NCBI RefSeq assembly: GCF_004341445.1
Contig: NZ_SLXV01000001.1
Span: 1 to 64,000 of the forward strand
Length of the DNA stretch: 64,000 nucleotides
Direction: 5' to 3'
DNA from: Baia soyae
GTDB taxonomy: Bacteria > Bacillota > Bacilli > Thermoactinomycetales > Thermoactinomycetaceae
How positions within the stretch are numbered: the stretch's first letter is position 1; each line of letters opens with the position of its first letter. The translations under genes were made by a program, and so were the position numbers. Below the pieces are notes generated by a model. That model was not told the origin of the DNA. It searched no databases and saw only the letters and a list, made by a program, of their open reading frames with translations. Shown piece by piece: positions 1 through 64,000 of the stretch.

Positions 1-6
1 GACAAG

Positions 7-1863
7 TTAGCCACCTCTTTTTTGGCGTTTGTATATCTGGCTTCCATTTTTAGACTGGCTCAGTGAGATAGAAAATAGTTTTAAGACACACCCTAATGTC
101 TGAATACCAGCAAAGAAGAGTGGGATGTAGAAGAGAAGCGCGATTTGCTTGGTTGCTACGTTTCGCATTTCTTTATTGCTTAGTCCCATTCTGGATAAGC
201 CATGGTAATACCGTTGATCATGTCGCAAGTCTGTAAATAGCTTGAAGTAGAGGAAGCTTGCTGTGAAAATGAGAAAGATGGCAACGTTAAATAATCCGAT
301 TAACATTGTAAAATTGATTCCTTGTTTAAAGAGTTGGAAATCCGCGGCCCGTGTTGAGAAGTCGCTATCCAGTTGCTTGTTTCCATAAGTGGATTGGTAC
401 CAGCTTTTTAATTCCATCCCGATTTTAGCTTCGATTGAGTTGGATGAGATGATGTCCTTCGGATTGGACCAACTAGGGATCGCATATTGGTACGTAACCA
501 CTTCATCTGCAAGCAATGATAAAGTGGGTTTTACTTGTGCATAGGTTTGATCGCTTACTATGACAAGATTATAGGTCCCGAATATAGTTTGTTCTATTTG
601 TTTTTTAATCTGGAGGGTAGGGAGTCCAGATTCTTTAAATGATAGATGCTGTAAATCTTTTTCGGGCTTATTTTTGCTCACCGTGGAGCTGATTAATAGT
701 GCTTCATTTGGCTGTAGGGAGATGCTCGGTAGAGAAAGTGATTTCGCTAAGTTTACATAGTCAGATTGTCTTGTGAGAAAGAAGATTCCTTTTGTGTTTG
801 TAAACGGAGTGATCATTCTCTTGTTCGAAATTTTTTGGTGCTCTGTTTTTTGTTGATGGAGAGTTTGTTCTATTTTTTGCATGAGTTGTGTAGTCTTCTG
901 CCCATTTTCCCCATGATAGTCAGAGTTAACCGTGAAAGCAAATGGCATTTTAGTAAATTCTTGATGACTCTGTTTCTGTACCCCTAAGATCAACCCGGCA
1001 GAGGTACATGACATAACCGTTACAACGGTAACGATGAAGAACATGCGAGCATTATCTTTTAATTTGTAGGCCATTTCGGATATCCATAGTAAGTTAAGTC
1101 CGCGCCAGTAGTAGTGACGATTCTTTTTCAATTGACGAACGATGAGTACCGTTAGTTGAGTGAAGAAGAAGTAGAGCCCGATAATATCAAATGGGATTGC
1201 TAAGAGTGGCAGGGATCCCTGTAGAAGGAAAACCGATATCAAAAGGGTGACTACGGATAGTAGTGCTAGCCAGATCGATACTTTTGGCTCTTTTTTTGGT
1301 TTAATCGTTCCTTTTATTATTTCGATTGCTTTGCTCTGACGGATGAAGACGTTTGTCATAATGGAAATGATGACAAAGAGACTCATGAAGGCAGTAGCTG
1401 TGATCCAGATGGCTTTCATGGATAGATATGTGTGTAGTGGTTTCATATCTAAGATATGGGAAGCGATCATGAAAAATAGTTTAGAAAATAGGAATCCTGT
1501 TGATATTCCCGTGATAACAGCGGCTGTACCGATGATCAAGTTTTCTAGAAAGATTAAATAGTTTAGTTGTTTTCTCTGTGCTCCTAAGATGGTTAGGACT
1601 CCGAATTCCTTAAGACGTGCTTTGAGAAAATCGCTTAGAGAAAACATGACAAATAAGATGGAAAAGGTGAAGATTACATAGGAGGAAAGCTTCATTCCAA
1701 TTGATACAAATCCACCTAATGGAGCATTGGAGATTTCGGGGTGGAAGATGAACATAAGGTATGTAAAAAAGGTCATGACCGCAAATGAGCTACTGAGAAA
1801 ATAGGCGATGTAGGTGTATATATTTCTACGTACGTTATAAAAAGCGAACTGTCGAAAATTCAT
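7..1863 (-). CDS. Bce-type ABC transporter permease (FtsX-like)
   Basis: A 618-residue integral membrane protein of the BceB/YtsD/VraG family. These permeases work with an ATPase and a partner histidine kinase to sense and resist peptide antibiotics such as bacitracin. The N-terminal FtsX-like block has several hydrophobic helices (roughly residues 15-40, 55-80, 100-130 and 150-175). A large extracytoplasmic domain (roughly 300-510) follows, then further helices near the C terminus. The start ATG follows GGGGAG at a normal distance. It lies downstream of a BceRS-like regulator pair on the same strand. Oddities: no ATPase gene sits directly upstream as is usual for BceAB, and the C terminus ends in a short charged tail (NGSQIYKRQKRGG) where family members usually have another membrane helix. 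It may be truncated, or frameshifted close to the window edge. Confidence 0.85.
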   Translation of the reverse strand: MNFRQFAFYNVRRNIYTYIAYFLSSSFAVMTFFTYLMFIFHPEISNAPLGGFVSIGMKLSSYVIFTFSILFVMFSLSDFLKARLKEFGVLTILGAQRKQLNYLIFLENLIIGTAAVITGISTGFLFSKLFFMIASHILDMKPLHTYLSMKAIWITATAFMSLFVIISIMTNVFIRQSKAIEIIKGTIKPKKEPKVSIWLALLSVVTLLISVFLLQGSLPLLAIPFDIIGLYFFFTQLTVLIVRQLKKNRHYYWRGLNLLWISEMAYKLKDNARMFFIVTVVTVMSCTSAGLILGVQKQSHQEFTKMPFAFTVNSDYHGENGQKTTQLMQKIEQTLHQQKTEHQKISNKRMITPFTNTKGIFFLTRQSDYVNLAKSLSLPSISLQPNEALLISSTVSKNKPEKDLQHLSFKESGLPTLQIKKQIEQTIFGTYNLVIVSDQTYAQVKPTLSLLADEVVTYQYAIPSWSNPKDIISSNSIEAKIGMELKSWYQSTYGNKQLDSDFSTRAADFQLFKQGINFTMLIGLFNVAIFLIFTASFLYFKLFTDLRHDQRYYHGLSRMGLSNKEMRNVATKQIALLFYIPLFFAGIQTLGCVLKLFSISLSQSKNGSQIYKRQKRGG

Positions 1864-1985
1864 GATGTGTACTTACTCCCCTCTAGGATGACTGACTAGT
1901 TGATGTTTGTTTCTAGTCTTAAATATAGAGGGAAATGAGGAGAGCTACTATGTAATTAGATTAATATTTGCTTACTTTTCTGTAA

Positions 1986-2040
1986 GATGATGTGGAATAG
2001 AACCCCCTCCAGTTTGAAAGGGGTTCTATTCCACATTATC
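1986..2040. terminator. Long hairpin between sensor kinase and permease genes
   Basis: A 21-base arm at 1986-2006 pairs with 2020-2040 with one mismatch, around a 13-base loop. The right arm overlaps the kinase stop codon. No clear T-run follows on either strand, so this is either an atypical terminator or a processing/attenuation hairpin that separates permease expression from the regulator genes. Confidence 0.55.
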
Positions 2041-3019
2041 AGACACGATCAAAGATAAGGAGCACCGTTGTCCCTACTCCGACTTCTGATTCAATTACCA
2101 CTCTATGATTTAGTTTTTTACAGATTTCCCGTACTAAGTACAAGCCCATTCCTGTAGATTCTTGATACTCCCTACCATGTTCTCCAGTGAAATAAGGATC
2201 AAACACACGACGTAAATCTTGCTGGGGAATCCCGATACCCTGATCGCATACTTCCAACATTAAAGTGCTCTCCGCTTGTTTTACCTGAAAGGCAATTTTT
2301 TGCCCTTTTCCAGCGGAGTATCGAACTGCATTGGTTAATAATTGATTTAAGATAAAGCCCAGCCATTTTTCATCACTATAAACGGTGAGATCATCTGGAA
2401 CTTGAATGTCAGGATATACTTTATTCCGGATAAAGAGGCGTCGATTCTCTGAGATCACTTTTTTGACCAAGGATGCTAAGGAGATCGATTTTACATGGAA
2501 ATCATGCTCAAATTCATCTAGGCGAGAAGCGTATAGTACCATGTCGAGGCCTTTTCGGAGACGGTCTAACTCTTCTTGGATGCTTTTACTCTGCGGGTTA
2601 TCATCATCCTGAACCGTTAGATGGATTACAGAGATGGGTGTTTTCATCTGATGAACCCATTGGTTAATAAACGTAATGTGATCCTGTAATTTTTTCTTAT
2701 AGTGAATGATTTCATCTTGATAGCATTGGAATTGCCTCTCCATTAAATGATCCAATGCTTCTGGAAGCGGTGAGTCCCCCGATTTTTGCATTGCATCATC
2801 TAAGGCATCGATCGTTTGGGACATACGGCGATAAAATGTTTTGTGATTGATAAAGCGTTGCAGTAAATAAGCCGTTAAGAAAAATAGGCTTAATCCCATG
2901 GAGTAAAAGATGATCGGCAAATGCTTATAGCCATCTAGCCAGTAGAGTAGTGGAAATAAAGCCATCTGGATAAAGTAGAAGACCAACAACGGGATATGTT
3001 CACGAAAAAATAACCTCAT
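2039..3019 (-). CDS. BceS-type intramembrane-sensing histidine kinase
   Basis: A 326-residue sensor kinase. Two short N-terminal membrane helices (about residues 10-28 and 35-54) have almost no extracytoplasmic loop, which is the hallmark of intramembrane-sensing kinases that read the state of a partner Bce permease. The phospho-acceptor His is near residue 123 in WVHQMKTP. The HATPase domain shows the N box (NQLLTNAVRYS), a DQGIGIP G1 box and a TGMGLYL G2 box. I chose the ATG at 3019 rather than the one 15 bases upstream because it follows AAGGAAG and forms an ATGA overlap with the response regulator stop. The two are translationally coupled and cotranscribed. Confidence 0.9.
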   Translation of the reverse strand: MRLFFREHIPLLVFYFIQMALFPLLYWLDGYKHLPIIFYSMGLSLFFLTAYLLQRFINHKTFYRRMSQTIDALDDAMQKSGDSPLPEALDHLMERQFQCYQDEIIHYKKKLQDHITFINQWVHQMKTPISVIHLTVQDDDNPQSKSIQEELDRLRKGLDMVLYASRLDEFEHDFHVKSISLASLVKKVISENRRLFIRNKVYPDIQVPDDLTVYSDEKWLGFILNQLLTNAVRYSAGKGQKIAFQVKQAESTLMLEVCDQGIGIPQQDLRRVFDPYFTGEHGREYQESTGMGLYLVREICKKLNHRVVIESEVGVGTTVLLIFDRV

Positions 3020-3714
3020 GCTTCCTTGCTCCATGTTACTTTTAGCATGTAACCAGAGCCCCTTACTGTTTCAACTGCTTCTTGGATACCTAGATCCCGA
3101 AACTTCTTGCGCACACGGGTTACGTAAACATTTAATGTATTATCATCAATAAAGTGTTGGTCATTCCACAGCCGATCTAATAGTTGATCTCGACTCACCA
3201 CACGCATCTTCTTTTCCATGAGTGCTTCTATTAAAATGGCTTCTTTTTGGCTTAACTCAACACTTTGATCTTTTAGTGTAAGTAACATTCGTTCAGGATA
3301 TAAAACTAGACCCTCTACCTCTACGGTTCGCTCCCCTTGATTCGCATACGTTCCATATGCTCTACGCAGGGCACTGCGGATTTTTGCTAGTACGATTTCA
3401 TAGTGAAATGGCTTTGTAATATAATCATCGGCTCCATTTTCTAAAGCCATCACTTGCTCCATACTCCCTTCACGAGCACTGATGAAGAGAATAGGGCATT
3501 TGGAGGTCTGACGAATCTGTCTGCACCAATAGAATCCGTCAAAGCTTGGCAGATTTAAATCCATCAGTACGAGATGAGGCTGCATTCTCATAAATTCTTC
3601 GGTAATTTGGTTAAATTGAGTTGCAATTTCTACTTGAAATTCATAGCGAGTTAGGTGGTCTTGTAAGAGTTGAGCAATTTTCGGATCGTCTTCTACAACC
3701 ATAATTTTGTACAT
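3016..3714 (-). CDS. BceR-type OmpR-family response regulator
   Basis: A 232-residue regulator. The receiver domain has the acidic pair VVEDD, the phospho-accepting Asp near residue 52 (VLMDLNLP) and the switch Lys in ITKPF. A winged-helix DNA-binding domain of the OmpR/PhoB type fills the C-terminal half (NTLNVYVTRVRKK, VRGSGYML). The start at 3714 follows GAGGGAACG; an in-frame ATG at 3741 lacks a ribosome site. Its stop overlaps the kinase start. By family it should activate the nearby permease transcription unit. The target operator was not identified. Confidence 0.9.
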   Translation of the reverse strand: MYKIMVVEDDPKIAQLLQDHLTRYEFQVEIATQFNQITEEFMRMQPHLVLMDLNLPSFDGFYWCRQIRQTSKCPILFISAREGSMEQVMALENGADDYITKPFHYEIVLAKIRSALRRAYGTYANQGERTVEVEGLVLYPERMLLTLKDQSVELSQKEAILIEALMEKKMRVVSRDQLLDRLWNDQHFIDDNTLNVYVTRVRKKFRDLGIQEAVETVRGSGYMLKVTWSKEA

Positions 3715-3823
3715 CAAGTTCGTTCCCTCTTTTCTGTTCATGGTACAATCAATAAAAATATTTGACTTGAGAATATAAAGAAACCAACATGTAAATTATT
3801 AAGAAAAATAGGGGTGTATAGGA

Positions 3824-5155
3824 ATGATATTGGAACGTAATGAGTATAACACATGTTATCAAACCAGTGATTATGAGCGCCGTGGTCCTTCTAGTATGAG
3901 TAGTATACCCGATGCCCGAGATCCGTTTGAAAAAGATTATGGCCGAATTGTTCACAGTGCAGCATTTCGGCGATTACAAGCGAAAACGCAAGTAATCGGC
4001 TTAGATGTAGGTGATATTCATCGGACTCGATTAACACACTCGATGGAAGTGGCACAAATTGCCCGGGGAATTGTGATTCATCTCAATGAGAATAATGCTG
4101 TATTCCAAGAAAAGAAAAGTTTAGATGCTTCACTCGTAGAAGCGGCCGCCCTTGCTCATGATTTGGGGCATCCTCCTTTTGGACATCATGGAGAATACGC
4201 CTTGCATGAATGCATGAAACCTTATGGTGGCTTTGAGGGGAATGCTCAAACCTTTCGTATCTTAACCCGATTAGAAGGAGATAAAAAGCTAGGATTGAAT
4301 CCGACTCGGGGCTTACTGATGTCTATTTTAAAGTATCCAATCCTGCTTAACAAAGCGATGGCAGATGTTACAGATCCAGCGCTAACCCAGCATCCTCCCA
4401 AAGCAAGTGCCTACCAGAGTGATCAAGAAGCCTTTGATTGGATGTTAGCTCCTTTTACTACGGAAGAACGTGCTTTTCTAACTCGTACCAAGGAACTGCC
4501 GAATGGATATCTAAAAACAGTACATAAACCATTAGAATGTTCCATTATCGAACTTGCCGATGATATCGCCTATGCGACTCACGACCTCGAAGATGCTATT
4601 AATCTCGGCTTTTTGCGGGTGGAGGAATTAGTTGATCTAGTACAAGTATTCCTCAAATACAATAAAGAACCCGTTCTTCAGCAAGCCATTTCTGATTTAA
4701 AGCAATTGGAATCAGATCGAGACAGTTTAAAATACCAACTAAATCGAGTCTTTGGTGCTATTATTTCCACATTTATTCAAAATTTAGAAGTGCATCAGCT
4801 TTTTTCTGCGGACCAAGTTCCTTCGATGAGAATTTCTCATATCGTTTCGATGCCAGAAGATTTACAAGCTATCTTGGAGAGCTTCAGCCAAGTTGTCATG
4901 GATCGGGTTATTCATTCACAGAAAGTGCAGATGGTTGCCTTTAAAGGCCAGCGCATGATCCATCAACTTTTTGAAGCGATGATGAATAATCATCTACTCC
5001 TTTCTGAAAATGATCGCATCTTGTATCAACAAGTTTCTTCCGATTCCGATCGCGCCAGGGTGGTTTGTGATTATATCGCAGGGATGACGGATTCGTTTGC
5101 TACTAAGATGCATGCACGCCTATTTGGTCATAGTCGAAGCTTTTTTGATCACTAG
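3824..5155 (+). CDS. dgt: HD-domain dGTP triphosphohydrolase
   Basis: A 443-residue cytosolic enzyme of the deoxyguanosinetriphosphate triphosphohydrolase family. It cleaves dGTP (and in many relatives other dNTPs) to nucleoside and triphosphate, affecting dNTP balance. Family signatures: RDPFEKDYGRIVHSAAFRRLQ near residue 32, His in RLTHSMEV (residue 72), the HD pair in AALAHDLGHPPFGHHGE (residues 112-113), and a later Asp in LADDIAYATHDLEDA completing the metal site. The ATG follows a weak TAGGA site. Transcribed divergently from the BceRS-like genes. It shows no membrane or extra domain. Confidence 0.9.
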   Translation: MILERNEYNTCYQTSDYERRGPSSMSSIPDARDPFEKDYGRIVHSAAFRRLQAKTQVIGLDVGDIHRTRLTHSMEVAQIARGIVIHLNENNAVFQEKKSLDASLVEAAALAHDLGHPPFGHHGEYALHECMKPYGGFEGNAQTFRILTRLEGDKKLGLNPTRGLLMSILKYPILLNKAMADVTDPALTQHPPKASAYQSDQEAFDWMLAPFTTEERAFLTRTKELPNGYLKTVHKPLECSIIELADDIAYATHDLEDAINLGFLRVEELVDLVQVFLKYNKEPVLQQAISDLKQLESDRDSLKYQLNRVFGAIISTFIQNLEVHQLFSADQVPSMRISHIVSMPEDLQAILESFSQVVMDRVIHSQKVQMVAFKGQRMIHQLFEAMMNNHLLLSENDRILYQQVSSDSDRARVVCDYIAGMTDSFATKMHARLFGHSRSFFDH

Positions 5156-5252
5156 AGTTGACAGCTATTCGAAAGGGGCGTAAGATTGTTCTTTGTAAAA
5201 CCTTAAATTCATATTAATATACTAGGGATTAGCTTTTTAGGAGGATACGAGA

Positions 5253-6047
5253 ATGAAGAAGTGGCTTTTAGGTGTAGTGTTGAGTTTTTCAATGGTGGTT
5301 ACCGGTTGTGGTGGTGGCCAAGGAGAAAAAGCAACAGGCACTGACCTTTACGATACAATTAAAAAACAAGGGTTTATTACGATTGGAACAGAAGGCACCT
5401 ATAAACCTTTTAGTTATCATGAAGAGAAAACAAATGAACTAACAGGTTATGATGTAGAAGTAGCCAAAGAAGTGGCCAAACGTTTAGGCGTTCAAGCGAA
5501 GTTTCAAGAGATTCCTTGGGATGGTATGTTGACAAGCCTTCAAACGAAAAAGATAGATCTTGCTGCGAATCAAGTAGGGATTAAGCCGGAACGAAAAGAA
5601 AAATTTGATTTTAGCCAAGCGTATACGATTTCATTTGCCCAAATGGTGGTTGCGCAAGATAACAATACGATTAAAGCAATTGCCGATGTAAAAGGGAAAA
5701 AAGCAGGTCAGACGCCAACTAGTAACTATGGAAAGATGGCAACGGATGCTGGAGCAGAGATTAAGGCATATGAAGATATGATGACGGCTATGCGTGACGT
5801 GGCGGCGAAACGAATTGACTTTAGTATGAATGATCGTTTGGCGATTGCTGAGATGATGAAGACAAATAAGTTGCCGGTTAAAACAGTGGGTGAACCGATG
5901 GAACGTGCAGAAAGTGCGTTTCCAATTCCGAAAGGGAATTCTAAGTTGTTAGAAGCGGTGAATAAGGCGATTGATGAGATGAAGAAAGATGGTACGTTGG
6001 AGAAGATTTCGAAGAAGTATTTTGGTGAGGATGTATCGAAGGGGTAA
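5253..6047 (+). CDS. Amino-acid ABC transporter substrate-binding lipoprotein
   Basis: A 264-residue periplasmic-binding-protein type 2 (SBP_bac_3) lipoprotein. The signal peptide ends in a lipobox VTGC, so Cys19 should be lipidated and the protein anchored outside the membrane. Family motifs include GTEGTYKPFSYHEEKTNELTGYDVEVAKE and LAANQVGIKPERKEKFDFSQAY, typical of polar amino acid or cystine binding proteins. A strong AGGAGG ribosome site precedes the ATG. No permease or ATPase follows; a permease/ATPase pair of the right type lies at 22.1-23.6 kb without its own binding protein, so the two could cooperate (inference). Confidence 0.88.
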   Translation: MKKWLLGVVLSFSMVVTGCGGGQGEKATGTDLYDTIKKQGFITIGTEGTYKPFSYHEEKTNELTGYDVEVAKEVAKRLGVQAKFQEIPWDGMLTSLQTKKIDLAANQVGIKPERKEKFDFSQAYTISFAQMVVAQDNNTIKAIADVKGKKAGQTPTSNYGKMATDAGAEIKAYEDMMTAMRDVAAKRIDFSMNDRLAIAEMMKTNKLPVKTVGEPMERAESAFPIPKGNSKLLEAVNKAIDEMKKDGTLEKISKKYFGEDVSKG

Positions 6048-6081
6048 GAACATCTATAGCTTAACTACAATAGGATGCACC

Positions 6082-6276
6082 GGGGCATGTATCTGCCCAC
6101 AACTCAAATAGTGAGCCTGCAAGGATGTGGAAAAGCAAGTCCGCTCCGTCCTTCTTCGCTTCGGGCAAGTGGCAAAACTCGCAAAGAACGCTCAAACATT
6201 GCCACAAAACGCCCTAGCTACGAAGGACTGCGCTAAGCAGGCTCACTAACATCGCAGTGGTCAGATACATTGCCCC
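6082..6276. repeat. About 195-bp imperfect inverted repeat (foldback element)
   Basis: A large dyad fills the space between two convergent genes. GGGGCATGTATCTGCCCAC (6082-6100) matches the reverse complement of GTGGTCAGATACATTGCCCC (6257-6276). AGTGAGCCTGC (6110-6120) pairs exactly with GCAGGCTCACT (6237-6247). Further inward, TCCTTC (6148-6153) faces GAAGGA, GGGC faces GCCC, and GTGGCAA (6169-6175) pairs with TTGCCAC (6199-6205). The loop is about 23 bases. It has no reading frame. It could be a MITE-like or REP-like repeat, or a structured RNA. Confidence 0.7.
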
Positions 6277-6338
6277 TAGTCCATTCTAATTTACTGGTTA
6301 ACATTAGATTTGTTCTTTAGTAGAGGGTGTAAATAAAG

Positions 6339-6368
6339 AAACGTGTGCGGGAAGTCGCACACGTTTTT
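6339..6368 (+). terminator. Rho-independent terminator
   Basis: Stem ACGTGTGCG / CGCACACGT followed by six T on the plus strand, between the binding-protein gene and the convergent siderophore operon. A weaker T-rich stretch on the other side may let it serve both directions. Confidence 0.8.
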
Positions 6369-6412
6369 TGTTATTCAAGCTTTGAGTAATTCTAGACATT
6401 CCTTTATTTCAC

Positions 6413-8236
6413 TTACTGATTGATTGCCACCATCGCCAACGGGTTGCGTACTTTGCCAAACTCGGATGCATGAGGGCGCTCGGCATCATCGCCGTATCCG
6501 TAATCGAGCATCCGATTGCGGTTGAGGCATAGTTTGGTAAACTCAGGTCGCAATAGATCGAAGACTTCAAAGCGCTCTTCTAGTTGTGGGAAGCGTTTTT
6601 TATAGGATTCAATTACGCTTCGTACTTCTTTCCAGAAGCATTGCTCACTCCAACCGGTATGTGCTTCTAGTAGTTGCCCTAGATAGCGGAAGTGGCAAAC
6701 GAATAGCCCGGTAAAGATAAACTGGCATAATCCTTCTGGCTCTTCGCTTCGTAGTACTTGGCGAAGTTCGTCGGAAAGGGTTGCAAGTTCTGGCAATGGG
6801 TATTTGCTGACGTTTACATCGTCCACGAAGTCCTTAATGGCTAAGCGGTGTGGACGGTGGTCCTTTAGTACTAGGATCGTGTTTTGTCCGTGTGGGGAGA
6901 AGACGACCCCGTATTGATATAGATAATGTAAGAGTGGAGGGAGAAGGACGGCGAATAGTTCTTTCATCCACTCCTCTACGGACAGACCTGATTTCTCGAT
7001 TAGGGATTGAATGAAGGGTTTCCCGCTCCCATCTACATAGAGAAGGGAAGCTAAGGTAATCGGTTGTTCGCCTTCATCAATCAAGTTATAGATGCTTTCT
7101 CGCCAGATACAGCCGAGTAGCTCTAGGTATTGGTAAGGGGAGCCAGCGATTTTTTCAAAGTACGGGTGGCTGAGATTGATACTTGCGTTTTCACCAGGTA
7201 GAATTACTCGATGCTCATCATGTAAGAAGGTGTCATGACGATAGATGTTTTGGATATACGTGGTGATCTCAGGCGCTAAGACCGTACGCTCACTTGGGAG
7301 CCCGCGGTAAACGAGCGTGTTTAGGATGCTCATTGGCAGTTTTACATGGTAGCGATCTTTTCGGGTTATGTTGACAAAGGTACGTATGGATTGTTGCGGT
7401 AGGTACTCGTCTGTACCACGACCCATCGGGATGATGACGTGGGTTGCGATTTGCTCAGCAAACATTTGAATCAGGTATTGATCCCATTGCCATTCATGTA
7501 CCGGCATAAAAATATAATCATCCGTCAGATGTCCATCTTGAACGAGTTGGTTTTTCCACTCATTAGCAAGCTCTGCTCCTATTTCCTCTTGAATGAGGGC
7601 TTCTAAGTCAACCTGTTCGACGAAGCGAAGGTCAGTATGATCTTTGCGAACGGCAATCCATAAAAATGAAGTGGCTTGTTGCTGTTCGGGTGCATATGTG
7701 AGGTAATCTTCATAGCTAAAACCAATTCTTCCCTTGTTATAAGTAATCCAAGGATGCCCTTCCATCATGCCTTCTAGATCGGAGTAGTCTAGTGCAGTCA
7801 GATCAAGGTCTTGCTTGGTTTTCTTTTTATGAAGAATATGAGCATCTGCGATCAGGGTTTGTTGATATTCACGAATCAAGTGAGCCGCCGTTTCTCCAGA
7901 CATCGGGATCGTTGGTTGTAGCTCATATAGAAATTGTAATGGGTTGGTAGCTGTAGTGGTGGTATCTCCCTGCACACGTTTGATAGAGGAGGGGATGACT
8001 TGATAGCTATCAAATAAATGCTTCGTCGCTTCATAAGTGTAAATGACTTGATTCGCAACTTCTAATTCATATAAATAGGATTTTTGTTTCATATCATAAG
8101 AAATTTCTTTTGGTTGAATGATGTCTTCATACATCATTTCGGAAAGCATCTTACTTAGCAATCGTACAGAAACTTCTTCCCAGACGGCTGGGGTTAGGAT
8201 TTCTTTTATGTTTTGGATAGATGGATTGATTGTCAT
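6413..8236 (-). CDS. NIS siderophore synthetase (RhbF/IucC-like)
   Basis: About 607 residues, IucA/IucC family (NRPS-independent siderophore synthetase) with a C-terminal FhuF-like region. These enzymes use ATP to condense a citrate carboxylate with an amine. Motifs: FMPVHEWQWDQ, PTIPMSGETAAH, RTFVNITRKDRYHVKLP, and SPHGQNTILVLKDHRPHRLAIKDFVDDVN for the nucleotide site. It is the last gene of the six-gene operon, where rhbF sits in the rhizobactin cluster. It should perform the second amide condensation on the citrate half-product. The ATG at 8236 follows AGAGGTGAG; the upstream GTG overlaps that ribosome site and is unlikely. Confidence 0.9.
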   Translation of the reverse strand: MTINPSIQNIKEILTPAVWEEVSVRLLSKMLSEMMYEDIIQPKEISYDMKQKSYLYELEVANQVIYTYEATKHLFDSYQVIPSSIKRVQGDTTTTATNPLQFLYELQPTIPMSGETAAHLIREYQQTLIADAHILHKKKTKQDLDLTALDYSDLEGMMEGHPWITYNKGRIGFSYEDYLTYAPEQQQATSFLWIAVRKDHTDLRFVEQVDLEALIQEEIGAELANEWKNQLVQDGHLTDDYIFMPVHEWQWDQYLIQMFAEQIATHVIIPMGRGTDEYLPQQSIRTFVNITRKDRYHVKLPMSILNTLVYRGLPSERTVLAPEITTYIQNIYRHDTFLHDEHRVILPGENASINLSHPYFEKIAGSPYQYLELLGCIWRESIYNLIDEGEQPITLASLLYVDGSGKPFIQSLIEKSGLSVEEWMKELFAVLLPPLLHYLYQYGVVFSPHGQNTILVLKDHRPHRLAIKDFVDDVNVSKYPLPELATLSDELRQVLRSEEPEGLCQFIFTGLFVCHFRYLGQLLEAHTGWSEQCFWKEVRSVIESYKKRFPQLEERFEVFDLLRPEFTKLCLNRNRMLDYGYGDDAERPHASEFGKVRNPLAMVAINQ

Positions 8237-8250
8237 CGTTTTTCTCACCT

Positions 8251-9585
8251 CTAAATGTAGCTAGGAACACGAGCTGTGCCGAATTGTTGAAATACATTTT
8301 TCTCTTGTACAGGATACACTTCAGAACCAAGCAAAGAATTAATGATGACCGAGTTTCGATATGCTCCTAATCCTAGATCGGGTGCGCCGATACCATGACT
8401 ATGAAGCTCTCCATTTTGAATATAGATTCGATTGTTTTGACAGCCCTGTGTCGCAATTTGATAATCCTCTTGGATGATGGGACGCTGTTTTTCATCGCGC
8501 TGGATGTATTCGCCAAAAGGATGAAGCATGAGATCCACTTGAGAGGCATATCCAGTTGAAAGGATTACCACGTCGCTCTGATGAGTGGAGCTAACTTCCT
8601 GTTCGGTATGGGTGAGCTTTAATTCGTATGTTCCGTCAAACCGTGGTTCGATCGATTCTAATGTGGTCATAGCTTGTAAGGTAACAGGAACCGATTGTCC
8701 GCCTATGGTGCGTTCGTAATATAGATCATAGATATCTGCAATCGTGGAGGCACTAATTCCTTTATAGAGCAAATCTTGCTTGCTTCTTCGCTCATCCTTT
8801 TGTTCTTGGGATAGCGAGTAAAAATAACGAGTGTAATCAGGTGAGAAGTGCTCAAGACCCAGCTTTGAATACTCCATAGGGAAAAATCCATTCGATCGGG
8901 TATACCAGCTTAGTTCATAGGAATGATTCGTTTGGTCTTGGAAAAGGGTTAGAAACACTTCTGCCGCACTTTGTCCCGAGCCAATAACCGTAATCTTCTT
9001 CGCTTCTTGGCATCGTTTCTGTCTTTCGAGAAACAGGGAAGAATGGAAAATATCTTGATCCGAGAATTGTTGGAAACGCTCATCGATGATCGGAGCGGTT
9101 CCGATACCGAGAACGAGGTGCTTACAACGTAGAAGTTCGATCTCTTTACTCTTGGTATCTCGCACACAAACCTCATAGTAGTTTTGCGATGGATCTTTTT
9201 GTTGATGAAATTCAAATCCGATTACTTGCTGTCCAAATTGACAGCTGTTTAATTGCTTCGAAACCCATTGACAGTAATGACTATATTCCTTACGAGGCAC
9301 GTGAAAGTGTTCTAAGAAATAAAAGTGATAAAGACGCTTTTGATGGCGTAGATAATTCAAATACGAATAGGGACTTGTCGGGTCTGCCATGGTAACGAGG
9401 TCGGCTAAAAAAGGAACTTGTAAGGTCGTATTTTCGATTAATAAACCAGGATGCCAAGCGAATTCTGGTTTTTGTTCGAGAAATAAAGCATTTACCTCTT
9501 TTACAGGGTCTAATAAGGCCGCCAACCCTAAGTTAAAGGGTCCGAGGCCGACTCCAATCACATCATACAGAGTGTTAGATTGCAT
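8251..9585 (-). CDS. FAD-dependent diamine N-monooxygenase (RhbE/IucD-like)
   Basis: A 444-residue flavin N-hydroxylase of the lysine/ornithine monooxygenase family. It hydroxylates the primary amine of a diamine before acylation to a hydroxamate. The N-terminal dinucleotide fold reads DVIGVGLGPFNLGLAAL, a second NADPH-binding glycine motif reads TVIGSGQSAAEVF, and the C-terminal ATGY-like motif reads LSTGYAS. The chosen ATG at 9585 follows AAAGGTGG. Longer in-frame extensions run into the acetyltransferase gene and add residues not typical of the family. It overlaps that upstream gene by 11 bases. In this operon the likely substrate is 1,3-diaminopropane (inference from the neighbouring decarboxylase). 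Confidence 0.9.
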   Translation of the reverse strand: MQSNTLYDVIGVGLGPFNLGLAALLDPVKEVNALFLEQKPEFAWHPGLLIENTTLQVPFLADLVTMADPTSPYSYLNYLRHQKRLYHFYFLEHFHVPRKEYSHYCQWVSKQLNSCQFGQQVIGFEFHQQKDPSQNYYEVCVRDTKSKEIELLRCKHLVLGIGTAPIIDERFQQFSDQDIFHSSLFLERQKRCQEAKKITVIGSGQSAAEVFLTLFQDQTNHSYELSWYTRSNGFFPMEYSKLGLEHFSPDYTRYFYSLSQEQKDERRSKQDLLYKGISASTIADIYDLYYERTIGGQSVPVTLQAMTTLESIEPRFDGTYELKLTHTEQEVSSTHQSDVVILSTGYASQVDLMLHPFGEYIQRDEKQRPIIQEDYQIATQGCQNNRIYIQNGELHSHGIGAPDLGLGAYRNSVIINSLLGSEVYPVQEKNVFQQFGTARVPSYI

Positions 9586-10162
9586 GGATATCGTGCCACC
9601 TTTGTCTAAATTCATTTCGATCACAGAAGAGAAGAGCCGCTTCCTTACCAGGTAGGGGAATTTTCTTCTGAAATTGGAACCCACATTTTTCAAAAACATG
9701 AATCATTTTCTTATTTAAAAAGTTGGGTTCCGCAACTACTTTCTCTGTCTCAGCGTTTTCAAACAGGAGTTTGGTAATCGCACGTAATAAGGGAAGCGCG
9801 TATCCTTTTCCCAGATACTGAGTATCCCCAATGAGAAGATGGACTCCTTGATCAGCTGGATGATACTCATAGCTATTTTCAAGGATGTCTCCTTTTACCC
9901 AGTAAGTCTCCCAATAGCTCGTCGGCACTCCATCGATCAACCCGATATGGAGACTGTGATGGGGGTCTTGGAGAAATTGTGTTAAGTGCGTGTGATACGC
10001 TTCGCGTGAGATGTTTAGATTCCAGTAAGGAATCACATGTGGCTCTTGATGCCACTGATAGAGCATCTCGAAATCAGCTTCCAATTCAACAGGGCGAAAT
10101 GAAATTTCTTTCTCAATTGCCTGATCCCAAATGATTTGACGGGGTAACTGGTGTTTGACCAA
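9575..10162 (-). CDS. Siderophore N-acetyltransferase (RhbD/IucB-like, GNAT)
   Basis: A 195-residue GNAT-fold acyltransferase. It should acetylate the N-hydroxydiamine to give the hydroxamate. The family's conserved siderophore-type pattern is visible: RPVELEADFEMLYQWHQEPHVIPYW near the N terminus, SYWETYWV, HLLIGDTQYLGKGYALPLLRA, and VAEPNFLNKKMIHVFEKCGF. The start is a TTG at 10162 preceded by AAGGAGAC; it overlaps the upstream synthetase by 50 bases, so translation is probably coupled. The position between the synthetase and monooxygenase genes matches rhbD. Confidence 0.88.
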   Translation of the reverse strand: MVKHQLPRQIIWDQAIEKEISFRPVELEADFEMLYQWHQEPHVIPYWNLNISREAYHTHLTQFLQDPHHSLHIGLIDGVPTSYWETYWVKGDILENSYEYHPADQGVHLLIGDTQYLGKGYALPLLRAITKLLFENAETEKVVAEPNFLNKKMIHVFEKCGFQFQKKIPLPGKEAALLFCDRNEFRQRWHDIHAI

Positions 10163-11963
10163 CGGAACTGTCTCCTTTCCAAAGCGGATTTGGAATCATG
10201 GTATAAATGGATTGGGTGTCTAGTGAACCAACAAGCTCGTCCATCTCATAGAAACGGGTTAGGTAATTGGCTTTACAAGGTAGCTTTTCATGCTCCAACA
10301 GACTCGTTAAGAATTGAGAAGAAGGGCGATCATGAACACGCCATGCTTGGAGACTTTCACGTAGATCAGAGAGTAGAATCTCTTCTTCGATTAAGCCAGC
10401 ATTTCCAAATGCTTGAATCAATCCAAACATGTGATTGTAGATGAGATAGTATCGGAAACGTTCATCTGCAACGTCATCGGAACACATGGTTTGGCTTAAG
10501 ATACTTACGTCTGGAATCAACTTTTGTAATTCTTTAAACATCGATTCTGCGTAATAGTATCCTTGGTTATCGCGATAGAAAAACTTTACAGGATACCCGG
10601 CCATGGAAAGTTGTACTAAGCTATTTTGCTGATGAGCCTCTAGTGCGATCCCATGATGCAAATAGAGATCAAGCATCGGTTCGAGCGAGATTCCGAGATA
10701 GCGCTGGAACCATTTTCGGCTTACCTCTGCTACCGATCGTTGCTCAATCTTAGCCAGATTTTCGATAATCTGCTTCATTCGGGAGCCTTGACCTGGATAG
10801 ACGTCTTGTCCTAAACCAGCGATTAAGGTAACTTGTTGGTTACATCCTGAGATAAATGGATTGGAACGTAGTGTGATTTCAAACCCAGATTCTTCTTCAG
10901 TTGGATGTTTTACCGTGATGAAAGCTGGATCTGTGATGATGTGGAAGTCTGGATAACGGTCGTGTAAATCACTACCAATAGAGCTTTTTACGATCCTGGA
11001 AACTTCTACACCCCGCTCTAATTCTTTATATTTGTTTACTCGCAAGGAGTTTGTAATTTGAATCGGAACAGACCCTTTGATCATAAAGCGAGCTTCTGGA
11101 TGATACAAAGTGCGTAATGAAGAGGTTGCTTGGTATGCTCTGCCAATGGTTCCTAGATCATGAATCATTCCGTTTAAGATAGCGGACTGCACCCATTCTT
11201 GCTTGAGTAGTTGCTCTGCTTGCAATGGATGAATGGGGATAATCGAAAAATCATCATTTTCTTGGCAATACGTATTTTTCCACTCTTCGGAAATCGCTTC
11301 ATCATTGCGTAATTCTTGTTTGATACAATCGGTTGCGCTTTCGACTAGACTCGATTTTTCGAGTACAAGTGAGTGATGAACACGGAAGTAGTGGAGTGCA
11401 AACTCTCCTTTTGTCTCAGGTGCATAACGAACTTGCTCTGATTCATGTAGCCCTTGTCTACTTTTGGGTGTGGGATGGAGGAGATGTCCCACTATGAGTG
11501 ATTGTTCTGCTTCGATAAAGCTAAAATAGGTCTGTGTAAGCGACTCCTGATCCATCGAACGGTTTTCAATAAACTGGGCCATCAGTTGCTCGCTTTGCAA
11601 GATTCGCACAAGTAGATCACTTGGAATGGAGCCAACTCCCTCTAATGCAGCCGCCTCTTTGGCCAGCAAGGTAGCTAACCACACAAAATCTAACTCTTCC
11701 ATCTTCGAATCCCTTTCCACATAGAGAGGGAACGCGAAGAGATGTCGCCCTGTCTGTGAAACATAGGAGGTAGGCGCGAAAATAGTAAAGCCAATTGATT
11801 TTAGTGGAATTTCAAAAATCGTTTCCACGTTTTGATTCATTGCGATGGAAGGAGATAGACAATGACGATCGATAATCGATCCGATTTGGGTCTCACGTAA
11901 AAAGCAGTTTAGCAGGTTTTGCATGCTGTGTTGCTGAGCGATTTGTCTATTTGGTGATTGCAT
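10113..11963 (-). CDS. NIS siderophore synthetase (RhbC/IucA-like)
   Basis: A 616-residue IucA/IucC family synthetase, paralogous to the one ending the operon. It is predicted to make the first citrate-amine amide bond. Family features: FSIIPIHPLQAEQLL, SSLRTLYHPEARFMIKGSVPIQITNSLRVNKYKELERGVEVSRI for the ATP region, and HHGIALEAHQQNSLVQL carrying the His-Gln-Asn element. The start ATG follows AAGGAGGAC and overlaps the decarboxylase gene end by 17 bases. Having two such synthetases in one operon is the rule for symmetrical or near-symmetrical citrate hydroxamates. Confidence 0.9.
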   Translation of the reverse strand: MQSPNRQIAQQHSMQNLLNCFLRETQIGSIIDRHCLSPSIAMNQNVETIFEIPLKSIGFTIFAPTSYVSQTGRHLFAFPLYVERDSKMEELDFVWLATLLAKEAAALEGVGSIPSDLLVRILQSEQLMAQFIENRSMDQESLTQTYFSFIEAEQSLIVGHLLHPTPKSRQGLHESEQVRYAPETKGEFALHYFRVHHSLVLEKSSLVESATDCIKQELRNDEAISEEWKNTYCQENDDFSIIPIHPLQAEQLLKQEWVQSAILNGMIHDLGTIGRAYQATSSLRTLYHPEARFMIKGSVPIQITNSLRVNKYKELERGVEVSRIVKSSIGSDLHDRYPDFHIITDPAFITVKHPTEEESGFEITLRSNPFISGCNQQVTLIAGLGQDVYPGQGSRMKQIIENLAKIEQRSVAEVSRKWFQRYLGISLEPMLDLYLHHGIALEAHQQNSLVQLSMAGYPVKFFYRDNQGYYYAESMFKELQKLIPDVSILSQTMCSDDVADERFRYYLIYNHMFGLIQAFGNAGLIEEEILLSDLRESLQAWRVHDRPSSQFLTSLLEHEKLPCKANYLTRFYEMDELVGSLDTQSIYTMIPNPLWKGDSSVGQTPVTPSNHLGSGN

Positions 11964-13464
11964 GTACGATAAGTCCTCCTTCTAATTTCTTCCCGATCTT
12001 CGTTATTTCGGTTAATAGTGCTTGGATGTCAGATCGTTTGGTTCGTGGATTTAATAAGGTAAATTTGAGATAGACATGCCCCAGATACCTCGTTTTTGCT
12101 ATGACAGCTGAGCCAGATTGCAAGAGTGCTTGTCTAATTTGGTAATTCAATTCATCTAGCTGAAGATCAGAGTAGCTTTGATTGACACCATTATATCGAA
12201 AAACAATAGCCGTTATTTCCGGATTTGGATTAATTATTTCAAAGGAAGAATGCTGAGCTATATCGTGTGCTACCTCTTTTGCTAGATCAATCGTGGTTTC
12301 AATCATCTTAGGGAACTGATTTTCTCCTAATACCTGCAAGCTAACTAATAACTTACACGCATCAAAGCGGCGAGTGGTCTGTATCGATTTATTTACGAGA
12401 TTCGGCACGCCCTGCTCTTCGTCATCTTCTGGATTTAAATAGTCCGCATGAAGGCGAATGAATTGGAAATGCTCCTGATTACGTAAAAGAAAAGCTCCAC
12501 AGCTAATAGGTTGATAAAACAACTTATGAAAATCGACTGTGATGGAATCCGCTTGAGAGATGCCAGCTAGTTTGGTAGATTCTCGCTCGCTTAAGATTAA
12601 AGCTCCGCCATATGCGGCATCCACATGAAGCCATATCGAGTGTCGCTTGGCAATCTCAGCAATTTGAGCCAGAGGATCAATGCTACCAAAATCAGTGGTT
12701 CCCGCCGTTGCTACGATAGCAAATGGTTCTAAGCCTTCATTAAGTAAGCGTTCAATGGTCTCCTGTAGATGAGGAATTGACATTCGTTGATGCTGATCGA
12801 CTGGAATCGGGATAACAGATTGAGAACCGAGTCCTAGCAATGCAGCTGATTGTTGAACGGTAAAATGGGCTCTCTCCGAGCATAGAATTCGTAGTTTCGA
12901 TGCTTCTGGAGGCAACCCTTTTTGTTGGATATTCCATTTCCATCTTGACTCAGCATAGTGATCGCGGGCTAGATGGATGCCCATGAAATTTGATTGGGTT
13001 CCTCCGCTTGTAAATACGCCATCGCTTGTTGGGTGGTAGCCGTATCGCCTACATAACCATTCAATCATTCGATTTTCGATAAAGGATCCCACAGAGCTCT
13101 GATCCCAAGAATCCATCGACTGGTTAGTGGCCGAGATAAATTGTTCGGCTGCTAAAGCAGGGATCAAAGGTGCACAATGGAGATGGGCAATCGAGCGTGG
13201 ATGATGAACGGCGATAGAGTGCTTTAGGACGTTTTGTGATAGCTCGAAGAGGGCTTTCGTTAAAGGAAGTCCCTCTTTTGGATAGATCTCAATTTGCTCT
13301 ACCATTTCCTTTAATTCGGAAATGGTAGCTCCGCTATATGGTTGTGAAAGTTTGGCGAACTGTTCTTCAATGGCGACTCGGGTCGTCTCGGATGCTAAAT
13401 TTTGATTGATGATGGAACCTACTGAATTATTTAGGAACCAATGATCCCAATTTTGTTCTTTCAT
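11947..13464 (-). CDS. PLP-dependent L-2,4-diaminobutyrate decarboxylase (RhbB-like)
   Basis: A 505-residue group II pyridoxal-phosphate decarboxylase. Together with the upstream aminotransferase it should convert 2,4-diaminobutyrate to 1,3-diaminopropane. Signatures: GVFTSGGTQSNFMGI, LHVDAAYGGALILS for PLP contacts, and the Schiff-base Lys in ITVDFHKLFYQPISCGAFLL. The start ATG forms an ATGA overlap with the aminotransferase stop and is preceded by AGGAGG. Sequence type alone cannot exclude a tyrosine/glutamate-type substrate, but the adjacent diaminobutyrate aminotransferase makes diaminobutyrate by far the most likely. Confidence 0.9.
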   Translation of the reverse strand: MKEQNWDHWFLNNSVGSIINQNLASETTRVAIEEQFAKLSQPYSGATISELKEMVEQIEIYPKEGLPLTKALFELSQNVLKHSIAVHHPRSIAHLHCAPLIPALAAEQFISATNQSMDSWDQSSVGSFIENRMIEWLCRRYGYHPTSDGVFTSGGTQSNFMGIHLARDHYAESRWKWNIQQKGLPPEASKLRILCSERAHFTVQQSAALLGLGSQSVIPIPVDQHQRMSIPHLQETIERLLNEGLEPFAIVATAGTTDFGSIDPLAQIAEIAKRHSIWLHVDAAYGGALILSERESTKLAGISQADSITVDFHKLFYQPISCGAFLLRNQEHFQFIRLHADYLNPEDDEEQGVPNLVNKSIQTTRRFDACKLLVSLQVLGENQFPKMIETTIDLAKEVAHDIAQHSSFEIINPNPEITAIVFRYNGVNQSYSDLQLDELNYQIRQALLQSGSAVIAKTRYLGHVYLKFTLLNPRTKRSDIQALLTEITKIGKKLEGGLIVHAITK

Positions 13465-14837
13465 GAAATCGTTACCTCCTGACGTGGAGAAAGCGTTTTT
13501 TCTGCTGCGAGAACGGCTTCTCCAAAAATGTTCGTAATCTCTTCAATCTGCTCGGAAGTAATGATGAGTGGGGGCAAGAATCGTACAACGCTACCATGAC
13601 GACCCCCTAACTCTAAGATTAACCCGCGATTGAAACACTCTTGTTGAATGAGACGCGCTAGCTCTGGACGAGCTGGATAGCTTCCTAAATGATCAGGAGA
13701 CTGATTAAAGTTGACGATTTCTGCTCCAACCATGAGACCTTTTCCACGAACCTCCCCGATTGAATTCGTTACATCTTGGATGAGGTGTAATTTCCCTCGT
13801 AGAAGCTCGCCCATCTTCTCGGCATGCTCCGCAAGGTTGTTTTCACGAATAAAGCGAATCGTCGCAAGTCCAGCGGCCATCGCCATCTGATTTCCACGGA
13901 ATGTACCCGCATGAGCTCCAGGATTCCACTTATCTAGTTCCTCTCGATATACCACCACAGCTAATGGTAAGGAACCTCCGATTGCTTTTGATAAGACGAG
14001 TACATCTGGTTCGATTTCAGCATGTTCAAAGGCAAACATTTTACCGGTTCTGCCAAAACCAGTTTGAATTTCGTCCACAATCATGGGAATATGATGCTTC
14101 TTTGTTACCTCGCGCACATGTCTAGCCCATTCATCTGGAGCAGGGATCGCGCCACCTTCACCTTGTACCATTTCCAAAATGAGCCCTGCTGGTTGAGTGA
14201 CGCCCCGTTCAGGATCATCTAAAAAGCGCTCTAGGAAATGTTGATGAACTTCTACGCTTTTGTCTCCTCCGATGCCGAAAGGACAACGATAGGGATAGGG
14301 ATACGGAAGGAAATGAACATCAGGCATCAGGCCGGGGATATCCTCCTTAGCCCCCAAGTTCCCCATTAAACTAAGTGCTCCATGAGTCATCCCGTGATAG
14401 CCACCCTGAAAAGAGAGAATGGAGCGTTTTCCAGTAGCGGTTTTGACAATCTTTAGAGCCGCTTCAACTGCATCCGTCCCAGCTGGGCCACAAAATTGGA
14501 TTTTGGCATTCTGAGCAAATGAGGGAGGGAGCACAGAATATAGCTCTTCGACAAATTCATCTTTAATCGGTGTCGTAAGATCTAATGTATGTAGGGGATA
14601 TTCGCATTGAACGGTTTCTAAAATGGCTTCTTGGACAACGGGGTGATTATGACCAAGCGCAAGTGTACCTGCACCTGATAGACAATCATAATAAATTTTT
14701 CCTTCTACATCTGTGATCTGAATCCCTACTGCTTTCTGGATCGCAATGGGAATTCGTCTGGGATAGGAGCGAGCATTCGATTCACGAATGGATTGCCGAT
14801 CTAAATAATGTTGATTGTTATATGTATTAGAACTCAT
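13461..14837 (-). CDS. Diaminobutyrate-2-oxoglutarate aminotransferase (RhbA/Dat-like)
   Basis: A 458-residue class III PLP aminotransferase. It forms L-2,4-diaminobutyrate from aspartate semialdehyde with glutamate. Signatures: QFCGPAGTDAVEAALKIVKTATGK, MIVDEIQTGFGRTGKMFAFE, and the PLP Lys in VLVLSKAIGGSLPLAVVVY. The in-frame reading frame extends up to 14885, but that extension is translated Fur-box DNA. The ATG at 14837 follows a GAGG-rich site (AGGAGGCAT) and gives the family N terminus. First gene of the siderophore operon; the Fur-box-like DNA just upstream predicts induction on iron starvation. Confidence 0.92.
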   Translation of the reverse strand: MSSNTYNNQHYLDRQSIRESNARSYPRRIPIAIQKAVGIQITDVEGKIYYDCLSGAGTLALGHNHPVVQEAILETVQCEYPLHTLDLTTPIKDEFVEELYSVLPPSFAQNAKIQFCGPAGTDAVEAALKIVKTATGKRSILSFQGGYHGMTHGALSLMGNLGAKEDIPGLMPDVHFLPYPYPYRCPFGIGGDKSVEVHQHFLERFLDDPERGVTQPAGLILEMVQGEGGAIPAPDEWARHVREVTKKHHIPMIVDEIQTGFGRTGKMFAFEHAEIEPDVLVLSKAIGGSLPLAVVVYREELDKWNPGAHAGTFRGNQMAMAAGLATIRFIRENNLAEHAEKMGELLRGKLHLIQDVTNSIGEVRGKGLMVGAEIVNFNQSPDHLGSYPARPELARLIQQECFNRGLILELGGRHGSVVRFLPPLIITSEQIEEITNIFGEAVLAAEKTLSPRQEVTIS

Positions 14838-14861
14838 AGAGATGCCTCCTAAAAGGTAGAA

Positions 14862-14884
14862 AATGATTATGAGAATCATTATCA
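14862..14884. promoter_or_regulatory. Fur-box-like operator of the siderophore operon
   Basis: AATGATTATGAGAATCATT (14862-14880) is a near-perfect palindrome. TGAGAATCATTATCA (14870-14884) matches the 7-1-7 Fur consensus TGATAATNATTATCA at 13 of its 14 specified bases. It lies between the operon promoter and the aminotransferase start. Confidence 0.85.
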
Positions 14885-14900
14885 TCGTGGATACGATCTC

Positions 14901-14929
14901 ACTATAGCCTAGGAAAAATTGTTTGTAAA
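14901..14929 (-). promoter_or_regulatory. Sigma-A-like promoter of the siderophore operon
   Basis: On the minus strand, TTTACA (14929-14924) and TATAGT (14906-14901) are separated by 17 bases. The Fur-like site begins about 17 bases downstream of the -10, covering the early transcribed region. Confidence 0.7.
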
Positions 14930-14952
14930 TATGTTTTTATTAAAAAAATAAA

Positions 14953-14981
14953 TTGACAGTGATAATCACTATCAATTAGAT
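14953..14981 (+). promoter_or_regulatory. Fur-box-overlapped promoter of the nitroreductase gene
   Basis: TTGACA (14953-14958) and TTAGAT (14976-14981) are 17 bases apart. The spacer contains TGATAATCACTATCA (14960-14974), one mismatch from the Fur 7-1-7 consensus. Iron repression by promoter occlusion is expected. Confidence 0.78.
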
Positions 14982-15052
14982 TAGAGGTAACCGAAATACA
15001 CCTGAATTCACTCAATCAGAAAGCCCGATTGTTTAATAGGAGGACTAAAACA

Positions 15053-15601
15053 GTGATTACTACTTCCATTATGCAAATTATACAAGAAAGACGAACAATT
15101 CGCCAATTTTCCAATCAACCATTAGAGATCGATACGATTCGAGACATTATTGATGTGGCTCGATGGGCACCTCATCATGCAAAAACGGAGCCTTGGAGAC
15201 TGATCTTATTCCACGGTGAACAACGCCAGCAGATTATTCATATGGCAGAAAAAACGTACACACATTTATCTGAAACGGCGTTATCCGCTTTTATTTCATA
15301 CCTTAAAACGGTTCCTGCCTTTTTGGTTGTGGTGATGGAGCAAAGAGAGAATCGGAAACATTGGGAAGATGATTTATGCGCCACTTCTACTTTGATTCAA
15401 AACATACAACTGGTCGGTTGGGAGAAGCAAGTAGGAATGGTTTTGAGAACATATGGCGAGCAGATGACGAGTCGGATAAAAGAGTATCTAGGTGTGCATC
15501 AAGATGAAAAAATAGTTGGTATTTTGCAAATGGGATATTTTGATGATGCCCCAATAGCGACTCAGCGTAAATCGGTAGATGAACTTTTGACGATCATGTA
15601 A
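15053..15601 (+). CDS. Nitroreductase-family flavoprotein, probably iron-regulated
   Basis: About 182 residues, nitroreductase fold (FMN-dependent oxidoreductase). The N-terminal FMN motif is IIQERRTIRQFSNQPL, followed by ARWAPHHAKTEPWRLI and a C-terminal GILQMGYFDD. The start chosen is GTG 15053, seven bases after AGGAGGA. Its promoter is overlapped by a Fur-like site and it diverges from the siderophore operon, so a role in iron handling such as reduction of ferric-siderophore is attractive (inference). The family is functionally broad (quinone, nitro and flavin substrates), so the substrate is not set by sequence. Confidence 0.85.
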   Translation: MITTSIMQIIQERRTIRQFSNQPLEIDTIRDIIDVARWAPHHAKTEPWRLILFHGEQRQQIIHMAEKTYTHLSETALSAFISYLKTVPAFLVVVMEQRENRKHWEDDLCATSTLIQNIQLVGWEKQVGMVLRTYGEQMTSRIKEYLGVHQDEKIVGILQMGYFDDAPIATQRKSVDELLTIM

Positions 15602-15619
15602 CACAAACAAATGAGATAG

Positions 15620-15666
15620 AAAGGCTGTAGACAATGTTTTTTAAGACATTGTCTACAGCCTTTTCT
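15620..15666. terminator. Bidirectional terminator
   Basis: Stem AAGGCTGTAGACAATGT / ACATTGTCTACAGCCTT with A- and T-rich flanks, between the convergent nitroreductase and ohr genes. Confidence 0.9.
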
Positions 15667-15670
15667 TTGA

Positions 15671-16084
15671 TTAAACTACTTTTAATTCTACTTCGATATT
15701 TCCTCTAGTTGCCTTGGAATATGGGCAAACTTGATGAGCTTCTTCCACTAACATTTTTGCTTCATCTAATGATACGCCAGGAACGTGAACTTCTAAAACC
15801 ACACTTAGGCCAAATCCAGAAGCATCTTTTCCGATTGTTACATGAGAAGTAACCTCTGTAGTGCCTACTTTAACTCGCTTTGTACGAGCAACTAGATTTA
15901 GGGCTCCATCGAAGCATGCTGCATATCCTGCGGCAAATAATTGTTCAGGGTTGGTTCCTTCTTTTCCTGATCCGCCTAATGCTCTAGGCATTTCAATTTT
16001 TAAATCCAATTGCAAGTCATCCGTTTGAATTTTTCCTTCTCTTCCTCCAGTTGCTTTTGCAACAGCCGTATATAAATTTTGCAT
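15671..16084 (-). CDS. ohr: Organic hydroperoxide resistance protein Ohr
   Basis: A 137-residue OsmC/Ohr-family peroxidase. It reduces organic (including fatty acid) hydroperoxides with paired active-site cysteines, visible at Cys57 (AAGYAACFDGAL) and Cys120 (HQVCPYSKATRGN). TNPEQLFAAGYAACF is the family signature. The start at 16084 follows AAGGATG and gives the usual LYTA.A.ATGGR beginning; two further in-frame ATGs lie just upstream. Divergent from a MarR/OhrR regulator, the standard arrangement for this defence pair. Confidence 0.93.
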   Translation of the reverse strand: MQNLYTAVAKATGGREGKIQTDDLQLDLKIEMPRALGGSGKEGTNPEQLFAAGYAACFDGALNLVARTKRVKVGTTEVTSHVTIGKDASGFGLSVVLEVHVPGVSLDEAKMLVEEAHQVCPYSKATRGNIEVELKVV

Positions 16085-16102
16085 ATATCTCATCCTTGTC
16101 AT

Positions 16103-16215
16103 TTGTATTTTGTGAAATTAAATTTCGTAAAATAAATATAACATAAGCCGTTATTTCGTGTCAACATAATTATGTGTAATTGTATTTTGTATAATTTAGT
16201 TGGTTGTTGTAATAA
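16103..16215. promoter_or_regulatory. Divergent ohr/ohrR control region
   Basis: An A+T-rich intergenic stretch with two dyad-like segments: TTTTGTGAAATT / AAATTTCGTAAAAT (about 16110-16135), and a TAATTGTA...TATAATTTA segment near 16177-16198 that resembles the TACAATT-type OhrR operators of Bacillus. The exact operator was not resolved. Confidence 0.4.
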
Positions 16216-16256
16216 AATGGGTTACAATATAGAGAGAATGAATATGGAGGTACAGT

Positions 16257-16697
16257 ATGAATATAGAAAATCCGTTGCTACTATCCAATCAGATGTGTTT
16301 TTCAATATACGCCTGTTCCAGGGAATTTACGAAGCTCTACACACCTATTCTCAAAGAGTTAAAAATCACTTACCCTCAATATCTGGTTATGATTGCCTTG
16401 TGGGAACATGAACCTTTATCGGTAAAACAGTTAGGCAACCAACTTTGTCTAGATTCAGGTACATTAACACCACTACTTAAAAGGCTGGAAGAGGCCCAAT
16501 TAGTTATCCGTAAACGGTCTCAAGAGGATGAGAGAAGTGTGCTTATTTCACTAACAGAGAAAGGGATTGGATTAAAAGAAAAGGCTGAATCCATCCCTTC
16601 GCAGATTTTCGAAAAGACAGGCTTAACACCGGAACAATTTGAAGAGTATAGTCATAACTTTAAAGAGTTATTTGCAGCGCTAACCAAAAAGTCATAA
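16257..16697 (+). CDS. ohrR: MarR-family peroxide-sensing repressor OhrR
   Basis: A 146-residue winged-helix regulator. The reactive cysteine of OhrR proteins is present as Cys14 (SNQMCFSIYACSREF). The recognition helix region reads LCLDSGTLTPLLKRLEEAQLV, and the wing reads RSQEDERSVLISLTEKG. Organic peroxide oxidises the N-terminal Cys and releases DNA. The ATG follows GGAGG. It faces ohr across a shared control region, so it most likely represses ohr and itself. Confidence 0.92.
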   Translation: MNIENPLLLSNQMCFSIYACSREFTKLYTPILKELKITYPQYLVMIALWEHEPLSVKQLGNQLCLDSGTLTPLLKRLEEAQLVIRKRSQEDERSVLISLTEKGIGLKEKAESIPSQIFEKTGLTPEQFEEYSHNFKELFAALTKKS

Positions 16698-16741
16698 AAA
16701 AACACCCCCTTCTAAACGCGTTTTAGAAGGAGGTGTTTTTT
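16696..16741. terminator. Bidirectional terminator
   Basis: AAAAAACACCCCCTTCTAAA / TTTTAGAAGGAGGTGTTTTTT hairpin with a five-base loop between the convergent ohrR and exporter genes. Confidence 0.93.
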
Positions 16742-16767
16742 ATGACCATCAGCTAACGTAATATTCT

Positions 16768-17694
16768 TCAATTCGTTCTCACCCTCGGTTTTGGATCCTT
16801 CGCTGTGGCTACTTTTTTATTCATCAACCAAATACCTAAAATAATCACAACGGAGCCCACCAATTGCAGTTGGTTTAAGGATTCATGTAACCAAATGATA
16901 GATAGACCAAGACCCGATATTGGGACGAAAAACATAAACATGGCTGTAGAAGTAGGTCCAATGCTTTTTACTCCGTATGAAAAAAAGAAGTTTGCGAGCA
17001 CAGTAGGGAAGATGGCAGTGTAAAGTTGGACGATCCAAAAGCTTGTATCCACTTGTTCCCACGATACCTGGGAGTATTGAGGGAGTGCAACTAATACTAG
17101 CAAGATTCCACCGAAGATAAGTGCGTAGGAAGTGGCAACTAATGGGTGAACTTCCTCAAATACAGTCCGTCCAATCATCGTATAGACAGCCCAAGAAGCT
17201 GAAGAACCGATAAACATGAGATCGCCCCATAGACGAGCTTGATCGAGAGAGCCTGAAGCCGTTGAAAAGAAGAAAATGGCCGCTCCGCTTAGGGCTAGGA
17301 CGAGTCCGAGTATCTGTGAAATCGGTTGCCGCTGTTTTAAGAGAAAATAGGCGAGACAAGCTGTAAGTACGGGGCTCATTGCTGGAATGATAACCGCTCC
17401 ATCAGAGGCTTGTGTGTGGGATAGTCCAACGAAGAAAAGCCAATTGTAAATGGATATGCCACATATCCCCATGAGGAACAATTTTCCAAGGTTCTTCTTA
17501 CTTACTTTGCGAGGGTGCTTGGTTTGGATGATGAGGAAAAGTCCACATATAATGGCGGATAATCCAAAACGAATCGAAGCCGAAACAGGTGCTTGTACAG
17601 AGTTAATGGCTATTTTGGAGGTTACAAATGAACTTCCCCAAAGAATCATATTTGCGAGTAGCATGAGGTAAATGGTTTGTTTCTTAGATAGCAT
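16768..17694 (-). CDS. EamA-family (DMT) transporter
   Basis: A 308-residue membrane protein with ten predicted helices arranged as two EamA repeats of about five helices each. The first repeat starts LLANMILWGSSFVTSKIAI; the second starts LWGDLMFIGSSASWAVYTMIGR. The family exports metabolites or amino acids; the substrate cannot be told. I chose ATG 17694, which follows GGAGGAATT; a longer in-frame start lacks a ribosome site. It stands alone between convergent and divergent neighbours. Confidence 0.85.
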   Translation of the reverse strand: MLSKKQTIYLMLLANMILWGSSFVTSKIAINSVQAPVSASIRFGLSAIICGLFLIIQTKHPRKVSKKNLGKLFLMGICGISIYNWLFFVGLSHTQASDGAVIIPAMSPVLTACLAYFLLKQRQPISQILGLVLALSGAAIFFFSTASGSLDQARLWGDLMFIGSSASWAVYTMIGRTVFEEVHPLVATSYALIFGGILLVLVALPQYSQVSWEQVDTSFWIVQLYTAIFPTVLANFFFSYGVKSIGPTSTAMFMFFVPISGLGLSIIWLHESLNQLQLVGSVVIILGIWLMNKKVATAKDPKPRVRTN

Positions 17695-17887
17695 AATTCC
17701 TCCATTGAAAATTTCGTTTTTCGTAATAAACACATTATAAACTACAGAATGTTTTTAGACTAGATAAACATATTTTTATCATTTGTCCCTTTTTCCTGAT
17801 ACAATTACTATTTAGCATGGCTACATATTCCAAATGATCTAACACATAATAAATCCAACGATGAAGTAGTTGTGAGGAGGATTCAAA

Positions 17888-19435
17888 ATGGGGATCGAAA
17901 GAAAAACCGAACCTTTTACCCTTGTCATTTTTGGGGCTACTGGTGACTTAGCCAAGAGAAAGCTGTTCCCTGCACTTTATAGTCTTACTCAAAATGGGTT
18001 ATTACATGAGCAATTTACGGTTGTAGGTACAGGGCGTTCTGAAATATCGACTGAGCAGTTTCGCCAAGATCTTCGCCACTCAATTGAGACTTTTTCACAG
18101 AAGGAAATGGACTCAGAATCGGAGTGGGAGAAGTTTGCACAGCGCTTCTTCTATACCACCTCGGATGTGCGAAATCCAGAAGGATACCAATCGATCAAAC
18201 AGATTGTAGAAGAGGAAGAGTCCAAGTGGAACCTGCCGGGTAACCGCCTATTTTACATGGCAATCGCACCTGACTTCTTTGGAACTGTAGCAATCAACTT
18301 AAAAGAGTCGGGATTAACGACGACGCCAGGCTGGAAACGACTCATTATCGAAAAACCAATCGGGCATGATTACGAATCCGCTAAAGAATTAAATGAACAA
18401 GTGAAGCAGTCATTTGCCGAAAATGAAACGTATCGAATTGATCACTATCTTGGAAAAGAGATGGTCCAAAATATAGAGGTGATTCGGTTTGCTAATACGT
18501 TATTTGAGCCTCTATGGAATCATCAACATATTGAAAACATCCAAATTACCGCCGCGGAAATCGTAGGTGTAGAAGAGCGTGCAAGTTATTACGAGGAGGC
18601 GGGGGCTCTTCGAGATATGGTTCAAAATCATATCCTTCAAATGCTCATGATTGTAGCGATGGAGCCCCCAAGCCGCTTAAAAACGGAAGCGATCCATGAT
18701 GAGAAGGTAAAAGTTCTTCGTTCGCTTCGCCATATACAGCCAGAGGAGGCGGCGAAGTACGTAGTGCGCGGGCAATATGGGGCAGGGATGATAGGAGAGA
18801 AAGCGGTTCCGAAGTACCTAGATGAAAAGGGAGTAGACCCTCATTCACAGACAGAGACGTATGTGGGAGCTAAGCTATATGTAGATAATCTTAGATGGGC
18901 TGGAGTTCCTTTTTATGTGCGTACGGGAAAGCGAATGTCAGAGAAATCAACAGAGATCATCGTCCAATTTAAAAATATGCCCCCAAATCTCTACTTCAAT
19001 CGCGAGAATACATTAGAGCCGAACCTGCTTATCATCAAGATTAATCCGCAAGAAGGGATTAGTTTTGTTTTAAATGCGAAGAAATCAGGGGGGATTCAAG
19101 GATTAGCTCGTATTGAAATGGAGTACTGTAACAATTGTATTGATGCATCTCCAGAGGCGTATGAATCCTTAATTCACGATGCGATTATGGGAGACTCTAC
19201 TTACTTTGCTCACTGGGATGAAGTCTCCTTGGCTTGGAAATTTATTGATCCGCTTGAACAAGCATTTAGAGAGGGCCAGGTCTCGTTAGAAACATATGAG
19301 AGTGGGTCTTGGGGGCCAAAATTGGCAGATGAGTTGCTCGAAGCAGAGGGTCACCATTGGTGGTCAGTTGGAGCAAATAGAGATACAGAAACGATTCCAG
19401 CATATGAAACCAAAACCAAAAAGCGATTGAAATAG
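17888..19435 (+). CDS. zwf: Glucose-6-phosphate 1-dehydrogenase
   Basis: A 515-residue enzyme that oxidises glucose-6-phosphate to 6-phosphogluconolactone with NADP, feeding the oxidative pentose phosphate path. The N-terminal dinucleotide motif is VIFGATGDLAKRKL, the active-site signature is RIDHYLGKEMVQN, and the GAK/YVRTGKRM region contacts substrate. Length is typical. The ATG follows GAGGAGG. A cyclase-family gene starts 13 bases downstream, so the two are probably cotranscribed. Confidence 0.95.
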   Translation: MGIERKTEPFTLVIFGATGDLAKRKLFPALYSLTQNGLLHEQFTVVGTGRSEISTEQFRQDLRHSIETFSQKEMDSESEWEKFAQRFFYTTSDVRNPEGYQSIKQIVEEEESKWNLPGNRLFYMAIAPDFFGTVAINLKESGLTTTPGWKRLIIEKPIGHDYESAKELNEQVKQSFAENETYRIDHYLGKEMVQNIEVIRFANTLFEPLWNHQHIENIQITAAEIVGVEERASYYEEAGALRDMVQNHILQMLMIVAMEPPSRLKTEAIHDEKVKVLRSLRHIQPEEAAKYVVRGQYGAGMIGEKAVPKYLDEKGVDPHSQTETYVGAKLYVDNLRWAGVPFYVRTGKRMSEKSTEIIVQFKNMPPNLYFNRENTLEPNLLIIKINPQEGISFVLNAKKSGGIQGLARIEMEYCNNCIDASPEAYESLIHDAIMGDSTYFAHWDEVSLAWKFIDPLEQAFREGQVSLETYESGSWGPKLADELLEAEGHHWWSVGANRDTETIPAYETKTKKRLK

Positions 19436-19448
19436 GAGGAGAGCTAAT

Positions 19449-20078
19449 ATGAAAGTATATGATGTAACGATGGCGATCAGCGAAAACATGCAAGTCTATA
19501 AAAACAAACCAGAGAAGAAGCCTTCGATTCGCGTGGTTCAAGATTTTGATAAAGCTACTGCCCGCGAGTCTAGAATCGAGATGGATGTTCATACCGGAAC
19601 CCATATTGACTCCCCACTACATATGTTGCCTGAAGGTGGGACGATGGAGACATTATCACTCGAAACATTAATCGGATCGTCTAAAGTCCTTGATATGACT
19701 CATGTAACAGATGGAGTGCGTAAGCCAGATCTAGAAAAACACGAGATTGGTGAGGGAGATTTTATCCTACTTAAAACGCGTAACTCGATGGAGGAAGAGT
19801 TTAACTTTGATTTTATCTATCTGGCAGAATGTGGTGCGAAGTATCTCGCTGAAAAAAAGATTCGTGGCGTAGGGATTGACGCGTTAGGAGTAGAGAGAGC
19901 ACAACCTGGACACCCCACCCATAAAACGTTGTTTCACGCGGGGGTTCTCATCATAGAGGGGCTTCGTTTAGCAGAAGTACCTGAGGGAGAGTATTTCATG
20001 GTTGCCGCACCTCTGAAAGTGATGGAGACGGAAGCAGCACCTGCACGTGTATTATTATTTGAAGGGATTCAAGATTAG
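19449..20078 (+). CDS. Cyclase-family (kynurenine formamidase-like) metal hydrolase
   Basis: A 209-residue protein of the cyclase family (PF04199), which includes bacterial arylformamidase KynB and isatin hydrolase. The metal-binding motif HTGTHIDSPLHM lies at about residues 51-62, with a later His-Glu region near GVERAQPGHPTHKTLFHAGVLIIEGL. It follows zwf by 13 bases with AGGAGGAG before the ATG. No other tryptophan-degradation gene is nearby, so the substrate is open. Confidence 0.8.
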   Translation: MKVYDVTMAISENMQVYKNKPEKKPSIRVVQDFDKATARESRIEMDVHTGTHIDSPLHMLPEGGTMETLSLETLIGSSKVLDMTHVTDGVRKPDLEKHEIGEGDFILLKTRNSMEEEFNFDFIYLAECGAKYLAEKKIRGVGIDALGVERAQPGHPTHKTLFHAGVLIIEGLRLAEVPEGEYFMVAAPLKVMETEAAPARVLLFEGIQD

Positions 20079-20090
20079 ATTCGCGATATA

Positions 20091-20140
20091 TGCCGGCAGG
20101 ACTCGCTCATTCATTGGAGCAGAGGAATGCCGGCATTTTT
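20091..20140 (+). terminator. Rho-independent terminator
   Basis: TGCCGGCA at 20091-20098 pairs with TGCCGGCA at 20128-20135, followed by five T. Ends the zwf-cyclase unit. Confidence 0.85.
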
Positions 20141-20239
20141 ATCTCTAATGAAAAATAGCTACTAGCCAACCCAGTTTATTCACGTTATGATATTACATAA
20201 AAATCTTAGATCAATTCAACCAGAAAGGATTATTCTATC

Positions 20240-21859
20240 ATGTCTAAATTCTCTAGATTACTTATTTCATTTCTTCTTTTTATAGGTACCTTTTTTCCGA
20301 TTTTTCAGGTACGAGCTGAAGATCGTGTTACATTACCTACTCCTAAAGAAATTGCAGGTTTTCAACTAACAGAGACGCCTGGAACATGGCAACTCGGAGC
20401 TGTACCTCCGAATGTAGATTTGAACAAGCCACCTGTTGTATTCGTTCAAGGTAGAAGTAGGCATGCTCAAGACTGGTGGGGCAAGACAGAATATCATGGC
20501 ATCAACGACATGTATGAGATGGCATATAATGCTGGATATCGAACGGTTTTTGTTCACTTGCACGATTCTGCAGGCAAAGGTACAGCTAGCCCTTATGATA
20601 ACGGTCAATTGATAGCTAAGTCTTTAAAAGAGATTTCTCAGCATTATGGACAAAAAGTAAATATCGTGGCACATAGTAAAGGTGGGATCGATGCCCAAGC
20701 TGCACTTGTTCACTATAATGCGTATCCATATGTGGGTAAAATAGTAACTTTAGGCTCTCCAAACTATGGGTCGCATTTAGCAGACATGGCGTATAGTTGG
20801 TATGCTAGTTGGTTAACCAAATTAGTTGGAGAGCAAGATGCTGGAGCTTACTCGCTGCAAACAGGAGAAATGGAGAAGTTTCGTAGGCAAACCGATTATC
20901 ACCCAAACGTGATGAAAAATGAATACTATACTACAGCAGGAACGAGCTGGGGGCCTTCTGCGACAGCGCTTTGGTTAGCGGGATTTACCTTATCTAGTTA
21001 TGGAGAAAATGATGGGCTTGTTAATACATCAAGTACATACCTACCATATGGAAACCATTTATTTACCATCCCTGCTGACCACGATAGCATCCGCAAGGGC
21101 TCTGTTTCATTTAAGTTGATGGAACCTGTTTTGCGTAATGCTACTCCTATGAAACCACCGAAAATGGCATTCTTCAGTCAAGCAAAACCTGCTCCATCAA
21201 CTCAAGTAGCTGATCAGTCTCTAGCGGGTGGGGCATTGTTAGCAAATCAACCGGTCGAGAAATCAATTTCGATTGATGCAAAAGAGGCGTCTGTTCAAGT
21301 AATGACAAAATCACCTGATGTGAAAGTGACTTTACAATCTCCTTCCGGTAAAACATACGATAAAAATAGCAGTAATTATGTTCTGACTAAAGGTGATGAG
21401 ATTTTTGGTGATGTGACAGATCAAAGCTTTCAATTAAAAGATGCCGAACCGGGTAATTGGAAAGTTCGAATCCAAAGTCCAAGTAAAGATGCCTATTTCC
21501 TTGTTACAACATATAAAGGTTCACAAGGCCTTGCGTTAGATCTTCCTAGTCAGACAAGTACGAAAGAATCCTCGTTGAAGGTAAAAATAGACCAACAGAA
21601 GGATTATAATCTTGGATCGATTAATGTAGATGTGAAACTAATGGATTCAGAGGGGAAAGAAGTCAAGCAGCAACCCCACGAAGTAGGCTTACATTCGAGA
21701 AAGAAGAGAGATCTTGATTCATTAGATGAATACACAGTACCAGTAGCTACTAATGTAAAGCCAGGTCTATATAATCTCACGGTTCAAGTAAATGGTAAAA
21801 AGAAATCAGGAAAATCCTTTGAGCGGACTCTTGTTAAATCTGTTTATATAGGGAAATAA
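20240..21859 (+). CDS. Secreted alpha/beta-hydrolase lipase
   Basis: A 539-residue exported protein. The signal peptide (residues 1-26) ends FQVRA. The catalytic domain covers about residues 60-300, with the nucleophile Ser146 in VAHSKGGIDAQAAL (a Gly-to-Ala variant of GxSxG), VFVQGRSRHAQDWWG near the oxyanion region, and probable acid and base in ENDGLV and PADHDSI. The C-terminal 200 residues are beta-rich, repeat-like and Lys/Ser-rich (WKVRIQSPSKDAYFLVTTYKG), resembling pre-peptidase or Ig-like accessory domains. It stands alone, with its own terminator downstream. Probably degrades external lipids or esters. Confidence 0.82.
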   Translation: MSKFSRLLISFLLFIGTFFPIFQVRAEDRVTLPTPKEIAGFQLTETPGTWQLGAVPPNVDLNKPPVVFVQGRSRHAQDWWGKTEYHGINDMYEMAYNAGYRTVFVHLHDSAGKGTASPYDNGQLIAKSLKEISQHYGQKVNIVAHSKGGIDAQAALVHYNAYPYVGKIVTLGSPNYGSHLADMAYSWYASWLTKLVGEQDAGAYSLQTGEMEKFRRQTDYHPNVMKNEYYTTAGTSWGPSATALWLAGFTLSSYGENDGLVNTSSTYLPYGNHLFTIPADHDSIRKGSVSFKLMEPVLRNATPMKPPKMAFFSQAKPAPSTQVADQSLAGGALLANQPVEKSISIDAKEASVQVMTKSPDVKVTLQSPSGKTYDKNSSNYVLTKGDEIFGDVTDQSFQLKDAEPGNWKVRIQSPSKDAYFLVTTYKGSQGLALDLPSQTSTKESSLKVKIDQQKDYNLGSINVDVKLMDSEGKEVKQQPHEVGLHSRKKRDLDSLDEYTVPVATNVKPGLYNLTVQVNGKKKSGKSFERTLVKSVYIGK

Positions 21860-21918
21860 TAAATGTATATACGTTTGAAAAAATGGTCATGATCATATTT
21901 GACATCACTACCATTTCA

Positions 21919-21952
21919 AGCTAGGGTGCGTAGTTCGACCCTAGCTCTTTTA
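21919..21952 (+). terminator. Rho-independent terminator
   Basis: AGCTAGGGT / ACCCTAGCT stem followed by CTTTTATT, after the lipase gene. Confidence 0.85.
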
Positions 21953-22070
21953 TTATCACCTCGTTACATCTTTCCAATTTCGCTTTTTTAATCCTTTTCT
22001 TTTTAAATAAAATCCGATAAACTTACTATGAATAATTCGTTTGTTTCTTACTTGATCTATAGGAGTCTTC

Positions 22071-22769
22071 ATGATGAATCTTTTATCTACTATTCAATGG
22101 GAGCAATTATTTGACTGGCAACTTGCCAAAGAAGCCGCTCCCTATATCTTAAAAAATGGTCTTTGGAATACGATGTGGATTAGTGTGGTCACGATGACAT
22201 TGGGGCTACTAGTGGCATTAGTTGTTGCGATCGCTCGTATGTCACCGTATCGATTACTTCGCTATCCCGCTAGAGTCTACATCTCGATTATTCGTGGTAC
22301 ACCGTTACTAGTCCAATTATTTATCTTATACTTTGGTCTACCTGTGATTGGAATTACCTTGGAGCCGATTACTGTGGCGATTATTGGACTAACAGCTTCG
22401 GTAGGTGGATATGCTTCGGAGACGATTCGTGGTGCGATTCTCTCAATACCTCGTGGACAATGGGAGGCAGCGACGTCATTAAATATGAGTTATCGACAGA
22501 CGATGCGCCGAGTCATTCTCCCGCAAGCAACTCGGGTCGCGTTGCCTTCCTTGATGAACAGTTTTCTAAGCCTTGTAAAAGATACATCTCTCTTGACGGT
22601 CATTACAGTACCAGAGATGCTTTACTATGCGAAGATTGTAGGAGGTAGGTCATACGATTACATGACCGTTTACCTAATCGTAGCTCTTTATTACTGGGTT
22701 ATTTGTACGGTTTTGAACGCCCTGCAAGAGAGGTTAGAAAAACATTATAATCGCTTTACAAACACATAG
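22071..22769 (+). CDS. Polar amino-acid ABC transporter permease
   Basis: A 232-residue inner-membrane permease of the HisM/GlnP family with about five helices. The BPD_transp_1 signature reads AATSLNMSYRQTMRRVILPQATRVALPSLMNSF (EAA loop). An N-terminal LKNGLWNTMWISVVTMTLGL matches the amino-acid permease subclass. It is followed 15 bases later by the ATPase. No binding protein is attached; the closest is the lipoprotein at 5.25-6.05 kb. Confidence 0.9.
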   Translation: MMNLLSTIQWEQLFDWQLAKEAAPYILKNGLWNTMWISVVTMTLGLLVALVVAIARMSPYRLLRYPARVYISIIRGTPLLVQLFILYFGLPVIGITLEPITVAIIGLTASVGGYASETIRGAILSIPRGQWEAATSLNMSYRQTMRRVILPQATRVALPSLMNSFLSLVKDTSLLTVITVPEMLYYAKIVGGRSYDYMTVYLIVALYYWVICTVLNALQERLEKHYNRFTNT

Positions 22770-22784
22770 GTGGAGGTGAATTCG

Positions 22785-23558
22785 TTGATTGAAATAAAGA
22801 ATCTACGCAAAAGTTTTGGTAAATTAGATGTGCTACATGATATTGATCTAACAGTGGAGCAAGGAGAGGTAATCGCCATTATAGGACCGAGTGGGTCTGG
22901 TAAATCCACCTTCCTACGTTGTTTAAATAGTTTAGAAACCCCAACTGCTGGTTCAATAAAAATAGGGGCTCATACATTAAAATTTAATGATAAAAAACCA
23001 AAAGAAAGAGAAATTCGATCTCTTCGTTCCCAAACGGCAATGGTTTTCCAAAGCTTTAACTTATTCCCACACCTTACTGCATTAGAAAATGTGATGGAAG
23101 GACTTGTTACAGTACAGAGGATAAGCAGGGAAACCGCTTCTACTCAAGCGAAAGGGTTGCTTGAAAAAGTAGGTCTAGCTCAAAAGCAAGATGCGTTTCC
23201 TATTCAGCTATCGGGTGGACAACAGCAAAGGGTTGCTATAGCGAGAGCACTGGCTATGAATCCGTCTGTTCTTCTGCTAGATGAACCTACTTCTGCACTT
23301 GACCCGGAGTTAGTAGGGGGTGTGCTCGCTATTATCCGTGAGCTATCGAAAGATAAGACTCAAACCATGATGATCGTGACGCATGAGATGAATTTTGCCC
23401 GAGAGGTGGCCGATCGAGTGATTTTTATGGATGAGGGGAAAATCATCGAGATGGGAACATCAGATGAGGTGTTTGGGCACCCTACTCATGCAAGAACGAA
23501 GCAATTTTTAGATCAACTATATGTAGGAATCGAAAAGAACTTAGGGTGGGGACTCTAG
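22785..23558 (+). CDS. Polar amino-acid ABC transporter ATPase
   Basis: A 257-residue ATPase of the GlnQ/HisP class. Walker A is GPSGSGKST, the signature motif is LSGGQQQRVAIARAL, Walker B is VLLLDEPTSALDPELVG, and the switch His is in IVTHEMNFAREV. I chose a TTG start at 22785, which sits five bases after GGTGGAGGTGA; an in-frame GTG at 22770 would overlap the ribosome site. It is cotranscribed with the permease. Confidence 0.92.
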   Translation: MIEIKNLRKSFGKLDVLHDIDLTVEQGEVIAIIGPSGSGKSTFLRCLNSLETPTAGSIKIGAHTLKFNDKKPKEREIRSLRSQTAMVFQSFNLFPHLTALENVMEGLVTVQRISRETASTQAKGLLEKVGLAQKQDAFPIQLSGGQQQRVAIARALAMNPSVLLLDEPTSALDPELVGGVLAIIRELSKDKTQTMMIVTHEMNFAREVADRVIFMDEGKIIEMGTSDEVFGHPTHARTKQFLDQLYVGIEKNLGWGL

Positions 23559-23707
23559 TTCTTTTTTCTTTTTCAGACAAGTGTAAAGTCTACTCTGTAT
23601 CTTATGTGTAAATTTTATATAAAAATAAAATTTTTTATTACTAGACTTAATTTTATAAAAATTATACAATTAAAATGTTGTTAATAAACGAAAAATGGGG
23701 AATGAAT

Positions 23708-24139
23708 ATGAAGAAATCGATCCGATTAGCAGGGTTGGTTGTAGCAGGTGTGGCGGCTCTTGTTTTCTCTTTTGCGGGGACAAGCTTTGCAAAAGATTCA
23801 GTAGCTAGTACCACGGTTGCTCAAGAACAAACAAGTAAACCAGAAGATTACAAATATGTAGGATCTGATTGGCTGAACACCAAAGACCTATTTGTTAAAG
23901 AAGGAGAAGTATATCTCCGCCTAGCGCCTGAAGGAGCTATGGATGCTCCAGGTCCTTTGCTTTTGCCTAAGCATCTCGGAGAGAAATATCTCAAGAATCC
24001 AAAAGCTTTTTCTGGCTGGATTGTACATAGATATGTGAAGTATCTACAATTCCCAAATCTACAAGAGCTACGTTTTGACTTCCATGATTCGAAGAATCGT
24101 TTTCAAGGAACAGCAAGTCAGCCATATTGGCTACCGTAG
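23708..24139 (+). CDS. Small secreted protein of unknown function
   Basis: About 143 residues. A clear signal peptide (lysines, then LAGLVVAGVAALVFSFAGTSFA) suggests cleavage after SFA and release outside. The mature part has no family I recognise. It is rich in aromatics (YKYVGSDWLNTKDLF, FSGWIVHRYVKYLQFP) and has no cysteine, so it is a small non-disulfide exported protein. The region upstream is strongly A+T-rich. It is flanked by the ABC pair and the XRE operon without obvious linkage. Confidence 0.65.
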   Translation: MKKSIRLAGLVVAGVAALVFSFAGTSFAKDSVASTTVAQEQTSKPEDYKYVGSDWLNTKDLFVKEGEVYLRLAPEGAMDAPGPLLLPKHLGEKYLKNPKAFSGWIVHRYVKYLQFPNLQELRFDFHDSKNRFQGTASQPYWLP

Positions 24140-24225
24140 GTTGTTGAGGGACGAATAAATGAGATGATAAGAAGAGCTGGGGTGAGAGCCTTGGTTCTTT
24201 TTTTGTGTGTAGAAAAGGGATTGAT

Positions 24226-24274
24226 GTAAAGTTTCTTTTACATTACAATAGCATCAATGTAAAAGAAACTTTAC
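24226..24274. promoter_or_regulatory. Perfect 19-bp inverted repeat, likely XRE operator
   Basis: GTAAAGTTTCTTTTACATT (24226-24244) is repeated in exact inverse orientation at 24256-24274 with an 11-base spacer. Each arm is itself a rough palindrome (GTAAA ... TTTAC), so it may hold two repressor sites. It lies immediately upstream of the HTH gene and suggests autoregulation. Confidence 0.7.
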
Positions 24275-24287
24275 AAAGGTGGGGCTA

Positions 24288-24491
24288 TTGAAAAACTATC
24301 TAAAAGAGAAGCGCCGCGTATTTGATCTTTCACAAGAACAACTAGCTGATAAAGTTCAGGTTTCAAGACAAACCATTATCTCGATTGAAAAGGGAGTGTA
24401 CAATCCCTCTTTGAAATTGGCCTTTATGCTTGCAAAGTTATTTCAGTGTAGGATCGAGGATTTATTTATATTTGAGGAGGAAGAAGAGTGA
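24288..24491 (+). CDS. Small XRE-family HTH regulator
   Basis: A 67-residue Cro/C1-type protein, essentially one helix-turn-helix domain: LSQEQLADKVQVSRQTIISIEKGVYNPSLKLAFMLAKLF. The start is TTG 24288 after AAAGGTGGGG. It ends in an acidic tail and overlaps the next gene (a membrane protein) by four bases. XRE/small-membrane-protein pairs of this kind are common in Bacillota. The inverted repeat upstream is the natural operator candidate. Confidence 0.85.
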   Translation: MKNYLKEKRRVFDLSQEQLADKVQVSRQTIISIEKGVYNPSLKLAFMLAKLFQCRIEDLFIFEEEEE

Positions 24492-24877
24492 GTAAAAGTA
24501 GTTGGTTCTTTTTAAAGCTTTTGATGGCTTTAGGAAGGAACTTTCCTAATATATTTATTGGTATGACTATAATAGGCGGGATTTTTCAGTGGGTGTATTA
24601 TGGTTCTTTTCCTAATATGTTTGTTGTAGGGGCTGTTCTTTTATTGTATAAGTTTTCGAAGCTAGATTTGGATTTGAATGATGAGAGAACACAATTAATC
24701 AGGCAAAAAAGCGCTTTGATCGGATATGCTTCGGCACTAGTTCTTTTTTGTACGCTTTATGTGATTGTTGCTTTATATCCATCTTTAGATGTGAAAAATG
24801 CATTACTAATTGCTGCATCCATAGTGACTGCCACTTTTCCTTTGTCTATTTTTGTTTATAGTAGATTTATTTATTAA
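24488..24877 (+). CDS. Four-helix membrane protein paired with XRE regulator (DUF2178-like)
   Basis: A 129-residue protein with about four membrane helices (residues 20-35, 42-57, 74-93, 100-125) and a central cytoplasmic LDLNDERTQLIRQKSA stretch. This resembles the DERxxxI segment of the DUF2178 family often encoded after a Cro-like regulator. The GTG start overlaps the HTH stop. The function is unknown. By analogy it may be controlled by, or signal to, its partner regulator (inference). Confidence 0.65.
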   Translation: MSKSSWFFLKLLMALGRNFPNIFIGMTIIGGIFQWVYYGSFPNMFVVGAVLLLYKFSKLDLDLNDERTQLIRQKSALIGYASALVLFCTLYVIVALYPSLDVKNALLIAASIVTATFPLSIFVYSRFIY

Positions 24878-24889
24878 GAAGGGCGATAA

Positions 24890-25674
24890 ATGATGATTAA
24901 TCATGATGTTGTAAGTGGAGTGAGCACATATTTTCAAAATCTCTCCGAAGATGTATTTCCTGACGATCTAAAAAATCGTGCTACGGTTGTTCTAAGTGGA
25001 TCTGCGGGGTGGGGGATTGCGGAGGGATTATTTGAATGAGAAAGCAGATTGGGATCTTCATATCTTGTTAGGAAATGAGGATTACCAATCGTTTATTAAC
25101 CAATATGAAGTAGATTATGTTATTGATGACCATGAGAATAAGCCAATTGTCTTCGGTCAAATCCATGATCATGATTGGCTTCTAGAAAGATTGGAAGGAA
25201 ATCATCCCGGAAGTTGGCCATTGTATCTATGGATCTATACGAATTGTGCTTTTATCCAAGACCCTCTAGGTATTTCTTCGTTGATTGCAGAGTATCAACT
25301 GAAATTTGAACAGGAGCTAGAACAGTTACGGAAAGATCATTTTGTTCTTTTTTCCGTTCGCCGCTTAGATACTAGCTCGTCTGCAAAACGAGGAATTGTC
25401 ACCGCAACAGGTATCAAAAGTAGCACTCCAGGCCTTTTCTCTCATTCATGCTAAACCCTATGCTTATAATAAGTGGTTAGCCAAACATGCTGAACATCTG
25501 TGTCCAGAAGGAGTCAAGTTAGTGGAGCTTTGTAATAGTTGCCTAATGGAGACGAGATTAGAGAGTTTGGTTGGTCTCGCAAAAGAATTACGTGACATGA
25601 TGGAAGTGGAAATGAAGAAGGTAACAGGGGACCAACGCTGGATTACTCACTGGTGGGAGTTCAATAGAAATTAA
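24890..25674 (+). pseudogene. Frameshifted nucleotidyltransferase (DUF4037-like)
   Basis: Three reading frames read as one protein broken twice. Frame 1 from ATG 24890 gives LSGSAGWGIAEG, the start of a polymerase-beta-like nucleotidyltransferase motif. Near 25020-25035 the sense continues in another frame as YLNEKADWDLHILL, carrying the DxD-type residues. Near 25390 a second shift leads to LSPQQVSKVALQAFSLIHAKPYAYNKWLAKHAE, a helical tail like DUF4037 proteins, ending at 25674. Two shifts in 800 bases suggest real decay, though sequencing error is possible. It follows the membrane-protein gene by 12 bases. Confidence 0.7.
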
Positions 25675-25676
25675 TG

Positions 25677-25705
25677 GAGCTAGAGTGAAGATCTCTAGCT
25701 CGTTT
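25677..25705 (+). terminator. Terminator-like hairpin
   Basis: GAGCTAGAG / CTCTAGCTC stem followed by GTTTGGG. The T-run is weak. It lies just after the broken nucleotidyltransferase gene. Confidence 0.5.
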
Positions 25706-25712
25706 GGGTGTG

Positions 25713-25841
25713 CTATTTCAGTGATTGAAAAGCATTCATCAGCTCATTAAATGACTGAAACCTATTCTTACGTTCTTTCTGTAGGCAGGTTAAAAGAATT
25801 TGTTCTAATTCGGGAAATGGCTTTGCTTCTGCCTGTTTAAA
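25713..25841 (-). pseudogene. Remnant of a Ser/Thr protein kinase C terminus
   Basis: A 42-codon open stretch reads, in part, PELEQILLTCLQKERKNRFQSFNELMNAFQSL before a stop. This is the C-lobe end of Hanks-type kinases (the L..CL...P..R.. pattern). The reading frame closes a few codons further upstream and no kinase core is present, so it is a scrap left by deletion. It follows the TPR regulator gene on the same strand. Confidence 0.45.
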
Positions 25842-25916
25842 CGATCGTACTCAACCATTTCTTACTGCAAGTAGGTACCCCTGTTTTAGCATAAATCATA
25901 TGAATGAATGTACATT

Positions 25917-25970
25917 TTATACATCATCGTCGTCATCGCCCATCCATGATAATGGGAAGTTACGCTTCAC
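25917..25970 (-). CDS. Candidate 17-residue peptide overlapping the regulator 3' end
   Basis: A GTG-started frame encodes MKRNFPLSWMGDDDDDV and stops at 25917. It overlaps the last 11 bases of the TPR regulator. GAGGTGA lies six bases before the GTG, inside the regulator coding sequence, a spacing expected of a true ribosome site. A short reading frame directly after a TPR-type regulator is the usual place for a cognate signalling peptide (Phr, PapR, NprX and similar). It lacks a hydrophobic export signal, so any secretion route would resemble the very short leaderless-type peptides. Existence of the peptide is inferred. Confidence 0.4.
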   Translation of the reverse strand: MKRNFPLSWMGDDDDDV

Positions 25971-27318
25971 AAATGATCACCTCACTTCGGATATGGAGCT
26001 CTTTTTGAAGGCGATACATTTTATCCAGACAATCATGCTTCTGTTTCACATCGCCTAGTTTATCAAAACAATCCGTTAATTTCCACAAGGACGTATATGC
26101 CCTCTGCTTGTAACCATATTTTTCAGCTATTATTGCTGATTCCTGGTAGTAGACGAGGGCTTCAGAAAATTGATTTTGGAAGAAATGGACGTTACCTCTT
26201 ACGATGAGTGTCTTAGATAGCCGGTAAGGGTCTGGATTTTCCTTCTCGATCTGAATGGCTTTTTCTAGGTGATAAAGGGATTGCTCCCAATCTTTTGTAG
26301 AATTAAACAAGACACCTAAGTAGGTATGGATATCCACATGTCTTCGAGGCGATCGAAAGCTTGCATCTGAGCCAAGTGCCAACTGGAAGCGATCAAATGC
26401 TTTAGTTAACTCTTTTTGTTGTAGATAAATACTACCAGAAATGATAAGAAAATCAAGATAGTGACCGATCCTACCATCTGACCGATTCCGAGTGATTTGC
26501 ATTCCTTGTTTGCAACACTGATGGGCTTCTTCATACATTTTTGAGTCCCTCAATACCATGGCTCTGTGTTTATAAAGATTGATTAAAGCTGTGCCGTCAA
26601 ATCTACTATCTAGACTTTCTACTTCGGCCCAAACTTGGTCGAGTAATCGGGATGCTTGTTCCTGCTGAGAGGATTTTAGAAGATACATAACCTTATTTCC
26701 GGAGAGGATATACTTGATTTCTTTCTTTTCTTTTGTTTCATCATAGCTATCCAGTCCTAAATCTACATACACTAAGGCTTGGTTAAGATCGTTTGTTTCA
26801 TAGCTACATCGAGCTAACTCTTTGTAGCATATAGCAATAATATTATCTGAAGGATTGTGTTTGTACTTATTCATACATAATTCAAGGGCATGAAGATATT
26901 TTTTCTCTGCTCTCTTATAGTCATGTTCTTCATAGCAAATACGACCTTGAATAGAAAGGTAATAAGGTGTTAAAGGAAAGTACTCATCGAATTGAAATCG
27001 TTCTAATAGCTCGGTAGCAGTAGATGGGTCACCCCGATTTATAATGTGCTCGATTGCTTCTAGCTGATCATAATATTCCATCACTTCGGCCTTTGATTCT
27101 AGAGATTGTGCGACTACTTGGTCCTCGGTTATTTCCAATTTCTCCAGATAGATTTCAATGGTTCGGGAACTAATCTTTCCTTTACCACTTTCGATATTAC
27201 TAATGGTAGATCTCGAGATTAGGTGATCCTCTAGGTCTCCCATGCTTTTTCCTAATTCTTTGATTCTTCTTCGTCTCAACACATATCGGATGGTATCATC
27301 CTCTAGCTGAAAAATCAT
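25960..27318 (-). CDS. HTH-TPR transcription regulator (RRNPP-like)
   Basis: About 452 residues. An N-terminal Cro/C1-type helix-turn-helix (about residues 8-60: RRRRIKELGKSMGDLEDHLISRSTISNIESGKGKISSRTIEIYLEKL) is followed by many tetratricopeptide repeats filling the rest (for example YYLSIQGRICYEEHDYKRAEKKYLHALEL, DIHTYLGVLFNSTKDWEQSLYHLEKAIQIE). This layout is that of peptide-controlled regulators such as PlcR, NprR and AimR. The ATG at 27318 follows AAAGGTGGG; the track upstream is in a promoter region. It diverges from the operon starting at 27.56 kb, which it probably controls, and a tiny reading frame overlaps its end. Confidence 0.8.
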   Translation of the reverse strand: MIFQLEDDTIRYVLRRRRIKELGKSMGDLEDHLISRSTISNIESGKGKISSRTIEIYLEKLEITEDQVVAQSLESKAEVMEYYDQLEAIEHIINRGDPSTATELLERFQFDEYFPLTPYYLSIQGRICYEEHDYKRAEKKYLHALELCMNKYKHNPSDNIIAICYKELARCSYETNDLNQALVYVDLGLDSYDETKEKKEIKYILSGNKVMYLLKSSQQEQASRLLDQVWAEVESLDSRFDGTALINLYKHRAMVLRDSKMYEEAHQCCKQGMQITRNRSDGRIGHYLDFLIISGSIYLQQKELTKAFDRFQLALGSDASFRSPRRHVDIHTYLGVLFNSTKDWEQSLYHLEKAIQIEKENPDPYRLSKTLIVRGNVHFFQNQFSEALVYYQESAIIAEKYGYKQRAYTSLWKLTDCFDKLGDVKQKHDCLDKMYRLQKELHIRSEVIICEA

Positions 27319-27344
27319 GTGCACCCACCTTTCATTGCTCTTGT

Positions 27345-27525
27345 TACCAACATATATAAACATACAGAAAAAATCAAATCGTTTATTTGTTTTGGTAAAC
27401 AAAACGTGATTTTTACTAGAAAATGAGAGGCGGTAGGCTGGAAATGTTGGTATATGTATTCAGTTGTGCAAAGTGTAAGTTGCACAGTAGATCTATAGAA
27501 TTCTAACTTCGAATTCCTATATAAT
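27345..27525. promoter_or_regulatory. Divergent control region with palindromes
   Basis: Contains TACCAACAT (27345-27353) and its inverse ATGTTGGTA (27444-27452). It also contains the palindrome TGTGCAA-N8-TTGCACA (27465-27486), plus an A+T-rich imperfect dyad at about 27370-27412. A consensus TATAAT lies at 27520-27525 with no good -35 box. A palindrome centred about 50 bases upstream of a -35-less promoter suggests activation by the divergent regulator. Confidence 0.45.
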
Positions 27526-27558
27526 TCAATTAATAAAACTGAGAGCGAGGTGATTCCT

Positions 27559-27891
27559 TTGTTAAAACTTCGATTAGAAGGCCCGAATAATCAAATTCAA
27601 TCCTTTATGTATGAGTTGGAGCACAATTCAAGTATAGAACTACATGAGTCGGAGGAAAATTGCGAGATCAAGAATGGAGAGGTTGTCTCTTACTCCCAAT
27701 GTGCTATCAACCATACTCCCCGGAGTAGAGTTGAAATCATCGAGATGGAAACAGTTGATGGCTTGGTAATTCGTCTGCCACTTCTAGACGTGATCAGGGT
27801 GAAAATTACGGATGAGATGCAGATCGTAAGTGGTAAGAGCTATGATATCTTTGCAGACAACAAAAAAGGCCACTGCACATGGCCTAAGTGA
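27559..27891 (+). CDS. Small DUF3970/YvzF-like protein
   Basis: About 110 residues, no membrane segment and no signal. The beginning LKLRLEGPNNQIQSFMYELEHNSSIEL resembles DUF3970-type proteins of Bacillus (small alpha/beta folds of unknown role). The start is TTG 27559, six bases after GCGAGGTGA; a GTG nine bases upstream overlaps the ribosome site. It is the first gene rightward from the divergent regulator promoter, and the epimerase gene follows after 182 bases. Confidence 0.6.
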   Translation: MLKLRLEGPNNQIQSFMYELEHNSSIELHESEENCEIKNGEVVSYSQCAINHTPRSRVEIIEMETVDGLVIRLPLLDVIRVKITDEMQIVSGKSYDIFADNKKGHCTWPK

Positions 27892-28073
27892 AAATCTGTT
27901 GTTACTCTATTATACTACAATGAAGAAGCGAATGGTGAAAATCTAGGTCGGGTAGGGGTCTGAAATAACGGCCCCTCTTAGATTAGAATCGTTTGTAGAG
28001 AAATATCTTAAATTTCCGTGTTGTAATCCCAATCGTTTAGACTATTTTCTACTAGATAAGGTGGAATAGCCAA

Positions 28074-29024
28074 ATGAAAATTCTAGTCGTTGGTGGAGCT
28101 GGTTTTATAGGATCACATGTTGTAGATCTCTATATAGACAATGGACATGAAGTACACGTTGTCGATGATCTATCTACAGGAAAGAAAGGTAATATTCATC
28201 CAAGAGCAAAGTTTCATCATCTGGATATTTATAACGATCAAGAAGCGTTAACGCATCTGATTCAATCAGAAAAATTTGAAATCATAAACCATCATGCAGC
28301 TCAAAAGTCAGTTCCTGCTTCTATGGAAAATCCCATTATAGATGCACAAATTAATATCATGGGAACCTTAAATCTCCTAGAAAGCGCTGTTGAGCATGGT
28401 GTAAAGAAATTCATTTTTGCCTCTTCTGGAGGAACTCTTGCTGGTGATATAAGTAAAATTCCTACTAGTGAAGTAGATACTCCCGTATTGGTATCCCCTT
28501 ATGCGATTAGTAAGTATACATTGGAGAAATATCTAGATTTCTACTATCAGCATCACGGCTTGAACTATACTGTATTACGATACGCAAATGTGTATGGACC
28601 TCGCCAAGTTCCAGACGGTGAGTGTGGAGTGGTTTCTATCTTTTTAGAAAATTTTATGCAAGGTAAACCATCCAAAATTTATACGTTTCCACATATGCCT
28701 AGTGGTGCAACTCGCGATTACATTTTCGTAAAGGAAGTAGCACGTGTAAACTTATTGGTATTAGACGATGGAGATAACCAAGTCTTTAACATTGGAACAG
28801 GGGTAGAAACATCAACAGAGTCTGTCTATCAGATCCTACAGGATGGTTTAAAATGTTATGTTCCATGTATCAAGGAGCCAAAGAGAAAAGGTGATCTAGA
28901 AAGAGTCTCTCTGAATTGTGACCAAGCATTTAAACAACTAGGCTGGCGCTATCAAACCTCTTTACAACAAGGATTAATGGAAACGATTTATTCTGTGTTA
29001 GAGAGGAAGATAGAATGCAAATAA
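28074..29024 (+). CDS. NAD-dependent nucleotide-sugar epimerase/dehydratase
   Basis: A 316-residue extended short-chain dehydrogenase. The Rossmann motif is VVGGAGFIGSHVVD, the catalytic pair Tyr-x3-Lys is in PYAISKYTLEKY, and the substrate-binding segment is RYANVYGPRQVPDGECGVVSIF. It resembles UDP-glucose 4-epimerases and related NDP-sugar enzymes. The start ATG follows GGTGGAATAG. The 3' end overlaps the start of a decayed galU gene, which suggests the ancestral operon made UDP-glucose and then modified it. Followed by the Nudix-MurA fusion. Confidence 0.88.
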   Translation: MKILVVGGAGFIGSHVVDLYIDNGHEVHVVDDLSTGKKGNIHPRAKFHHLDIYNDQEALTHLIQSEKFEIINHHAAQKSVPASMENPIIDAQINIMGTLNLLESAVEHGVKKFIFASSGGTLAGDISKIPTSEVDTPVLVSPYAISKYTLEKYLDFYYQHHGLNYTVLRYANVYGPRQVPDGECGVVSIFLENFMQGKPSKIYTFPHMPSGATRDYIFVKEVARVNLLVLDDGDNQVFNIGTGVETSTESVYQILQDGLKCYVPCIKEPKRKGDLERVSLNCDQAFKQLGWRYQTSLQQGLMETIYSVLERKIECK

Positions 29025-29133
29025 AAAAGGCGATTATTCCGAACATGCTTTCTCTCGCGACTCAAGCTCAATCGAAAGAATGCTTCCAATCGTGGACAAG
29101 CTAGCCATTCAGTATATCGTAGATAATATGTGA
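29015..29133 (+). pseudogene. galU: Remnant of UTP-glucose-1-phosphate uridylyltransferase
   Basis: ATG 29015 opens MQIKKAIIP, the conserved start of GalU. After a shift and a lost AAGLGTRF segment, the later frames read LPIVDKLAIQYIVDNM, matching the LPIVDKPxIQYIVEE block of GalU, then a stop at 29131. Only about 40 of the family's roughly 290 codons remain. It overlaps the epimerase 3' end as a functional operon gene would. Confidence 0.7.
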
Positions 29134-29161
29134 CAGATTTATCTATAGAAATTGGGGTGAA

Positions 29162-30838
29162 ATGATGGAAACGAATCAACAGAGCGCTGGAATGATTGTA
29201 TTTTCTATAATAAACTCTACATTTCTCTTAGTTCAGCACAAAGAAGGGCACTGGGGTTTTCCGAAGGGAGGTATCGAGGATGGTGAAACAGAATTAGAGG
29301 CGGCATGGAGGGAGTTACAGGAAGAAACGCAAATAGCCTGTAATGGTATTTTAAATCCAAATAAATATCGATTCGTTGAGAAATACGAATTTCTATCAAC
29401 CAAAGGTGAGCGGATCAAGAAGGATACTATCTATTACGTGGCTTTTACATGCGATACTCAAATTACATTGAATCATAATGAATTAGTAGATGCAAAATGG
29501 ATGACATTAGATGAGATTGAATCACTCTCTGTGTTCTATTCACGAAATCTTCTGCCGCCACTATATGAAATTGTTCATTCAGAGATCGTTATCAAATTAG
29601 ATAGCTCTTTAAAGCAAGTAAAATTCCCCATCTCATCAACATCAATCCAAGGTTCTAAGCATGCTTTTTCAAGGATTGCTCCCTTATTTTTTTTGTTCGA
29701 CTCTTTAGAGGTTATAAATACTCCCGGTACTATCGATACCATTGCGATTCGACAGTTACTCACCTACTCAAAACAGCAAAAAGGATCACCAATCTCAATT
29801 CCGAGGTCGATTACGGATCTCTCACGTTCAATAATCAATTGCATTCCCGCTCTTCTTGCTTTGCATCCAATCATTACCTTCCATAATCCACAAGGCTGTC
29901 AAATTGGAAATCGGAAAATCGATCTCTACTTAGAGGTGATGAGAGAATTTGGTGCTAGATGGGTAACGCATCCAGATGGAATGGTGGAAGTGAATGCCTG
30001 TACTTTACATCCTACATCGATATATCTACCTTTTCCGTCTTTTACAGGGACGTCCACTGCCTTGATTCTTGCTAGTATAGCTAAAGGACAAACTAGAATC
30101 CAAAATGCCTCTATAGAGCCTGAGATTCTTGAGATGGTAGAAGTACTCCAAAACTTAGGTGTAGACATCACTTTTCAATCTGAGCGAAATTTGATTGTAC
30201 AAAACTCAGGAGTTACTACGCCTGTTAGGTGGAAACTATCAGAAGATCGTAATGTATTAATCACTCGAGCGTTGCTTGCGCTTATAACCGGGAATGAGTT
30301 TGTACACACATCCCAACGTTCTCTATACCTTGCTCCCTTTATAGATATCTTAGAACGTATGAACATCCCATTTTCTTATACACCTCATACTTTGCACATC
30401 CCACCGACATCGTTACAGAGATTACACCCAATTAATATTGTCTGCGGCCATTCACCTCGAGCGTGTTCTGACTGGCATCCCTTGATTGCCCCACTTCTCT
30501 GTAAAATTAATGGGGAATCATCTATAAAAGATCGAGTTTTTGAAGACCGCTATCGATACATCGAACAAATTCAACACGTCAATCCTAGATTCTCATACCG
30601 AACAGATAATGACCAATTGTGGATACAAGGGAATGAGAAGCAATCCAAAGTGGCTACAGATGCGCAGAGCTTGGATCTCCGAAGCGCCGCGGCTAATATT
30701 ATTGCCTTAGTGGGCGAGAATAGCCAGACCAGAGTTTGGGGTATTCAGCAACTTCTCCGTGGTTATGAAAATATTTTAGCTGATTTAGAAAGTGTGGGAA
30801 TTAATTATGTTACATTTGAACTTTCCGATTCAGAATGA
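29162..30838 (+). CDS. Nudix hydrolase fused to MurA-type enolpyruvyl transferase
   Basis: A 558-residue two-domain protein. Residues 1-135 are a Nudix domain; the box GGIEDGETELEAAWRELQEE (36-55) has the metal-binding REL.EE, with Gln in place of the usual late Gly. Residues 150-558 align with UDP-GlcNAc 1-carboxyvinyltransferase. The equivalents of E. coli MurA Lys22 (GSKHAF, 166), Cys115 and Arg120 (QGCQIGNRKID, 246 and 251), Asp305 (ACSDWHP) and Arg397 (DLRSAAAN) are all present, so catalysis looks intact. The MurA half is strongly diverged elsewhere, so the acceptor may not be UDP-GlcNAc; NikO/PolA enolpyruvyl transferases of nucleoside antibiotics are one precedent. Start ATG 29162, or 29165, after GGGGTGA. 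Confidence 0.85.
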   Translation: MMETNQQSAGMIVFSIINSTFLLVQHKEGHWGFPKGGIEDGETELEAAWRELQEETQIACNGILNPNKYRFVEKYEFLSTKGERIKKDTIYYVAFTCDTQITLNHNELVDAKWMTLDEIESLSVFYSRNLLPPLYEIVHSEIVIKLDSSLKQVKFPISSTSIQGSKHAFSRIAPLFFLFDSLEVINTPGTIDTIAIRQLLTYSKQQKGSPISIPRSITDLSRSIINCIPALLALHPIITFHNPQGCQIGNRKIDLYLEVMREFGARWVTHPDGMVEVNACTLHPTSIYLPFPSFTGTSTALILASIAKGQTRIQNASIEPEILEMVEVLQNLGVDITFQSERNLIVQNSGVTTPVRWKLSEDRNVLITRALLALITGNEFVHTSQRSLYLAPFIDILERMNIPFSYTPHTLHIPPTSLQRLHPINIVCGHSPRACSDWHPLIAPLLCKINGESSIKDRVFEDRYRYIEQIQHVNPRFSYRTDNDQLWIQGNEKQSKVATDAQSLDLRSAAANIIALVGENSQTRVWGIQQLLRGYENILADLESVGINYVTFELSDSE

Positions 30839-31568
30839 AAAAGAAATGTTAAAAGAGGAAGTTACTGGATTTTTACCCCCTCTATTACATGCGAGTGTGT
30901 TTATTGGCGGATCATATTTTTTTCCTACCCGGAGAGCTGTATGCTTTCGGAATGGAGCCAGTGATTTAGATATTTTAGTCATATGTAAACGAAATAAACA
31001 GAACCAAAAAATACTTGAGGAAATTTGTAATAAAGAGATCGTGGAACAATATATGAATGGTTACTATGATATTGTAAATGTCACACATCAATATGGTTCA
31101 GGGCGTAATGCCCTTCACGTCAAGTTTATGACAGTAGAGTTATATGAAAAGATCACCTTGATGCAAGAAATTCAATTTCGTAGTTATAGGCAGTCATCAC
31201 TGAGCATGAAAACATTAGTCTCCTTTACCCACAGCCGAAATGTTCCGCCTCTTGAGCTCTCATATCATGAAACTGAAAATCCATGGGGGCATACCCTTCA
31301 CTATGATTTTACACCTATACAAAACCATCGCTTGTTTCTATCAGATATTCATTCTATGGTGCTGTTTAGTGAATGTATTAAAGATCAAGTCGAAGTCCTT
31401 CCCATGAGAAAGAAGATGATTGATAACATACAAACATTCACAAAAGGTTGCGATAGTGAAAAAGATGTACTCCACATGTTCGGGTATTTTTATAATAAAA
31501 ATTTGATGAATCATGAGGTAGAGAAGGTTTTACTCAAATTATTTTGGAACAAGCAAAAAAGAGAGTAG
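30807..31568 (+). CDS. Nucleotidyltransferase-fold protein
   Basis: About 253 residues. The only clear motif is GGSYFFPTRRAVCFRNGASDLDILV, matching the GS ... DxD pattern of polymerase-beta-type nucleotidyltransferases (aminoglycoside nucleotidyltransferase-like). The rest is not recognised. The start is uncertain: ATG 30807 overlaps the fusion gene by 32 bases; ATG 30846 lies just downstream; neither has a strong ribosome site, so coupling to the upstream gene is likely. It ends in a terminator shared with the convergent TyrRS-like gene. Confidence 0.6.
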   Translation: MLHLNFPIQNEKEMLKEEVTGFLPPLLHASVFIGGSYFFPTRRAVCFRNGASDLDILVICKRNKQNQKILEEICNKEIVEQYMNGYYDIVNVTHQYGSGRNALHVKFMTVELYEKITLMQEIQFRSYRQSSLSMKTLVSFTHSRNVPPLELSYHETENPWGHTLHYDFTPIQNHRLFLSDIHSMVLFSECIKDQVEVLPMRKKMIDNIQTFTKGCDSEKDVLHMFGYFYNKNLMNHEVEKVLLKLFWNKQKRE

Positions 31569-31591
31569 CTTATTCACTACCCTCTTTTTGC
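31555..31591. terminator. Bidirectional terminator
   Basis: AAAAAAGAGAGTAG / CTACCCTCTTTTT stem with a short loop. It overlaps the nucleotidyltransferase stop and ends just before the convergent synthetase stop. Confidence 0.75.
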
Positions 31592-32836
31592 TCAAATAGT
31601 AATATGAAAATACTTATGCTTTCCAACGCGAACCATTCCAGATTCTATAACTGAATCGTCAATTGATAGAATTTGTTCTTTTTCACCGATGGCTCGTACA
31701 CCTTGTTGTTGAAACATTCTTCTTAATTCACTTTTGCTGGAAAAGCTCTTGCTATCAAACAAAACTTCAAAGTAGGTTGTTCCTTTGAAGGTAGGGAGTT
31801 GAATGCAATCATTTACGGTGACTTCACGTTTAGAATACTTGCGCTCAAAATGCTCTCGTTCTTTTAATCCACCGTCAAGATGTTTTGTTTCTAAAGCAAC
31901 GAGATAGGTTCCCAATTGCTTTTTTGCCTCGAGTGGGTGACTAGATATGAACGTCTGCAACTCTTCGATCTCTTTCTCATGGACATCAGCAAAGCTAAGG
32001 AAATACTCCATGATTAAGTGATCTGGAATGGACATAATCTTGCCGAATTTATCTTCTACTGTAGAGCGGACGGCGATGTAGTTTTCGAAGCTTTTACTCA
32101 TTTTACGTCCATCTCCAGCAGTTCCTTCTAAGATAGGAGTCGTCAGGATTACCTCTTCCTTCATGCCATAAATCTCCATTACTTTACGGCATTGTTGGAA
32201 GTTGAGAAGTTGATCGATACCACCTAGCTCGATATCGGATTTCAGATTAACAGAATCTAGTGCCATTAATACACCGTAGCAAACTTCGGCAAGAGAAACC
32301 CCTTGGTGATTTTCAAGTCGTTTGCGGAAATCGTTTCGTTGGGTAGCCTCAGCTAGATTCATTTGTTGAAAAATAGCAAAGATATCAGGCAACGTAGTAG
32401 AACTCAACCACGTTGAGTTGTAGTGAACCTGCATTTTATCAACATCAATATATGTACTTACTTGATCAGTGTAGGTTTTAGTATTCTCTGTGATGTCTTC
32501 AGTACTTAAAGGTTTACGGCTCGTTTCTCGACCGGATGGATCTCCAATCCGAGCAGTGAAGTCGCCGATAATGAAATCAATGTGATGGCCGGCTCTTGCA
32601 AATTGATTAAGCAAAAGAAGGGGGACAATATGCCCTAAATGAATTTCTGCACCTGTTGGGTCAATCCCTAACTTTACTCGCAATTTTCTACCCTCTGAAA
32701 GTAACTCTAGGAGTCGATCCTGAGTTAGAATCTCTTGGCATTTGGTACGAACAAAAGATACAAGCTCCTTAGGAGCAATCCCAACCCATGATTCTTGACT
32801 TCTTTTAAAGAAATGTTGATCGTATCGCTTTTCCAT
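31592..32836 (-). CDS. Divergent TyrZ-type tyrosyl-tRNA synthetase-like protein
   Basis: A 414-residue class I synthetase with HLGH (residues 66-69), KMSKS (245-249) and a C-terminal S4-like RNA-binding domain (about 350-414). The scaffold (LRVKLGIDPTG, IIGDFTARIGDPSGR, SDIELGGIDQ) is that of TyrZ-type TyrRS. In the tyrosine pocket helix, where most enzymes read YPLxQxxD, this one reads YGVLMALD: Tyr187 and Asp194 are kept but the pocket Gln is Met191, and the following GGTDQ is GGIDQ. Substrate specificity or drug sensitivity may be altered. The short 95-base leader has no T-box. Start ATG 32836 after GGAGG. It sits convergent to the Nudix-MurA operon. Confidence 0.85.
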   Translation of the reverse strand: MEKRYDQHFFKRSQESWVGIAPKELVSFVRTKCQEILTQDRLLELLSEGRKLRVKLGIDPTGAEIHLGHIVPLLLLNQFARAGHHIDFIIGDFTARIGDPSGRETSRKPLSTEDITENTKTYTDQVSTYIDVDKMQVHYNSTWLSSTTLPDIFAIFQQMNLAEATQRNDFRKRLENHQGVSLAEVCYGVLMALDSVNLKSDIELGGIDQLLNFQQCRKVMEIYGMKEEVILTTPILEGTAGDGRKMSKSFENYIAVRSTVEDKFGKIMSIPDHLIMEYFLSFADVHEKEIEELQTFISSHPLEAKKQLGTYLVALETKHLDGGLKEREHFERKYSKREVTVNDCIQLPTFKGTTYFEVLFDSKSFSSKSELRRMFQQQGVRAIGEKEQILSIDDSVIESGMVRVGKHKYFHITI

Positions 32837-32931
32837 CAAACATTCACCTCCAAGATGACTAGTTACATTTGTCCTGATAACAGTTTACTTGTTATGAAAG
32901 TGGAAAATCAACTTACCAAAGGAGGATTTTT

Positions 32932-33579
32932 TTGAATAGTATTCAAATTCTGATGGAGAAAGGGTTTATTCTAAAAGTAATCGGTGATTTGAGAGAACCT
33001 TTAAATCCGGCTCTTGTTGTCTGGGCTCGTCATCAACCAAAACAGCTTTTCCGTTGCCATGTGGCCCTATCTAGAGCTATAACGTCTAACCCTCTCCAAG
33101 TTTATGTAGACGACGTTTGTGCCGCTTTAGTAACAAGGAGAAGTATTTATGATCAAGCCCAAATAAATAAACACTATCAGGAATTTTTTTCATCATTAGG
33201 CTGTCATGTTGTTTTTAGTAGCGATCTATTTAATGAAAGATATGATAACCAGCTATTTTCTGCGCTAATGTTATTGGGGAGAACTGTGCCATTTAATGAG
33301 TTTAGTCATTGTTTGCCCGAAAAAAAGAGGAGACAGTTGCATGACCTTCATTTTGGGGAAGTTATGCATGCCTTATGTGAGTTGTTGTTATTTGAACATG
33401 TCAAGGAACAAGCAAATGTCCTATTGATTGGACAATTTAGTCAAGCAATTATCGCAATGCATAGGAATATTTCTAAGAAGCCATTATCAGGGATTGTCTT
33501 TCAAAAGTTTATTCAAGAGCAATGCATCGAGGATTATCTAGAGGGACTGGAAGAGGCTATGAAGACCCATACTCCTTAA
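32932..33579 (+). CDS. Unknown protein resembling a synthetase core without signature motifs
   Basis: A 215-residue soluble protein, divergent from the TyrRS-like gene, with AAGGAGG before a TTG start. No family is certain. The order of segments is like the TyrRS/TrpRS Rossmann core: VYVDDVCAALVTRR (cf. the IADLHALT strand), HYQEFFSSLGCHVVFSSDLF, then GEVMHALCELLLFEHVKEQANVLLIGQFSQAIIAMHR (cf. the YPLLQ..D ... GGTDQ..N block). Neither HIGH nor KMSKS is present, so it would not be a normal aminoacylating enzyme. The resemblance is by eye and should be tested. Confidence 0.4.
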   Translation: MNSIQILMEKGFILKVIGDLREPLNPALVVWARHQPKQLFRCHVALSRAITSNPLQVYVDDVCAALVTRRSIYDQAQINKHYQEFFSSLGCHVVFSSDLFNERYDNQLFSALMLLGRTVPFNEFSHCLPEKKRRQLHDLHFGEVMHALCELLLFEHVKEQANVLLIGQFSQAIIAMHRNISKKPLSGIVFQKFIQEQCIEDYLEGLEEAMKTHTP

Positions 33580-33703
33580 GTCTATAAAATTATAGATATA
33601 ATACATAGATGCAGGATATGTATAATGTATTTGTTAAATGACAAAAGTTATTATTTTCAAATGGATTAAATCTGCATCATCGTTGGGAAAGGATTGAAAA
33701 CTC

Positions 33704-34159
33704 ATGACCGACCTAGAATATATGCTCATTGCAATAGAGGAGGGACGGAAAGCCCAAGGGAAGACGGGGACGAATCCGCCTGTAGGGGCTATCGTGGTGA
33801 AGGATGGCGAGATTGTCGGACGAGGACACACTTCCCATTTGGGCGGACCGCATGCGGAGGTAAATGCGTTAGCGGATGCAGGGGAGAAGGCGGTGGGCGC
33901 GACGGTGTATTGTACATTGGAACCTTGTGCTCACTATGGAAGGACAGGCCCTTGTTGTGTGGCTTTGACGGATGCAGGGGTGACACGTGTGGTAATTGGG
34001 ATTGGTGATCCATATGAGCAGGTAAATGGAAAAGGGATGGATCATCTACGGGATCACGGAGTTGAGGTGAGTCTCGGTTACTGTGAAGACTTGATTCGGG
34101 AGGATTTAAAGGACTTCCTGGATCGAGTAAAGAGAGAGAAGAGTAACGGTGGAAAGTGA
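33704..34159 (+). CDS. Stand-alone RibD-type cytidine/deoxycytidylate deaminase-fold protein
   Basis: A 151-residue zinc deaminase. The catalytic motifs are GGPHAEVNAL (His-Ala-Glu) and LEPCAHYGRTGPCC (PCxxxGRTxPC), the latter diagnostic for the deaminase half of riboflavin enzyme RibD. The reductase half is absent, so on its own it could deaminate a diaminopyrimidine or another heterocycle. The gene is visibly richer in G+C than its A+T-rich flanks, a hint of separate origin. ATG 33704 has a GGAAAGG site. It does not obviously belong to the lanthipeptide operon, from which a terminator separates it. Confidence 0.85.
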   Translation: MTDLEYMLIAIEEGRKAQGKTGTNPPVGAIVVKDGEIVGRGHTSHLGGPHAEVNALADAGEKAVGATVYCTLEPCAHYGRTGPCCVALTDAGVTRVVIGIGDPYEQVNGKGMDHLRDHGVEVSLGYCEDLIREDLKDFLDRVKREKSNGGK

Positions 34160-34162
34160 AAA

Positions 34163-34203
34163 ATGCGAATGAGTATATTACCTACTCATTCGCATTTTCT
34201 TTG
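34163..34203 (+). terminator. Rho-independent terminator
   Basis: AAATGCGAATGAGTA / TACTCATTCGCATTT hairpin followed by TCTTTG, downstream of the deaminase gene. Confidence 0.85.
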
Positions 34204-34217
34204 TAATTAAAATACAC

Positions 34218-34300
34218 ACTATAGAAAAATAATAGTTGGAAATGTAAAAATGCAACTTTGTGAAGTGTGAATTTGTCTGGATTCGCTTTACTATAGAAAA
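34218..34300 (+). promoter_or_regulatory. Lanthipeptide operon promoter region with direct repeat
   Basis: ACTATAGAAAA occurs at 34218-34228 and again at 34290-34300, 72 bases apart. TACTAT (34289-34294) can act as a -10 for the precursor gene; its -35 is poor, suggesting an activator. No regulator gene is in the operon. Confidence 0.35.
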
Positions 34301-34324
34301 GTACTTGAAAGGGAGGTGAAATCA

Positions 34325-34558
34325 ATGTCTAACAATAAATTTGACTTAGATTTACAATTAAGTTCAATTGATACAGGTAATAAAGGTCCACTGGTTACGC
34401 AACAAAGAACTTGTGGGTCCGACTGTGGAGCGTCAGGACGATGTGCTAGAACAAACGATTGTTCTTCGGATTGCCCGCCGCCAACACCACATACACAAGG
34501 TTTTGGGTGCACCATGTTCTTCTGTGGAGGAGCTGGGAAGACCGCTAAAGTTTGCTAA
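34325..34558 (+). CDS. lanA: Class I lanthipeptide precursor
   Basis: A 77-residue peptide. The leader has the FDLDLQ box at residues 6-11, the FNLD-type element recognised by LanB and LanC. The leader probably ends near TQQR (residue 28), a basic site like that cut by NisP-type proteases (inference). The remaining 49 residues hold 8 Cys and 10 Ser/Thr, mostly arranged with the hydroxyl residue 2-4 positions before a Cys: SDC, SGRC, TNDC, SSDC, TMFFC, TAKVC, ready for (methyl)lanthionine rings. A Pro-rich hinge PPPTPH separates a tight N-terminal set from the C-terminal rings. The ATG follows GGGAGGTGA. LanB, LanT and LanC follow. Confidence 0.92.
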   Translation: MSNNKFDLDLQLSSIDTGNKGPLVTQQRTCGSDCGASGRCARTNDCSSDCPPPTPHTQGFGCTMFFCGGAGKTAKVC

Positions 34559-34575
34559 TAGATGAATAATGTTTG

Positions 34576-34612
34576 GCAATGGAATCGGATTATCCGGTTC
34601 CATTGCTATATT
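34576..34612 (+). terminator. Attenuator-like hairpin between precursor and LanB genes
   Basis: GCAATGGAATCGG (34576-34588) pairs with CCGGTTCCATTGC (34594-34606). It is followed by TATATTATA rather than a strong T-run. Such weak terminators between a lanthipeptide precursor and its enzymes let the precursor be made in excess. Confidence 0.65.
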
Positions 34613-34771
34613 ATAGGATGGAAATAATTAGGTTATATAAAATCGTGTTTTGATTCAAATTTCCGTTGGTAAAAAAATCCTGTTCTATATCACTTTTATT
34701 TTGATAATGTATAATAATTATAGATTGTTTAATTATTATTTTATATATAAGAGATTTTCTTGGAGGTTCGT

Positions 34772-37700
34772 ATGTCTTTGCAAACAGTAGAAAAAGTAGA
34801 AAATAAATCGAAAGAGTCATCTCGTTTATATAAACCACTTGATTTTTATATGTTACGAATTCCTGCTCTTCCTTTCGAATTATATTTACATTCATTAGAG
34901 AGTTCGTCAACAGAGTGGGAGAGCATGCGGGGAGAGGTTTTATCGAAATTAGTTGCATTATCGCAAAATAAAATCATAAGAGAAGTGGTAGCTGTTGCTA
35001 GCCCCTCCCTCCTTCATTCCCTCACGAATCTGACGAATGACGCTCAGCCCCGCAAGCAAGATCAGGCGATAAAAGGGTTTTTACGCTATTTTTTACGGAT
35101 GACAACGAGATCGACTCCATATGGTTTGTGCTCGGGTGTTACAACGGGTTCTTTTGGAGAAGAGTCCCGGATTGAGATTGATGCTTTATCCACTTATCAG
35201 AAACATTCCCGGCCGGATATGGAGTGGTTACTAAAGGTAATACAATCGTTTGAAATGAACATTGAGATCGTAAAACAACTTCAAGTGCAAGTAAATGATG
35301 CTACCTATGTAAATAGAGCTAGGGCGAAGTTGCCTTATCAAACGCTTTATGGACAAGAAGATAGAAAGATGGAGATGGCCTCCATTCGATATACAGAAGT
35401 TGTAGAGCGTGTTTTCCAACTGGCAAAACAACCAATCCGATTTCAAATGTTGACGGATCAATTGGTGAAGGATTATCCAGAAGCGAGTGAGGAGCAAATC
35501 ACTCCATTTTTATGGCAACTTTTTCAGCAGGAGTTCCTCATTAGTGAGTTGCGCCCGCCTTTTATGGTGGAGTCACCGTTCGCTTATGTGTTAGAAAAAT
35601 TATCTGCCGTTCAGGGGATGGAAGTGCAAAAAAAGCAGCTTCAGGAGTTATCGATCGAGCTACGCGAATATGATCAGCTTCCAATTGGAGAGGGAGAAGA
35701 GAAGTATTTACGTCTAACCACCCAGATGAAAGAAATAGCAGAAGTGAAAACACCCTTACAAGTAGATTTAGCTGTACGTAAAAAAGAGGTGACTCTTTCT
35801 AGCTCTATCCAAGAGGAAGTGGCGAGGGTGGCTGAAACTTTATGGCGCCTATCTCCCGATCAATCTACTAATCCTCATCTAGAATCGTATCGTAGCGATT
35901 TTCAGGAGAGGTATGGCTACTATCAAGAAGTTCCATTGCTTGAATTACTGGATGAAGATCAAGGTTTGGGTGCACCCCCTACTTACCAATATCCGCCTAG
36001 CCACCGGCCGTATATTCCCCAGCCATTTTCGTTTTCGATGAAGAGAGAATCTTTGTTGCATCAATGGATGCTCGAATCTTGGGCCACAGGGGATATTGAG
36101 ATTGAATTGACGGAAGCAAAAATAAAACAATTAGAGCCGGAAAACCAAAGAGAAGAACAAGCGCCGCCATCGATGGAGCTATATTTTACGGTGGCTACTG
36201 CCTCTATAGAAGCGATGGATCAAGGTGACTTCCAATTAGTGATTTCACCTAATTCAGGGTCGGATGGAGCTGGGAAATCATTTGGCCGTTTTCTAGATCT
36301 ATTTGATTCGGAATTAGAAGAGAAGTGGAAGGATATCCATCGCTTGGAGCAAGAGAAGGAGCCAGATGCTGTTTTCGCTGAGTTAGTCTATCTATCTACT
36401 TCGGGGAGATCGGGTAATGTTTCGCTGTCAAAGAATATGCGCCCTTATGAGATTGCATTGGGGACCAATTCTTCGAAAGAGTCTTCTCAAACGATCGCTC
36501 TATCTGACTTAGTTGTCGGTTGTACTCATGATGGATTTTATGTGAAATCCAAGTCTTTAGAAAAACAAGTCATTCCATGTACGGGGCATATGCTGAATCA
36601 CGCAGGCTCTCCTAATGTGTATCGATTTTTAAAAGAGATATCCGTAGAGGGTACGAGAAGGTGGATGTCCTTTAAGTGGGGCTCATTGGAACGAGCTGCT
36701 TTCCTGCCTCGTTTGCGAATAGGAAAAGCGATCATAAGCCCCGCTAGATGGCTATTAAATGATACAATGCTCGATTCGAAGTTAGAATCAAAGGCTTGGT
36801 TTCATGCGCTACAGGCATGGCGGGAAAAGTGGAGAGTGCCTCGCTTTATCTACTTAACGGTGGAAGATAACCGGATCTTGTTAGATTTAACTAATCCTCT
36901 TCATGCAGAAGAGTTACGTCGTGATTTCAGTAAGCTACCTGCTGGTGGACAGCTTGTTATGACGGAGATGGGATATGATCCCTCAGACGTATGGGTGGAA
37001 GGGGAAGATGGTCACTTTGTGATGGAGTGTGTGTTCCCTTTAATCAAAAACGAAAAAGCGATTAAAGAAGAGCGAGGGACTCGGAGAGAGCAAGTAGCGG
37101 GTCGGATTACTCAACTGAAGGATAAGCCTTTGATCGATCTTCATGAACGGTCGAGCTTACCCGGTAGCAACTGGCTTTTTTTGAAATTATATGGATTGGG
37201 TAGTCGGCAAGAGGAATTTATTGGCGGTTATCTGAAGAATTTTGTGCAACAAGTTCAGGAATCAGGATGGTCGGATTACTCTTACTTTATGAGGTACGGT
37301 GATCCTGAAACCCATATTCGTTTGCGCTTGCATGGAGACCCGAAAGAGCTTGTTTCTAGAGGGATTCCTGAAGTATATGAATGGGCTGAGTCTCTTCGAG
37401 GAGAGGGGCTTTTAACACGTCTGGTAATCGATACATATGACCCAGAGGTTGAACGATACGGTGGCCTTGAATGGATGAATGAAGCGGAGCAAGTTTTTGC
37501 GGCGGATAGTATCGTCGTTTCGGAATGGATTGGTTGGAAGCGTTGGGGTCAAATGCAGATGAGTGAGGAGATGCTGGGAGTTATTAGTGTCGTTGATTTC
37601 CTAGAGAGTTTCGGCCTCTCATTTGAAGAGCAACTTACATGGTTAGATCGTCGTGTAAACCCAAAGCTGTATTTACAAGATTTCCGTAAAGATCGGAAAG

Positions 37701-37996
37701 AATATCTCCGTTTGGCGAATAGCATGAACGATTGGGATGGCTTGAGGCAGGATAAAGAGGGTCAGCGGATTCTACCATTGCTAAATTTGCGCAGAGAGTA
37801 CGTGCAACGATATGCGGCCAGTCTGAAGCAAGCGGAGAAGCAAGGGAGTTTATACAATCAATTCCATAAAATTATTGCGAGTGTGATTCATTTGCATTTA
37901 AATCGCTTTATTGGATTGGACGGAGCAAAAGAAGATAAGGTGATGATACTAGCTAGGCATACGCTACGAAATTTGCGTCACTTCAGGGGGGAGTAA
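34772..37996 (+). CDS. lanB: Full-length class I lanthipeptide dehydratase LanB
   Basis: A 1074-residue fused LanB. The N-terminal glutamylation domain (about 1-800) has GFLRYFLRMTTRSTPYGLCSGV near residue 100, the usual LanB landmark. The C-terminal elimination domain (about 815-1074; SpaB_C type) starts GSNWLFLKLYGLGSRQEEF and has RYGDPETHIRLRLHG and DTYDPEVERYGG. It uses glutamyl-tRNA to activate Ser/Thr of the precursor and eliminates glutamate to give dehydroalanine/dehydrobutyrine. The ATG at 34772 follows TGGAGG; a TTG 12 bases upstream lies inside the ribosome site. The transporter gene starts one base after the stop. Confidence 0.95.
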   Translation: MSLQTVEKVENKSKESSRLYKPLDFYMLRIPALPFELYLHSLESSSTEWESMRGEVLSKLVALSQNKIIREVVAVASPSLLHSLTNLTNDAQPRKQDQAIKGFLRYFLRMTTRSTPYGLCSGVTTGSFGEESRIEIDALSTYQKHSRPDMEWLLKVIQSFEMNIEIVKQLQVQVNDATYVNRARAKLPYQTLYGQEDRKMEMASIRYTEVVERVFQLAKQPIRFQMLTDQLVKDYPEASEEQITPFLWQLFQQEFLISELRPPFMVESPFAYVLEKLSAVQGMEVQKKQLQELSIELREYDQLPIGEGEEKYLRLTTQMKEIAEVKTPLQVDLAVRKKEVTLSSSIQEEVARVAETLWRLSPDQSTNPHLESYRSDFQERYGYYQEVPLLELLDEDQGLGAPPTYQYPPSHRPYIPQPFSFSMKRESLLHQWMLESWATGDIEIELTEAKIKQLEPENQREEQAPPSMELYFTVATASIEAMDQGDFQLVISPNSGSDGAGKSFGRFLDLFDSELEEKWKDIHRLEQEKEPDAVFAELVYLSTSGRSGNVSLSKNMRPYEIALGTNSSKESSQTIALSDLVVGCTHDGFYVKSKSLEKQVIPCTGHMLNHAGSPNVYRFLKEISVEGTRRWMSFKWGSLERAAFLPRLRIGKAIISPARWLLNDTMLDSKLESKAWFHALQAWREKWRVPRFIYLTVEDNRILLDLTNPLHAEELRRDFSKLPAGGQLVMTEMGYDPSDVWVEGEDGHFVMECVFPLIKNEKAIKEERGTRREQVAGRITQLKDKPLIDLHERSSLPGSNWLFLKLYGLGSRQEEFIGGYLKNFVQQVQESGWSDYSYFMRYGDPETHIRLRLHGDPKELVSRGIPEVYEWAESLRGEGLLTRLVIDTYDPEVERYGGLEWMNEAEQVFAADSIVVSEWIGWKRWGQMQMSEEMLGVISVVDFLESFGLSFEEQLTWLDRRVNPKLYLQDFRKDRKEYLRLANSMNDWDGLRQDKEGQRILPLLNLRREYVQRYAASLKQAEKQGSLYNQFHKIIASVIHLHLNRFIGLDGAKEDKVMILARHTLRNLRHFRGE

Positions 37997-37997
37997 G

Positions 37998-39851
37998 GTG
38001 AAAAAAGAAGATGCAGAGCTAGAAGATATTTCTCTCTCCAATATCCTTCGCTCCATTCAATACTGGCCTAGGGTTTTTAGGATTCTGTGGGAAACCCATA
38101 AAGCGTACCTTCTCATCATCGCGGTTATAAATATATTGCAAGGATTAACCCCTGTTGTGGCTTTATTAACGACAACCCAGCTGATTAATAGTGTCGCGAA
38201 GTCACATCAACAAGGGACGTTTGAAGCGATTGGTTGGGCGTTTGCCATCTATGTCGTTTTAGGATTGTTTTCCCAGTGTTTAGCGTTGGTTGAAAATTAT
38301 TTAAATCCGCTATTTGAAAGGCTATTAACCAATCGCATTAATATCTTGATTATGGAAAAGTCCATTCAGCTATCCTTATCTGCGTTTGAAGACTCCGATA
38401 TACAGGATCAACTCCAACGAGCTAGACAAGAGACAAGTTATCGACCTTATCAAATCTTTAGTAGCATCTTTACTTTAGGGACGAGCTTTATTACGCTCTT
38501 TTCAACCGTAGCGCTGATTGTTGCTTGGAATGCGTGGGTTGCAGTTCTATTAATATTGATTCCGGTGTCTTCGTTTGTTTCTTTCTTGCGCTTGGGCAAG
38601 GAGGAGTTCATCTTGAACTATAAGCGAGCACCGAGGCAAAGAGAGGCTTGGTACTTGGGTTTCTTGTTAACGAAGGATAGCACATTTAAAGAAGTAAAGT
38701 TGTTTCAGTTAGGAACCTATTTGAAAGCTAGATATGAAGAGCTATTTCAAGGATTTTATAAAGAGGATAAAAGACTCATTCGGAAACGATCGCTTACTTC
38801 TGTTTCCTTTGAAATTTTTTACCAAATGGTGATTGGGGCTATTATTTTACTTATTTTATGGACGGCGTATGTTGGACAATTACTAGTCGGAAATGTAGTA
38901 GGAATGATTCAGGCGACTAACTTGACTCATGGTACTTCACAAGGAATTGTTCAAGGGATTTTGTCTTTATGCCAACATAATTTATATATGAAAAACTTAT
39001 TTGCTTACCTCGATCTGGAGCAGAAAAGTGTTGCTTCACTCCCACCATCGTCAGCGGAGTTTGATGTTTCTGGGATTGAATCGATTGAATTTCGGAATGT
39101 CACATTCCAGTATCCGGGTAGGGGTGTACCTGCTTTGCGAGATATTAGCTTTACGCTGAGACGTGGTGAAACCATTGCCATTGTCGGGAAAAATGGTTCG
39201 GGGAAAACGACTTTATTAAAATGTATCACGCAACTCTATGATGATTTTCAAGGGGATATCTTGATTAATGGCATCTCAATCCGAACGATAAACATAGAAG
39301 AATTACGTAAGAAGATCGGCGTTGTGTTCCAAGACTTTGTTCATTATGAAATGGATGTGCGCCATAATATCGGGTTTGGCGATATTGATTCGATCAATCA
39401 AGATGATGAGTTGTTACAGGCGGCAAGTCAAGCGGGGATCCAAGAGATGGTAGAAGAGTTGCCACAAAAACTAGAAACGAGACTCGGATTATGGTTTGAG
39501 GAGGGTCATCAGTTATCTGGAGGACAGTGGCAACGGATTGCGATTGCCAGAGCTTTTATGAGGAAAGCAGACCTATATATATTGGACGAGCCTAGTTCTT
39601 ATCTGGATCCAGAAGCAGAGAAGGATGTATTTGATAAATTTTACAATCTAGTAAAAGGAAAGCTAGGCATATTTATTACGCATCGTTATTCGTCTGTGAG
39701 CTTTGCAGACAAAATCATTGTGATGGATCAAGGGCGAATAGTGGAACAAGGGAGTCATCGGGAACTAATGAAAGAAGATGGGATTTACGCGGGTTTATAT
39801 CATTTGCAAGCTTCTTCCTTTGTAATGAATGAAGATGAAAACGATGCATGA
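37998..39851 (+). CDS. lanT: Lanthipeptide ABC exporter LanT (without C39 peptidase)
   Basis: A 617-residue ABC half-transporter. The N-terminal membrane domain has about six helices (residues 35-320), followed by an ATPase with Walker A GKNGSGKTT, signature LSGGQWQRIAIARAF, Walker B LYILDEPSSYLD and switch His ITHRYSS. There is no N-terminal C39 peptidase, as is normal for class I exporters (NisT, SpaT), so leader removal needs a separate protease. The GTG start follows GGGGGGAG immediately after lanB. It should export the modified precursor. Confidence 0.92.
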   Translation: MKKEDAELEDISLSNILRSIQYWPRVFRILWETHKAYLLIIAVINILQGLTPVVALLTTTQLINSVAKSHQQGTFEAIGWAFAIYVVLGLFSQCLALVENYLNPLFERLLTNRINILIMEKSIQLSLSAFEDSDIQDQLQRARQETSYRPYQIFSSIFTLGTSFITLFSTVALIVAWNAWVAVLLILIPVSSFVSFLRLGKEEFILNYKRAPRQREAWYLGFLLTKDSTFKEVKLFQLGTYLKARYEELFQGFYKEDKRLIRKRSLTSVSFEIFYQMVIGAIILLILWTAYVGQLLVGNVVGMIQATNLTHGTSQGIVQGILSLCQHNLYMKNLFAYLDLEQKSVASLPPSSAEFDVSGIESIEFRNVTFQYPGRGVPALRDISFTLRRGETIAIVGKNGSGKTTLLKCITQLYDDFQGDILINGISIRTINIEELRKKIGVVFQDFVHYEMDVRHNIGFGDIDSINQDDELLQAASQAGIQEMVEELPQKLETRLGLWFEEGHQLSGGQWQRIAIARAFMRKADLYILDEPSSYLDPEAEKDVFDKFYNLVKGKLGIFITHRYSSVSFADKIIVMDQGRIVEQGSHRELMKEDGIYAGLYHLQASSFVMNEDENDA

Positions 39852-39870
39852 TGGGAAGCGGAGATGAATC

Positions 39871-41217
39871 ATGACGAAGACGATCTATATAGAGCAAAAT
39901 GAGAAATTAGAAGAGATTCTGATAGAACTAGCTGATCTCCTAAAAGATCCCGAAAAAGTGATTCAAACCGTAAATGCGAAGGGAAATGAAATTGATTTAG
40001 GGAGTGGAAAGCATTTTTCGTGGGAAGATGGGAGTTTAGCGGACGGATATCCGAGTATCTGTCTACTTATGGGTGAGATGGATCGTTTTTTCCCTAGTGA
40101 TACCTGGGATGAGCATGGATATCAGCATCTTCGGGCCTTACAAGAGTCGGTTCAAAAGACTGGTTTTCATTCTCTCTCGCTTTGGGGCGGGGTTATCAGT
40201 ATGGCCATGGCGGCTCGATCCCTGTCTCAAGGTGGGCAAAGATATCAGCATCTATTGGAGCAATTGCATCAATATTATCTGCAGTGCTATCCAGCGATGC
40301 TCGAACAATCCATTCACAATCTACAAGACAACGTTCGTATGCAGGAATTTGATGTGATTCAAGGCTGGACTGGAATTGGCAGATACTTATTATTACAAAA
40401 AGAACATGCAGGGTTGCGAAAATCATTAGAAGAAATCCTACATTACTTAGTTCTTTTGAGTCAGTATAAAGAGGTTAACGGGCAGATAGTCCCTGGATGG
40501 CATGTGCCACAGAAGAATCAATTCTTAGAAAAAGAAAAGCAAGAATACCCAAACGGTAACTTTAATAGTGGCTTGGCCCACGGCATTCCCGGACCACTAG
40601 CTCTATTAGCGCTCGCATCTCTACATGGAGTGGAAGTACCTGGACAGAAGGAAGCGATCCGTCGTATTACGGACTGGTTATTACAATGGAAGCTGATGGA
40701 TGATTATGGACCCTTTTGGACGTACCGAATTAGCTTAGAGGGTCACCAAGCAGGGATGGTAGATAAAGTACAACACCGTGAAGCGTGGTGCTACGGTTCT
40801 CCAGGCGTGGCTCGATCTATCTACTTAGCAGGAAGGGCTTTAGAGAATGAAGACTACAAACAGGTTGCAATCGAGTCTTACCTAGCTACGTTTAAACGTC
40901 CACAGGAAATATGGGGAATCGATTCACCCACTTTTTGTCATGGTTTACTAGGATTACTACAATTAACGCATCGCATGTATGTTGATACTGGAGTAGAGGA
41001 TTTGAAAGAACATCGAGATCGTCTAATCGATCAGATGATCAGCATGTACGACAAAGACGCTCCTCTTCGTTTTTACGATATCATTCCGATGAATGAAGGT
41101 AAGATGAACCATACCAATGCTGGACTCTTAGGCGGTGTAGCAGGGATTGCGCTTGTATTCATTAGTTTGATTCATGATTATGACCCTGATTGGGATAGTG
41201 TGTTTCTCATTTGTTGA
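39871..41217 (+). CDS. lanC: Lanthionine cyclase LanC
   Basis: A 448-residue alpha/alpha-barrel zinc enzyme. Zinc ligands are Cys307 (AWCYGSPG), Cys356 and His357 (PTFCHGLLG). His237 lies in NSGLAHGIPGPLALLAL, the conserved histidine of LanC enzymes. It adds Cys thiols to the dehydrated residues to form thioether rings. It starts 19 bases after lanT and is the last gene of the operon. A terminator follows. Confidence 0.95.
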   Translation: MTKTIYIEQNEKLEEILIELADLLKDPEKVIQTVNAKGNEIDLGSGKHFSWEDGSLADGYPSICLLMGEMDRFFPSDTWDEHGYQHLRALQESVQKTGFHSLSLWGGVISMAMAARSLSQGGQRYQHLLEQLHQYYLQCYPAMLEQSIHNLQDNVRMQEFDVIQGWTGIGRYLLLQKEHAGLRKSLEEILHYLVLLSQYKEVNGQIVPGWHVPQKNQFLEKEKQEYPNGNFNSGLAHGIPGPLALLALASLHGVEVPGQKEAIRRITDWLLQWKLMDDYGPFWTYRISLEGHQAGMVDKVQHREAWCYGSPGVARSIYLAGRALENEDYKQVAIESYLATFKRPQEIWGIDSPTFCHGLLGLLQLTHRMYVDTGVEDLKEHRDRLIDQMISMYDKDAPLRFYDIIPMNEGKMNHTNAGLLGGVAGIALVFISLIHDYDPDWDSVFLIC

Positions 41218-41228
41218 GATTTATTTTC

Positions 41229-41265
41229 ACACCTGATATTAACAACCAATATCAGGTGTTTTTCT
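41229..41265. terminator. Bidirectional terminator
   Basis: CACCTGATATT / AATATCAGGTG with five T after, between lanC and the convergent yqhG-like gene. Confidence 0.9.
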
Positions 41266-42086
41266 TATTGATATCGAAACACCTTATCCCGATAAAAGAG
41301 ACCCGCATTAATCAACCGCGTCTCCACCCTCGGGTGATACTGCCAAACAAGCTCTCTCCGGCGATCTTGCTTCGATTTAATCTGCTCCTCACTTAAACTC
41401 GCATCATCCGGGAAATAAAGATCCAGTTGTGCAAGCTCTTGCTGGAGTCGTTCTTCTGCCTCCATCGCCCATGTAAGTTCTCCATTTTGCAGTCGATCCT
41501 GCAAATAATACTCCAACTCCCCCACAGCCTCTGAAATCGACATATTCGCTTCTTCTGTATAACGTTTCGCGGGTATTCGGCTAAGCCAGTTGGTGTTCTT
41601 GATTTGATCATCAAACTGTTCCTGAATGGCCCCTGTTTGCAGATCAATCCCTAAGGACCAGATCTCGTCCCGTTTGCGATCACAGACGAAAGAAACGAAG
41701 AAATTGATTACTAACCATGGAGAGTACGGCTTGGTTTGGCGACTTACCATGCCAAAGACGCCTGTGTCTTGGTATACTCTCACAAATTTACCATGCTTTT
41801 GGGCTGAATCGAGAAGTTGGGTAAATCTGGGGCAACCATAAAAGACATACTCCCCTTTTAGGTCAGCTGGAGGGTTCTCTGCATCAAAGATAAAGCATTG
41901 ATGGCTTGGGTTTGGTTGCAATCCCATGCGTTCTACGTACATCCAGTACATCGGACGATTTAGCAAATCTTTGTCTGCTTCGATCGATAGGTGAGTATAG
42001 ATATGTGAGGGGGCAGATTCGATCACCTGACACTGTTGATATTGAAGATATCGTTCAGTAAAAGATCTAACTTGTTGTTGATCCAT
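41265..42086 (-). CDS. yqhG: YqhG-family protein
   Basis: About 273 residues, no signal or membrane helix. It matches the B. subtilis YqhG family in sequence style (VRSFTERYLQYQQCQVIESAPSHIYTHLSIEADKDLLNRPMYW) and in position next to the yqhH helicase and the gcv genes. The function is unknown. The start is probably ATG 42086, with GGATG just upstream; ATGs at 42098 and 42128 are alternatives. It overlaps the helicase 3' end by 20 bases, so the two genes are coupled. Confidence 0.85.
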   Translation of the reverse strand: MDQQQVRSFTERYLQYQQCQVIESAPSHIYTHLSIEADKDLLNRPMYWMYVERMGLQPNPSHQCFIFDAENPPADLKGEYVFYGCPRFTQLLDSAQKHGKFVRVYQDTGVFGMVSRQTKPYSPWLVINFFVSFVCDRKRDEIWSLGIDLQTGAIQEQFDDQIKNTNWLSRIPAKRYTEEANMSISEAVGELEYYLQDRLQNGELTWAMEAEERLQQELAQLDLYFPDDASLSEEQIKSKQDRRRELVWQYHPRVETRLINAGLFYRDKVFRYQ

Positions 42087-43791
42087 AGAATCGTTCATCC
42101 TGTTCTTGTTTGGTACGAACCACTTCATCTTTTTTCTGATGAAATTGATTCGAAAGAGTGTGAAGGCGGTTGCGAATTTGATGTGGATCTTCGGAAGTAA
42201 GGGCGATTTTCATCAAGCTTTGTTCCAGTGATTCTTCGGATTCCAGTTTTTCAAGGATGGTTTCGAGTTCACCGATGACACTTTCAAATAGCTGGATTTT
42301 CTCGTGTAGGAGCCAGATAATCTGTTCCTCAATCGTTCCTGAAGTAGAGAAGTTATAGATGTTTACATCTTTCTTTTGCCCAAGTCGATGAACGCGTCCG
42401 ATTCGCTGTTCGACTCGCATCGGGTTCCACGGCATATCGAAGTTGATAATGTGGCTACAAAATTGTAGATTAATTCCTTCCCCGCCTGCTTCTGTGGCCA
42501 CCATCACTTGTGCCCGCTTTTGGAACAGCTCCATCATCCAGTCTTTTTTGTTTCGATTAAATCCGCCACGATACGGAACAGCAGAAATGCCTTGTTGTTG
42601 TAAGGCGCGAATAAGCATTTCTTGGGTGGCCCGATATTCTGTAAAAACGATGACTTTATCCGGGATTTGCTGAATAATATGTACTGCTTCCTCTACTTTA
42701 GAAGAAGTTTTCACCTTGCGAAGTAATTCTACAAGATGCGCCACTTCAGGGGAAATCTCTTCGTTTCCTTCTTCGCCCCGCTTAAATAGTTTAAAGAGGG
42801 TATGGAAGACGGCATCACGACTACTACAAACCTCTTTTTGTAAGACAAGGAGGGAGAGCATACTTTTGAGATCGCCTGCTCCATTCTGGAACCTAGACCG
42901 GACAAATTCGGTCACGCCTTCATACAAATCACGCTCTTCTGGAGTTAGATTGATTGGGATCGTATGAACGATGCGTTTTGTTAGATTTAGATCCCCGTCT
43001 CGTCTCCGATTTCGAATTAGGACACGGCTGATTTCATCCCGTAATTGTTCTTCATTCTTGGCCTTTCGCTTACTTTCTACGAAATCACTATTAAACTGTG
43101 ATTCTCGTCCTAGTTGCCCTGGTTTTAATAGGGTTACGAGATTAAATAACTCTTCCATCTCATTTTGTACAGGAGTAGCGGTAAGTAACAAACAAAACTT
43201 TTTCTTCACTTCGTTAATAAACTGCCAGTTTTTTGTCCGTCGATTTTTTAATTTATGAGCTTCATCTACAATCAAGAGATCATATTCACTATTTAATACA
43301 AATTCACGGTGTGGTTCCCTTTTCGCTGTATCCATCGAGGCGACGATGATGTCGTACTTATCCCACATCCATGCTTTCTTCTGTGCCACTGCTGGAATCT
43401 GGAATTTTTGATTTAACTCTCTTGTCCATTGTAAGACTAGAGAAGAGGGCACTAAAATTAAGGCCTTTTTTACGAGTCCACGAATGATATATTCTTTTAA
43501 AATGAGTCCTGCTTCGATGGTTTTACCTAGTCCCACTTCATCTGCTAGAATCGCGCGCCCTCTCATCTCATGGATCACTTGCCGAGTGACGTCGATTTGA
43601 TGGCGAAGAGGTTCGAATCCATAGATTTGCTGCAAGCTAAGGATACTGTCAAAGGCAGGGACCACCTGCGCTTGGGCTGCTTCTAAGGCTAATTGAAAAC
43701 GTTCCCAATTAGACCACCCGGTATCTTGTTCAATGTTTTTTTCCATCTGGGAAAGCCAACTTCGATCGTAATGGATCGGTAGAGAAAACAT
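42067..43791 (-). CDS. yqhH: SNF2-family DEAD/DEAH helicase (YqhH-like)
   Basis: A 574-residue two-RecA-domain ATPase of the RapA/SNF2 type. Motifs: ILADEVGLGKTIEAGL (I), LIVDEAHKLKN (II, DEAH), LLTATPVQN (III), VFTEYRATQEML, TEAGGEGINLQFCSHIINFDMPWNPMRVEQRIGRVHRLGQ (V-VI). Acts on nucleic acid-protein complexes; the exact role is not known. The ATG follows AAAGGCGGAATG. It is divergent from the glycine riboswitch and gcv operon, as in B. subtilis. Confidence 0.92.
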   Translation of the reverse strand: MFSLPIHYDRSWLSQMEKNIEQDTGWSNWERFQLALEAAQAQVVPAFDSILSLQQIYGFEPLRHQIDVTRQVIHEMRGRAILADEVGLGKTIEAGLILKEYIIRGLVKKALILVPSSLVLQWTRELNQKFQIPAVAQKKAWMWDKYDIIVASMDTAKREPHREFVLNSEYDLLIVDEAHKLKNRRTKNWQFINEVKKKFCLLLTATPVQNEMEELFNLVTLLKPGQLGRESQFNSDFVESKRKAKNEEQLRDEISRVLIRNRRRDGDLNLTKRIVHTIPINLTPEERDLYEGVTEFVRSRFQNGAGDLKSMLSLLVLQKEVCSSRDAVFHTLFKLFKRGEEGNEEISPEVAHLVELLRKVKTSSKVEEAVHIIQQIPDKVIVFTEYRATQEMLIRALQQQGISAVPYRGGFNRNKKDWMMELFQKRAQVMVATEAGGEGINLQFCSHIINFDMPWNPMRVEQRIGRVHRLGQKKDVNIYNFSTSGTIEEQIIWLLHEKIQLFESVIGELETILEKLESEESLEQSLMKIALTSEDPHQIRNRLHTLSNQFHQKKDEVVRTKQEQDERFYGSTTS

Positions 43792-43963
43792 AGAATCATT
43801 CCGCCTTTCATATACATATTATCCAATTTTTAGTATGCATAAGAAACCTCATTTCATACGTTCATCGTATGTGCCGGATATTGGGACAAAAATGTATCGA
43901 AATGTATAGGGAGATGTGGCACAATATACGTGACAGATACATATTGTTCGGGCGAATGAAGGT

Positions 43964-44200
43964 GAGAGGAGAGACTGTTGATCGATTTGATCGACGGCGC
44001 CGAAGGAGCAAACTTCTGATAAAGAAGTGAATCTCTCAGGCAAAAGGAGGCTTGCTGGACGCCACTCTGGAGAGTGCTTGTGATGCTTTGGTCATGATCA
44101 CGAGCCACCCAAGGGGCAACTTGAATGGTGCATTCAGGTGAACTCTCAGGTTCCATGACAGAGACTGTGCGACAAAGAACAGGGCTCTGTCTATTTTATT
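43964..44200 (+). ncRNA. Tandem glycine riboswitch with terminator
   Basis: Two adjacent aptamers with the family sequences. Aptamer I has GCGCCGAAGGAGCAA, AATCTCTCAGGCAAAAGGA and GGACGCCACTCTGGAGAG (to about 44075). Aptamer II has CCACCCAAGGGGCAA and GAACTCTCAGG, closing at 44163. GACAGAG (44157-44163), at the 3' end of aptamer II, can instead pair with CTCTGTC (44185-44191), followed by a T-rich stretch, forming the terminator. Glycine binding should prevent termination and turn on gcvT-gcvPA-gcvPB. Confidence 0.93.
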
Positions 44201-44214
44201 TGGAGGTGCTGGTC

Positions 44215-45309
44215 ATGGAGCAATTAAAGCGTACTGCGCTATTTGACGCGTACAAGGATCAAGCGAAATTGGTCCCATTTGGCGGCTGGGAAATGCCTGT
44301 TCAATTTTCGAGCATCAAAGAAGAGCATGAGGCGGTTCGTACTCGTGCTGGATTATTTGATGTCTCGCATATGGGAGAAGTGGAAGTATCAGGCCCAGAT
44401 GCCCTCGCTTTAGTTCAGAAGCTTACGACAAATGATGCATCTAAGATTGCCATCGGGCAGGCTCAGTATACGTTAATGTGTTATCCAGATGGCGGTACCG
44501 TAGATGATTTATTGGTTTATCGCACAGGCGAACAGAAGTATCTCCTCGTGATTAATGCAGGAAATATCGATAAAGATGTGGATTGGATTCAACAGCATAC
44601 GACAGGGGATGTAACGGTTACACATATTTCAGATCAGGTTGCGCAAATTGCGATACAAGGACCGCTTGCGGAAACGATTCTGCAACGCCTTACAGAAGAA
44701 GATCTGAGTAGTCTGCGTCCATTTACGTTTCTAAATGATGTCATGATTGGCGGAGTTCCGATTCTTATCTCTCGTTCTGGTTACACAGGTGAAGATGGAT
44801 TTGAGCTCTATTTTGAAAGCAAACAGGCTCCTGCTATATGGAACCTACTCCTCGAAACAGGGAAAGAGGACGGTCTCTTGCCTTGTGGACTTGGAGCTAG
44901 GGATACGTTGCGCTTTGAAGCAAAGTTACCTCTTTATGGACAAGAGCTTTCGGCTACCATCTCTCCGATCGAAGCGGGAATGGGCTTTGCGGTAAAAGTG
45001 GATAAAGGGGACTATATTGGTCGTGATGCTCTCGCTTTGCAAAAAGAGCAAGGAGCGCCTCGGAAATTGGTTGGACTGGAAATGATCGATCGTGGAATCC
45101 CGCGTACTCATTATCCTGTCTATCAAGGCGGAGAGTTGATTGGTGAAGTAACTACCGGAACGCAATCTCCTACATTAAAATTGAATATTGGCTTAGCGCT
45201 CATTAAAAGTGAATTTGCTGTTTTAGGGGAAGAAGTAGAGGTTGAAATTCGTGGGAAGCGTGTGCGTGCGAAAATTGTAAAAGCGCCTTTCTACAAACGA
45301 GCAAAATAG
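44215..45309 (+). CDS. gcvT: Glycine cleavage system T protein (aminomethyltransferase)
   Basis: A 364-residue tetrahydrofolate-dependent aminomethyltransferase. It takes the aminomethyl group from lipoyl-GcvH and makes methylene-tetrahydrofolate plus ammonia. Motifs: [49 protein letters not shown], and [22 protein letters not shown] chose ATG 44215 after TGGAGG; the upstream in-frame extension is translated riboswitch. First gene of the gcv operon. Confidence 0.96.
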
Positions 45310-45337
45310 CATCTACGGATTGAAGGAGGAGAAGAGG

Positions 45338-46684
45338 ATGACATTTCGTTATTTACCAATGACAGAACAAGATCGGAAGGAAATGCTGGAAACGATTGGA
45401 GTCCAGACAACAGAGGAATTATTTGCAGAGATTCCTGAAAATGTCCGTTTCCATGGGGAATTAGCGATTCCGAAAGCATTGCCAGAACCATTGCTAGTGA
45501 AGCATATGCAACGTTTATCGGGGAAAAATGCGAACTTGGATCAATATGCTTCCTTTTTAGGAGCAGGCGTGTATGAGCATTACGTACCAAGTGTAGTGAG
45601 CCATGTCATCTCCCGTTCAGAGTTTTATACAGCCTATACTCCTTATCAGCCAGAGATTAGTCAGGGCGAGCTACAAGCTATCTTTGAATTTCAATCAATG
45701 ATTTGCGAGCTAACAGGCATGGATGTAGCGAATTCTTCGATGTATGATGGTCCAACTGCTCTAGCAGAAGCGGCTGCCCTCGCTTTTTCTCATACGAAGA
45801 AGAAAAAAGTAGTTGTGTCCAGAGCGGTTCATCCAGAAGCTCGTGAAATTCTATTGACGAACGCAAAAGGACTTGGCTATGAAGTAGTCGAGATTCCGTT
45901 GCAAGATGGAGTGACCGATCTAGCTTGCTTAGAAGGAGTTGCAGATGAAGATACAGCGGCGGTTATCGTTCAGTATCCAAACTTCCTCGGAAATCTGGAA
46001 GACCTCGGCCAAATTGAGCAAATCGCACATAAGCACAAAGGGTTGTTAGTTGTAAGCTCTAACCCACTTTCTTTAGGAGTCTTACAACCTCCAGGTGCTT
46101 TTAAGGCGGATATCGTAGTAGGAGATGCACAGCCACTTGGAATTCTTCCGCAATTTGGTGGTCCGCACTGTGGCTACTTCGCGACAACTAAGGCATTGAT
46201 GCGTCGTTTACCAGGACGTATCGTGGGGCAAACCGTGGACGAGGACGGAAAACGCGGTTTCGTACTAACCCTACAAGCTCGTGAGCAACATATCAGGCGT
46301 GATAAAGCAACTTCTAACATTTGTTCGAACCAAGCGCTGATGGCTCTAGCCGCTTCCGTTTACATGTCAGCGTTAGGGAAACAAGGAATGCAGGATATAG
46401 CATCATTAAATGTGAAAAAAGCCCATTATGCGAAGCAACGTTTGTCACAAGTGAGTGGAGTTGAAATCGCTCATGAGAAACCATTCTTTAATGAATTTGT
46501 GATCAGAGTAACTGGCCCTGTGGATGAGGTCAATCAAAAGCTATTGAAACAAGGAATTATGGGTGGTTATGATTTAGGTAAGGCTTATTCAGAATATCAA
46601 AATCATATGTTAGTAGCCGTAACCGAGCTTCGCACCAAAGAAGAAATTGAACAGTTGGCAGTGGCATTGGAGGGACTACTATGA
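45338..46684 (+). CDS. gcvPA: Glycine dehydrogenase subunit 1 (P protein, N-terminal half)
   Basis: A 448-residue subunit of the two-subunit glycine decarboxylase found in Bacillota. Motifs: [17 protein letters not shown] at the start, [16 protein letters not shown], and [44 protein letters not shown]. The PLP Lys is in the partner. ATG 45338 lies seven bases after AAGGAGGA. It overlaps gcvPB by four bases (ATGA). Confidence 0.96.
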
Positions 46685-48138
46685 GCAAAGAGACAGCGAA
46701 ACAACTCATTTTTGAGATGAGTAAGCCGGGTCGTATTTCTTACAGCTTACCTGCAAGCGATGTACCTGAAACAGAAGGACTTCCTGCACAATTCATGCGT
46801 GAAGTCCCAGCTGAGTTACCAGAGGTTGCAGAGCTAGACCTCATGCGCCATTATACCGAGTTATCACGTCGTAATCACGGAATTGATAACGGTTTCTACC
46901 CACTTGGTTCTTGCACGATGAAATACAATCCAAAAATTAATGAAGATGTAGCTCGCTACCCAGGATTCTCTAAGATTCACCCGTATCAAGCAGAGGAGAC
47001 CGCACAGGGGGCATTGCAATTGTTGTTTGAATTGCAACGGGATCTATCTGAGATTACGGGTATGGATGATGTGACAGTGCAGTCAGCAGCTGGTGCACAA
47101 GGTGAGTGGACGGGACTCATGATGATCCGTGCTTACCATGAAAACCGTGGTGACCTCTTGCGCAATAAGGTGATCGTGCCAGACTCTGCTCATGGTACCA
47201 ATCCAGCTTCCGCGACTGTGGCCGGCTTTGAAACGATTACAATCCCTTCCAATGAAAAGGGCTTAGTCGATGTAGAAGCATTAAAGGAAGCTCTTGGCAA
47301 CGATACTGCGGCGTTGATGATGACCAATCCAAATACACTGGGGCTTTTCGAAGAAGAAATCAAATTGATCGCAGACTTAGTGCATGAAGCAGGCGGACTC
47401 CTCTACTATGATGGGGCCAATGCCAATGCGATCTTAGGCTATGCTCGTCCAGGAGATATGGGATTTGATGTGGTACATCTAAACCTGCATAAAACCTTTA
47501 CGACTCCACATGGCGGTGGTGGCCCTGGTGCAGGTCCAGTAGGCGTAAAGAAAGATTTAATTCCATATTTACCGAAACCGATGGTTCGCCAGCGTGAAGA
47601 TGGTAGCTATTTCTTCGATCATGACATGCCTCAATCGATCGGACGAATCAAAGGGTATTATGGAAATTTCGGTATCTTGGTTCGTGCGTATACGTATATT
47701 CGTACCATGGGTCCAGACGGTCTAAAGCAAGTATCCGAGTATGCCGTGCTAAATGCGAACTACATGATGCACCGCCTAGCGTCTTATTTTGATGTACCGT
47801 TTACCCAGCACTGTAAGCATGAGTTTGTCCTATCAGGGAATCGCCAGAAGAATCAAGGGGTTCGTACCTTGGATATGGCGAAGCGCCTCTTAGACTTTGG
47901 TTATCACCCACCTACGATTTACTTCCCGCTTATCGTGGATGAATGCTTGATGATTGAGCCGACCGAGACAGAGAGTAAGGAAACGTTAGACAAATTTATT
48001 GACGCGATGATCCAAATCGCTCGTGAGGCAGAAGAAACACCTGAAGTCGTTCAAGAAGCACCTCATCATACGATCGTGAGACGTCTTGATGAAGTAATGG
48101 CGGCACGGAAACCTGTGTTACGTTATAGCAAATCATAA
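46681..48138 (+). CDS. gcvPB: Glycine dehydrogenase subunit 2 (P protein, C-terminal half)
   Basis: A 485-residue PLP-binding subunit. The Schiff-base Lys is in [39 protein letters not shown] and [17 protein letters not shown] are family landmarks. With GcvPA it decarboxylates glycine and passes the aminomethyl group to lipoylated GcvH. gcvH is not in the window, but lipM, which makes its octanoyl chemistry possible, lies 6.4 kb downstream. Confidence 0.96.
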
Positions 48139-48148
48139 ATGAAAACAA

Positions 48149-48177
48149 GAAAATCCCCTCTCTAGGGGATTTTCGTT
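48149..48177. terminator. Bidirectional terminator
   Basis: GAAAATCCCC / GGGGATTTTC stem between gcvPB and the convergent hypothetical gene. Confidence 0.85.
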
Positions 48178-48689
48178 TCGTATACAGTGCCTTCTTGAAT
48201 TGTTTGTTTTTGAGCGCCTTCTCTTTCTAATTCAAATCCAATCCATAATAAGTTAGCTAATTTCGTCTTAACAGACTGTCCCCCAAATTCAAACAATCCG
48301 TCTTCCCATTCAACTGGGCACCTTACATTCCACTCCCATGCAAGTGTATCTGCGGCGGCTAATGTTCGAAAAACGGCTTCTGGAGGAGTTACATCTTCCC
48401 ACATTGTTGTAAATGTAATTTCATATTGACTGCGATTTCTCCAGTAAGGTTCACAGTTTTCAATTTGTAGAGGTAAATCAATTGCTTCTGAAACTAATCG
48501 AAAGATAAGCATGGCCTTTTCTTGTGTTTTCGCATCTACGTATAGGCTCCATTGAACCCGAAAGTTACTACGGATAAATATCTTCCTTCCATGGTGTATG
48601 TATTTGATGTCTTTATAAATGTTATAGAAAGATAAAGAAAAGATCAATTGTAAAAAAATAGGTACCTTCCAAACTGGAGTAAGAAACAT
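48162..48689 (-). CDS. Hypothetical protein
   Basis: Up to 175 residues; not a family I recognise. The first 30 residues are hydrophobic (VPIFLQLIFSLSFYNIY) and could be an anchor, or may simply be upstream DNA if translation starts later; there is no convincing ribosome site at the ATG. The conserved-looking part is RVQWSLYVDAKTQEKAMLIFRLVSEAIDLPLQIENCEPYWRN, with several Trp and mostly beta-type patterning. The stop lies within the shared terminator. It interrupts the B. subtilis-like gcv-to-lipM order. Confidence 0.5.
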   Translation of the reverse strand: MFLTPVWKVPIFLQLIFSLSFYNIYKDIKYIHHGRKIFIRSNFRVQWSLYVDAKTQEKAMLIFRLVSEAIDLPLQIENCEPYWRNRSQYEITFTTMWEDVTPPEAVFRTLAAADTLAWEWNVRCPVEWEDGLFEFGGQSVKTKLANLLWIGFELEREGAQKQTIQEGTVYETKIP

Positions 48690-48774
48690 TACCTTGACGT
48701 GAGAAGAACTCTCATCTAGGCTTAAGTGAGAGATTTATTTAAACAATCAATATTCATAGAGATGAGGCGGCAAG

Positions 48775-49542
48775 ATGAGAGGAAAAACGGTCATCGTCAC
48801 GGGTGGAAGCAGCGGTATGGGGAAAGCAATGGTTGGGCGCTTCTGTCAAGAGGGGGCGAACGTGGTCATCTGTGCTCGTAATGAAGAGCGTATGCAAGAA
48901 GTGAAAAAGGAATATGAAACGTTTCCAGGTCAGGTATTAACCTTTGTCTTGGATGTGAGAGAAGAAGAGAAAGTAAAAGAGATGGTCGAAACGGTCCATG
49001 AAACCTTTGGTAGCATTGATCATCTTGTAAATAATGCGGCAGGTAACTTCGTCGTCCCAGCAGAAAAGCTTTCGAATAATGGCTGGCGCTCCGTTATTGA
49101 TATTGTTTTAAATGGTACATGGTATTGTACCAATACAGTTGGGAACTATTGGATTGAAAAAGGAATTAAAGGCTCGATTGTAAACATTGTGGCTACATAT
49201 GCTTGGACTGGAGCGGCTGGTGTCGTTCATTCTGCTTCTGCCAAAGCAGGCGTACTCGCGATGACTCAGACACTAGCTGTAGAGTGGGGTAGCAAGTATG
49301 GCATTCGATTAAATGCGATCGCACCAGGCCCAATCGAACGTACAGGTGGAACTGATAAGCTGATTCAAGACGAAAAAGCATATAAAATGGTCGAACGACA
49401 AGTACCGTTAAAACGTTTCGGCACACCGGAAGAGATTGCAAGCGTTACGAAGTTCTTATTATCCGAAGAAGCTGGCTTTATCAACGGAGATTGCATCACT
49501 GTAGATGGCGGCCACTGGCTATCAGGTTTCCGCTTTTTGTAA
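48775..49542 (+). CDS. fadH: Short-chain reductase, FadH-like 2,4-dienoyl-CoA reductase
   Basis: A 255-residue classical SDR. The cofactor motif TGGSSGMG is at residues 9-16 and NNAAG is present. In place of YxxxK it has VHSASAK, the variant typical of 2,4-dienoyl-CoA reductases rather than most SDRs. It should reduce dienoyl-CoA with NADPH during unsaturated fatty acid oxidation. The ATG follows AGGCGGCAAG. It is a single-gene unit with its own terminator, and no other beta-oxidation gene is present. Confidence 0.82.
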   Translation: MRGKTVIVTGGSSGMGKAMVGRFCQEGANVVICARNEERMQEVKKEYETFPGQVLTFVLDVREEEKVKEMVETVHETFGSIDHLVNNAAGNFVVPAEKLSNNGWRSVIDIVLNGTWYCTNTVGNYWIEKGIKGSIVNIVATYAWTGAAGVVHSASAKAGVLAMTQTLAVEWGSKYGIRLNAIAPGPIERTGGTDKLIQDEKAYKMVERQVPLKRFGTPEEIASVTKFLLSEEAGFINGDCITVDGGHWLSGFRFL

Positions 49543-49560
49543 GATGTAAATAGACACCCA

Positions 49561-49606
49561 AGCATGAATGAGCACCAAGACGAATTCGTCACTCATTCAT
49601 GCTTTT
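49561..49606 (+). terminator. Rho-independent terminator
   Basis: AGCATGAATGAG / CTCATTCATGCT hairpin followed by TTTTTCT, after the reductase gene. Confidence 0.9.
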
Positions 49607-49677
49607 TCTATTCTTGGACAAAATAAACAACATGATACAAGAATCTAATTTGTCTTTTGTTAACAGGAGGGTAAAAG

Positions 49678-51624
49678 GTGTTTAAAAATCTATTTGGAAG
49701 CCTACAGAAAATTGGTAAATCCTTAATGCTTCCAGTGGCGATTCTTCCAGCGGCAGGTTTGCTATTAGGGATAGGTAGTGCGCTAGAAATTGGATTAATG
49801 TCCCAAGCAGGAGATATTATATTTGCGAATCTAGCCCTCATTTTTGCGATCGGGGTAGCAATCGGACTAGCAAACGGGGATGGGTCAGCTGGTTTAGCTG
49901 CCGTGGTTGGTTTCTTAATCATGAATGCTACGCTTGGACAGATGGCCATTCTTCGTCACCTGAAAACAACTCCCGTACTAGGGATAAAAACCATCTCAAT
50001 GGGGGTTTTTGGTGGGATTCTCATCGGGGTTGTAGCGGCTTTATTATATCGGAAATTCCATGATATCGAGCTTCCGCCGTTTCTAGGCTTTTTTGCGGGT
50101 AAGCGATTTGTACCCATTGTTACAGCGGCTACCGCTTTTGTTCTCGGTATTATTTTTGGGTTTGTGTGGCCACCTATTCAAGCCGGAATTGATGCATTTT
50201 CACACATGGTATTACATGCGAATCTTGCTTTATCAGCCTTTATCTTTGGTGTTATTGAGCGGGCATTGATCCCATTTGGACTTCACCACATCTGGTACGC
50301 TCCATTCTGGTTTGAGTTTGGAGAGTATGTGAAATCCACGGGAGAAGTAGTGAAAGGAGATGTGGCCCGGTTCTTCGCTGGCGACCCTACAGCAGGAACA
50401 TTTTTAACGGGGAAATTCCCATTCATGATGTTTGGTTTACCTGCGGCGGCGCTCGCTATTTATCAAGAAGCTCGGCCAGAAAGAAAAAAAGTGGTTGGAG
50501 GAATTATGCTTTCAGGGGCTCTTACCTCCTTTTTAACAGGGATTACAGAGCCAATCGAATTCACGTTCTTATTTGTAGCTCCGGTATTATTTGCGATCCA
50601 CTGTATATTTGCGGGAATCTCATTTATGACCATGGCGCTTTTGAACGTAAAAGCAGGACTCACTTTTTCCGGGGGAGTGATCGACTATCTCCTTTACTGG
50701 AAAATTAGTACAAACTCATGGGTGATTATCCCTGTTGGTCTTGCTTTCGCAGTCGTCTACTATTTTGGATTCCGGTTTGCGATTCGCACGTGGAATCTGA
50801 AGACTCCTGGGCGGGAGGATGAGACGGAAGAAGGGATCGACTCGGTTGATACGGATGATCGTCCTGATTCTCTCGCTTATGAAGTGATAGAAGCTTTCGG
50901 TGGCAAAGAAAACTTGACTCATCTGGACGCATGTATTACACGACTCCGTATTCAGGTCCAAGACCCTTCAAAAGTAGACAAGGCGAAATTAAAAGCGCTA
51001 GGAGCTGCGGGGGTTATGGAAATTGGGAACAATATGCAAGCGATTTTCGGCCCCAAGTCCGATCAAATTAAGGAACAAATGAAAGACATTATAGCCGGGA
51101 ATACCCCTAAACCGGTAGATAAGGTGGAAAGTCCGGTTAAGGCAAATGAGACATGTTCCATCGGGACTGGGTCTGAAACGGAAATCTTCCTAGCACCTAT
51201 GACAGGTAGAGTCTTACCAATTAAGGATGTTCCTGACCCCGTCTTTGCAGATAAGTTGATGGGTGATGGATTTGCGATCGATCCAACAGAAGGAGTCGTA
51301 GTAGCTCCAGTAGATGGAGAAATCGTAAACTTATTCCCATCCAAGCATGCGATTGGCATTCGCTCCCAAAGCGGCCGGGAAATCCTCATCCACATTGGCA
51401 TTGATACTGTGCAATTAAAAGGAGAAGGATTCACCGCCAAAATTGCACAAGGGGATCACGTTAAAGCGGGACAAGAGCTCGTAACTTTCGATCTCGACTA
51501 TGTCAAACAACACGCTAAATCCATCATCACCCCAATCGTCTTTACCAACCTTAAAGAACAAAAAATCGAACTAAAGACAACCCAATGTCAAAAAGGACAG
51601 CCATTACCCATTACCATTCAATAG
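49678..51624 (+). CDS. ptsG: PTS glucose-type permease EIICBA
   Basis: A 648-residue fused IIC-IIB-IIA sugar permease. IIC (about 1-380, ten or so helices) starts [33 protein letters not shown] and has [19 protein letters not shown] (about 400-480) has the phospho-Cys in [12 protein letters not shown] (about 505-640) has the phospho-His in [10 protein letters not shown]. Domain order and motifs suit glucose; N-acetylglucosamine is an alternative. The start is GTG after AGGAGGG. No antiterminator gene or clear RAT site was seen nearby. Confidence 0.9.
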
Positions 51625-51627
51625 CAA

Positions 51628-51668
51628 ATGAAAAAAGCACTCAAAAACAAGGGTGCTTTTTTCATTTG
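51628..51668 (+). terminator. Rho-independent terminator
   Basis: AAATGAAAAAAGCAC / GTGCTTTTTTCATTT hairpin directly after ptsG. Confidence 0.9.
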
Positions 51669-51734
51669 TCCAGGATATTACATCCAAACGCTACCAACTT
51701 CTAATAGGCGTGGAACCAGCATCTGAACGATATA

Positions 51735-51835
51735 GTGCAATTCCATTTCTAGTTACTTAATTTCGTATCGAAAAGCTGTACCAATAATGAGCCTTTTTGT
51801 TACACATAACGAAATTGCACCTTTAATAGGCTCAT
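51735..51835. other. Interleaved inverted repeats in a gene-free stretch
   Basis: The 340-base gap between ptsG and the collagen-like gene holds GTGCAATT (51735-51742) with its inverse at 51813-51820, and ATGAGCCT (51787-51794) with its inverse AGGCTCAT at 51828-51835. The two pairs interleave, as in a pseudoknot. No reading frame is evident in this gap. Confidence 0.3.
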
Positions 51836-51963
51836 GTTGAATTTCACTCCCAAAACTTCCACCAGATCAAATCGATAATTAGACTATACATGAGTTTCCA
51901 TAACATAAATATCTACATATGATGAATATTATAAATCATATTCTATAACAAAGGAGTGAAAGT

Positions 51964-52872
51964 ATGTCTCAAGCAAATATACCTAATATTTCACCTAACA
52001 TAAACATTACCCGAGAAGATGCCGTAAACCTGCTACTGTCGTCGATTGCATTAGAAGAACTAGGTCTTAGCCATATCATTAATGCAGAGGGGGAAAAGCT
52101 TCAATACGTTTTAGGAACCCTTCCAGGAGTCTCTACTCCTTTTCAACCTTCACTTAGCGACTTACTGACAATCAATGCAAGTGTTCGCGATACCATTAAT
52201 GCGATTGGAAAGAAAGAATATATCTTAAATGAAAAATTAGAAAATGTACTAGAAACACCTGTTACGATAGGACCTACGGGACCGCCAGGGCCTCCAGGAC
52301 CAACAGGGGGACCTCCAGGGCCTCAAGGGCCTCAAGGTCCAGCAGGATCTGCAGGACCTCAGGGACCTCAGGGACCAGCAGGGCCTTCGGGGGTTGCAGG
52401 ATCAATAGGTCCGCAAGGTCCGCAAGGTCCGATAGGACCTACTGGAGGAATTGCTTCTTCTTTTGCAAATGGGGATTCGACTTCTAGGAATTATCCTGTA
52501 GGAGCAATTACTTCTGTTATATGGGATATCGTTGAATATGTTGGAACTGGTATTAATATTGCAACCGGTTCTAGTGCGATTGTACTTGATGGAGGTCATA
52601 GTTATTTAATTTCTTCGACTATTACTGGTCAACCTGATGGAGGTAACGATGATATTTCGTTATATCAAACACTTTTAGATGGGGTGCCATTGTTCGTGCC
52701 TTCAAATGGATATATATATGCTGCTAGTAATAGTTCAAGTGTTACGGTTGCAAAAACTATTCAAGTTTCTTTGCCGAGTCAAACCCTTAGCATGGCATTT
52801 AATGCTTTAGGTGCTTCTGGAGCTGGTCTTGATAATGGAACAGCTAATATTACTATTTTGCAAGTTACTTGA
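51964..52872 (+). CDS. Collagen-like spore-surface protein (BclA-type)
   Basis: A 302-residue protein. Residues 1-100 are helical with [35 protein letters not shown], a block common in spore-surface collagen-like proteins of Bacillaceae. About residues 103-160 are Gly-X-Y repeats rich in GPQGPQGP, interrupted once by GPTGGPPG. The C-terminal 135 residues are a beta-rich C1q/TNF-like domain ([35 protein letters not shown]). Probably an exosporium or outer-coat filament. ATG after AAAGGAGTG. Confidence 0.85.
52272..52443 (+). repeat. Gly-X-Y coding triplet repeats
   Basis: Tandem 9-base units such as GGACCTCAG and GGGCCTCAA encode the collagen-like stalk. The stretch is much richer in G+C than its surroundings and is a likely site for repeat-number variation between strains. 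Confidence 0.85.
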
Positions 52873-52902
52873 TCACGTAGTAAAATAAATGAGGAAAAAT
52901 AA

Positions 52903-53118
52903 GTGGATGAAAGAGTAAAGTACATGGATGAAGCGATCAAAGGGAGAAGATTCCTTGGTTATACTGGACTTCTTAAAGAGATTTGGATGGAACTAAAGCA
53001 AGATAAAGTGGTTCAAGATGCAGAAGACGAAATAGTTGATCTTGTTCATGTAAATGATGCGCCAGAAGAGTGTACTTGTCCAACCTGTAATTCGAACTTA
53101 CAGAATTTTGCTGACTGA
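52903..53118 (+). CDS. Small hypothetical protein with CxC/CxxC motif
   Basis: Up to 71 residues from GTG 52903, with GAGGAAAA upstream. Acidic, mostly helical, ending EECTCPTCNSNLQNFAD: three cysteines that could bind a metal ion or form a redox pair. No family recognised. It lies between the collagen-like gene and the IS200/IS605 element and could be cotranscribed with the former (30-base gap). Confidence 0.45.
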   Translation: MDERVKYMDEAIKGRRFLGYTGLLKEIWMELKQDKVVQDAEDEIVDLVHVNDAPEECTCPTCNSNLQNFAD

Positions 53119-53120
53119 AA

Positions 53121-53212
53121 GCCCACGGTTTCAATCGTGGGATGAAAAAACTACATATTGTTGCTCTAGCATCCCTGCAAGGGGATGCTTAGAGCAACAA
53201 TATGTAGTTTTG
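53121..53212. repeat. Left-end hairpins of the IS200/IS605 element
   Basis: CCCACGGTT / AATCGTGGG forms a short hairpin (53124-53142). ACTACATATTGTTGCTCTA (from 53151) pairs exactly with its inverse ending near 53209 around a loop that itself folds (GCATCCC / GGGGATGC). Such subterminal foldbacks are the recognition sites of single-strand transposases. Confidence 0.75.
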
Positions 53213-53264
53213 ATTTTTTGTTTTATTCGTTGCAGTTATTAGTGTATACTAATACAATTGATTT

Positions 53265-53663
53265 ATGGAACAAGAATATCGAAGAACTCAAACGACTGTA
53301 TCTTCAATCAACTATCATTTTGTTTTCTGTACACGCTATCGAAGAAAGGTATTGATAAATCAAGTGGAAGAACGATTCAAACAATTCATAGCAGAAATGT
53401 GCCAGGAAAATAATTGGCTCATTGTGGCAATGGAAGTCATGCCAGATCATTGTCATTTATTCTTGAATTGTCTTCCGACAGATTCCCCATCAGATATCAT
53501 GGCAAGAGTGAAAGGAGTGACATCTAGACGATTGAGACAAGAATTCAAACATTTGTCGCATCTGCCGAGTCTATGGACACGTTCATTCTTTGTTAGTACA
53601 GCAGGCAATGTATCCAGTGATACGATTAAGCGTTTTGTAGAAGCACAGAAGAAAAGGGGATGA
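53265..53663 (+). CDS. tnpA: IS200/IS605-family TnpA transposase, catalytic Tyr lost
   Basis: A 132-residue Y1 HUH transposase by length and sequence: INYHFVFCTRYRRKVL, the metal-binding HxH in MPDHCHLFL (His62, His64), and SFFVSTAGNVSSDTIKRFVEAQ. The family nucleophile is the Tyr in the (V/I)KRYxExQ helix; here that residue is Phe124. The reading frame is intact but the enzyme is predicted inactive. No ribosome site is evident before the ATG. Confidence 0.85.
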   Translation: MEQEYRRTQTTVSSINYHFVFCTRYRRKVLINQVEERFKQFIAEMCQENNWLIVAMEVMPDHCHLFLNCLPTDSPSDIMARVKGVTSRRLRQEFKHLSHLPSLWTRSFFVSTAGNVSSDTIKRFVEAQKKRG

Positions 53664-53666
53664 TCC

Positions 53667-54440
53667 TATACCGACGATCACACTACGTTTAGAACTACAT
53701 AAACCCACTCAATCCAAGCAACAAATCTATCCACAAATAACTGAGATGAATACATCTTTTGCTAACTGGCTTCTTTTGCATCCAGAGGTAAACAAGGCAA
53801 CTAGTACGATCTCTAAGGAATTCTCAAGTGATTCATTTCCTTCTGCTGTCGTGAATCAAACGATTCGTTAAGTAAAATCACAAAAGAAAATACAGCATGC
53901 GAAGAGTTTTCGTAAGATATGGTGTTGCTTTAACAATCAAAATTTGAAGGTGGAAAGGAGTAGCGAATTTTTCACTGTCTCTCTCCCCACGCTTGAAAGC
54001 GTGTAGGTGTTCCTGTAGTGGCGAAGCCATTCCAAATTGCGTGGTTGAATCGGACTATGGACGGAACGGTGAAACAAGGAGCCGGAAAACTTTATCAGAA
54101 GAAAAAGAAATGGTATTTGGCGATCCCCATCACTTGGAAGAAATAACCTTCTCAAGATAAGAAGATAATGGGAGTTGACTTGGGTCTTCGTTATCTAGCG
54201 GTTGCTAGTGTTGGGACTAAATCACTTTTCTTCAAAGGGGCAGGTTGCTTATTATCGTAGGCGATATGCAGCCAGAAGGCGATAATTAGGAAGAGCAAAG
54301 AAACTACAAGCAATCTTGTATACGCGGGAATCGAGATAAGTCTAATCGAAAAGGACTTCGCTTCCACTGTAAGCGGTGTGACTATATCTGCCATGTGGAT
54401 CTGAATGGGGATATTTAGCAAAAGCAATATCTGGGTAAGT
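53667..54440 (+). pseudogene. tnpB: Broken tnpB (RNA-guided nuclease family)
   Basis: The sense starts PTITLRLELHKPTQSKQQIY and continues ITEMNTSFANWLLLHPEVNKATS, then hits a stop at about 53869. Later pieces include KLYQKKKKWYLAIPITW and MGVDLGLRYLAVASVGTKS, the first RuvC strand with its Asp. After a gap caused by internal deletion comes NRKGLRFHCKRCDYICHVDLNGDI, a remnant of the zinc finger and last RuvC Asp. Several stops and shifts are present. About 780 bases remain of an expected 1100-1200. Confidence 0.85.
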
Positions 54441-54546
54441 AGCCTAGCATACTGGTAACAGGTATGTCGCCCATGTGGGTACATTTCTAACTGCATGGGA
54501 GTGTCAATATTTATCGGTGTACAGATACACGAGGAGGGATAATAAA

Positions 54547-55365
54547 ATGAACAACAAATGGCGGCTCATTCCCTACCAACCACACGCTCCGGCATGGAAT
54601 ATGGCGCTAGACGAAGCGATTTTAACAGCCATCAGCGAAAACCAAGCTCCACCCACTCTGCGATTTTATGGCTGGAATCCAGCAACTCTTAGTATTGGAT
54701 ATTTCCAACGATCTGAAAAAGAGGTTAATCTTGAGCGATTGAAGGAGTTAGGCTGGGGTTTTGTTCGCAGAATGACAGGCGGCAGAGCTGTTCTACACGA
54801 CTCTGAACTAACTTATAGCATCATTGCCCCAGAAACGCATCCATCGGTACGAGGAAGCGTGTCAGAGTCCTACTGCTATCTAAGCCAAGGTTTACTCCGT
54901 GGATATCAGAATCTAGGGATAGAAGCAGAGCTTGCCCCTCCGATAAAGGCTTCGAAAGAACTCCATTCAGCAGCCTGTTTTGATGCCCCCTCAGATTACG
55001 AACTAGTTATTCATGGACGAAAAGCGGCAGGGAGCGCGCAAGTCCGCCAAAAAGGAGTTGTCCTGCAACATGGTTCTATTTTGTTAGACCTAGATATAGA
55101 TCAATTATTTGAAGTACTGACGTTTTCAACGGAAGAGATTCGAAATGCTAGAAAACAGGATCTAGAGCAAAAAGCCGTTTCAATTCATCAATGTAGTTCA
55201 AAGCAGTTTGATATACAAGAGGTTGAACATGCCTTTACACAAGGATTTATTGAAGGGTTGGAGCTGGATACTGAAGTGGGAACGCTTAGCTCCTATGAGG
55301 AAGAAATGGCGCACCAACTCGTTCAAGACAAATACGCAAATGACGATTGGAATTATAAGCGATAG
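54547..55365 (+). CDS. lipM: Octanoyltransferase LipM
   Basis: A 272-residue biotin/lipoate ligase-fold enzyme. It moves octanoate from acyl carrier protein to GcvH, the first step of lipoate assembly. Motifs: PAWNMALDEAIL, VRRMTGGRAVLHDSELTYSI, catalytic Cys144 in AACFDAPSDYELVIHGRKAAGSAQVRQKGVVLQHGSI with Lys159. This Cys pattern is that of LipM/LipL, not LplA. ATG follows AGGAGGGATAATAAA. B. subtilis lipM (yqhM) is likewise near the gcv genes; here the IS200 element and others intervene. Confidence 0.88.
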   Translation: MNNKWRLIPYQPHAPAWNMALDEAILTAISENQAPPTLRFYGWNPATLSIGYFQRSEKEVNLERLKELGWGFVRRMTGGRAVLHDSELTYSIIAPETHPSVRGSVSESYCYLSQGLLRGYQNLGIEAELAPPIKASKELHSAACFDAPSDYELVIHGRKAAGSAQVRQKGVVLQHGSILLDLDIDQLFEVLTFSTEEIRNARKQDLEQKAVSIHQCSSKQFDIQEVEHAFTQGFIEGLELDTEVGTLSSYEEEMAHQLVQDKYANDDWNYKR

Positions 55366-55563
55366 CCTATACGATTCTAATTTTCATCTTCTGATTCTCA
55401 TTTGTGGAAATTTGTTCACATTATAATATTTCTACAGCTAAACAATATCTTGATTTTTAATATACTTAAGTTTAGGATGAAGAGGATTCCCAAATAATTT
55501 ATTTGTATTTATATTCTATCATTATCACTTCTAAAAATTTGTTGTGTGAGGGTGGTACTACCG

Positions 55564-57318
55564 TTGGCTAAATCATTTCACTCTCAGTTTGTGAAGAGAT
55601 TTCAAGTAGAAGATGAGATTCAATTTTCATCTGGAAAGCTTTTGCAGGCACGTACTCATGGAGGAAAGCGTGTATTTCTCCAAAGCATTCCAATAGAAGG
55701 TCAAACTTTGCCTGAGGATTTTCGAGAGCTTGCGTTAAAGTTTCAACATCCTCATCTTGCCCCGATTATTGATGTAATGGTGGACGAGCATGAGGTCATC
55801 TTGGTTCATGCCCCCTTTTCAGGTGAACCACTCCCATTGCTCGTGACGAAAGAGCGCCCCATGAAGCCGTTAAAAGCTTTAAAAGTAGCGAAAAGCTTGC
55901 TACAAACCATTCGAGAACTACAACGCAGAAACTTCCCGCTTCGGACTACGCTAGATCCTAAAAACATTTTATTAAGTGGATCGGAACCTTTGCTCTTATT
56001 CTATTATTTACATGATGAAGTCAAGGTACAGCGTGATCAGAAGTGGAGAGATCTCCTATTCTTCCTTCTCACAGGCTATCAACCCTCTAAGAACCCGAAG
56101 AATAATAAATTATTCTTGGAAAATAACCTAATTCCTCGTAAATTACAAAAACTCGCTTTGAAGTCTTGGAAAACAAAAGTGAGTCTGGAAGAAGTTATTG
56201 GGCAAGTAGATAAGCTATTGAAAGATCGGAGTCTTGAGTCTGGTCGTAACCCGGGAGGATTGCGTAAAGTCATCATGTCGACTGCTGTAGCGCTCATTTT
56301 AATCGCAACGGGTGCACTGGTTGGGAATTATTATTTAAATCAATCAGATGCCAAAGATCCAGCGAAGAGTGAACAAAAAAAGGCGATTTTCCAGATCAAA
56401 TCGAATGGTAAGAAGCATGATTTTGCTTCCAAATCAGATTATGCCTTTGATTCGATGGAAGAGTCTACTGTCCTACAAGGAGAGCTTGATTTTGATGAAA
56501 CATTTGATGATTTCAAGGCAACGATGGAAAAATCAGATGGAGGACGTTTTGAGCTTCTAATTAAACGAGATGGTCAAATTATCTCAGGATCTTCACAAGG
56601 TGCACGTAGCACTACGTTTGGAGCAAAAGGAGTTCCTTTTATTAAACCAGGTAAGTCATACGAGTTTTATGTCTACCATACCTCACTTGCTCCCGTACGA
56701 GTGAAAATCGTGGATAAAGAGACCAAGGAAGCATTTGTACTTCGTGGGACGAATCCGATACAAGGTACGTTAAAACCGGTGTTTACCGCGGGTAAAGGAG
56801 TAACCTTACAAAATCCTGGTCTTCAAAAGATTGACGACACTTCGCAAGTAGATAGCGATTTTCTACCCGATCAACCGTGGATGTTGAATACAGGTATTGG
56901 AATTGCAAAAGGATCCGATTTAACCGTTATGCCTAAGACGCAGATTGCCATCCCAATCTCAAGTTCGTTTACCAATTTCTTGGTCGGACTGTCTCAAGAT
57001 TCAAATACTCCATTTGAGATTAAATTGAATTCCGTGGATGGTATCACGTATGTAGTGGAGTGGTCGAACGGGAAAGTATCGTTATTACGTAACTCAGGTA
57101 CGAAGATTACAGAAGTAGACTCTACTCCTATTCCGAAGTTAGCAAAGAATAAGCCCATAGGCTTCTCGTTAAATGTAACGAATAGTGATATGGTCATCAA
57201 CATTAACCAAGGGTCAGAAGTGAAGGCAACCTTAAGTTATTCGGAAAAAACTTCGCTATCATTACGTGATCTATTTATTGATAAATCGGCTCAACCATAT
57301 AAATTGTTGGAAAAATAA
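55564..57318 (+). CDS. Membrane pseudokinase
   Basis: About 584 residues. Residues 1-230 look like a Ser/Thr kinase fold: FRELALKFQHPHLAPIIDVMVDEHEVILVHAPFSGEPLPLLV, then LDPKNILLSGSEPLLLFYYL, which matches the catalytic-loop-to-DFG stretch but lacks the HRD Asp and DFG. The ATP Lys also appears missing. One membrane helix (about 243-263, VIMSTAVALILIATGALVGNYYL) leads to a 300-residue extracytoplasmic beta-rich part. The start is TTG 55564 after GGTGG. No kinase activity is expected; a scaffold or sensor role is possible. A terminator follows. Confidence 0.7.
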   Translation: MAKSFHSQFVKRFQVEDEIQFSSGKLLQARTHGGKRVFLQSIPIEGQTLPEDFRELALKFQHPHLAPIIDVMVDEHEVILVHAPFSGEPLPLLVTKERPMKPLKALKVAKSLLQTIRELQRRNFPLRTTLDPKNILLSGSEPLLLFYYLHDEVKVQRDQKWRDLLFFLLTGYQPSKNPKNNKLFLENNLIPRKLQKLALKSWKTKVSLEEVIGQVDKLLKDRSLESGRNPGGLRKVIMSTAVALILIATGALVGNYYLNQSDAKDPAKSEQKKAIFQIKSNGKKHDFASKSDYAFDSMEESTVLQGELDFDETFDDFKATMEKSDGGRFELLIKRDGQIISGSSQGARSTTFGAKGVPFIKPGKSYEFYVYHTSLAPVRVKIVDKETKEAFVLRGTNPIQGTLKPVFTAGKGVTLQNPGLQKIDDTSQVDSDFLPDQPWMLNTGIGIAKGSDLTVMPKTQIAIPISSSFTNFLVGLSQDSNTPFEIKLNSVDGITYVVEWSNGKVSLLRNSGTKITEVDSTPIPKLAKNKPIGFSLNVTNSDMVININQGSEVKATLSYSEKTSLSLRDLFIDKSAQPYKLLEK

Positions 57319-57329
57319 ATAACAGATGA

Positions 57330-57371
57330 AAAAGCAAGAGGATCAATCGATCTCTTCTTGCTTTTTTTTTC
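57330..57371 (+). terminator. Rho-independent terminator
   Basis: AAAAGCAAGAGGATC / GATCTCTTCTTGCTTTT hairpin with a long T-run after the pseudokinase gene. Confidence 0.92.
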
Positions 57372-57415
57372 GTAATTAGAGTATTGTGTAGTTGTGAGAA
57401 AGGAATGGTACTTGC

Positions 57416-58156
57416 ATGGCAATCTTTTCAATTGCGGATCTACATCTATCGTTCCAAAGGCCTGTTGACTTATACGAGATTGATCCCGAAAGAGATATCA
57501 GGAAGCCAATGGAGCTGTTTGGCTGGGATCAACATTATCATCGAATTCGAGATGAATGGATTGAGAGAGTAAAAGAAGAAGATACCGTTCTCATTCCCGG
57601 AGATATTAGCTGGGCGCTACGATTGGAAGAGGCCCTATATGATTTTGGATGGATTGATCAGTTGCCTGGGAACAAGGTTTTTTCTCCAGGTAACCATGAG
57701 TATTATGTTCATAGTAAGAAGAAGATTCGTGAAGCTTTGCCTGAGCGTATGACATGGCTAGATGCCGATTTTACTGTTGTAGAAAATAAGGTAGTAGCTG
57801 CGACTCGAGGCTGGATGCTTCCAGGGGATTATGGTTACCAAGAATCAGAAGATCGCAAGATTTACGAGAGACAAGCTGGAAGGCTAAAAATGGCATTAGA
57901 GGCGGGGCGTAAAGAACATCCCGATCTGCCTATCATAGTGATGCTTCATTACCCACCTTTAACCCATACAGGGAAAGAATCCAAGTTTTTCGATCTCCTG
58001 AAGGAATATGAGGTTTCCGTATGTGTGTATGGACACCTTCATGGGAAGGATGCACATGAAGATGCTATTCAAGGAAATGTAGAAGGGATTGAACTTCGTC
58101 TGGTTGCTTGTGATGCGATTCAATTTGGTCCTGTTCCCATTTGGAATGATGAATAG
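57416..58156 (+). CDS. Metallophosphoesterase
   Basis: A 246-residue calcineurin-like phosphoesterase. All metal-binding blocks are visible: IADLHLSF (DxH), LIPGDISWA (GD), FSPGNHEYY (GNHE), MLHYPPL and VYGHLHG (GHxH). Cytosolic. The substrate is not predictable (nucleotide, phosphodiester or phosphoprotein). ATG 57416 gives the DxH at the very N terminus as expected. It is convergent with the short DivIVA-like gene. Confidence 0.85.
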   Translation: MAIFSIADLHLSFQRPVDLYEIDPERDIRKPMELFGWDQHYHRIRDEWIERVKEEDTVLIPGDISWALRLEEALYDFGWIDQLPGNKVFSPGNHEYYVHSKKKIREALPERMTWLDADFTVVENKVVAATRGWMLPGDYGYQESEDRKIYERQAGRLKMALEAGRKEHPDLPIIVMLHYPPLTHTGKESKFFDLLKEYEVSVCVYGHLHGKDAHEDAIQGNVEGIELRLVACDAIQFGPVPIWNDE

Positions 58157-58157
58157 A

Positions 58158-58200
58158 AAAAGCCGAGATGTACTAGCATTAGCTAGACACTCGGCTTTCA
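58158..58200. terminator. Bidirectional terminator
   Basis: AAAGCCGAG / CTCGGCTTT stem between two convergent genes. It overlaps the last codons of the minus-strand gene. Confidence 0.8.
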
Positions 58201-58412
58201 TCTACTAAATCAATCTCTTTTACTATGTCGCGTAATTGTTTGTTTTCGTTTCGTAATCGTGTAATTTCTTGTCGTAGTTCTTTTAGTTCGCTTACATCTT
58301 CCTCGTAACAAATGACGATTTCGTTTAACCACTGATCTACTTCACCTGGGATATAGCCCCAGAAAGACTTATTAAATTTCTTACTTGGAATATCAGATGG
58401 GGTGATTCTCAT
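58179..58412 (-). CDS. Short DivIVA-domain protein
   Basis: A 77-residue protein beginning MRITPSDIPSKKFNKSFWGYIPGEVDQWLNEIV, the membrane-binding N-terminal domain of DivIVA/GpsB-type proteins (ITPxDIxNKxFxxxxRGYxxxEVDxFL). A short coiled coil follows (SELKELRQEITRLRNENKQLRDIV). It is much shorter than DivIVA (about 160 aa) and close in size to GpsB, so it may act as an adaptor in cell division or sporulation. ATG preceded by AGGAGGATTCG. Confidence 0.85.
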   Translation of the reverse strand: MRITPSDIPSKKFNKSFWGYIPGEVDQWLNEIVICYEEDVSELKELRQEITRLRNENKQLRDIVKEIDLVDESRVSS

Positions 58413-58551
58413 AAAAAGCGAATCCTCCTTTGATCTTCATTATAACGGAAATAGGATCTTTTTGAGGATGTTTTTGTAACACTTTCATTGAGCTAATACG
58501 TAACATCTGATAAAATGACTCTGGTTATATTGATTTAAAGGGGTGGTTTAT

Positions 58552-58986
58552 TTGGCAACACCAAGTATGGAAGATTATCTAGAGAACATTTATCAATTAA
58601 TTGATCAAAAAGGATATGCACGTGTGTCAGACATAGCAGAGGCGTTATCCGTTCACCCCTCGTCAGTTACGAAGATGGTTCAAAAACTCGATCAAAATAA
58701 ATATTTGGTTTATGAAAAATACCGTGGTTTGGTTCTAACGGCTAAGGGTAAAAAAGTAGGAAAGCGCCTTGTAGACAGGCACCAGCTATTAGAGAAATTT
58801 CTCCGCTTGATTGGGGTGCGTGAGGAATTTGTTTATGAGGATGTGGAAGGAATTGAACACCATCTGAGTTGGGATTCTATCACCTGTGTGGAGAATTTAG
58901 TTTCCTATCTAGAAAACAATCCAGAAGTGGTTCAACACCTCATCTCTACCAAAGCTGCTGAAGAGACTACGGAGCAAGATGAATAA
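58552..58986 (+). CDS. mntR: Manganese-responsive regulator MntR
   Basis: A 144-residue DtxR-family regulator closely like B. subtilis Mnt[46 protein letters not shown]. Metal ligands are visible: Asp8, Glu11, His in VDRHQLLE, and Glu/Glu/His in [13 protein letters not shown]. With Mn2+ it represses manganese uptake genes. The start is TTG 58552, after GGGGTGG; the in-frame GTG nine bases upstream lies in the ribosome site. No Mn transporter is in the window. Confidence 0.94.
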
Positions 58987-58989
58987 ATT

Positions 58990-59022
58990 AACCCTTGGAA
59001 GTCCTGTTCCTAGGGTTTTTTT
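58990..59022 (+). terminator. Rho-independent terminator
   Basis: AACCCTTGGAA / TTCCTAGGGTT stem followed by TTTTTTC after mntR. Confidence 0.8.
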
Positions 59023-59067
59023 CATACACATGGATAAATACATTCTTTTTTCGAAGAGGTGGGTCAT

Positions 59068-60045
59068 GTGTGGGCAGATGCAGTATTTGAGGGTGGCGGT
59101 GTAAAAGGGATTGGACTGGTCGGGGCATTAACGGTGGCTGAGAAAGAGGGATACAAATGGAAAAACGTAGCAGGGACCTCGGCGGGGTCGATGATTGCGG
59201 CTCTTACTGCGGCGGGCTACACAGCAGAGGAGCTTTACGGGCTTCTCCTCGATCTGGATTTTACATCGTTTTTACCGAAGACGATATACCATCGCATCCC
59301 TTATGTCGGTCCGGCACTACGTATGTGGATTAAAAAAGGGATTTACTCGGGTGATGCACTGGAACATTGGCTAGAATGTCGTTTGGCTGAGAAAGGGGTT
59401 CGGACCTTTGGTGATTTGCAGGATGTTGGCCTGAAAATCATTGCTTCGGATATCACACAAAAAATGCTCATGATTCTGCCAGATGATCTAGCGAGCTATG
59501 GCCATGATCCAGCAACGTTTTCGGTTGCAAAAGCGGTTCGAATGAGTTGTAGTATTCCTTTCTTTTTTGATCCGGTGATGTTATATCATTCGCCTTCTGG
59601 GAAATATAGTTGTATTGTAGATGGAGGGGTATTAAGTAATTTTCCCATTTGGATTTTTGATTCAGATTGCCCTCGTTGGCCTACTTTTGGCTTTGATTTA
59701 AACAATCCAACCAAAGAGAAGAAGGGATCAGTGGCAGAAGTACCTGGACCATTAAACATGTTTTTATCGTTGTTTTATACGATGATGGACGCTTATGATA
59801 ACCGTTATATTCGGTCGAAGGACCAGATTCGTACGATCTCTGTCCCTACTCTCGGAGTTAAAATAACTGATTTTTCACTAAGTAAGGAAAAGAAAGATAC
59901 CCTGTATCAATCTGGGATGAAAGCAGGAGAAGCGTTCTTCGAGGGTTGGACATTTGATTCTTATTTACAAGCACGTGGCAAAAGCCGCTCTACCCAAATC
60001 AACTTTGGGAAAAATGATGAGCCACCACTTCAGAAAGGAAGTTAA
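59068..60045 (+). CDS. yqhO: Patatin-like phospholipase (YqhO-like)
   Basis: A 325-residue patatin-fold hydrolase. The oxyanion loop FEGGGVKGIGLVGAL is at the N terminus, the nucleophile Ser in GTSAGSM, and the catalytic Asp in VDGGVLSNFP. It likely deacylates phospholipids. The GTG start at 59068 follows GAGGTGGG; an in-frame GTG nine bases upstream is inside that site. Its place beside mntR matches B. subtilis yqhO. A PrcB-like gene follows by one base. Confidence 0.88.
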   Translation: MWADAVFEGGGVKGIGLVGALTVAEKEGYKWKNVAGTSAGSMIAALTAAGYTAEELYGLLLDLDFTSFLPKTIYHRIPYVGPALRMWIKKGIYSGDALEHWLECRLAEKGVRTFGDLQDVGLKIIASDITQKMLMILPDDLASYGHDPATFSVAKAVRMSCSIPFFFDPVMLYHSPSGKYSCIVDGGVLSNFPIWIFDSDCPRWPTFGFDLNNPTKEKKGSVAEVPGPLNMFLSLFYTMMDAYDNRYIRSKDQIRTISVPTLGVKITDFSLSKEKKDTLYQSGMKAGEAFFEGWTFDSYLQARGKSRSTQINFGKNDEPPLQKGS

Positions 60046-60046
60046 T

Positions 60047-60433
60047 ATGAGTCAAAATCAGAATGATGAAAAAGGTCTGGGAAAAGGAATTAAGTTGATC
60101 ACGAGTGAGCAAATAAATACACTACCTGTATCGATTCGAGAATGGGTGGGGAATCAAAAAGTACATTCTGGGCTTCATAAAATTCAGATGGAGGATGAAG
60201 AATACACGCTCATCTCACTTGGAATGAGGCCTAATCCTGGATATCAATTGCAGGTAACCAATATTGTGCAACAAGATAATCAGGTAAAGGTGGAAGTGGC
60301 CGAACAAGAGCCAACCCCTGGGACGTTTTATCCGCAGATGATTGTGTATCCCTTTATCTTGACGAAAAGCGATGTGCCTATTAATGTGGAAGGTCTCAGT
60401 CATGCTCAAACGAAAAACCCCCAGTCTAAGTGA
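60047..60433 (+). CDS. PrcB-like C-terminal domain protein
   Basis: A 128-residue protein with no signal peptide. EWVGNQKVHSGLHKIQMEDEEYTLISLGMRPNPGYQLQVTNIVQQDNQVKVEVAEQEPTPG resembles the PrcB_C domain (a region of a protease-complex regulator, usually secreted). ATG 60047 follows GAAAGGAAG at the end of the patatin gene, so they are cotranscribed. The terminator overlaps its last codons. The absence of a secretion signal is unusual for the family. Confidence 0.65.
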   Translation: MSQNQNDEKGLGKGIKLITSEQINTLPVSIREWVGNQKVHSGLHKIQMEDEEYTLISLGMRPNPGYQLQVTNIVQQDNQVKVEVAEQEPTPGTFYPQMIVYPFILTKSDVPINVEGLSHAQTKNPQSK

Positions 60434-60452
60434 GGACTAGGGGTTTTCGTTA
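60414..60452. terminator. Bidirectional terminator
   Basis: AAAACCCCCAGTCT / AGGACTAGGGGTTTT hairpin between the convergent PrcB-like and YqhP-like genes. Confidence 0.85.
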
Positions 60453-60713
60453 GAATTTGCGATCTTTTTTCGATCCATCTATTACTCTAAATCGATGCGA
60501 TCTTTTCTTCCGTTTGGTTGATGTTGCGGGAATATGCCCACTTATTCTTTGTAACCAGATGGGAGGCTTCTTATATAAATAACAGATGATCCCAATGAAT
60601 CCGATCAATCCTACTACGTTCCAAAAAGATTCACGCAGTGCTGACATGATTCCAATGGCTACTAACCCTAATATGATGATCGTTCCAACTGAAAGTCTTT
60701 TGGAGATATTCAC
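60450..60713 (-). CDS. Small membrane protein (SA1362/YqhP-like)
   Basis: About 87 residues from GTG 60713 (GGTGGTAGC upstream); an ATG at 60764 would overlap the next gene. Two membrane helices (SVGTIIILGLVAIGIM, FWNVVGLIGFIGIICYLY) and a highly basic C terminus (TKRKKRSHRFRVIDGSKKDRK). It lies directly after the DUF1385 gene as SA1362/YqhP does in Staphylococcus and Bacillus; the assignment rests mostly on this synteny. Function unknown. Confidence 0.65.
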   Translation of the reverse strand: MNISKRLSVGTIIILGLVAIGIMSALRESFWNVVGLIGFIGIICYLYKKPPIWLQRISGHIPATSTKRKKRSHRFRVIDGSKKDRKF

Positions 60714-60741
60714 GCTACCACCACTTTCGTAAAGGTCAAAG

Positions 60742-61707
60742 TTACATTCCAATGGAAGAAGCATGATTCGAAGGAACCTGTTTGGCTTTTACTTCGCTAT
60801 CTAAATCGAGCATGCGCTTAAATGAGGTGATGGCTACTTCTACCTGCTCATCATTTGGTTCCTTTGTAGTAAGTAGTTGAAGCCATAATCCAGGATAGCC
60901 TAAATATTTGAGCACAGGGATATCACGAAGCGCATTAGTAAAGCGTAAAACTTCATAAGATAGCATAATCACAAGTGGAAGTAGTTCTAAGCGTATGATC
61001 ATGCGATCCCACATATTATCATATTGGAAAAAGGAGTATACGACTACGCCCACCAATATGGTTAGAATCATAAAGCTACTGCCGCATCGATAGTGAAGTC
61101 TGGAATGTTTTTGAACATTTTCTACTGTCAATTCTTCCCCATGTTCATAAGTGGTAATCACTTTATGCTCAGCCCCATGATATTGAAAGACCCGTTTGAT
61201 GATGGGAGTTTGCGATATCATCCATAGATATGAGAAGAGTAAGATCGTCTTGATGGCCCCTTCAATTAGGTTTTGAAGGATCAGATTTGTTACCAGTCCA
61301 TCAAATAAAAAGCTGGCTAGCATCGCAGGAACAAGTGTAAAGATTACTTTTCCCATAACGAAGGATAGAATCCCAATCACTGCTACTCCTAACCACATCG
61401 ATAGCTTGGAAGTGAAGGTCTCTTTGGTATCACGGACTTGGTCAGGGTTTTCATCTAAATCATACTGTTCAGTAGCAAATTGAAGGTGTTTTGCACCAGA
61501 TGCACTTGCTTCAATGAGCCCGATCAATCCTCTAATAAAAGGGATTTTTTTCACTTTTGAGAGGATGGGCTGTGCCTTTTTTTGTACCTCAAATGTTTCA
61601 ATTTCTCCGCTTTTTCGTCTAACGGCTGTGACGAGGCTATACTGTCCTTGAAACATAACGCCTTCTACCACTGCCTGACCGCCATATGCTATGGGTTGTT
61701 CAGCCAC
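60742..61707 (-). CDS. yqhQ: DUF1385 membrane protein (YqhQ-like)
   Basis: About 321 residues. AYGGQAVVEGVMFQGQYSLVTAVRRKSGEIE is the N-terminal family mark. Several membrane helices follow (about residues 105-130, 140-165, 205-235), with the conserved YHGAEHKVITTYEHGEELTVENVQKHSRLHYRCGSSFM. GTG 61707 follows AAAGGTGG; longer in-frame starts up to 61809 lack a site. The role of DUF1385 proteins is not established. It is divergent from aroQ. Confidence 0.85.
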   Translation of the reverse strand: MAEQPIAYGGQAVVEGVMFQGQYSLVTAVRRKSGEIETFEVQKKAQPILSKVKKIPFIRGLIGLIEASASGAKHLQFATEQYDLDENPDQVRDTKETFTSKLSMWLGVAVIGILSFVMGKVIFTLVPAMLASFLFDGLVTNLILQNLIEGAIKTILLFSYLWMISQTPIIKRVFQYHGAEHKVITTYEHGEELTVENVQKHSRLHYRCGSSFMILTILVGVVVYSFFQYDNMWDRMIIRLELLPLVIMLSYEVLRFTNALRDIPVLKYLGYPGLWLQLLTTKEPNDEQVEVAITSFKRMLDLDSEVKAKQVPSNHASSIGM

Positions 61708-61855
61708 GAAATCTGGCACCACCTTTGTGTCATGTGTCTTAAATTGTGAGTTTTGTAAGTATCTCCATTTTATCATATAAAGGTTGTATTCGGTATGGAG
61801 GTTGGACAAATCGCTAAGTTCGTGAGAAAATATACCCTTATAGGGGTGTTCGCAG

Positions 61856-62287
61856 ATGACAAGAGTACTGATCCTTCATGGCCCTAATCTAAACCGTTTG
61901 GGGAAGCGAGAGCCAGCGATTTATGGCTCGGAAACATTGGATGAGATAAACCAACGGCTGAAAAAAATAGGCGATCAGTTGACGTTTTCAGTTGTTACGA
62001 AGCAATCTAATTTTGAGGGTGAACTGATCACGGAGATTCATGAAGCAGAAGGAAATTTTGATTACATAGTTTGTAACCCAGGGGCTTATACTCATACGAG
62101 TTATGCCATTCGAGATGCGATTGCATCGGTAGAAGTTCCTGTTATTGAAGTGCATTTATCTAATATTCATGCTAGAGAAGAATTTCGGAAGCAATCTGTA
62201 ACCGCACCAGTCTGTGTAGGGCAAATTAGTGGATTTGGATCGTATAGCTATGATCTAGCGTTGCGAGCGATTCGGGAATTGATCTAG
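61856..62287 (+). CDS. aroQ: Type II 3-dehydroquinate dehydratase
   Basis: A 143-residue enzyme of the shikimate path. LILHGPNLNRLGKREPAIYG holds the catalytic loop Arg and Tyr23; NPGAYTHTSYAIRDAI and EVHLSNIHAREEFR hold the conserved Asn, Glu and His. Length is exactly that of the family. It starts the aroQ-yqhT-efp run found in many Bacillota. Confidence 0.95.
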   Translation: MTRVLILHGPNLNRLGKREPAIYGSETLDEINQRLKKIGDQLTFSVVTKQSNFEGELITEIHEAEGNFDYIVCNPGAYTHTSYAIRDAIASVEVPVIEVHLSNIHAREEFRKQSVTAPVCVGQISGFGSYSYDLALRAIRELI

Positions 62288-62316
62288 CATAACCGAACAT
62301 ACTAGGAGTGAGACTC

Positions 62317-63387
62317 ATGGAAAAACGGCTAGCGAACTTGCGAAGAGAAATGATGAGTCAAGGGATAGAGGTCTATTTGATCACGAATCCTTATAATCGT
62401 AGGTATATCACGGGTTTTACGGGTTCTAGTGGTGTTGCGATTGTGACGGAAAAAGAGGCTGTATTCGTCACCGACTTCCGTTACATCGACCAAGTAAAAG
62501 CAGAGTGTCCACATTTTCGTCTGGAACTCCAATCATCACTTGATATTTGGCACACGGTTCGTGAAAGTATCAAAAAGCTAGGCCTCAAAAAGGTAAGCTT
62601 CGAAGCAACTCATATGACGTTTGCTCAATTCCAAGCTTTATCCCAAGGCGATTCTTCGATTGAATACATACCTGCTCCACAAATCATAGAAGAATTACGA
62701 ATGATAAAAAGTGAGGATGAGCTAAGCATCATTCGTCAGGCTGCTACAATCGCAGACCGTACTTTTGAACAGATCATCCAGTATATCCAACCGGGCTTGA
62801 AAGAATCGGAAGTCCAACTCCGACTTAAGGTACTCATGATGGAGATGGGAGCCACGGGTCCATCGTTTGACATCATCGTGGCATCTGGCTGGCGAGGAGC
62901 ATTACCACACGGAGTGGCCAGTGATAAAGTGATTGAAAAGGGTGATCTCGTTACACTAGACTTTGGAGCTGCATATCAAGGATATGTCTCTGATCTTACT
63001 CGTACCGTTATGGTTGGAAAACCAAACGAGAAACAAAAAGAAATTTATGATATTGTATTAGAGGCAGAACGAAAGGCTGTAGATGCTCTTCGTCCAGGAA
63101 TGACGGGTATGGAGGCTGATGCAGTAGCTCGTGATTTGATTACACAACGTGGCTATGGTGCGTACTTTGGACATGGTACTGGGCATGGAATTGGACTAGA
63201 GGTTCATGAAGGTCCTAGACTTTCTCAAGCAGGCTCCAATGTCTTAAAGCCTGGAAACGTCGTAACGGTGGAACCAGGAATTTATCTTTCTGATTTCGGT
63301 GGAGTCCGTATTGAGGATGATGTCCTTATTACGGAGTCAGGCCACGAAGTATTAACGCATTGTACTAAGGAACTTATTATTCTCTAG
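62317..63387 (+). CDS. yqhT: M24 Xaa-Pro aminopeptidase (YqhT-like)
   Basis: A 356-residue creatinase/prolidase-type dinuclear metallopeptidase. Metal ligands appear in order: [18 protein letters not shown] (two Asp), [14 protein letters not shown] (His), VEPGIYL and VRIEDD (two Glu). It removes residues next to proline. ATG 62317 follows AGGAGTGAG. It is 29 bases after aroQ and 28 before efp. Confidence 0.92.
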
Positions 63388-63415
63388 ATCTTTGTTTCAT
63401 CAGGAGGAACGATTG

Positions 63416-63973
63416 ATGATTAGTGTAAACGATTTTCGTACAGGTTTAACGATTGAAATCGACGGTGATATTTATTCGGTTCTTGAATTCCAACACGTAA
63501 AACCAGGAAAAGGTGCTGCGTTTGTTCGCTCTAAGTTACGTAACCTTCGTAATGGAAATATTACAGAGAAAACGTTTCGTGGAGGAGAGAAAGTATCTAA
63601 GGCGTTGATTGAAACTCGCCGGATGAGCTATTTGTATGAATCTGCCGGTGATTACACGTTCATGGATAATGAAACCTATGATCAAATCACGTTGCCAGCA
63701 GAGCGCTTAGAGTATGAATTAAACTTCTTACAAGAAAACATGGACGTTCAAATCGTTACATACGAACATGAAACGATTGGAATTCAACTACCGAACACAG
63801 TTGAGTTGGAAGTAGCTGAAACCGATCCTGGTATCCGTGGTGATACAGCGACAGGTGGTAATAAACCAGCTACGTTATCGACTGGATTTGTGGTTACGGT
63901 TCCTCTATTTATTAATAGAGGCGACCGTCTCGTAATTGATACTCGTAACGGTCAATATGTTTCACGTGCATAA
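63416..63973 (+). CDS. efp: Elongation factor P
   Basis: A 185-residue three-domain, tRNA-mimicking translation factor that relieves stalling at polyproline. [40 protein letters not shown] has Lys32 at the loop tip, the residue that is modified in many bacteria. The C-terminal signature is [34 protein letters not shown]. The ATG follows AGGAGGAACG. Confidence 0.96.
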
Positions 63974-64000
63974 TACAGAGTAAAAAAATAGCCTCCACTC

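Follow-up and report, generated by a model that had tools for sequence, protein, structure and literature searches.

The first 64,000 nucleotides of contig NZ_SLXV01000001.1 of Baia soyae (the window analysed here) contain a small group of genes in which a fusion of Nudix and MurA-like domains, a nucleotidyltransferase-like protein, a second tyrosyl-tRNA synthetase (TyrRS2) and a protein resembling a synthetase core occur together next to a regulator. This raises the question of what such a set produces, and why it would need a TyrRS of its own.

Gene content of the locus

All seven open reading frames of the locus (25960-33579) were present and intact upon inspection of the window (Table 1). 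As the TyrRS2 gene lies on the opposite strand, the seven-gene set is not one operon. The genes p4 and p5 overlap by 47 nt, and those of TyrRS2 and p7 are divergent with a gap of 92 bp. Comparisons were made with L006, the cassette locus of a genome (G008) from another genus of the Thermoactinomycetaceae, the family of Baia soyae, where the corresponding overlap and gap are 44 nt and 82 bp, and with a congeneric genome (G001).

Table 1. Features of the Baia soyae locus (positions in the window).
Feature	Position	Strand	Evidence
HTH_3 + TPR regulator, RRNPP-like architecture, 452 aa	25960..27318	-	Pfam HTH_3, TPR_12/2/1; orthologue in L006
p2, small protein, divergent from regulator	27550..27891	+	37% / 25% identity to two tandem L006 copies
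NDP-sugar epimerase (extended SDR)	28074..29024	+	GalE/Epimerase matches; not in L006 cassette
Frame-broken remnant like N-terminus of GalU	29015..29132	+	three-frame translation
p4, Nudix-MurA fusion	29162..30838	+	NUDIX 5e-18, EPSP_synthase 2e-21 (Pfam); 55% identity to L006
p5, nucleotidyltransferase-like	30792..31568	+	GS...D-x-D motif, weak MdcG match
Terminator-like hairpin between convergent p5 and TyrRS2 genes	31556..31589	.	14-pair stem, T tail
TyrRS2 (cassette TyrRS), 415 aa	31592..32839	-	TIGR00234 266 bits; no T-box leader
p7, truncated TyrRS-core-like	32932..33579	+	38% identity to L006; AF2 model; Foldseek

The initial annotation had described a TPR-type regulator with a tiny overlapping frame. 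The TPR assignment holds, with HTH_3 in addition, but alignment with the G008 orthologue moved the start of the gene from 27402 to 27318, and the 42-aa overlapping frame is a chance occurrence. Indeed, its candidacy as a signalling peptide was rejected, given that 62% of synonymous shuffles contained a frame as long and that it is not conserved in G008. Similarly, p2 could not be retained as a DUF3970-like protein, since it had no Pfam match and a G008 paralogue scored 13.7 bits against DUF3970, under the gathering score of 21.1 (E 0.074). The NDP-sugar epimerase does possess the NAD epimerase domain expected from the initial annotation, but it was rejected as a cassette member for its lack of conservation in L006 and is probably a passenger; a paralogue with 43% identity occurs elsewhere in the Baia soyae genome. 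The frame-broken remnant 3' of the epimerase gene is presumably GalU-like, and no second DNA copy of it was found in the genome. Within the remaining six-gene set, neither an exporter nor dedicated amino-acid or nucleoside-tailoring enzymes were found.

Conservation and distribution of the cassette

Six of the seven genes were syntenic in L006, each in the corresponding orientation, with identities of 37-74%, namely the regulator (41%; L006 6452-7792, same place and orientation), p2, p4, p5 (44%), the convergent TyrRS2 gene (74%) and p7. With six genes thus syntenic in G008, the set does not consist of scattered homologues from unrelated single-gene families. The conserved order that the initial annotation anticipated in several genera was, however, found in one further genus, and only two full copies are known. 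The cassette was present in 2 of 23 genomes of the family, corresponding to 2 of approximately 400 genomes of the class, and absent from the plasmid records. Homologues beyond the family were found neither in phylum scans (398 genomes with the Nudix-MurA query and 398 with the p7 query) nor in class scans (nucleotidyltransferase, 399 genomes; Nudix-MurA, 399; TyrRS2, 300), and the TyrRS2 query retrieved no homologue outside the family across 42 genomes of the order. In addition, plasmid, phage and viral-contig collections contained no cassette homologues, the phage records giving ordinary TyrRS alone, and a contig-collection scan with poorly conserved patterns returned Nudix-domain matches only. 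The profiles of p5 and p7 were built from two sequences each, as only two complete cassette copies are known. Relative to L006, dN was well below dS for both genes (dN/dS values of 0.53/2.8 for p5 and 0.57/3.4 for p7), the high dS making these estimates rough.

The congeneric genome lacked the Nudix-MurA gene and had only approximately 58 bp of p7 left, but its TyrRS2 gene was intact. Remnants of the TyrRS2 and p7 genes also adjoin each other at a second site in the Baia soyae genome. A type II restriction-like gene was seen in the vicinity of the G008 cassette, and a prokaryotic Argonaute gene near the TyrRS2 gene of G001.

Enzymes encoded by the cassette

The description of p4 as a Nudix-MurA fusion was upheld by matches to both domains, the Nudix domain covering approximately residues 1-140 and the enolpyruvyl transferase domain approximately residues 148-558. 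Compared with the genome's own MurAs, the latter domain retains the residues aligned with C115, R120, D305, R331, R371 and R397. Its catalytic Lys is followed by His and not by Asn (KH for KN), as in NikO, and KH was absent from the MurA-type proteins compared. The score of p4 against the MurA equivalog TIGR01072 was 170.1 bits, under the cut-off of 392.7. Its presumed substrate is not UDP-GlcNAc but another nucleotide or nucleotide-sugar. NikO and PolA, which make 3'-enolpyruvyl-UMP (PMC5365060), resemble p4 as MurA-fold PEP transferases with Lys-His at the Lys-Asn site. Unlike these enzymes, p4 carries a Nudix fusion, is nearer to MurA by score (129.8 bits versus 96.9 bits for NikO) and has no radical-SAM partner, no radical-SAM gene being found among the reading frames of 25960-33579 or in the L006 cassette. 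The 'NikO' locus of Agrobacterium K84 was rejected as a relative of the cassette: it is located on pAtK84c among asnB and further genes, none of them annotated as an aminoacyl-tRNA synthetase (aaRS). Likewise, MurA-like genes on three other plasmids were discarded, their neighbours being unrelated. As to p5, the nucleotidyltransferase assignment is consistent with its motif, which is conserved in L006, but the MdcG match was sub-threshold; the AF2 model (pLDDT 47.6) was too poor to use.

The initial annotation of TyrRS2 as an altered TyrRS-like protein was correct. Its TIGR00234 score exceeds the cut-off of 113.8 bits, and H(L/I)GH (HLGH in Baia soyae), GDP(S/T)G and KMSKS are kept, whereas the pocket is remodelled. 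Indeed, the three TyrRS2 copies share pocket changes relative to all family housekeeping TyrRSs compared (YPLMQGYD to YGVLMALD or YGVLMGLD; GGTDQ to GGIDQ), and the Gln that binds the amino group of Tyr (YxxxQxxD), found in all these housekeeping enzymes, is Met in all three. TyrRS2 forms a deep separate clade (support 100/100), with 33-36% identity to nearly every TyrRS compared, and is equally distant from the family housekeeping TyrRSs and from those of other phyla; judged from these sequences, it is a fast-diverged lineage. Baia soyae also possesses a T-box-controlled housekeeping TyrRS, a T-box being seen only on housekeeping genes. Between Baia soyae and G001, whose TyrRS2 proteins are 95% identical, dN/dS of TyrRS2 was 0.057, equal to that of the housekeeping TyrRS, with dS values of 0.49 and 0.39, respectively. 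With dS thus similar, this suggests that TyrRS2 in G001 was inherited and is under selection. Its apparent retention under strong purifying selection after loss of the rest of the cassette is the pattern of a self-resistance gene.

For p7, the initial annotation of a synthetase-core-like protein is borne out by the predicted structure but not by a sequence match to synthetases. No Pfam or PDB sequence match was found, NCBIfam matches were weak and below cut-off (thymidylate synthase, E 0.0025), and profile comparison with TyrRS gave no signal. Yet TyrRSs made up all 50 of the 50 matches listed by Foldseek for the AF2 model (pLDDT 81.5; best E 3.3e-6; TM approximately 0.6-0.68). The predicted fold is a class Ic Rossmann core, the TyrRS catalytic core. 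HIGH, KMSKS, a tRNA-binding domain and the ATP motifs are all missing, and in its lack of ATP motifs p7 resembles aminoacyl-tRNA-dependent transferases. Among these, cyclodipeptide synthases (CDPSs) consist of a comparable minimal core of class Ic (TyrRS/TrpRS-like) that likewise lacks ATP motifs (PMC7566563), but p7 matched no CDPS profile of Pfam or NCBIfam and lacks a conserved Ser after the first strand, WAR(H/R) being conserved instead.

Proposed function and alternatives

The cassette may direct the biosynthesis of a nucleotide-derived, probably tyrosine-bearing TyrRS inhibitor, with TyrRS2 as immunity, a reading to which we give about even credence. The HTH-TPR regulator would control the divergent genes. 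The MurA domain of p4, with its catalytic residues in place, would move the enolpyruvyl group from PEP onto its nucleotide or nucleotide-sugar substrate, and the Nudix domain and p5 may trim or activate the nucleotide part. From its predicted fold and by precedent, p7 would transfer an aminoacyl group onto this scaffold, most likely the tyrosyl group of Tyr-tRNA, giving a Tyr-AMP-like product. During inhibition of the housekeeping TyrRS, with its T-box control, TyrRS2 would sustain the charging of tRNA-Tyr. The small molecule proposed by the initial annotation is thus in keeping with a catalytically complete MurA domain, the NikO-like Lys-His and the spare TyrRS, but not with the missing exporter and radical-SAM enzyme; we infer both product and enzyme activities. 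The pocket changes of TyrRS2 weigh against immunity insofar as they might affect the choice of amino acid rather than the sensitivity to a drug.

The biosynthetic genes of agrocin 84 differ from those of this cassette. However, its self-immunity enzyme AgnB2, a second, non-essential and diverged LeuRS (not a TyrRS) encoded next to aaRS-inhibitor biosynthetic genes (PMC5059758), resembles TyrRS2, which is likewise a diverged second copy with a housekeeping copy elsewhere and biosynthetic-type neighbours, kept alone in G001. The SB-203208 cluster, found through its extra synthetase gene, has the IleRS-like SbzA beside aaRS-inhibitor genes (PMC6331615), although SbzA is full-length with HIGH/KMSKS-like motifs that p7 lacks. 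The ascamycin cluster combines, as here, a near-complete aaRS (the AlaRS AcmD) and a truncated aaRS-like protein without ATP-binding residues (the AlaRS-like transferase AcmF) with nucleoside genes (PMC12945691); it differs in its class II AlaRS, versus the class Ic TyrRS here, whose cassette has no sulfamate genes and a p7 of predicted activity.

AcmD, which charges the tRNA used for ascamycin biosynthesis (PMC12945691), is also a precedent for TyrRS2 as a dedicated supplier. In this case, TyrRS2 would provide p7 with charged tRNA-Tyr, or with another tRNA carrying a Tyr analogue, and the product would target something other than TyrRS. The divergent TyrRS2/p7 pair, its paired remnants and the remodelled pocket agree with such a role; we consider it unlikely, as it does not by itself explain why G001 retains a selected TyrRS2 after the loss of p7 and p4. 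Another fairly improbable explanation is a plain spare TyrRS, as tyrZ in Bacillus, with a merely historical vicinity to the sugar-nucleotide set. A second TyrRS gene is frequent among Bacillota, and the catalytic motifs of class I are retained in TyrRS2; yet its place is constant across two genera while the other genes diverged to 38-55%, and it is as far from the family housekeeping TyrRSs as from those of other phyla.

A nucleotide-based defence or stress cassette would suit the patchy distribution and the restriction-like and Argonaute genes nearby. Upon infection, p5 and the Nudix and MurA-like domains would then act on a target that is a nucleotide or linked to tRNA, and TyrRS2 would circumvent the resulting damage to tyrosine charging. 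Such a role is nevertheless improbable, given that PADLOC gave only HTH and Nudix (PDC-S07) hits and no convincing defence-specific match, that viral contigs contained nothing and phage records only ordinary TyrRS, and that defence systems do not usually include a PEP-using enzyme with its catalytic residues complete. Membership in the adjacent class I lanthipeptide cluster, the gene for its tRNA-dependent LanB beginning approximately 1.2 kb past p7, or in a surface-sugar pathway, to which the epimerase and GalU-like remnant point, is very improbable: a RibD-like gene (GC 52% versus 38%) and a strong terminator intervene, and the G008 cassette has neither neighbouring lanthipeptide genes nor an epimerase.

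Few natural products hit TyrRS, SB-219383 being an example named in a review (PMC7916415), and literature searches retrieved no TyrRS self-resistance cluster. If TyrRS2 of Baia soyae and its relative confers self-resistance, target, resistance gene and biosynthetic genes would be combined in one small package. A tentative proposal, which we doubt more than we believe, makes p7 the first aminoacyl-tRNA-dependent transferase derived from TyrRS outside the CDPSs; it would build a nucleotide-linked TyrRS inhibitor from a nucleotide enolpyruvylated by the Nudix-MurA fusion, with TyrRS2 as dedicated immunity. Should p7, which lacks ATP motifs, indeed transfer Tyr from tRNA, the aaRS-like enzymes of natural-product pathways would gain a TyrRS-like branch beside the CDPSs.

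A conserved and very rare gene set

Domain calls were made with Pfam and NCBIfam for the seven intact genes at 25960-33579 of the window (see the table). Neither p2 nor p7 had a family match in these databases, and the sole match of p5 was to MdcG, below threshold. The tiny overlapping frame (42 aa) that the initial annotation had placed in the regulator was rejected as a chance frame.

Features of the window and related loci (window coordinates unless stated)
Feature	Position	Strand	Family match or remark
HTH-TPR regulator	likely start 27318	minus	Pfam/NCBIfam
p2, small protein			none
p3, NDP-sugar epimerase			Pfam/NCBIfam
p4, Nudix-MurA fusion			Pfam/NCBIfam
p5, nucleotidyltransferase-like			sub-threshold MdcG; overlaps p4
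TyrRS2, cassette TyrRS		minus	Pfam/NCBIfam
p7			none
Second TyrRS2/p7 fragments	L018 11375-12190 (contig C1 ~171360-172190)		89-93% identity to window copy
Broken gene-like stretch	24890-25674		just 5' of cassette; three overlapping frames; two longer pieces without Pfam match
RibD-type deaminase domain	33704-34159		stand-alone, 151 aa; 52% GC (surroundings 38-41%); no reductase half 3' of it
Class I lanthipeptide cluster	34316-41217		Cys-rich precursor, LanB (N and C domains), ABC transporter, LanC
Siderophore locus	6413-14885
IucA/IucC-family synthetase	6413-8248		confirmed
Glycine riboswitch	43956-44061		5' of glycine-cleavage genes; ordinary
Prokaryotic Argonaute	L037 (congener) 2885-5152		adjoins lone TyrRS2; best PADLOC models pAgo (1.8e-167), PprPIWI

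The same gene set, with order and orientation kept, was found at locus L006 of another genus of the family, with protein identities of 41% (regulator), 37% (p2), 55% (p4), 44% (p5), 74% (TyrRS2), and 38% (p7). At both loci p4 and p5 overlap, the TyrRS gene is convergent, and a gap of 80-90 bp separates the divergent TyrRS and p7 genes; for p5 and p7 dN was well below dS, a rough estimate given the high dS. L006 differs from the window by an extra p2 copy (two in total) and by lacking the epimerase, which the initial annotation had counted in the set. Because of this absence the epimerase looks like a passenger, as does the frame-broken GalU-like piece 3' of it; membership was corrected accordingly, the proposal of a real, undescribed small-molecule locus holding in outline. 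The cassette is very rare, the window and L006 being the only complete copies found. Nudix-MurA occurred in 2/23 family genomes and 2/399 genomes of the class, p5 in the same two of these 399, and p7 solely in the window's genome in a 398-genome phylum sample; no copies were found in the plasmids and viral contigs searched.

Elsewhere in the window, the lanthipeptide precursor scored 27.5 bits against the elgicin/penisin family model, below its cut-off of 40, and the siderophore locus contained, by eye, second synthetase-like, lysine/ornithine monooxygenase-like, PLP decarboxylase, and aminotransferase genes.

Candidate chemistry of p4, p5, and p7

The enolpyruvyl-transferase domain of p4 was alignable with the genome's own MurAs and retained the MurA catalytic positions. 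Positions following R120 and within the PSVGATQN loop, nucleotide contacts in MurA, were altered. A His replaced the Asn adjoining the catalytic Lys, a likeness to two NikO sequences and a difference from the three MurA-type proteins compared. NikO and PolA yield 3'-enolpyruvyl-UMP (PMC5365060). The p4 protein may transfer PEP onto a nucleotide. Its Nudix part matched Ap4A hydrolases among solved structures, and p5 may perform nucleotidyl chemistry.

An AlphaFold2 model of p7 (pLDDT 81.5, input alignment of two sequences) suggests a TyrRS-core-like protein, all 50 PDB matches listed being TyrRSs, some of them engineered (E from 3.3e-6, TM to query ~0.6-0.68, identity 10-16%). HIGH, KMSKS, and the tRNA-binding domain are absent. 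Its predicted fold resembles the reduced TyrRS/TrpRS core of CDPSs (PMC7566563), but it has neither a CDPS profile match nor a conserved Ser following the first strand. In ascamycin biosynthesis, the truncated aaRS-like protein AcmF lacks ATP-binding residues and stands beside the fuller aaRS AcmD (PMC12945691), the arrangement of p7 and TyrRS2. SbzA, a class I aaRS-like protein, is capable of such aminoacyl transfer (PMC6331615). The p7 protein may transfer tyrosyl. The cassette, which contains no exporter, would make a Tyr-AMP-like product.

A remodelled TyrRS, selectively retained

The window's genome also carries a normal TyrRS outside the cassette (contig C37), with a T-box leader; such leaders preceded 3/3 housekeeping TyrRS genes tested and 0/3 cassette TyrRS genes. 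TyrRS2 copies formed a single deep clade (support 100/100, in a tree with long branches and unsettled bootstrap), with 33-36% identity to all TyrRSs compared except the Staphylococcus plasmid type (24%); the housekeeping enzyme is 43-56% identical to TyrRSs of Pantoea, Collinsella, Legionella, and Niallia. The catalytic motifs HLGH, GDPSG, and KMSKS are intact in TyrRS2. In all three copies, the pocket motif YPLMQGYD is replaced by YGVLMALD or YGVLMGLD, and GGTDQ by GGIDQ. In B. stearothermophilus numbering, Gln173 serves amino-group binding and Asp176 phenol reading; the pocket change replaces the former and retains the latter.

In the congener G001, Nudix-MurA is absent, the cassette-type TyrRS is complete (95% identical at the protein level), and p7 is reduced to about its first 58 bp, followed by a prokaryotic Argonaute gene. 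Between the window's genome and G001, dN/dS was 0.057 for TyrRS2 (dS 0.49) and 0.057 for the housekeeping TyrRS (dS 0.39). This resemblance makes descent of TyrRS2 from the genus ancestor, with selection continuing once the other cassette genes were gone, the most likely history. In the window's genome, a second TyrRS2/p7 pair persists as decayed, rearranged fragments close to the end of the contig that carries the window. That TyrRS2 merely supplies Tyr-tRNA to the pathway is unlikely, as this role does not predict synthetase-only retention such as that in G001, whereas a resistance gene does. TyrRS2 may thus confer immunity, and the target of the product may be tyrosyl-tRNA synthetase, a more specific proposal than that of the initial annotation.
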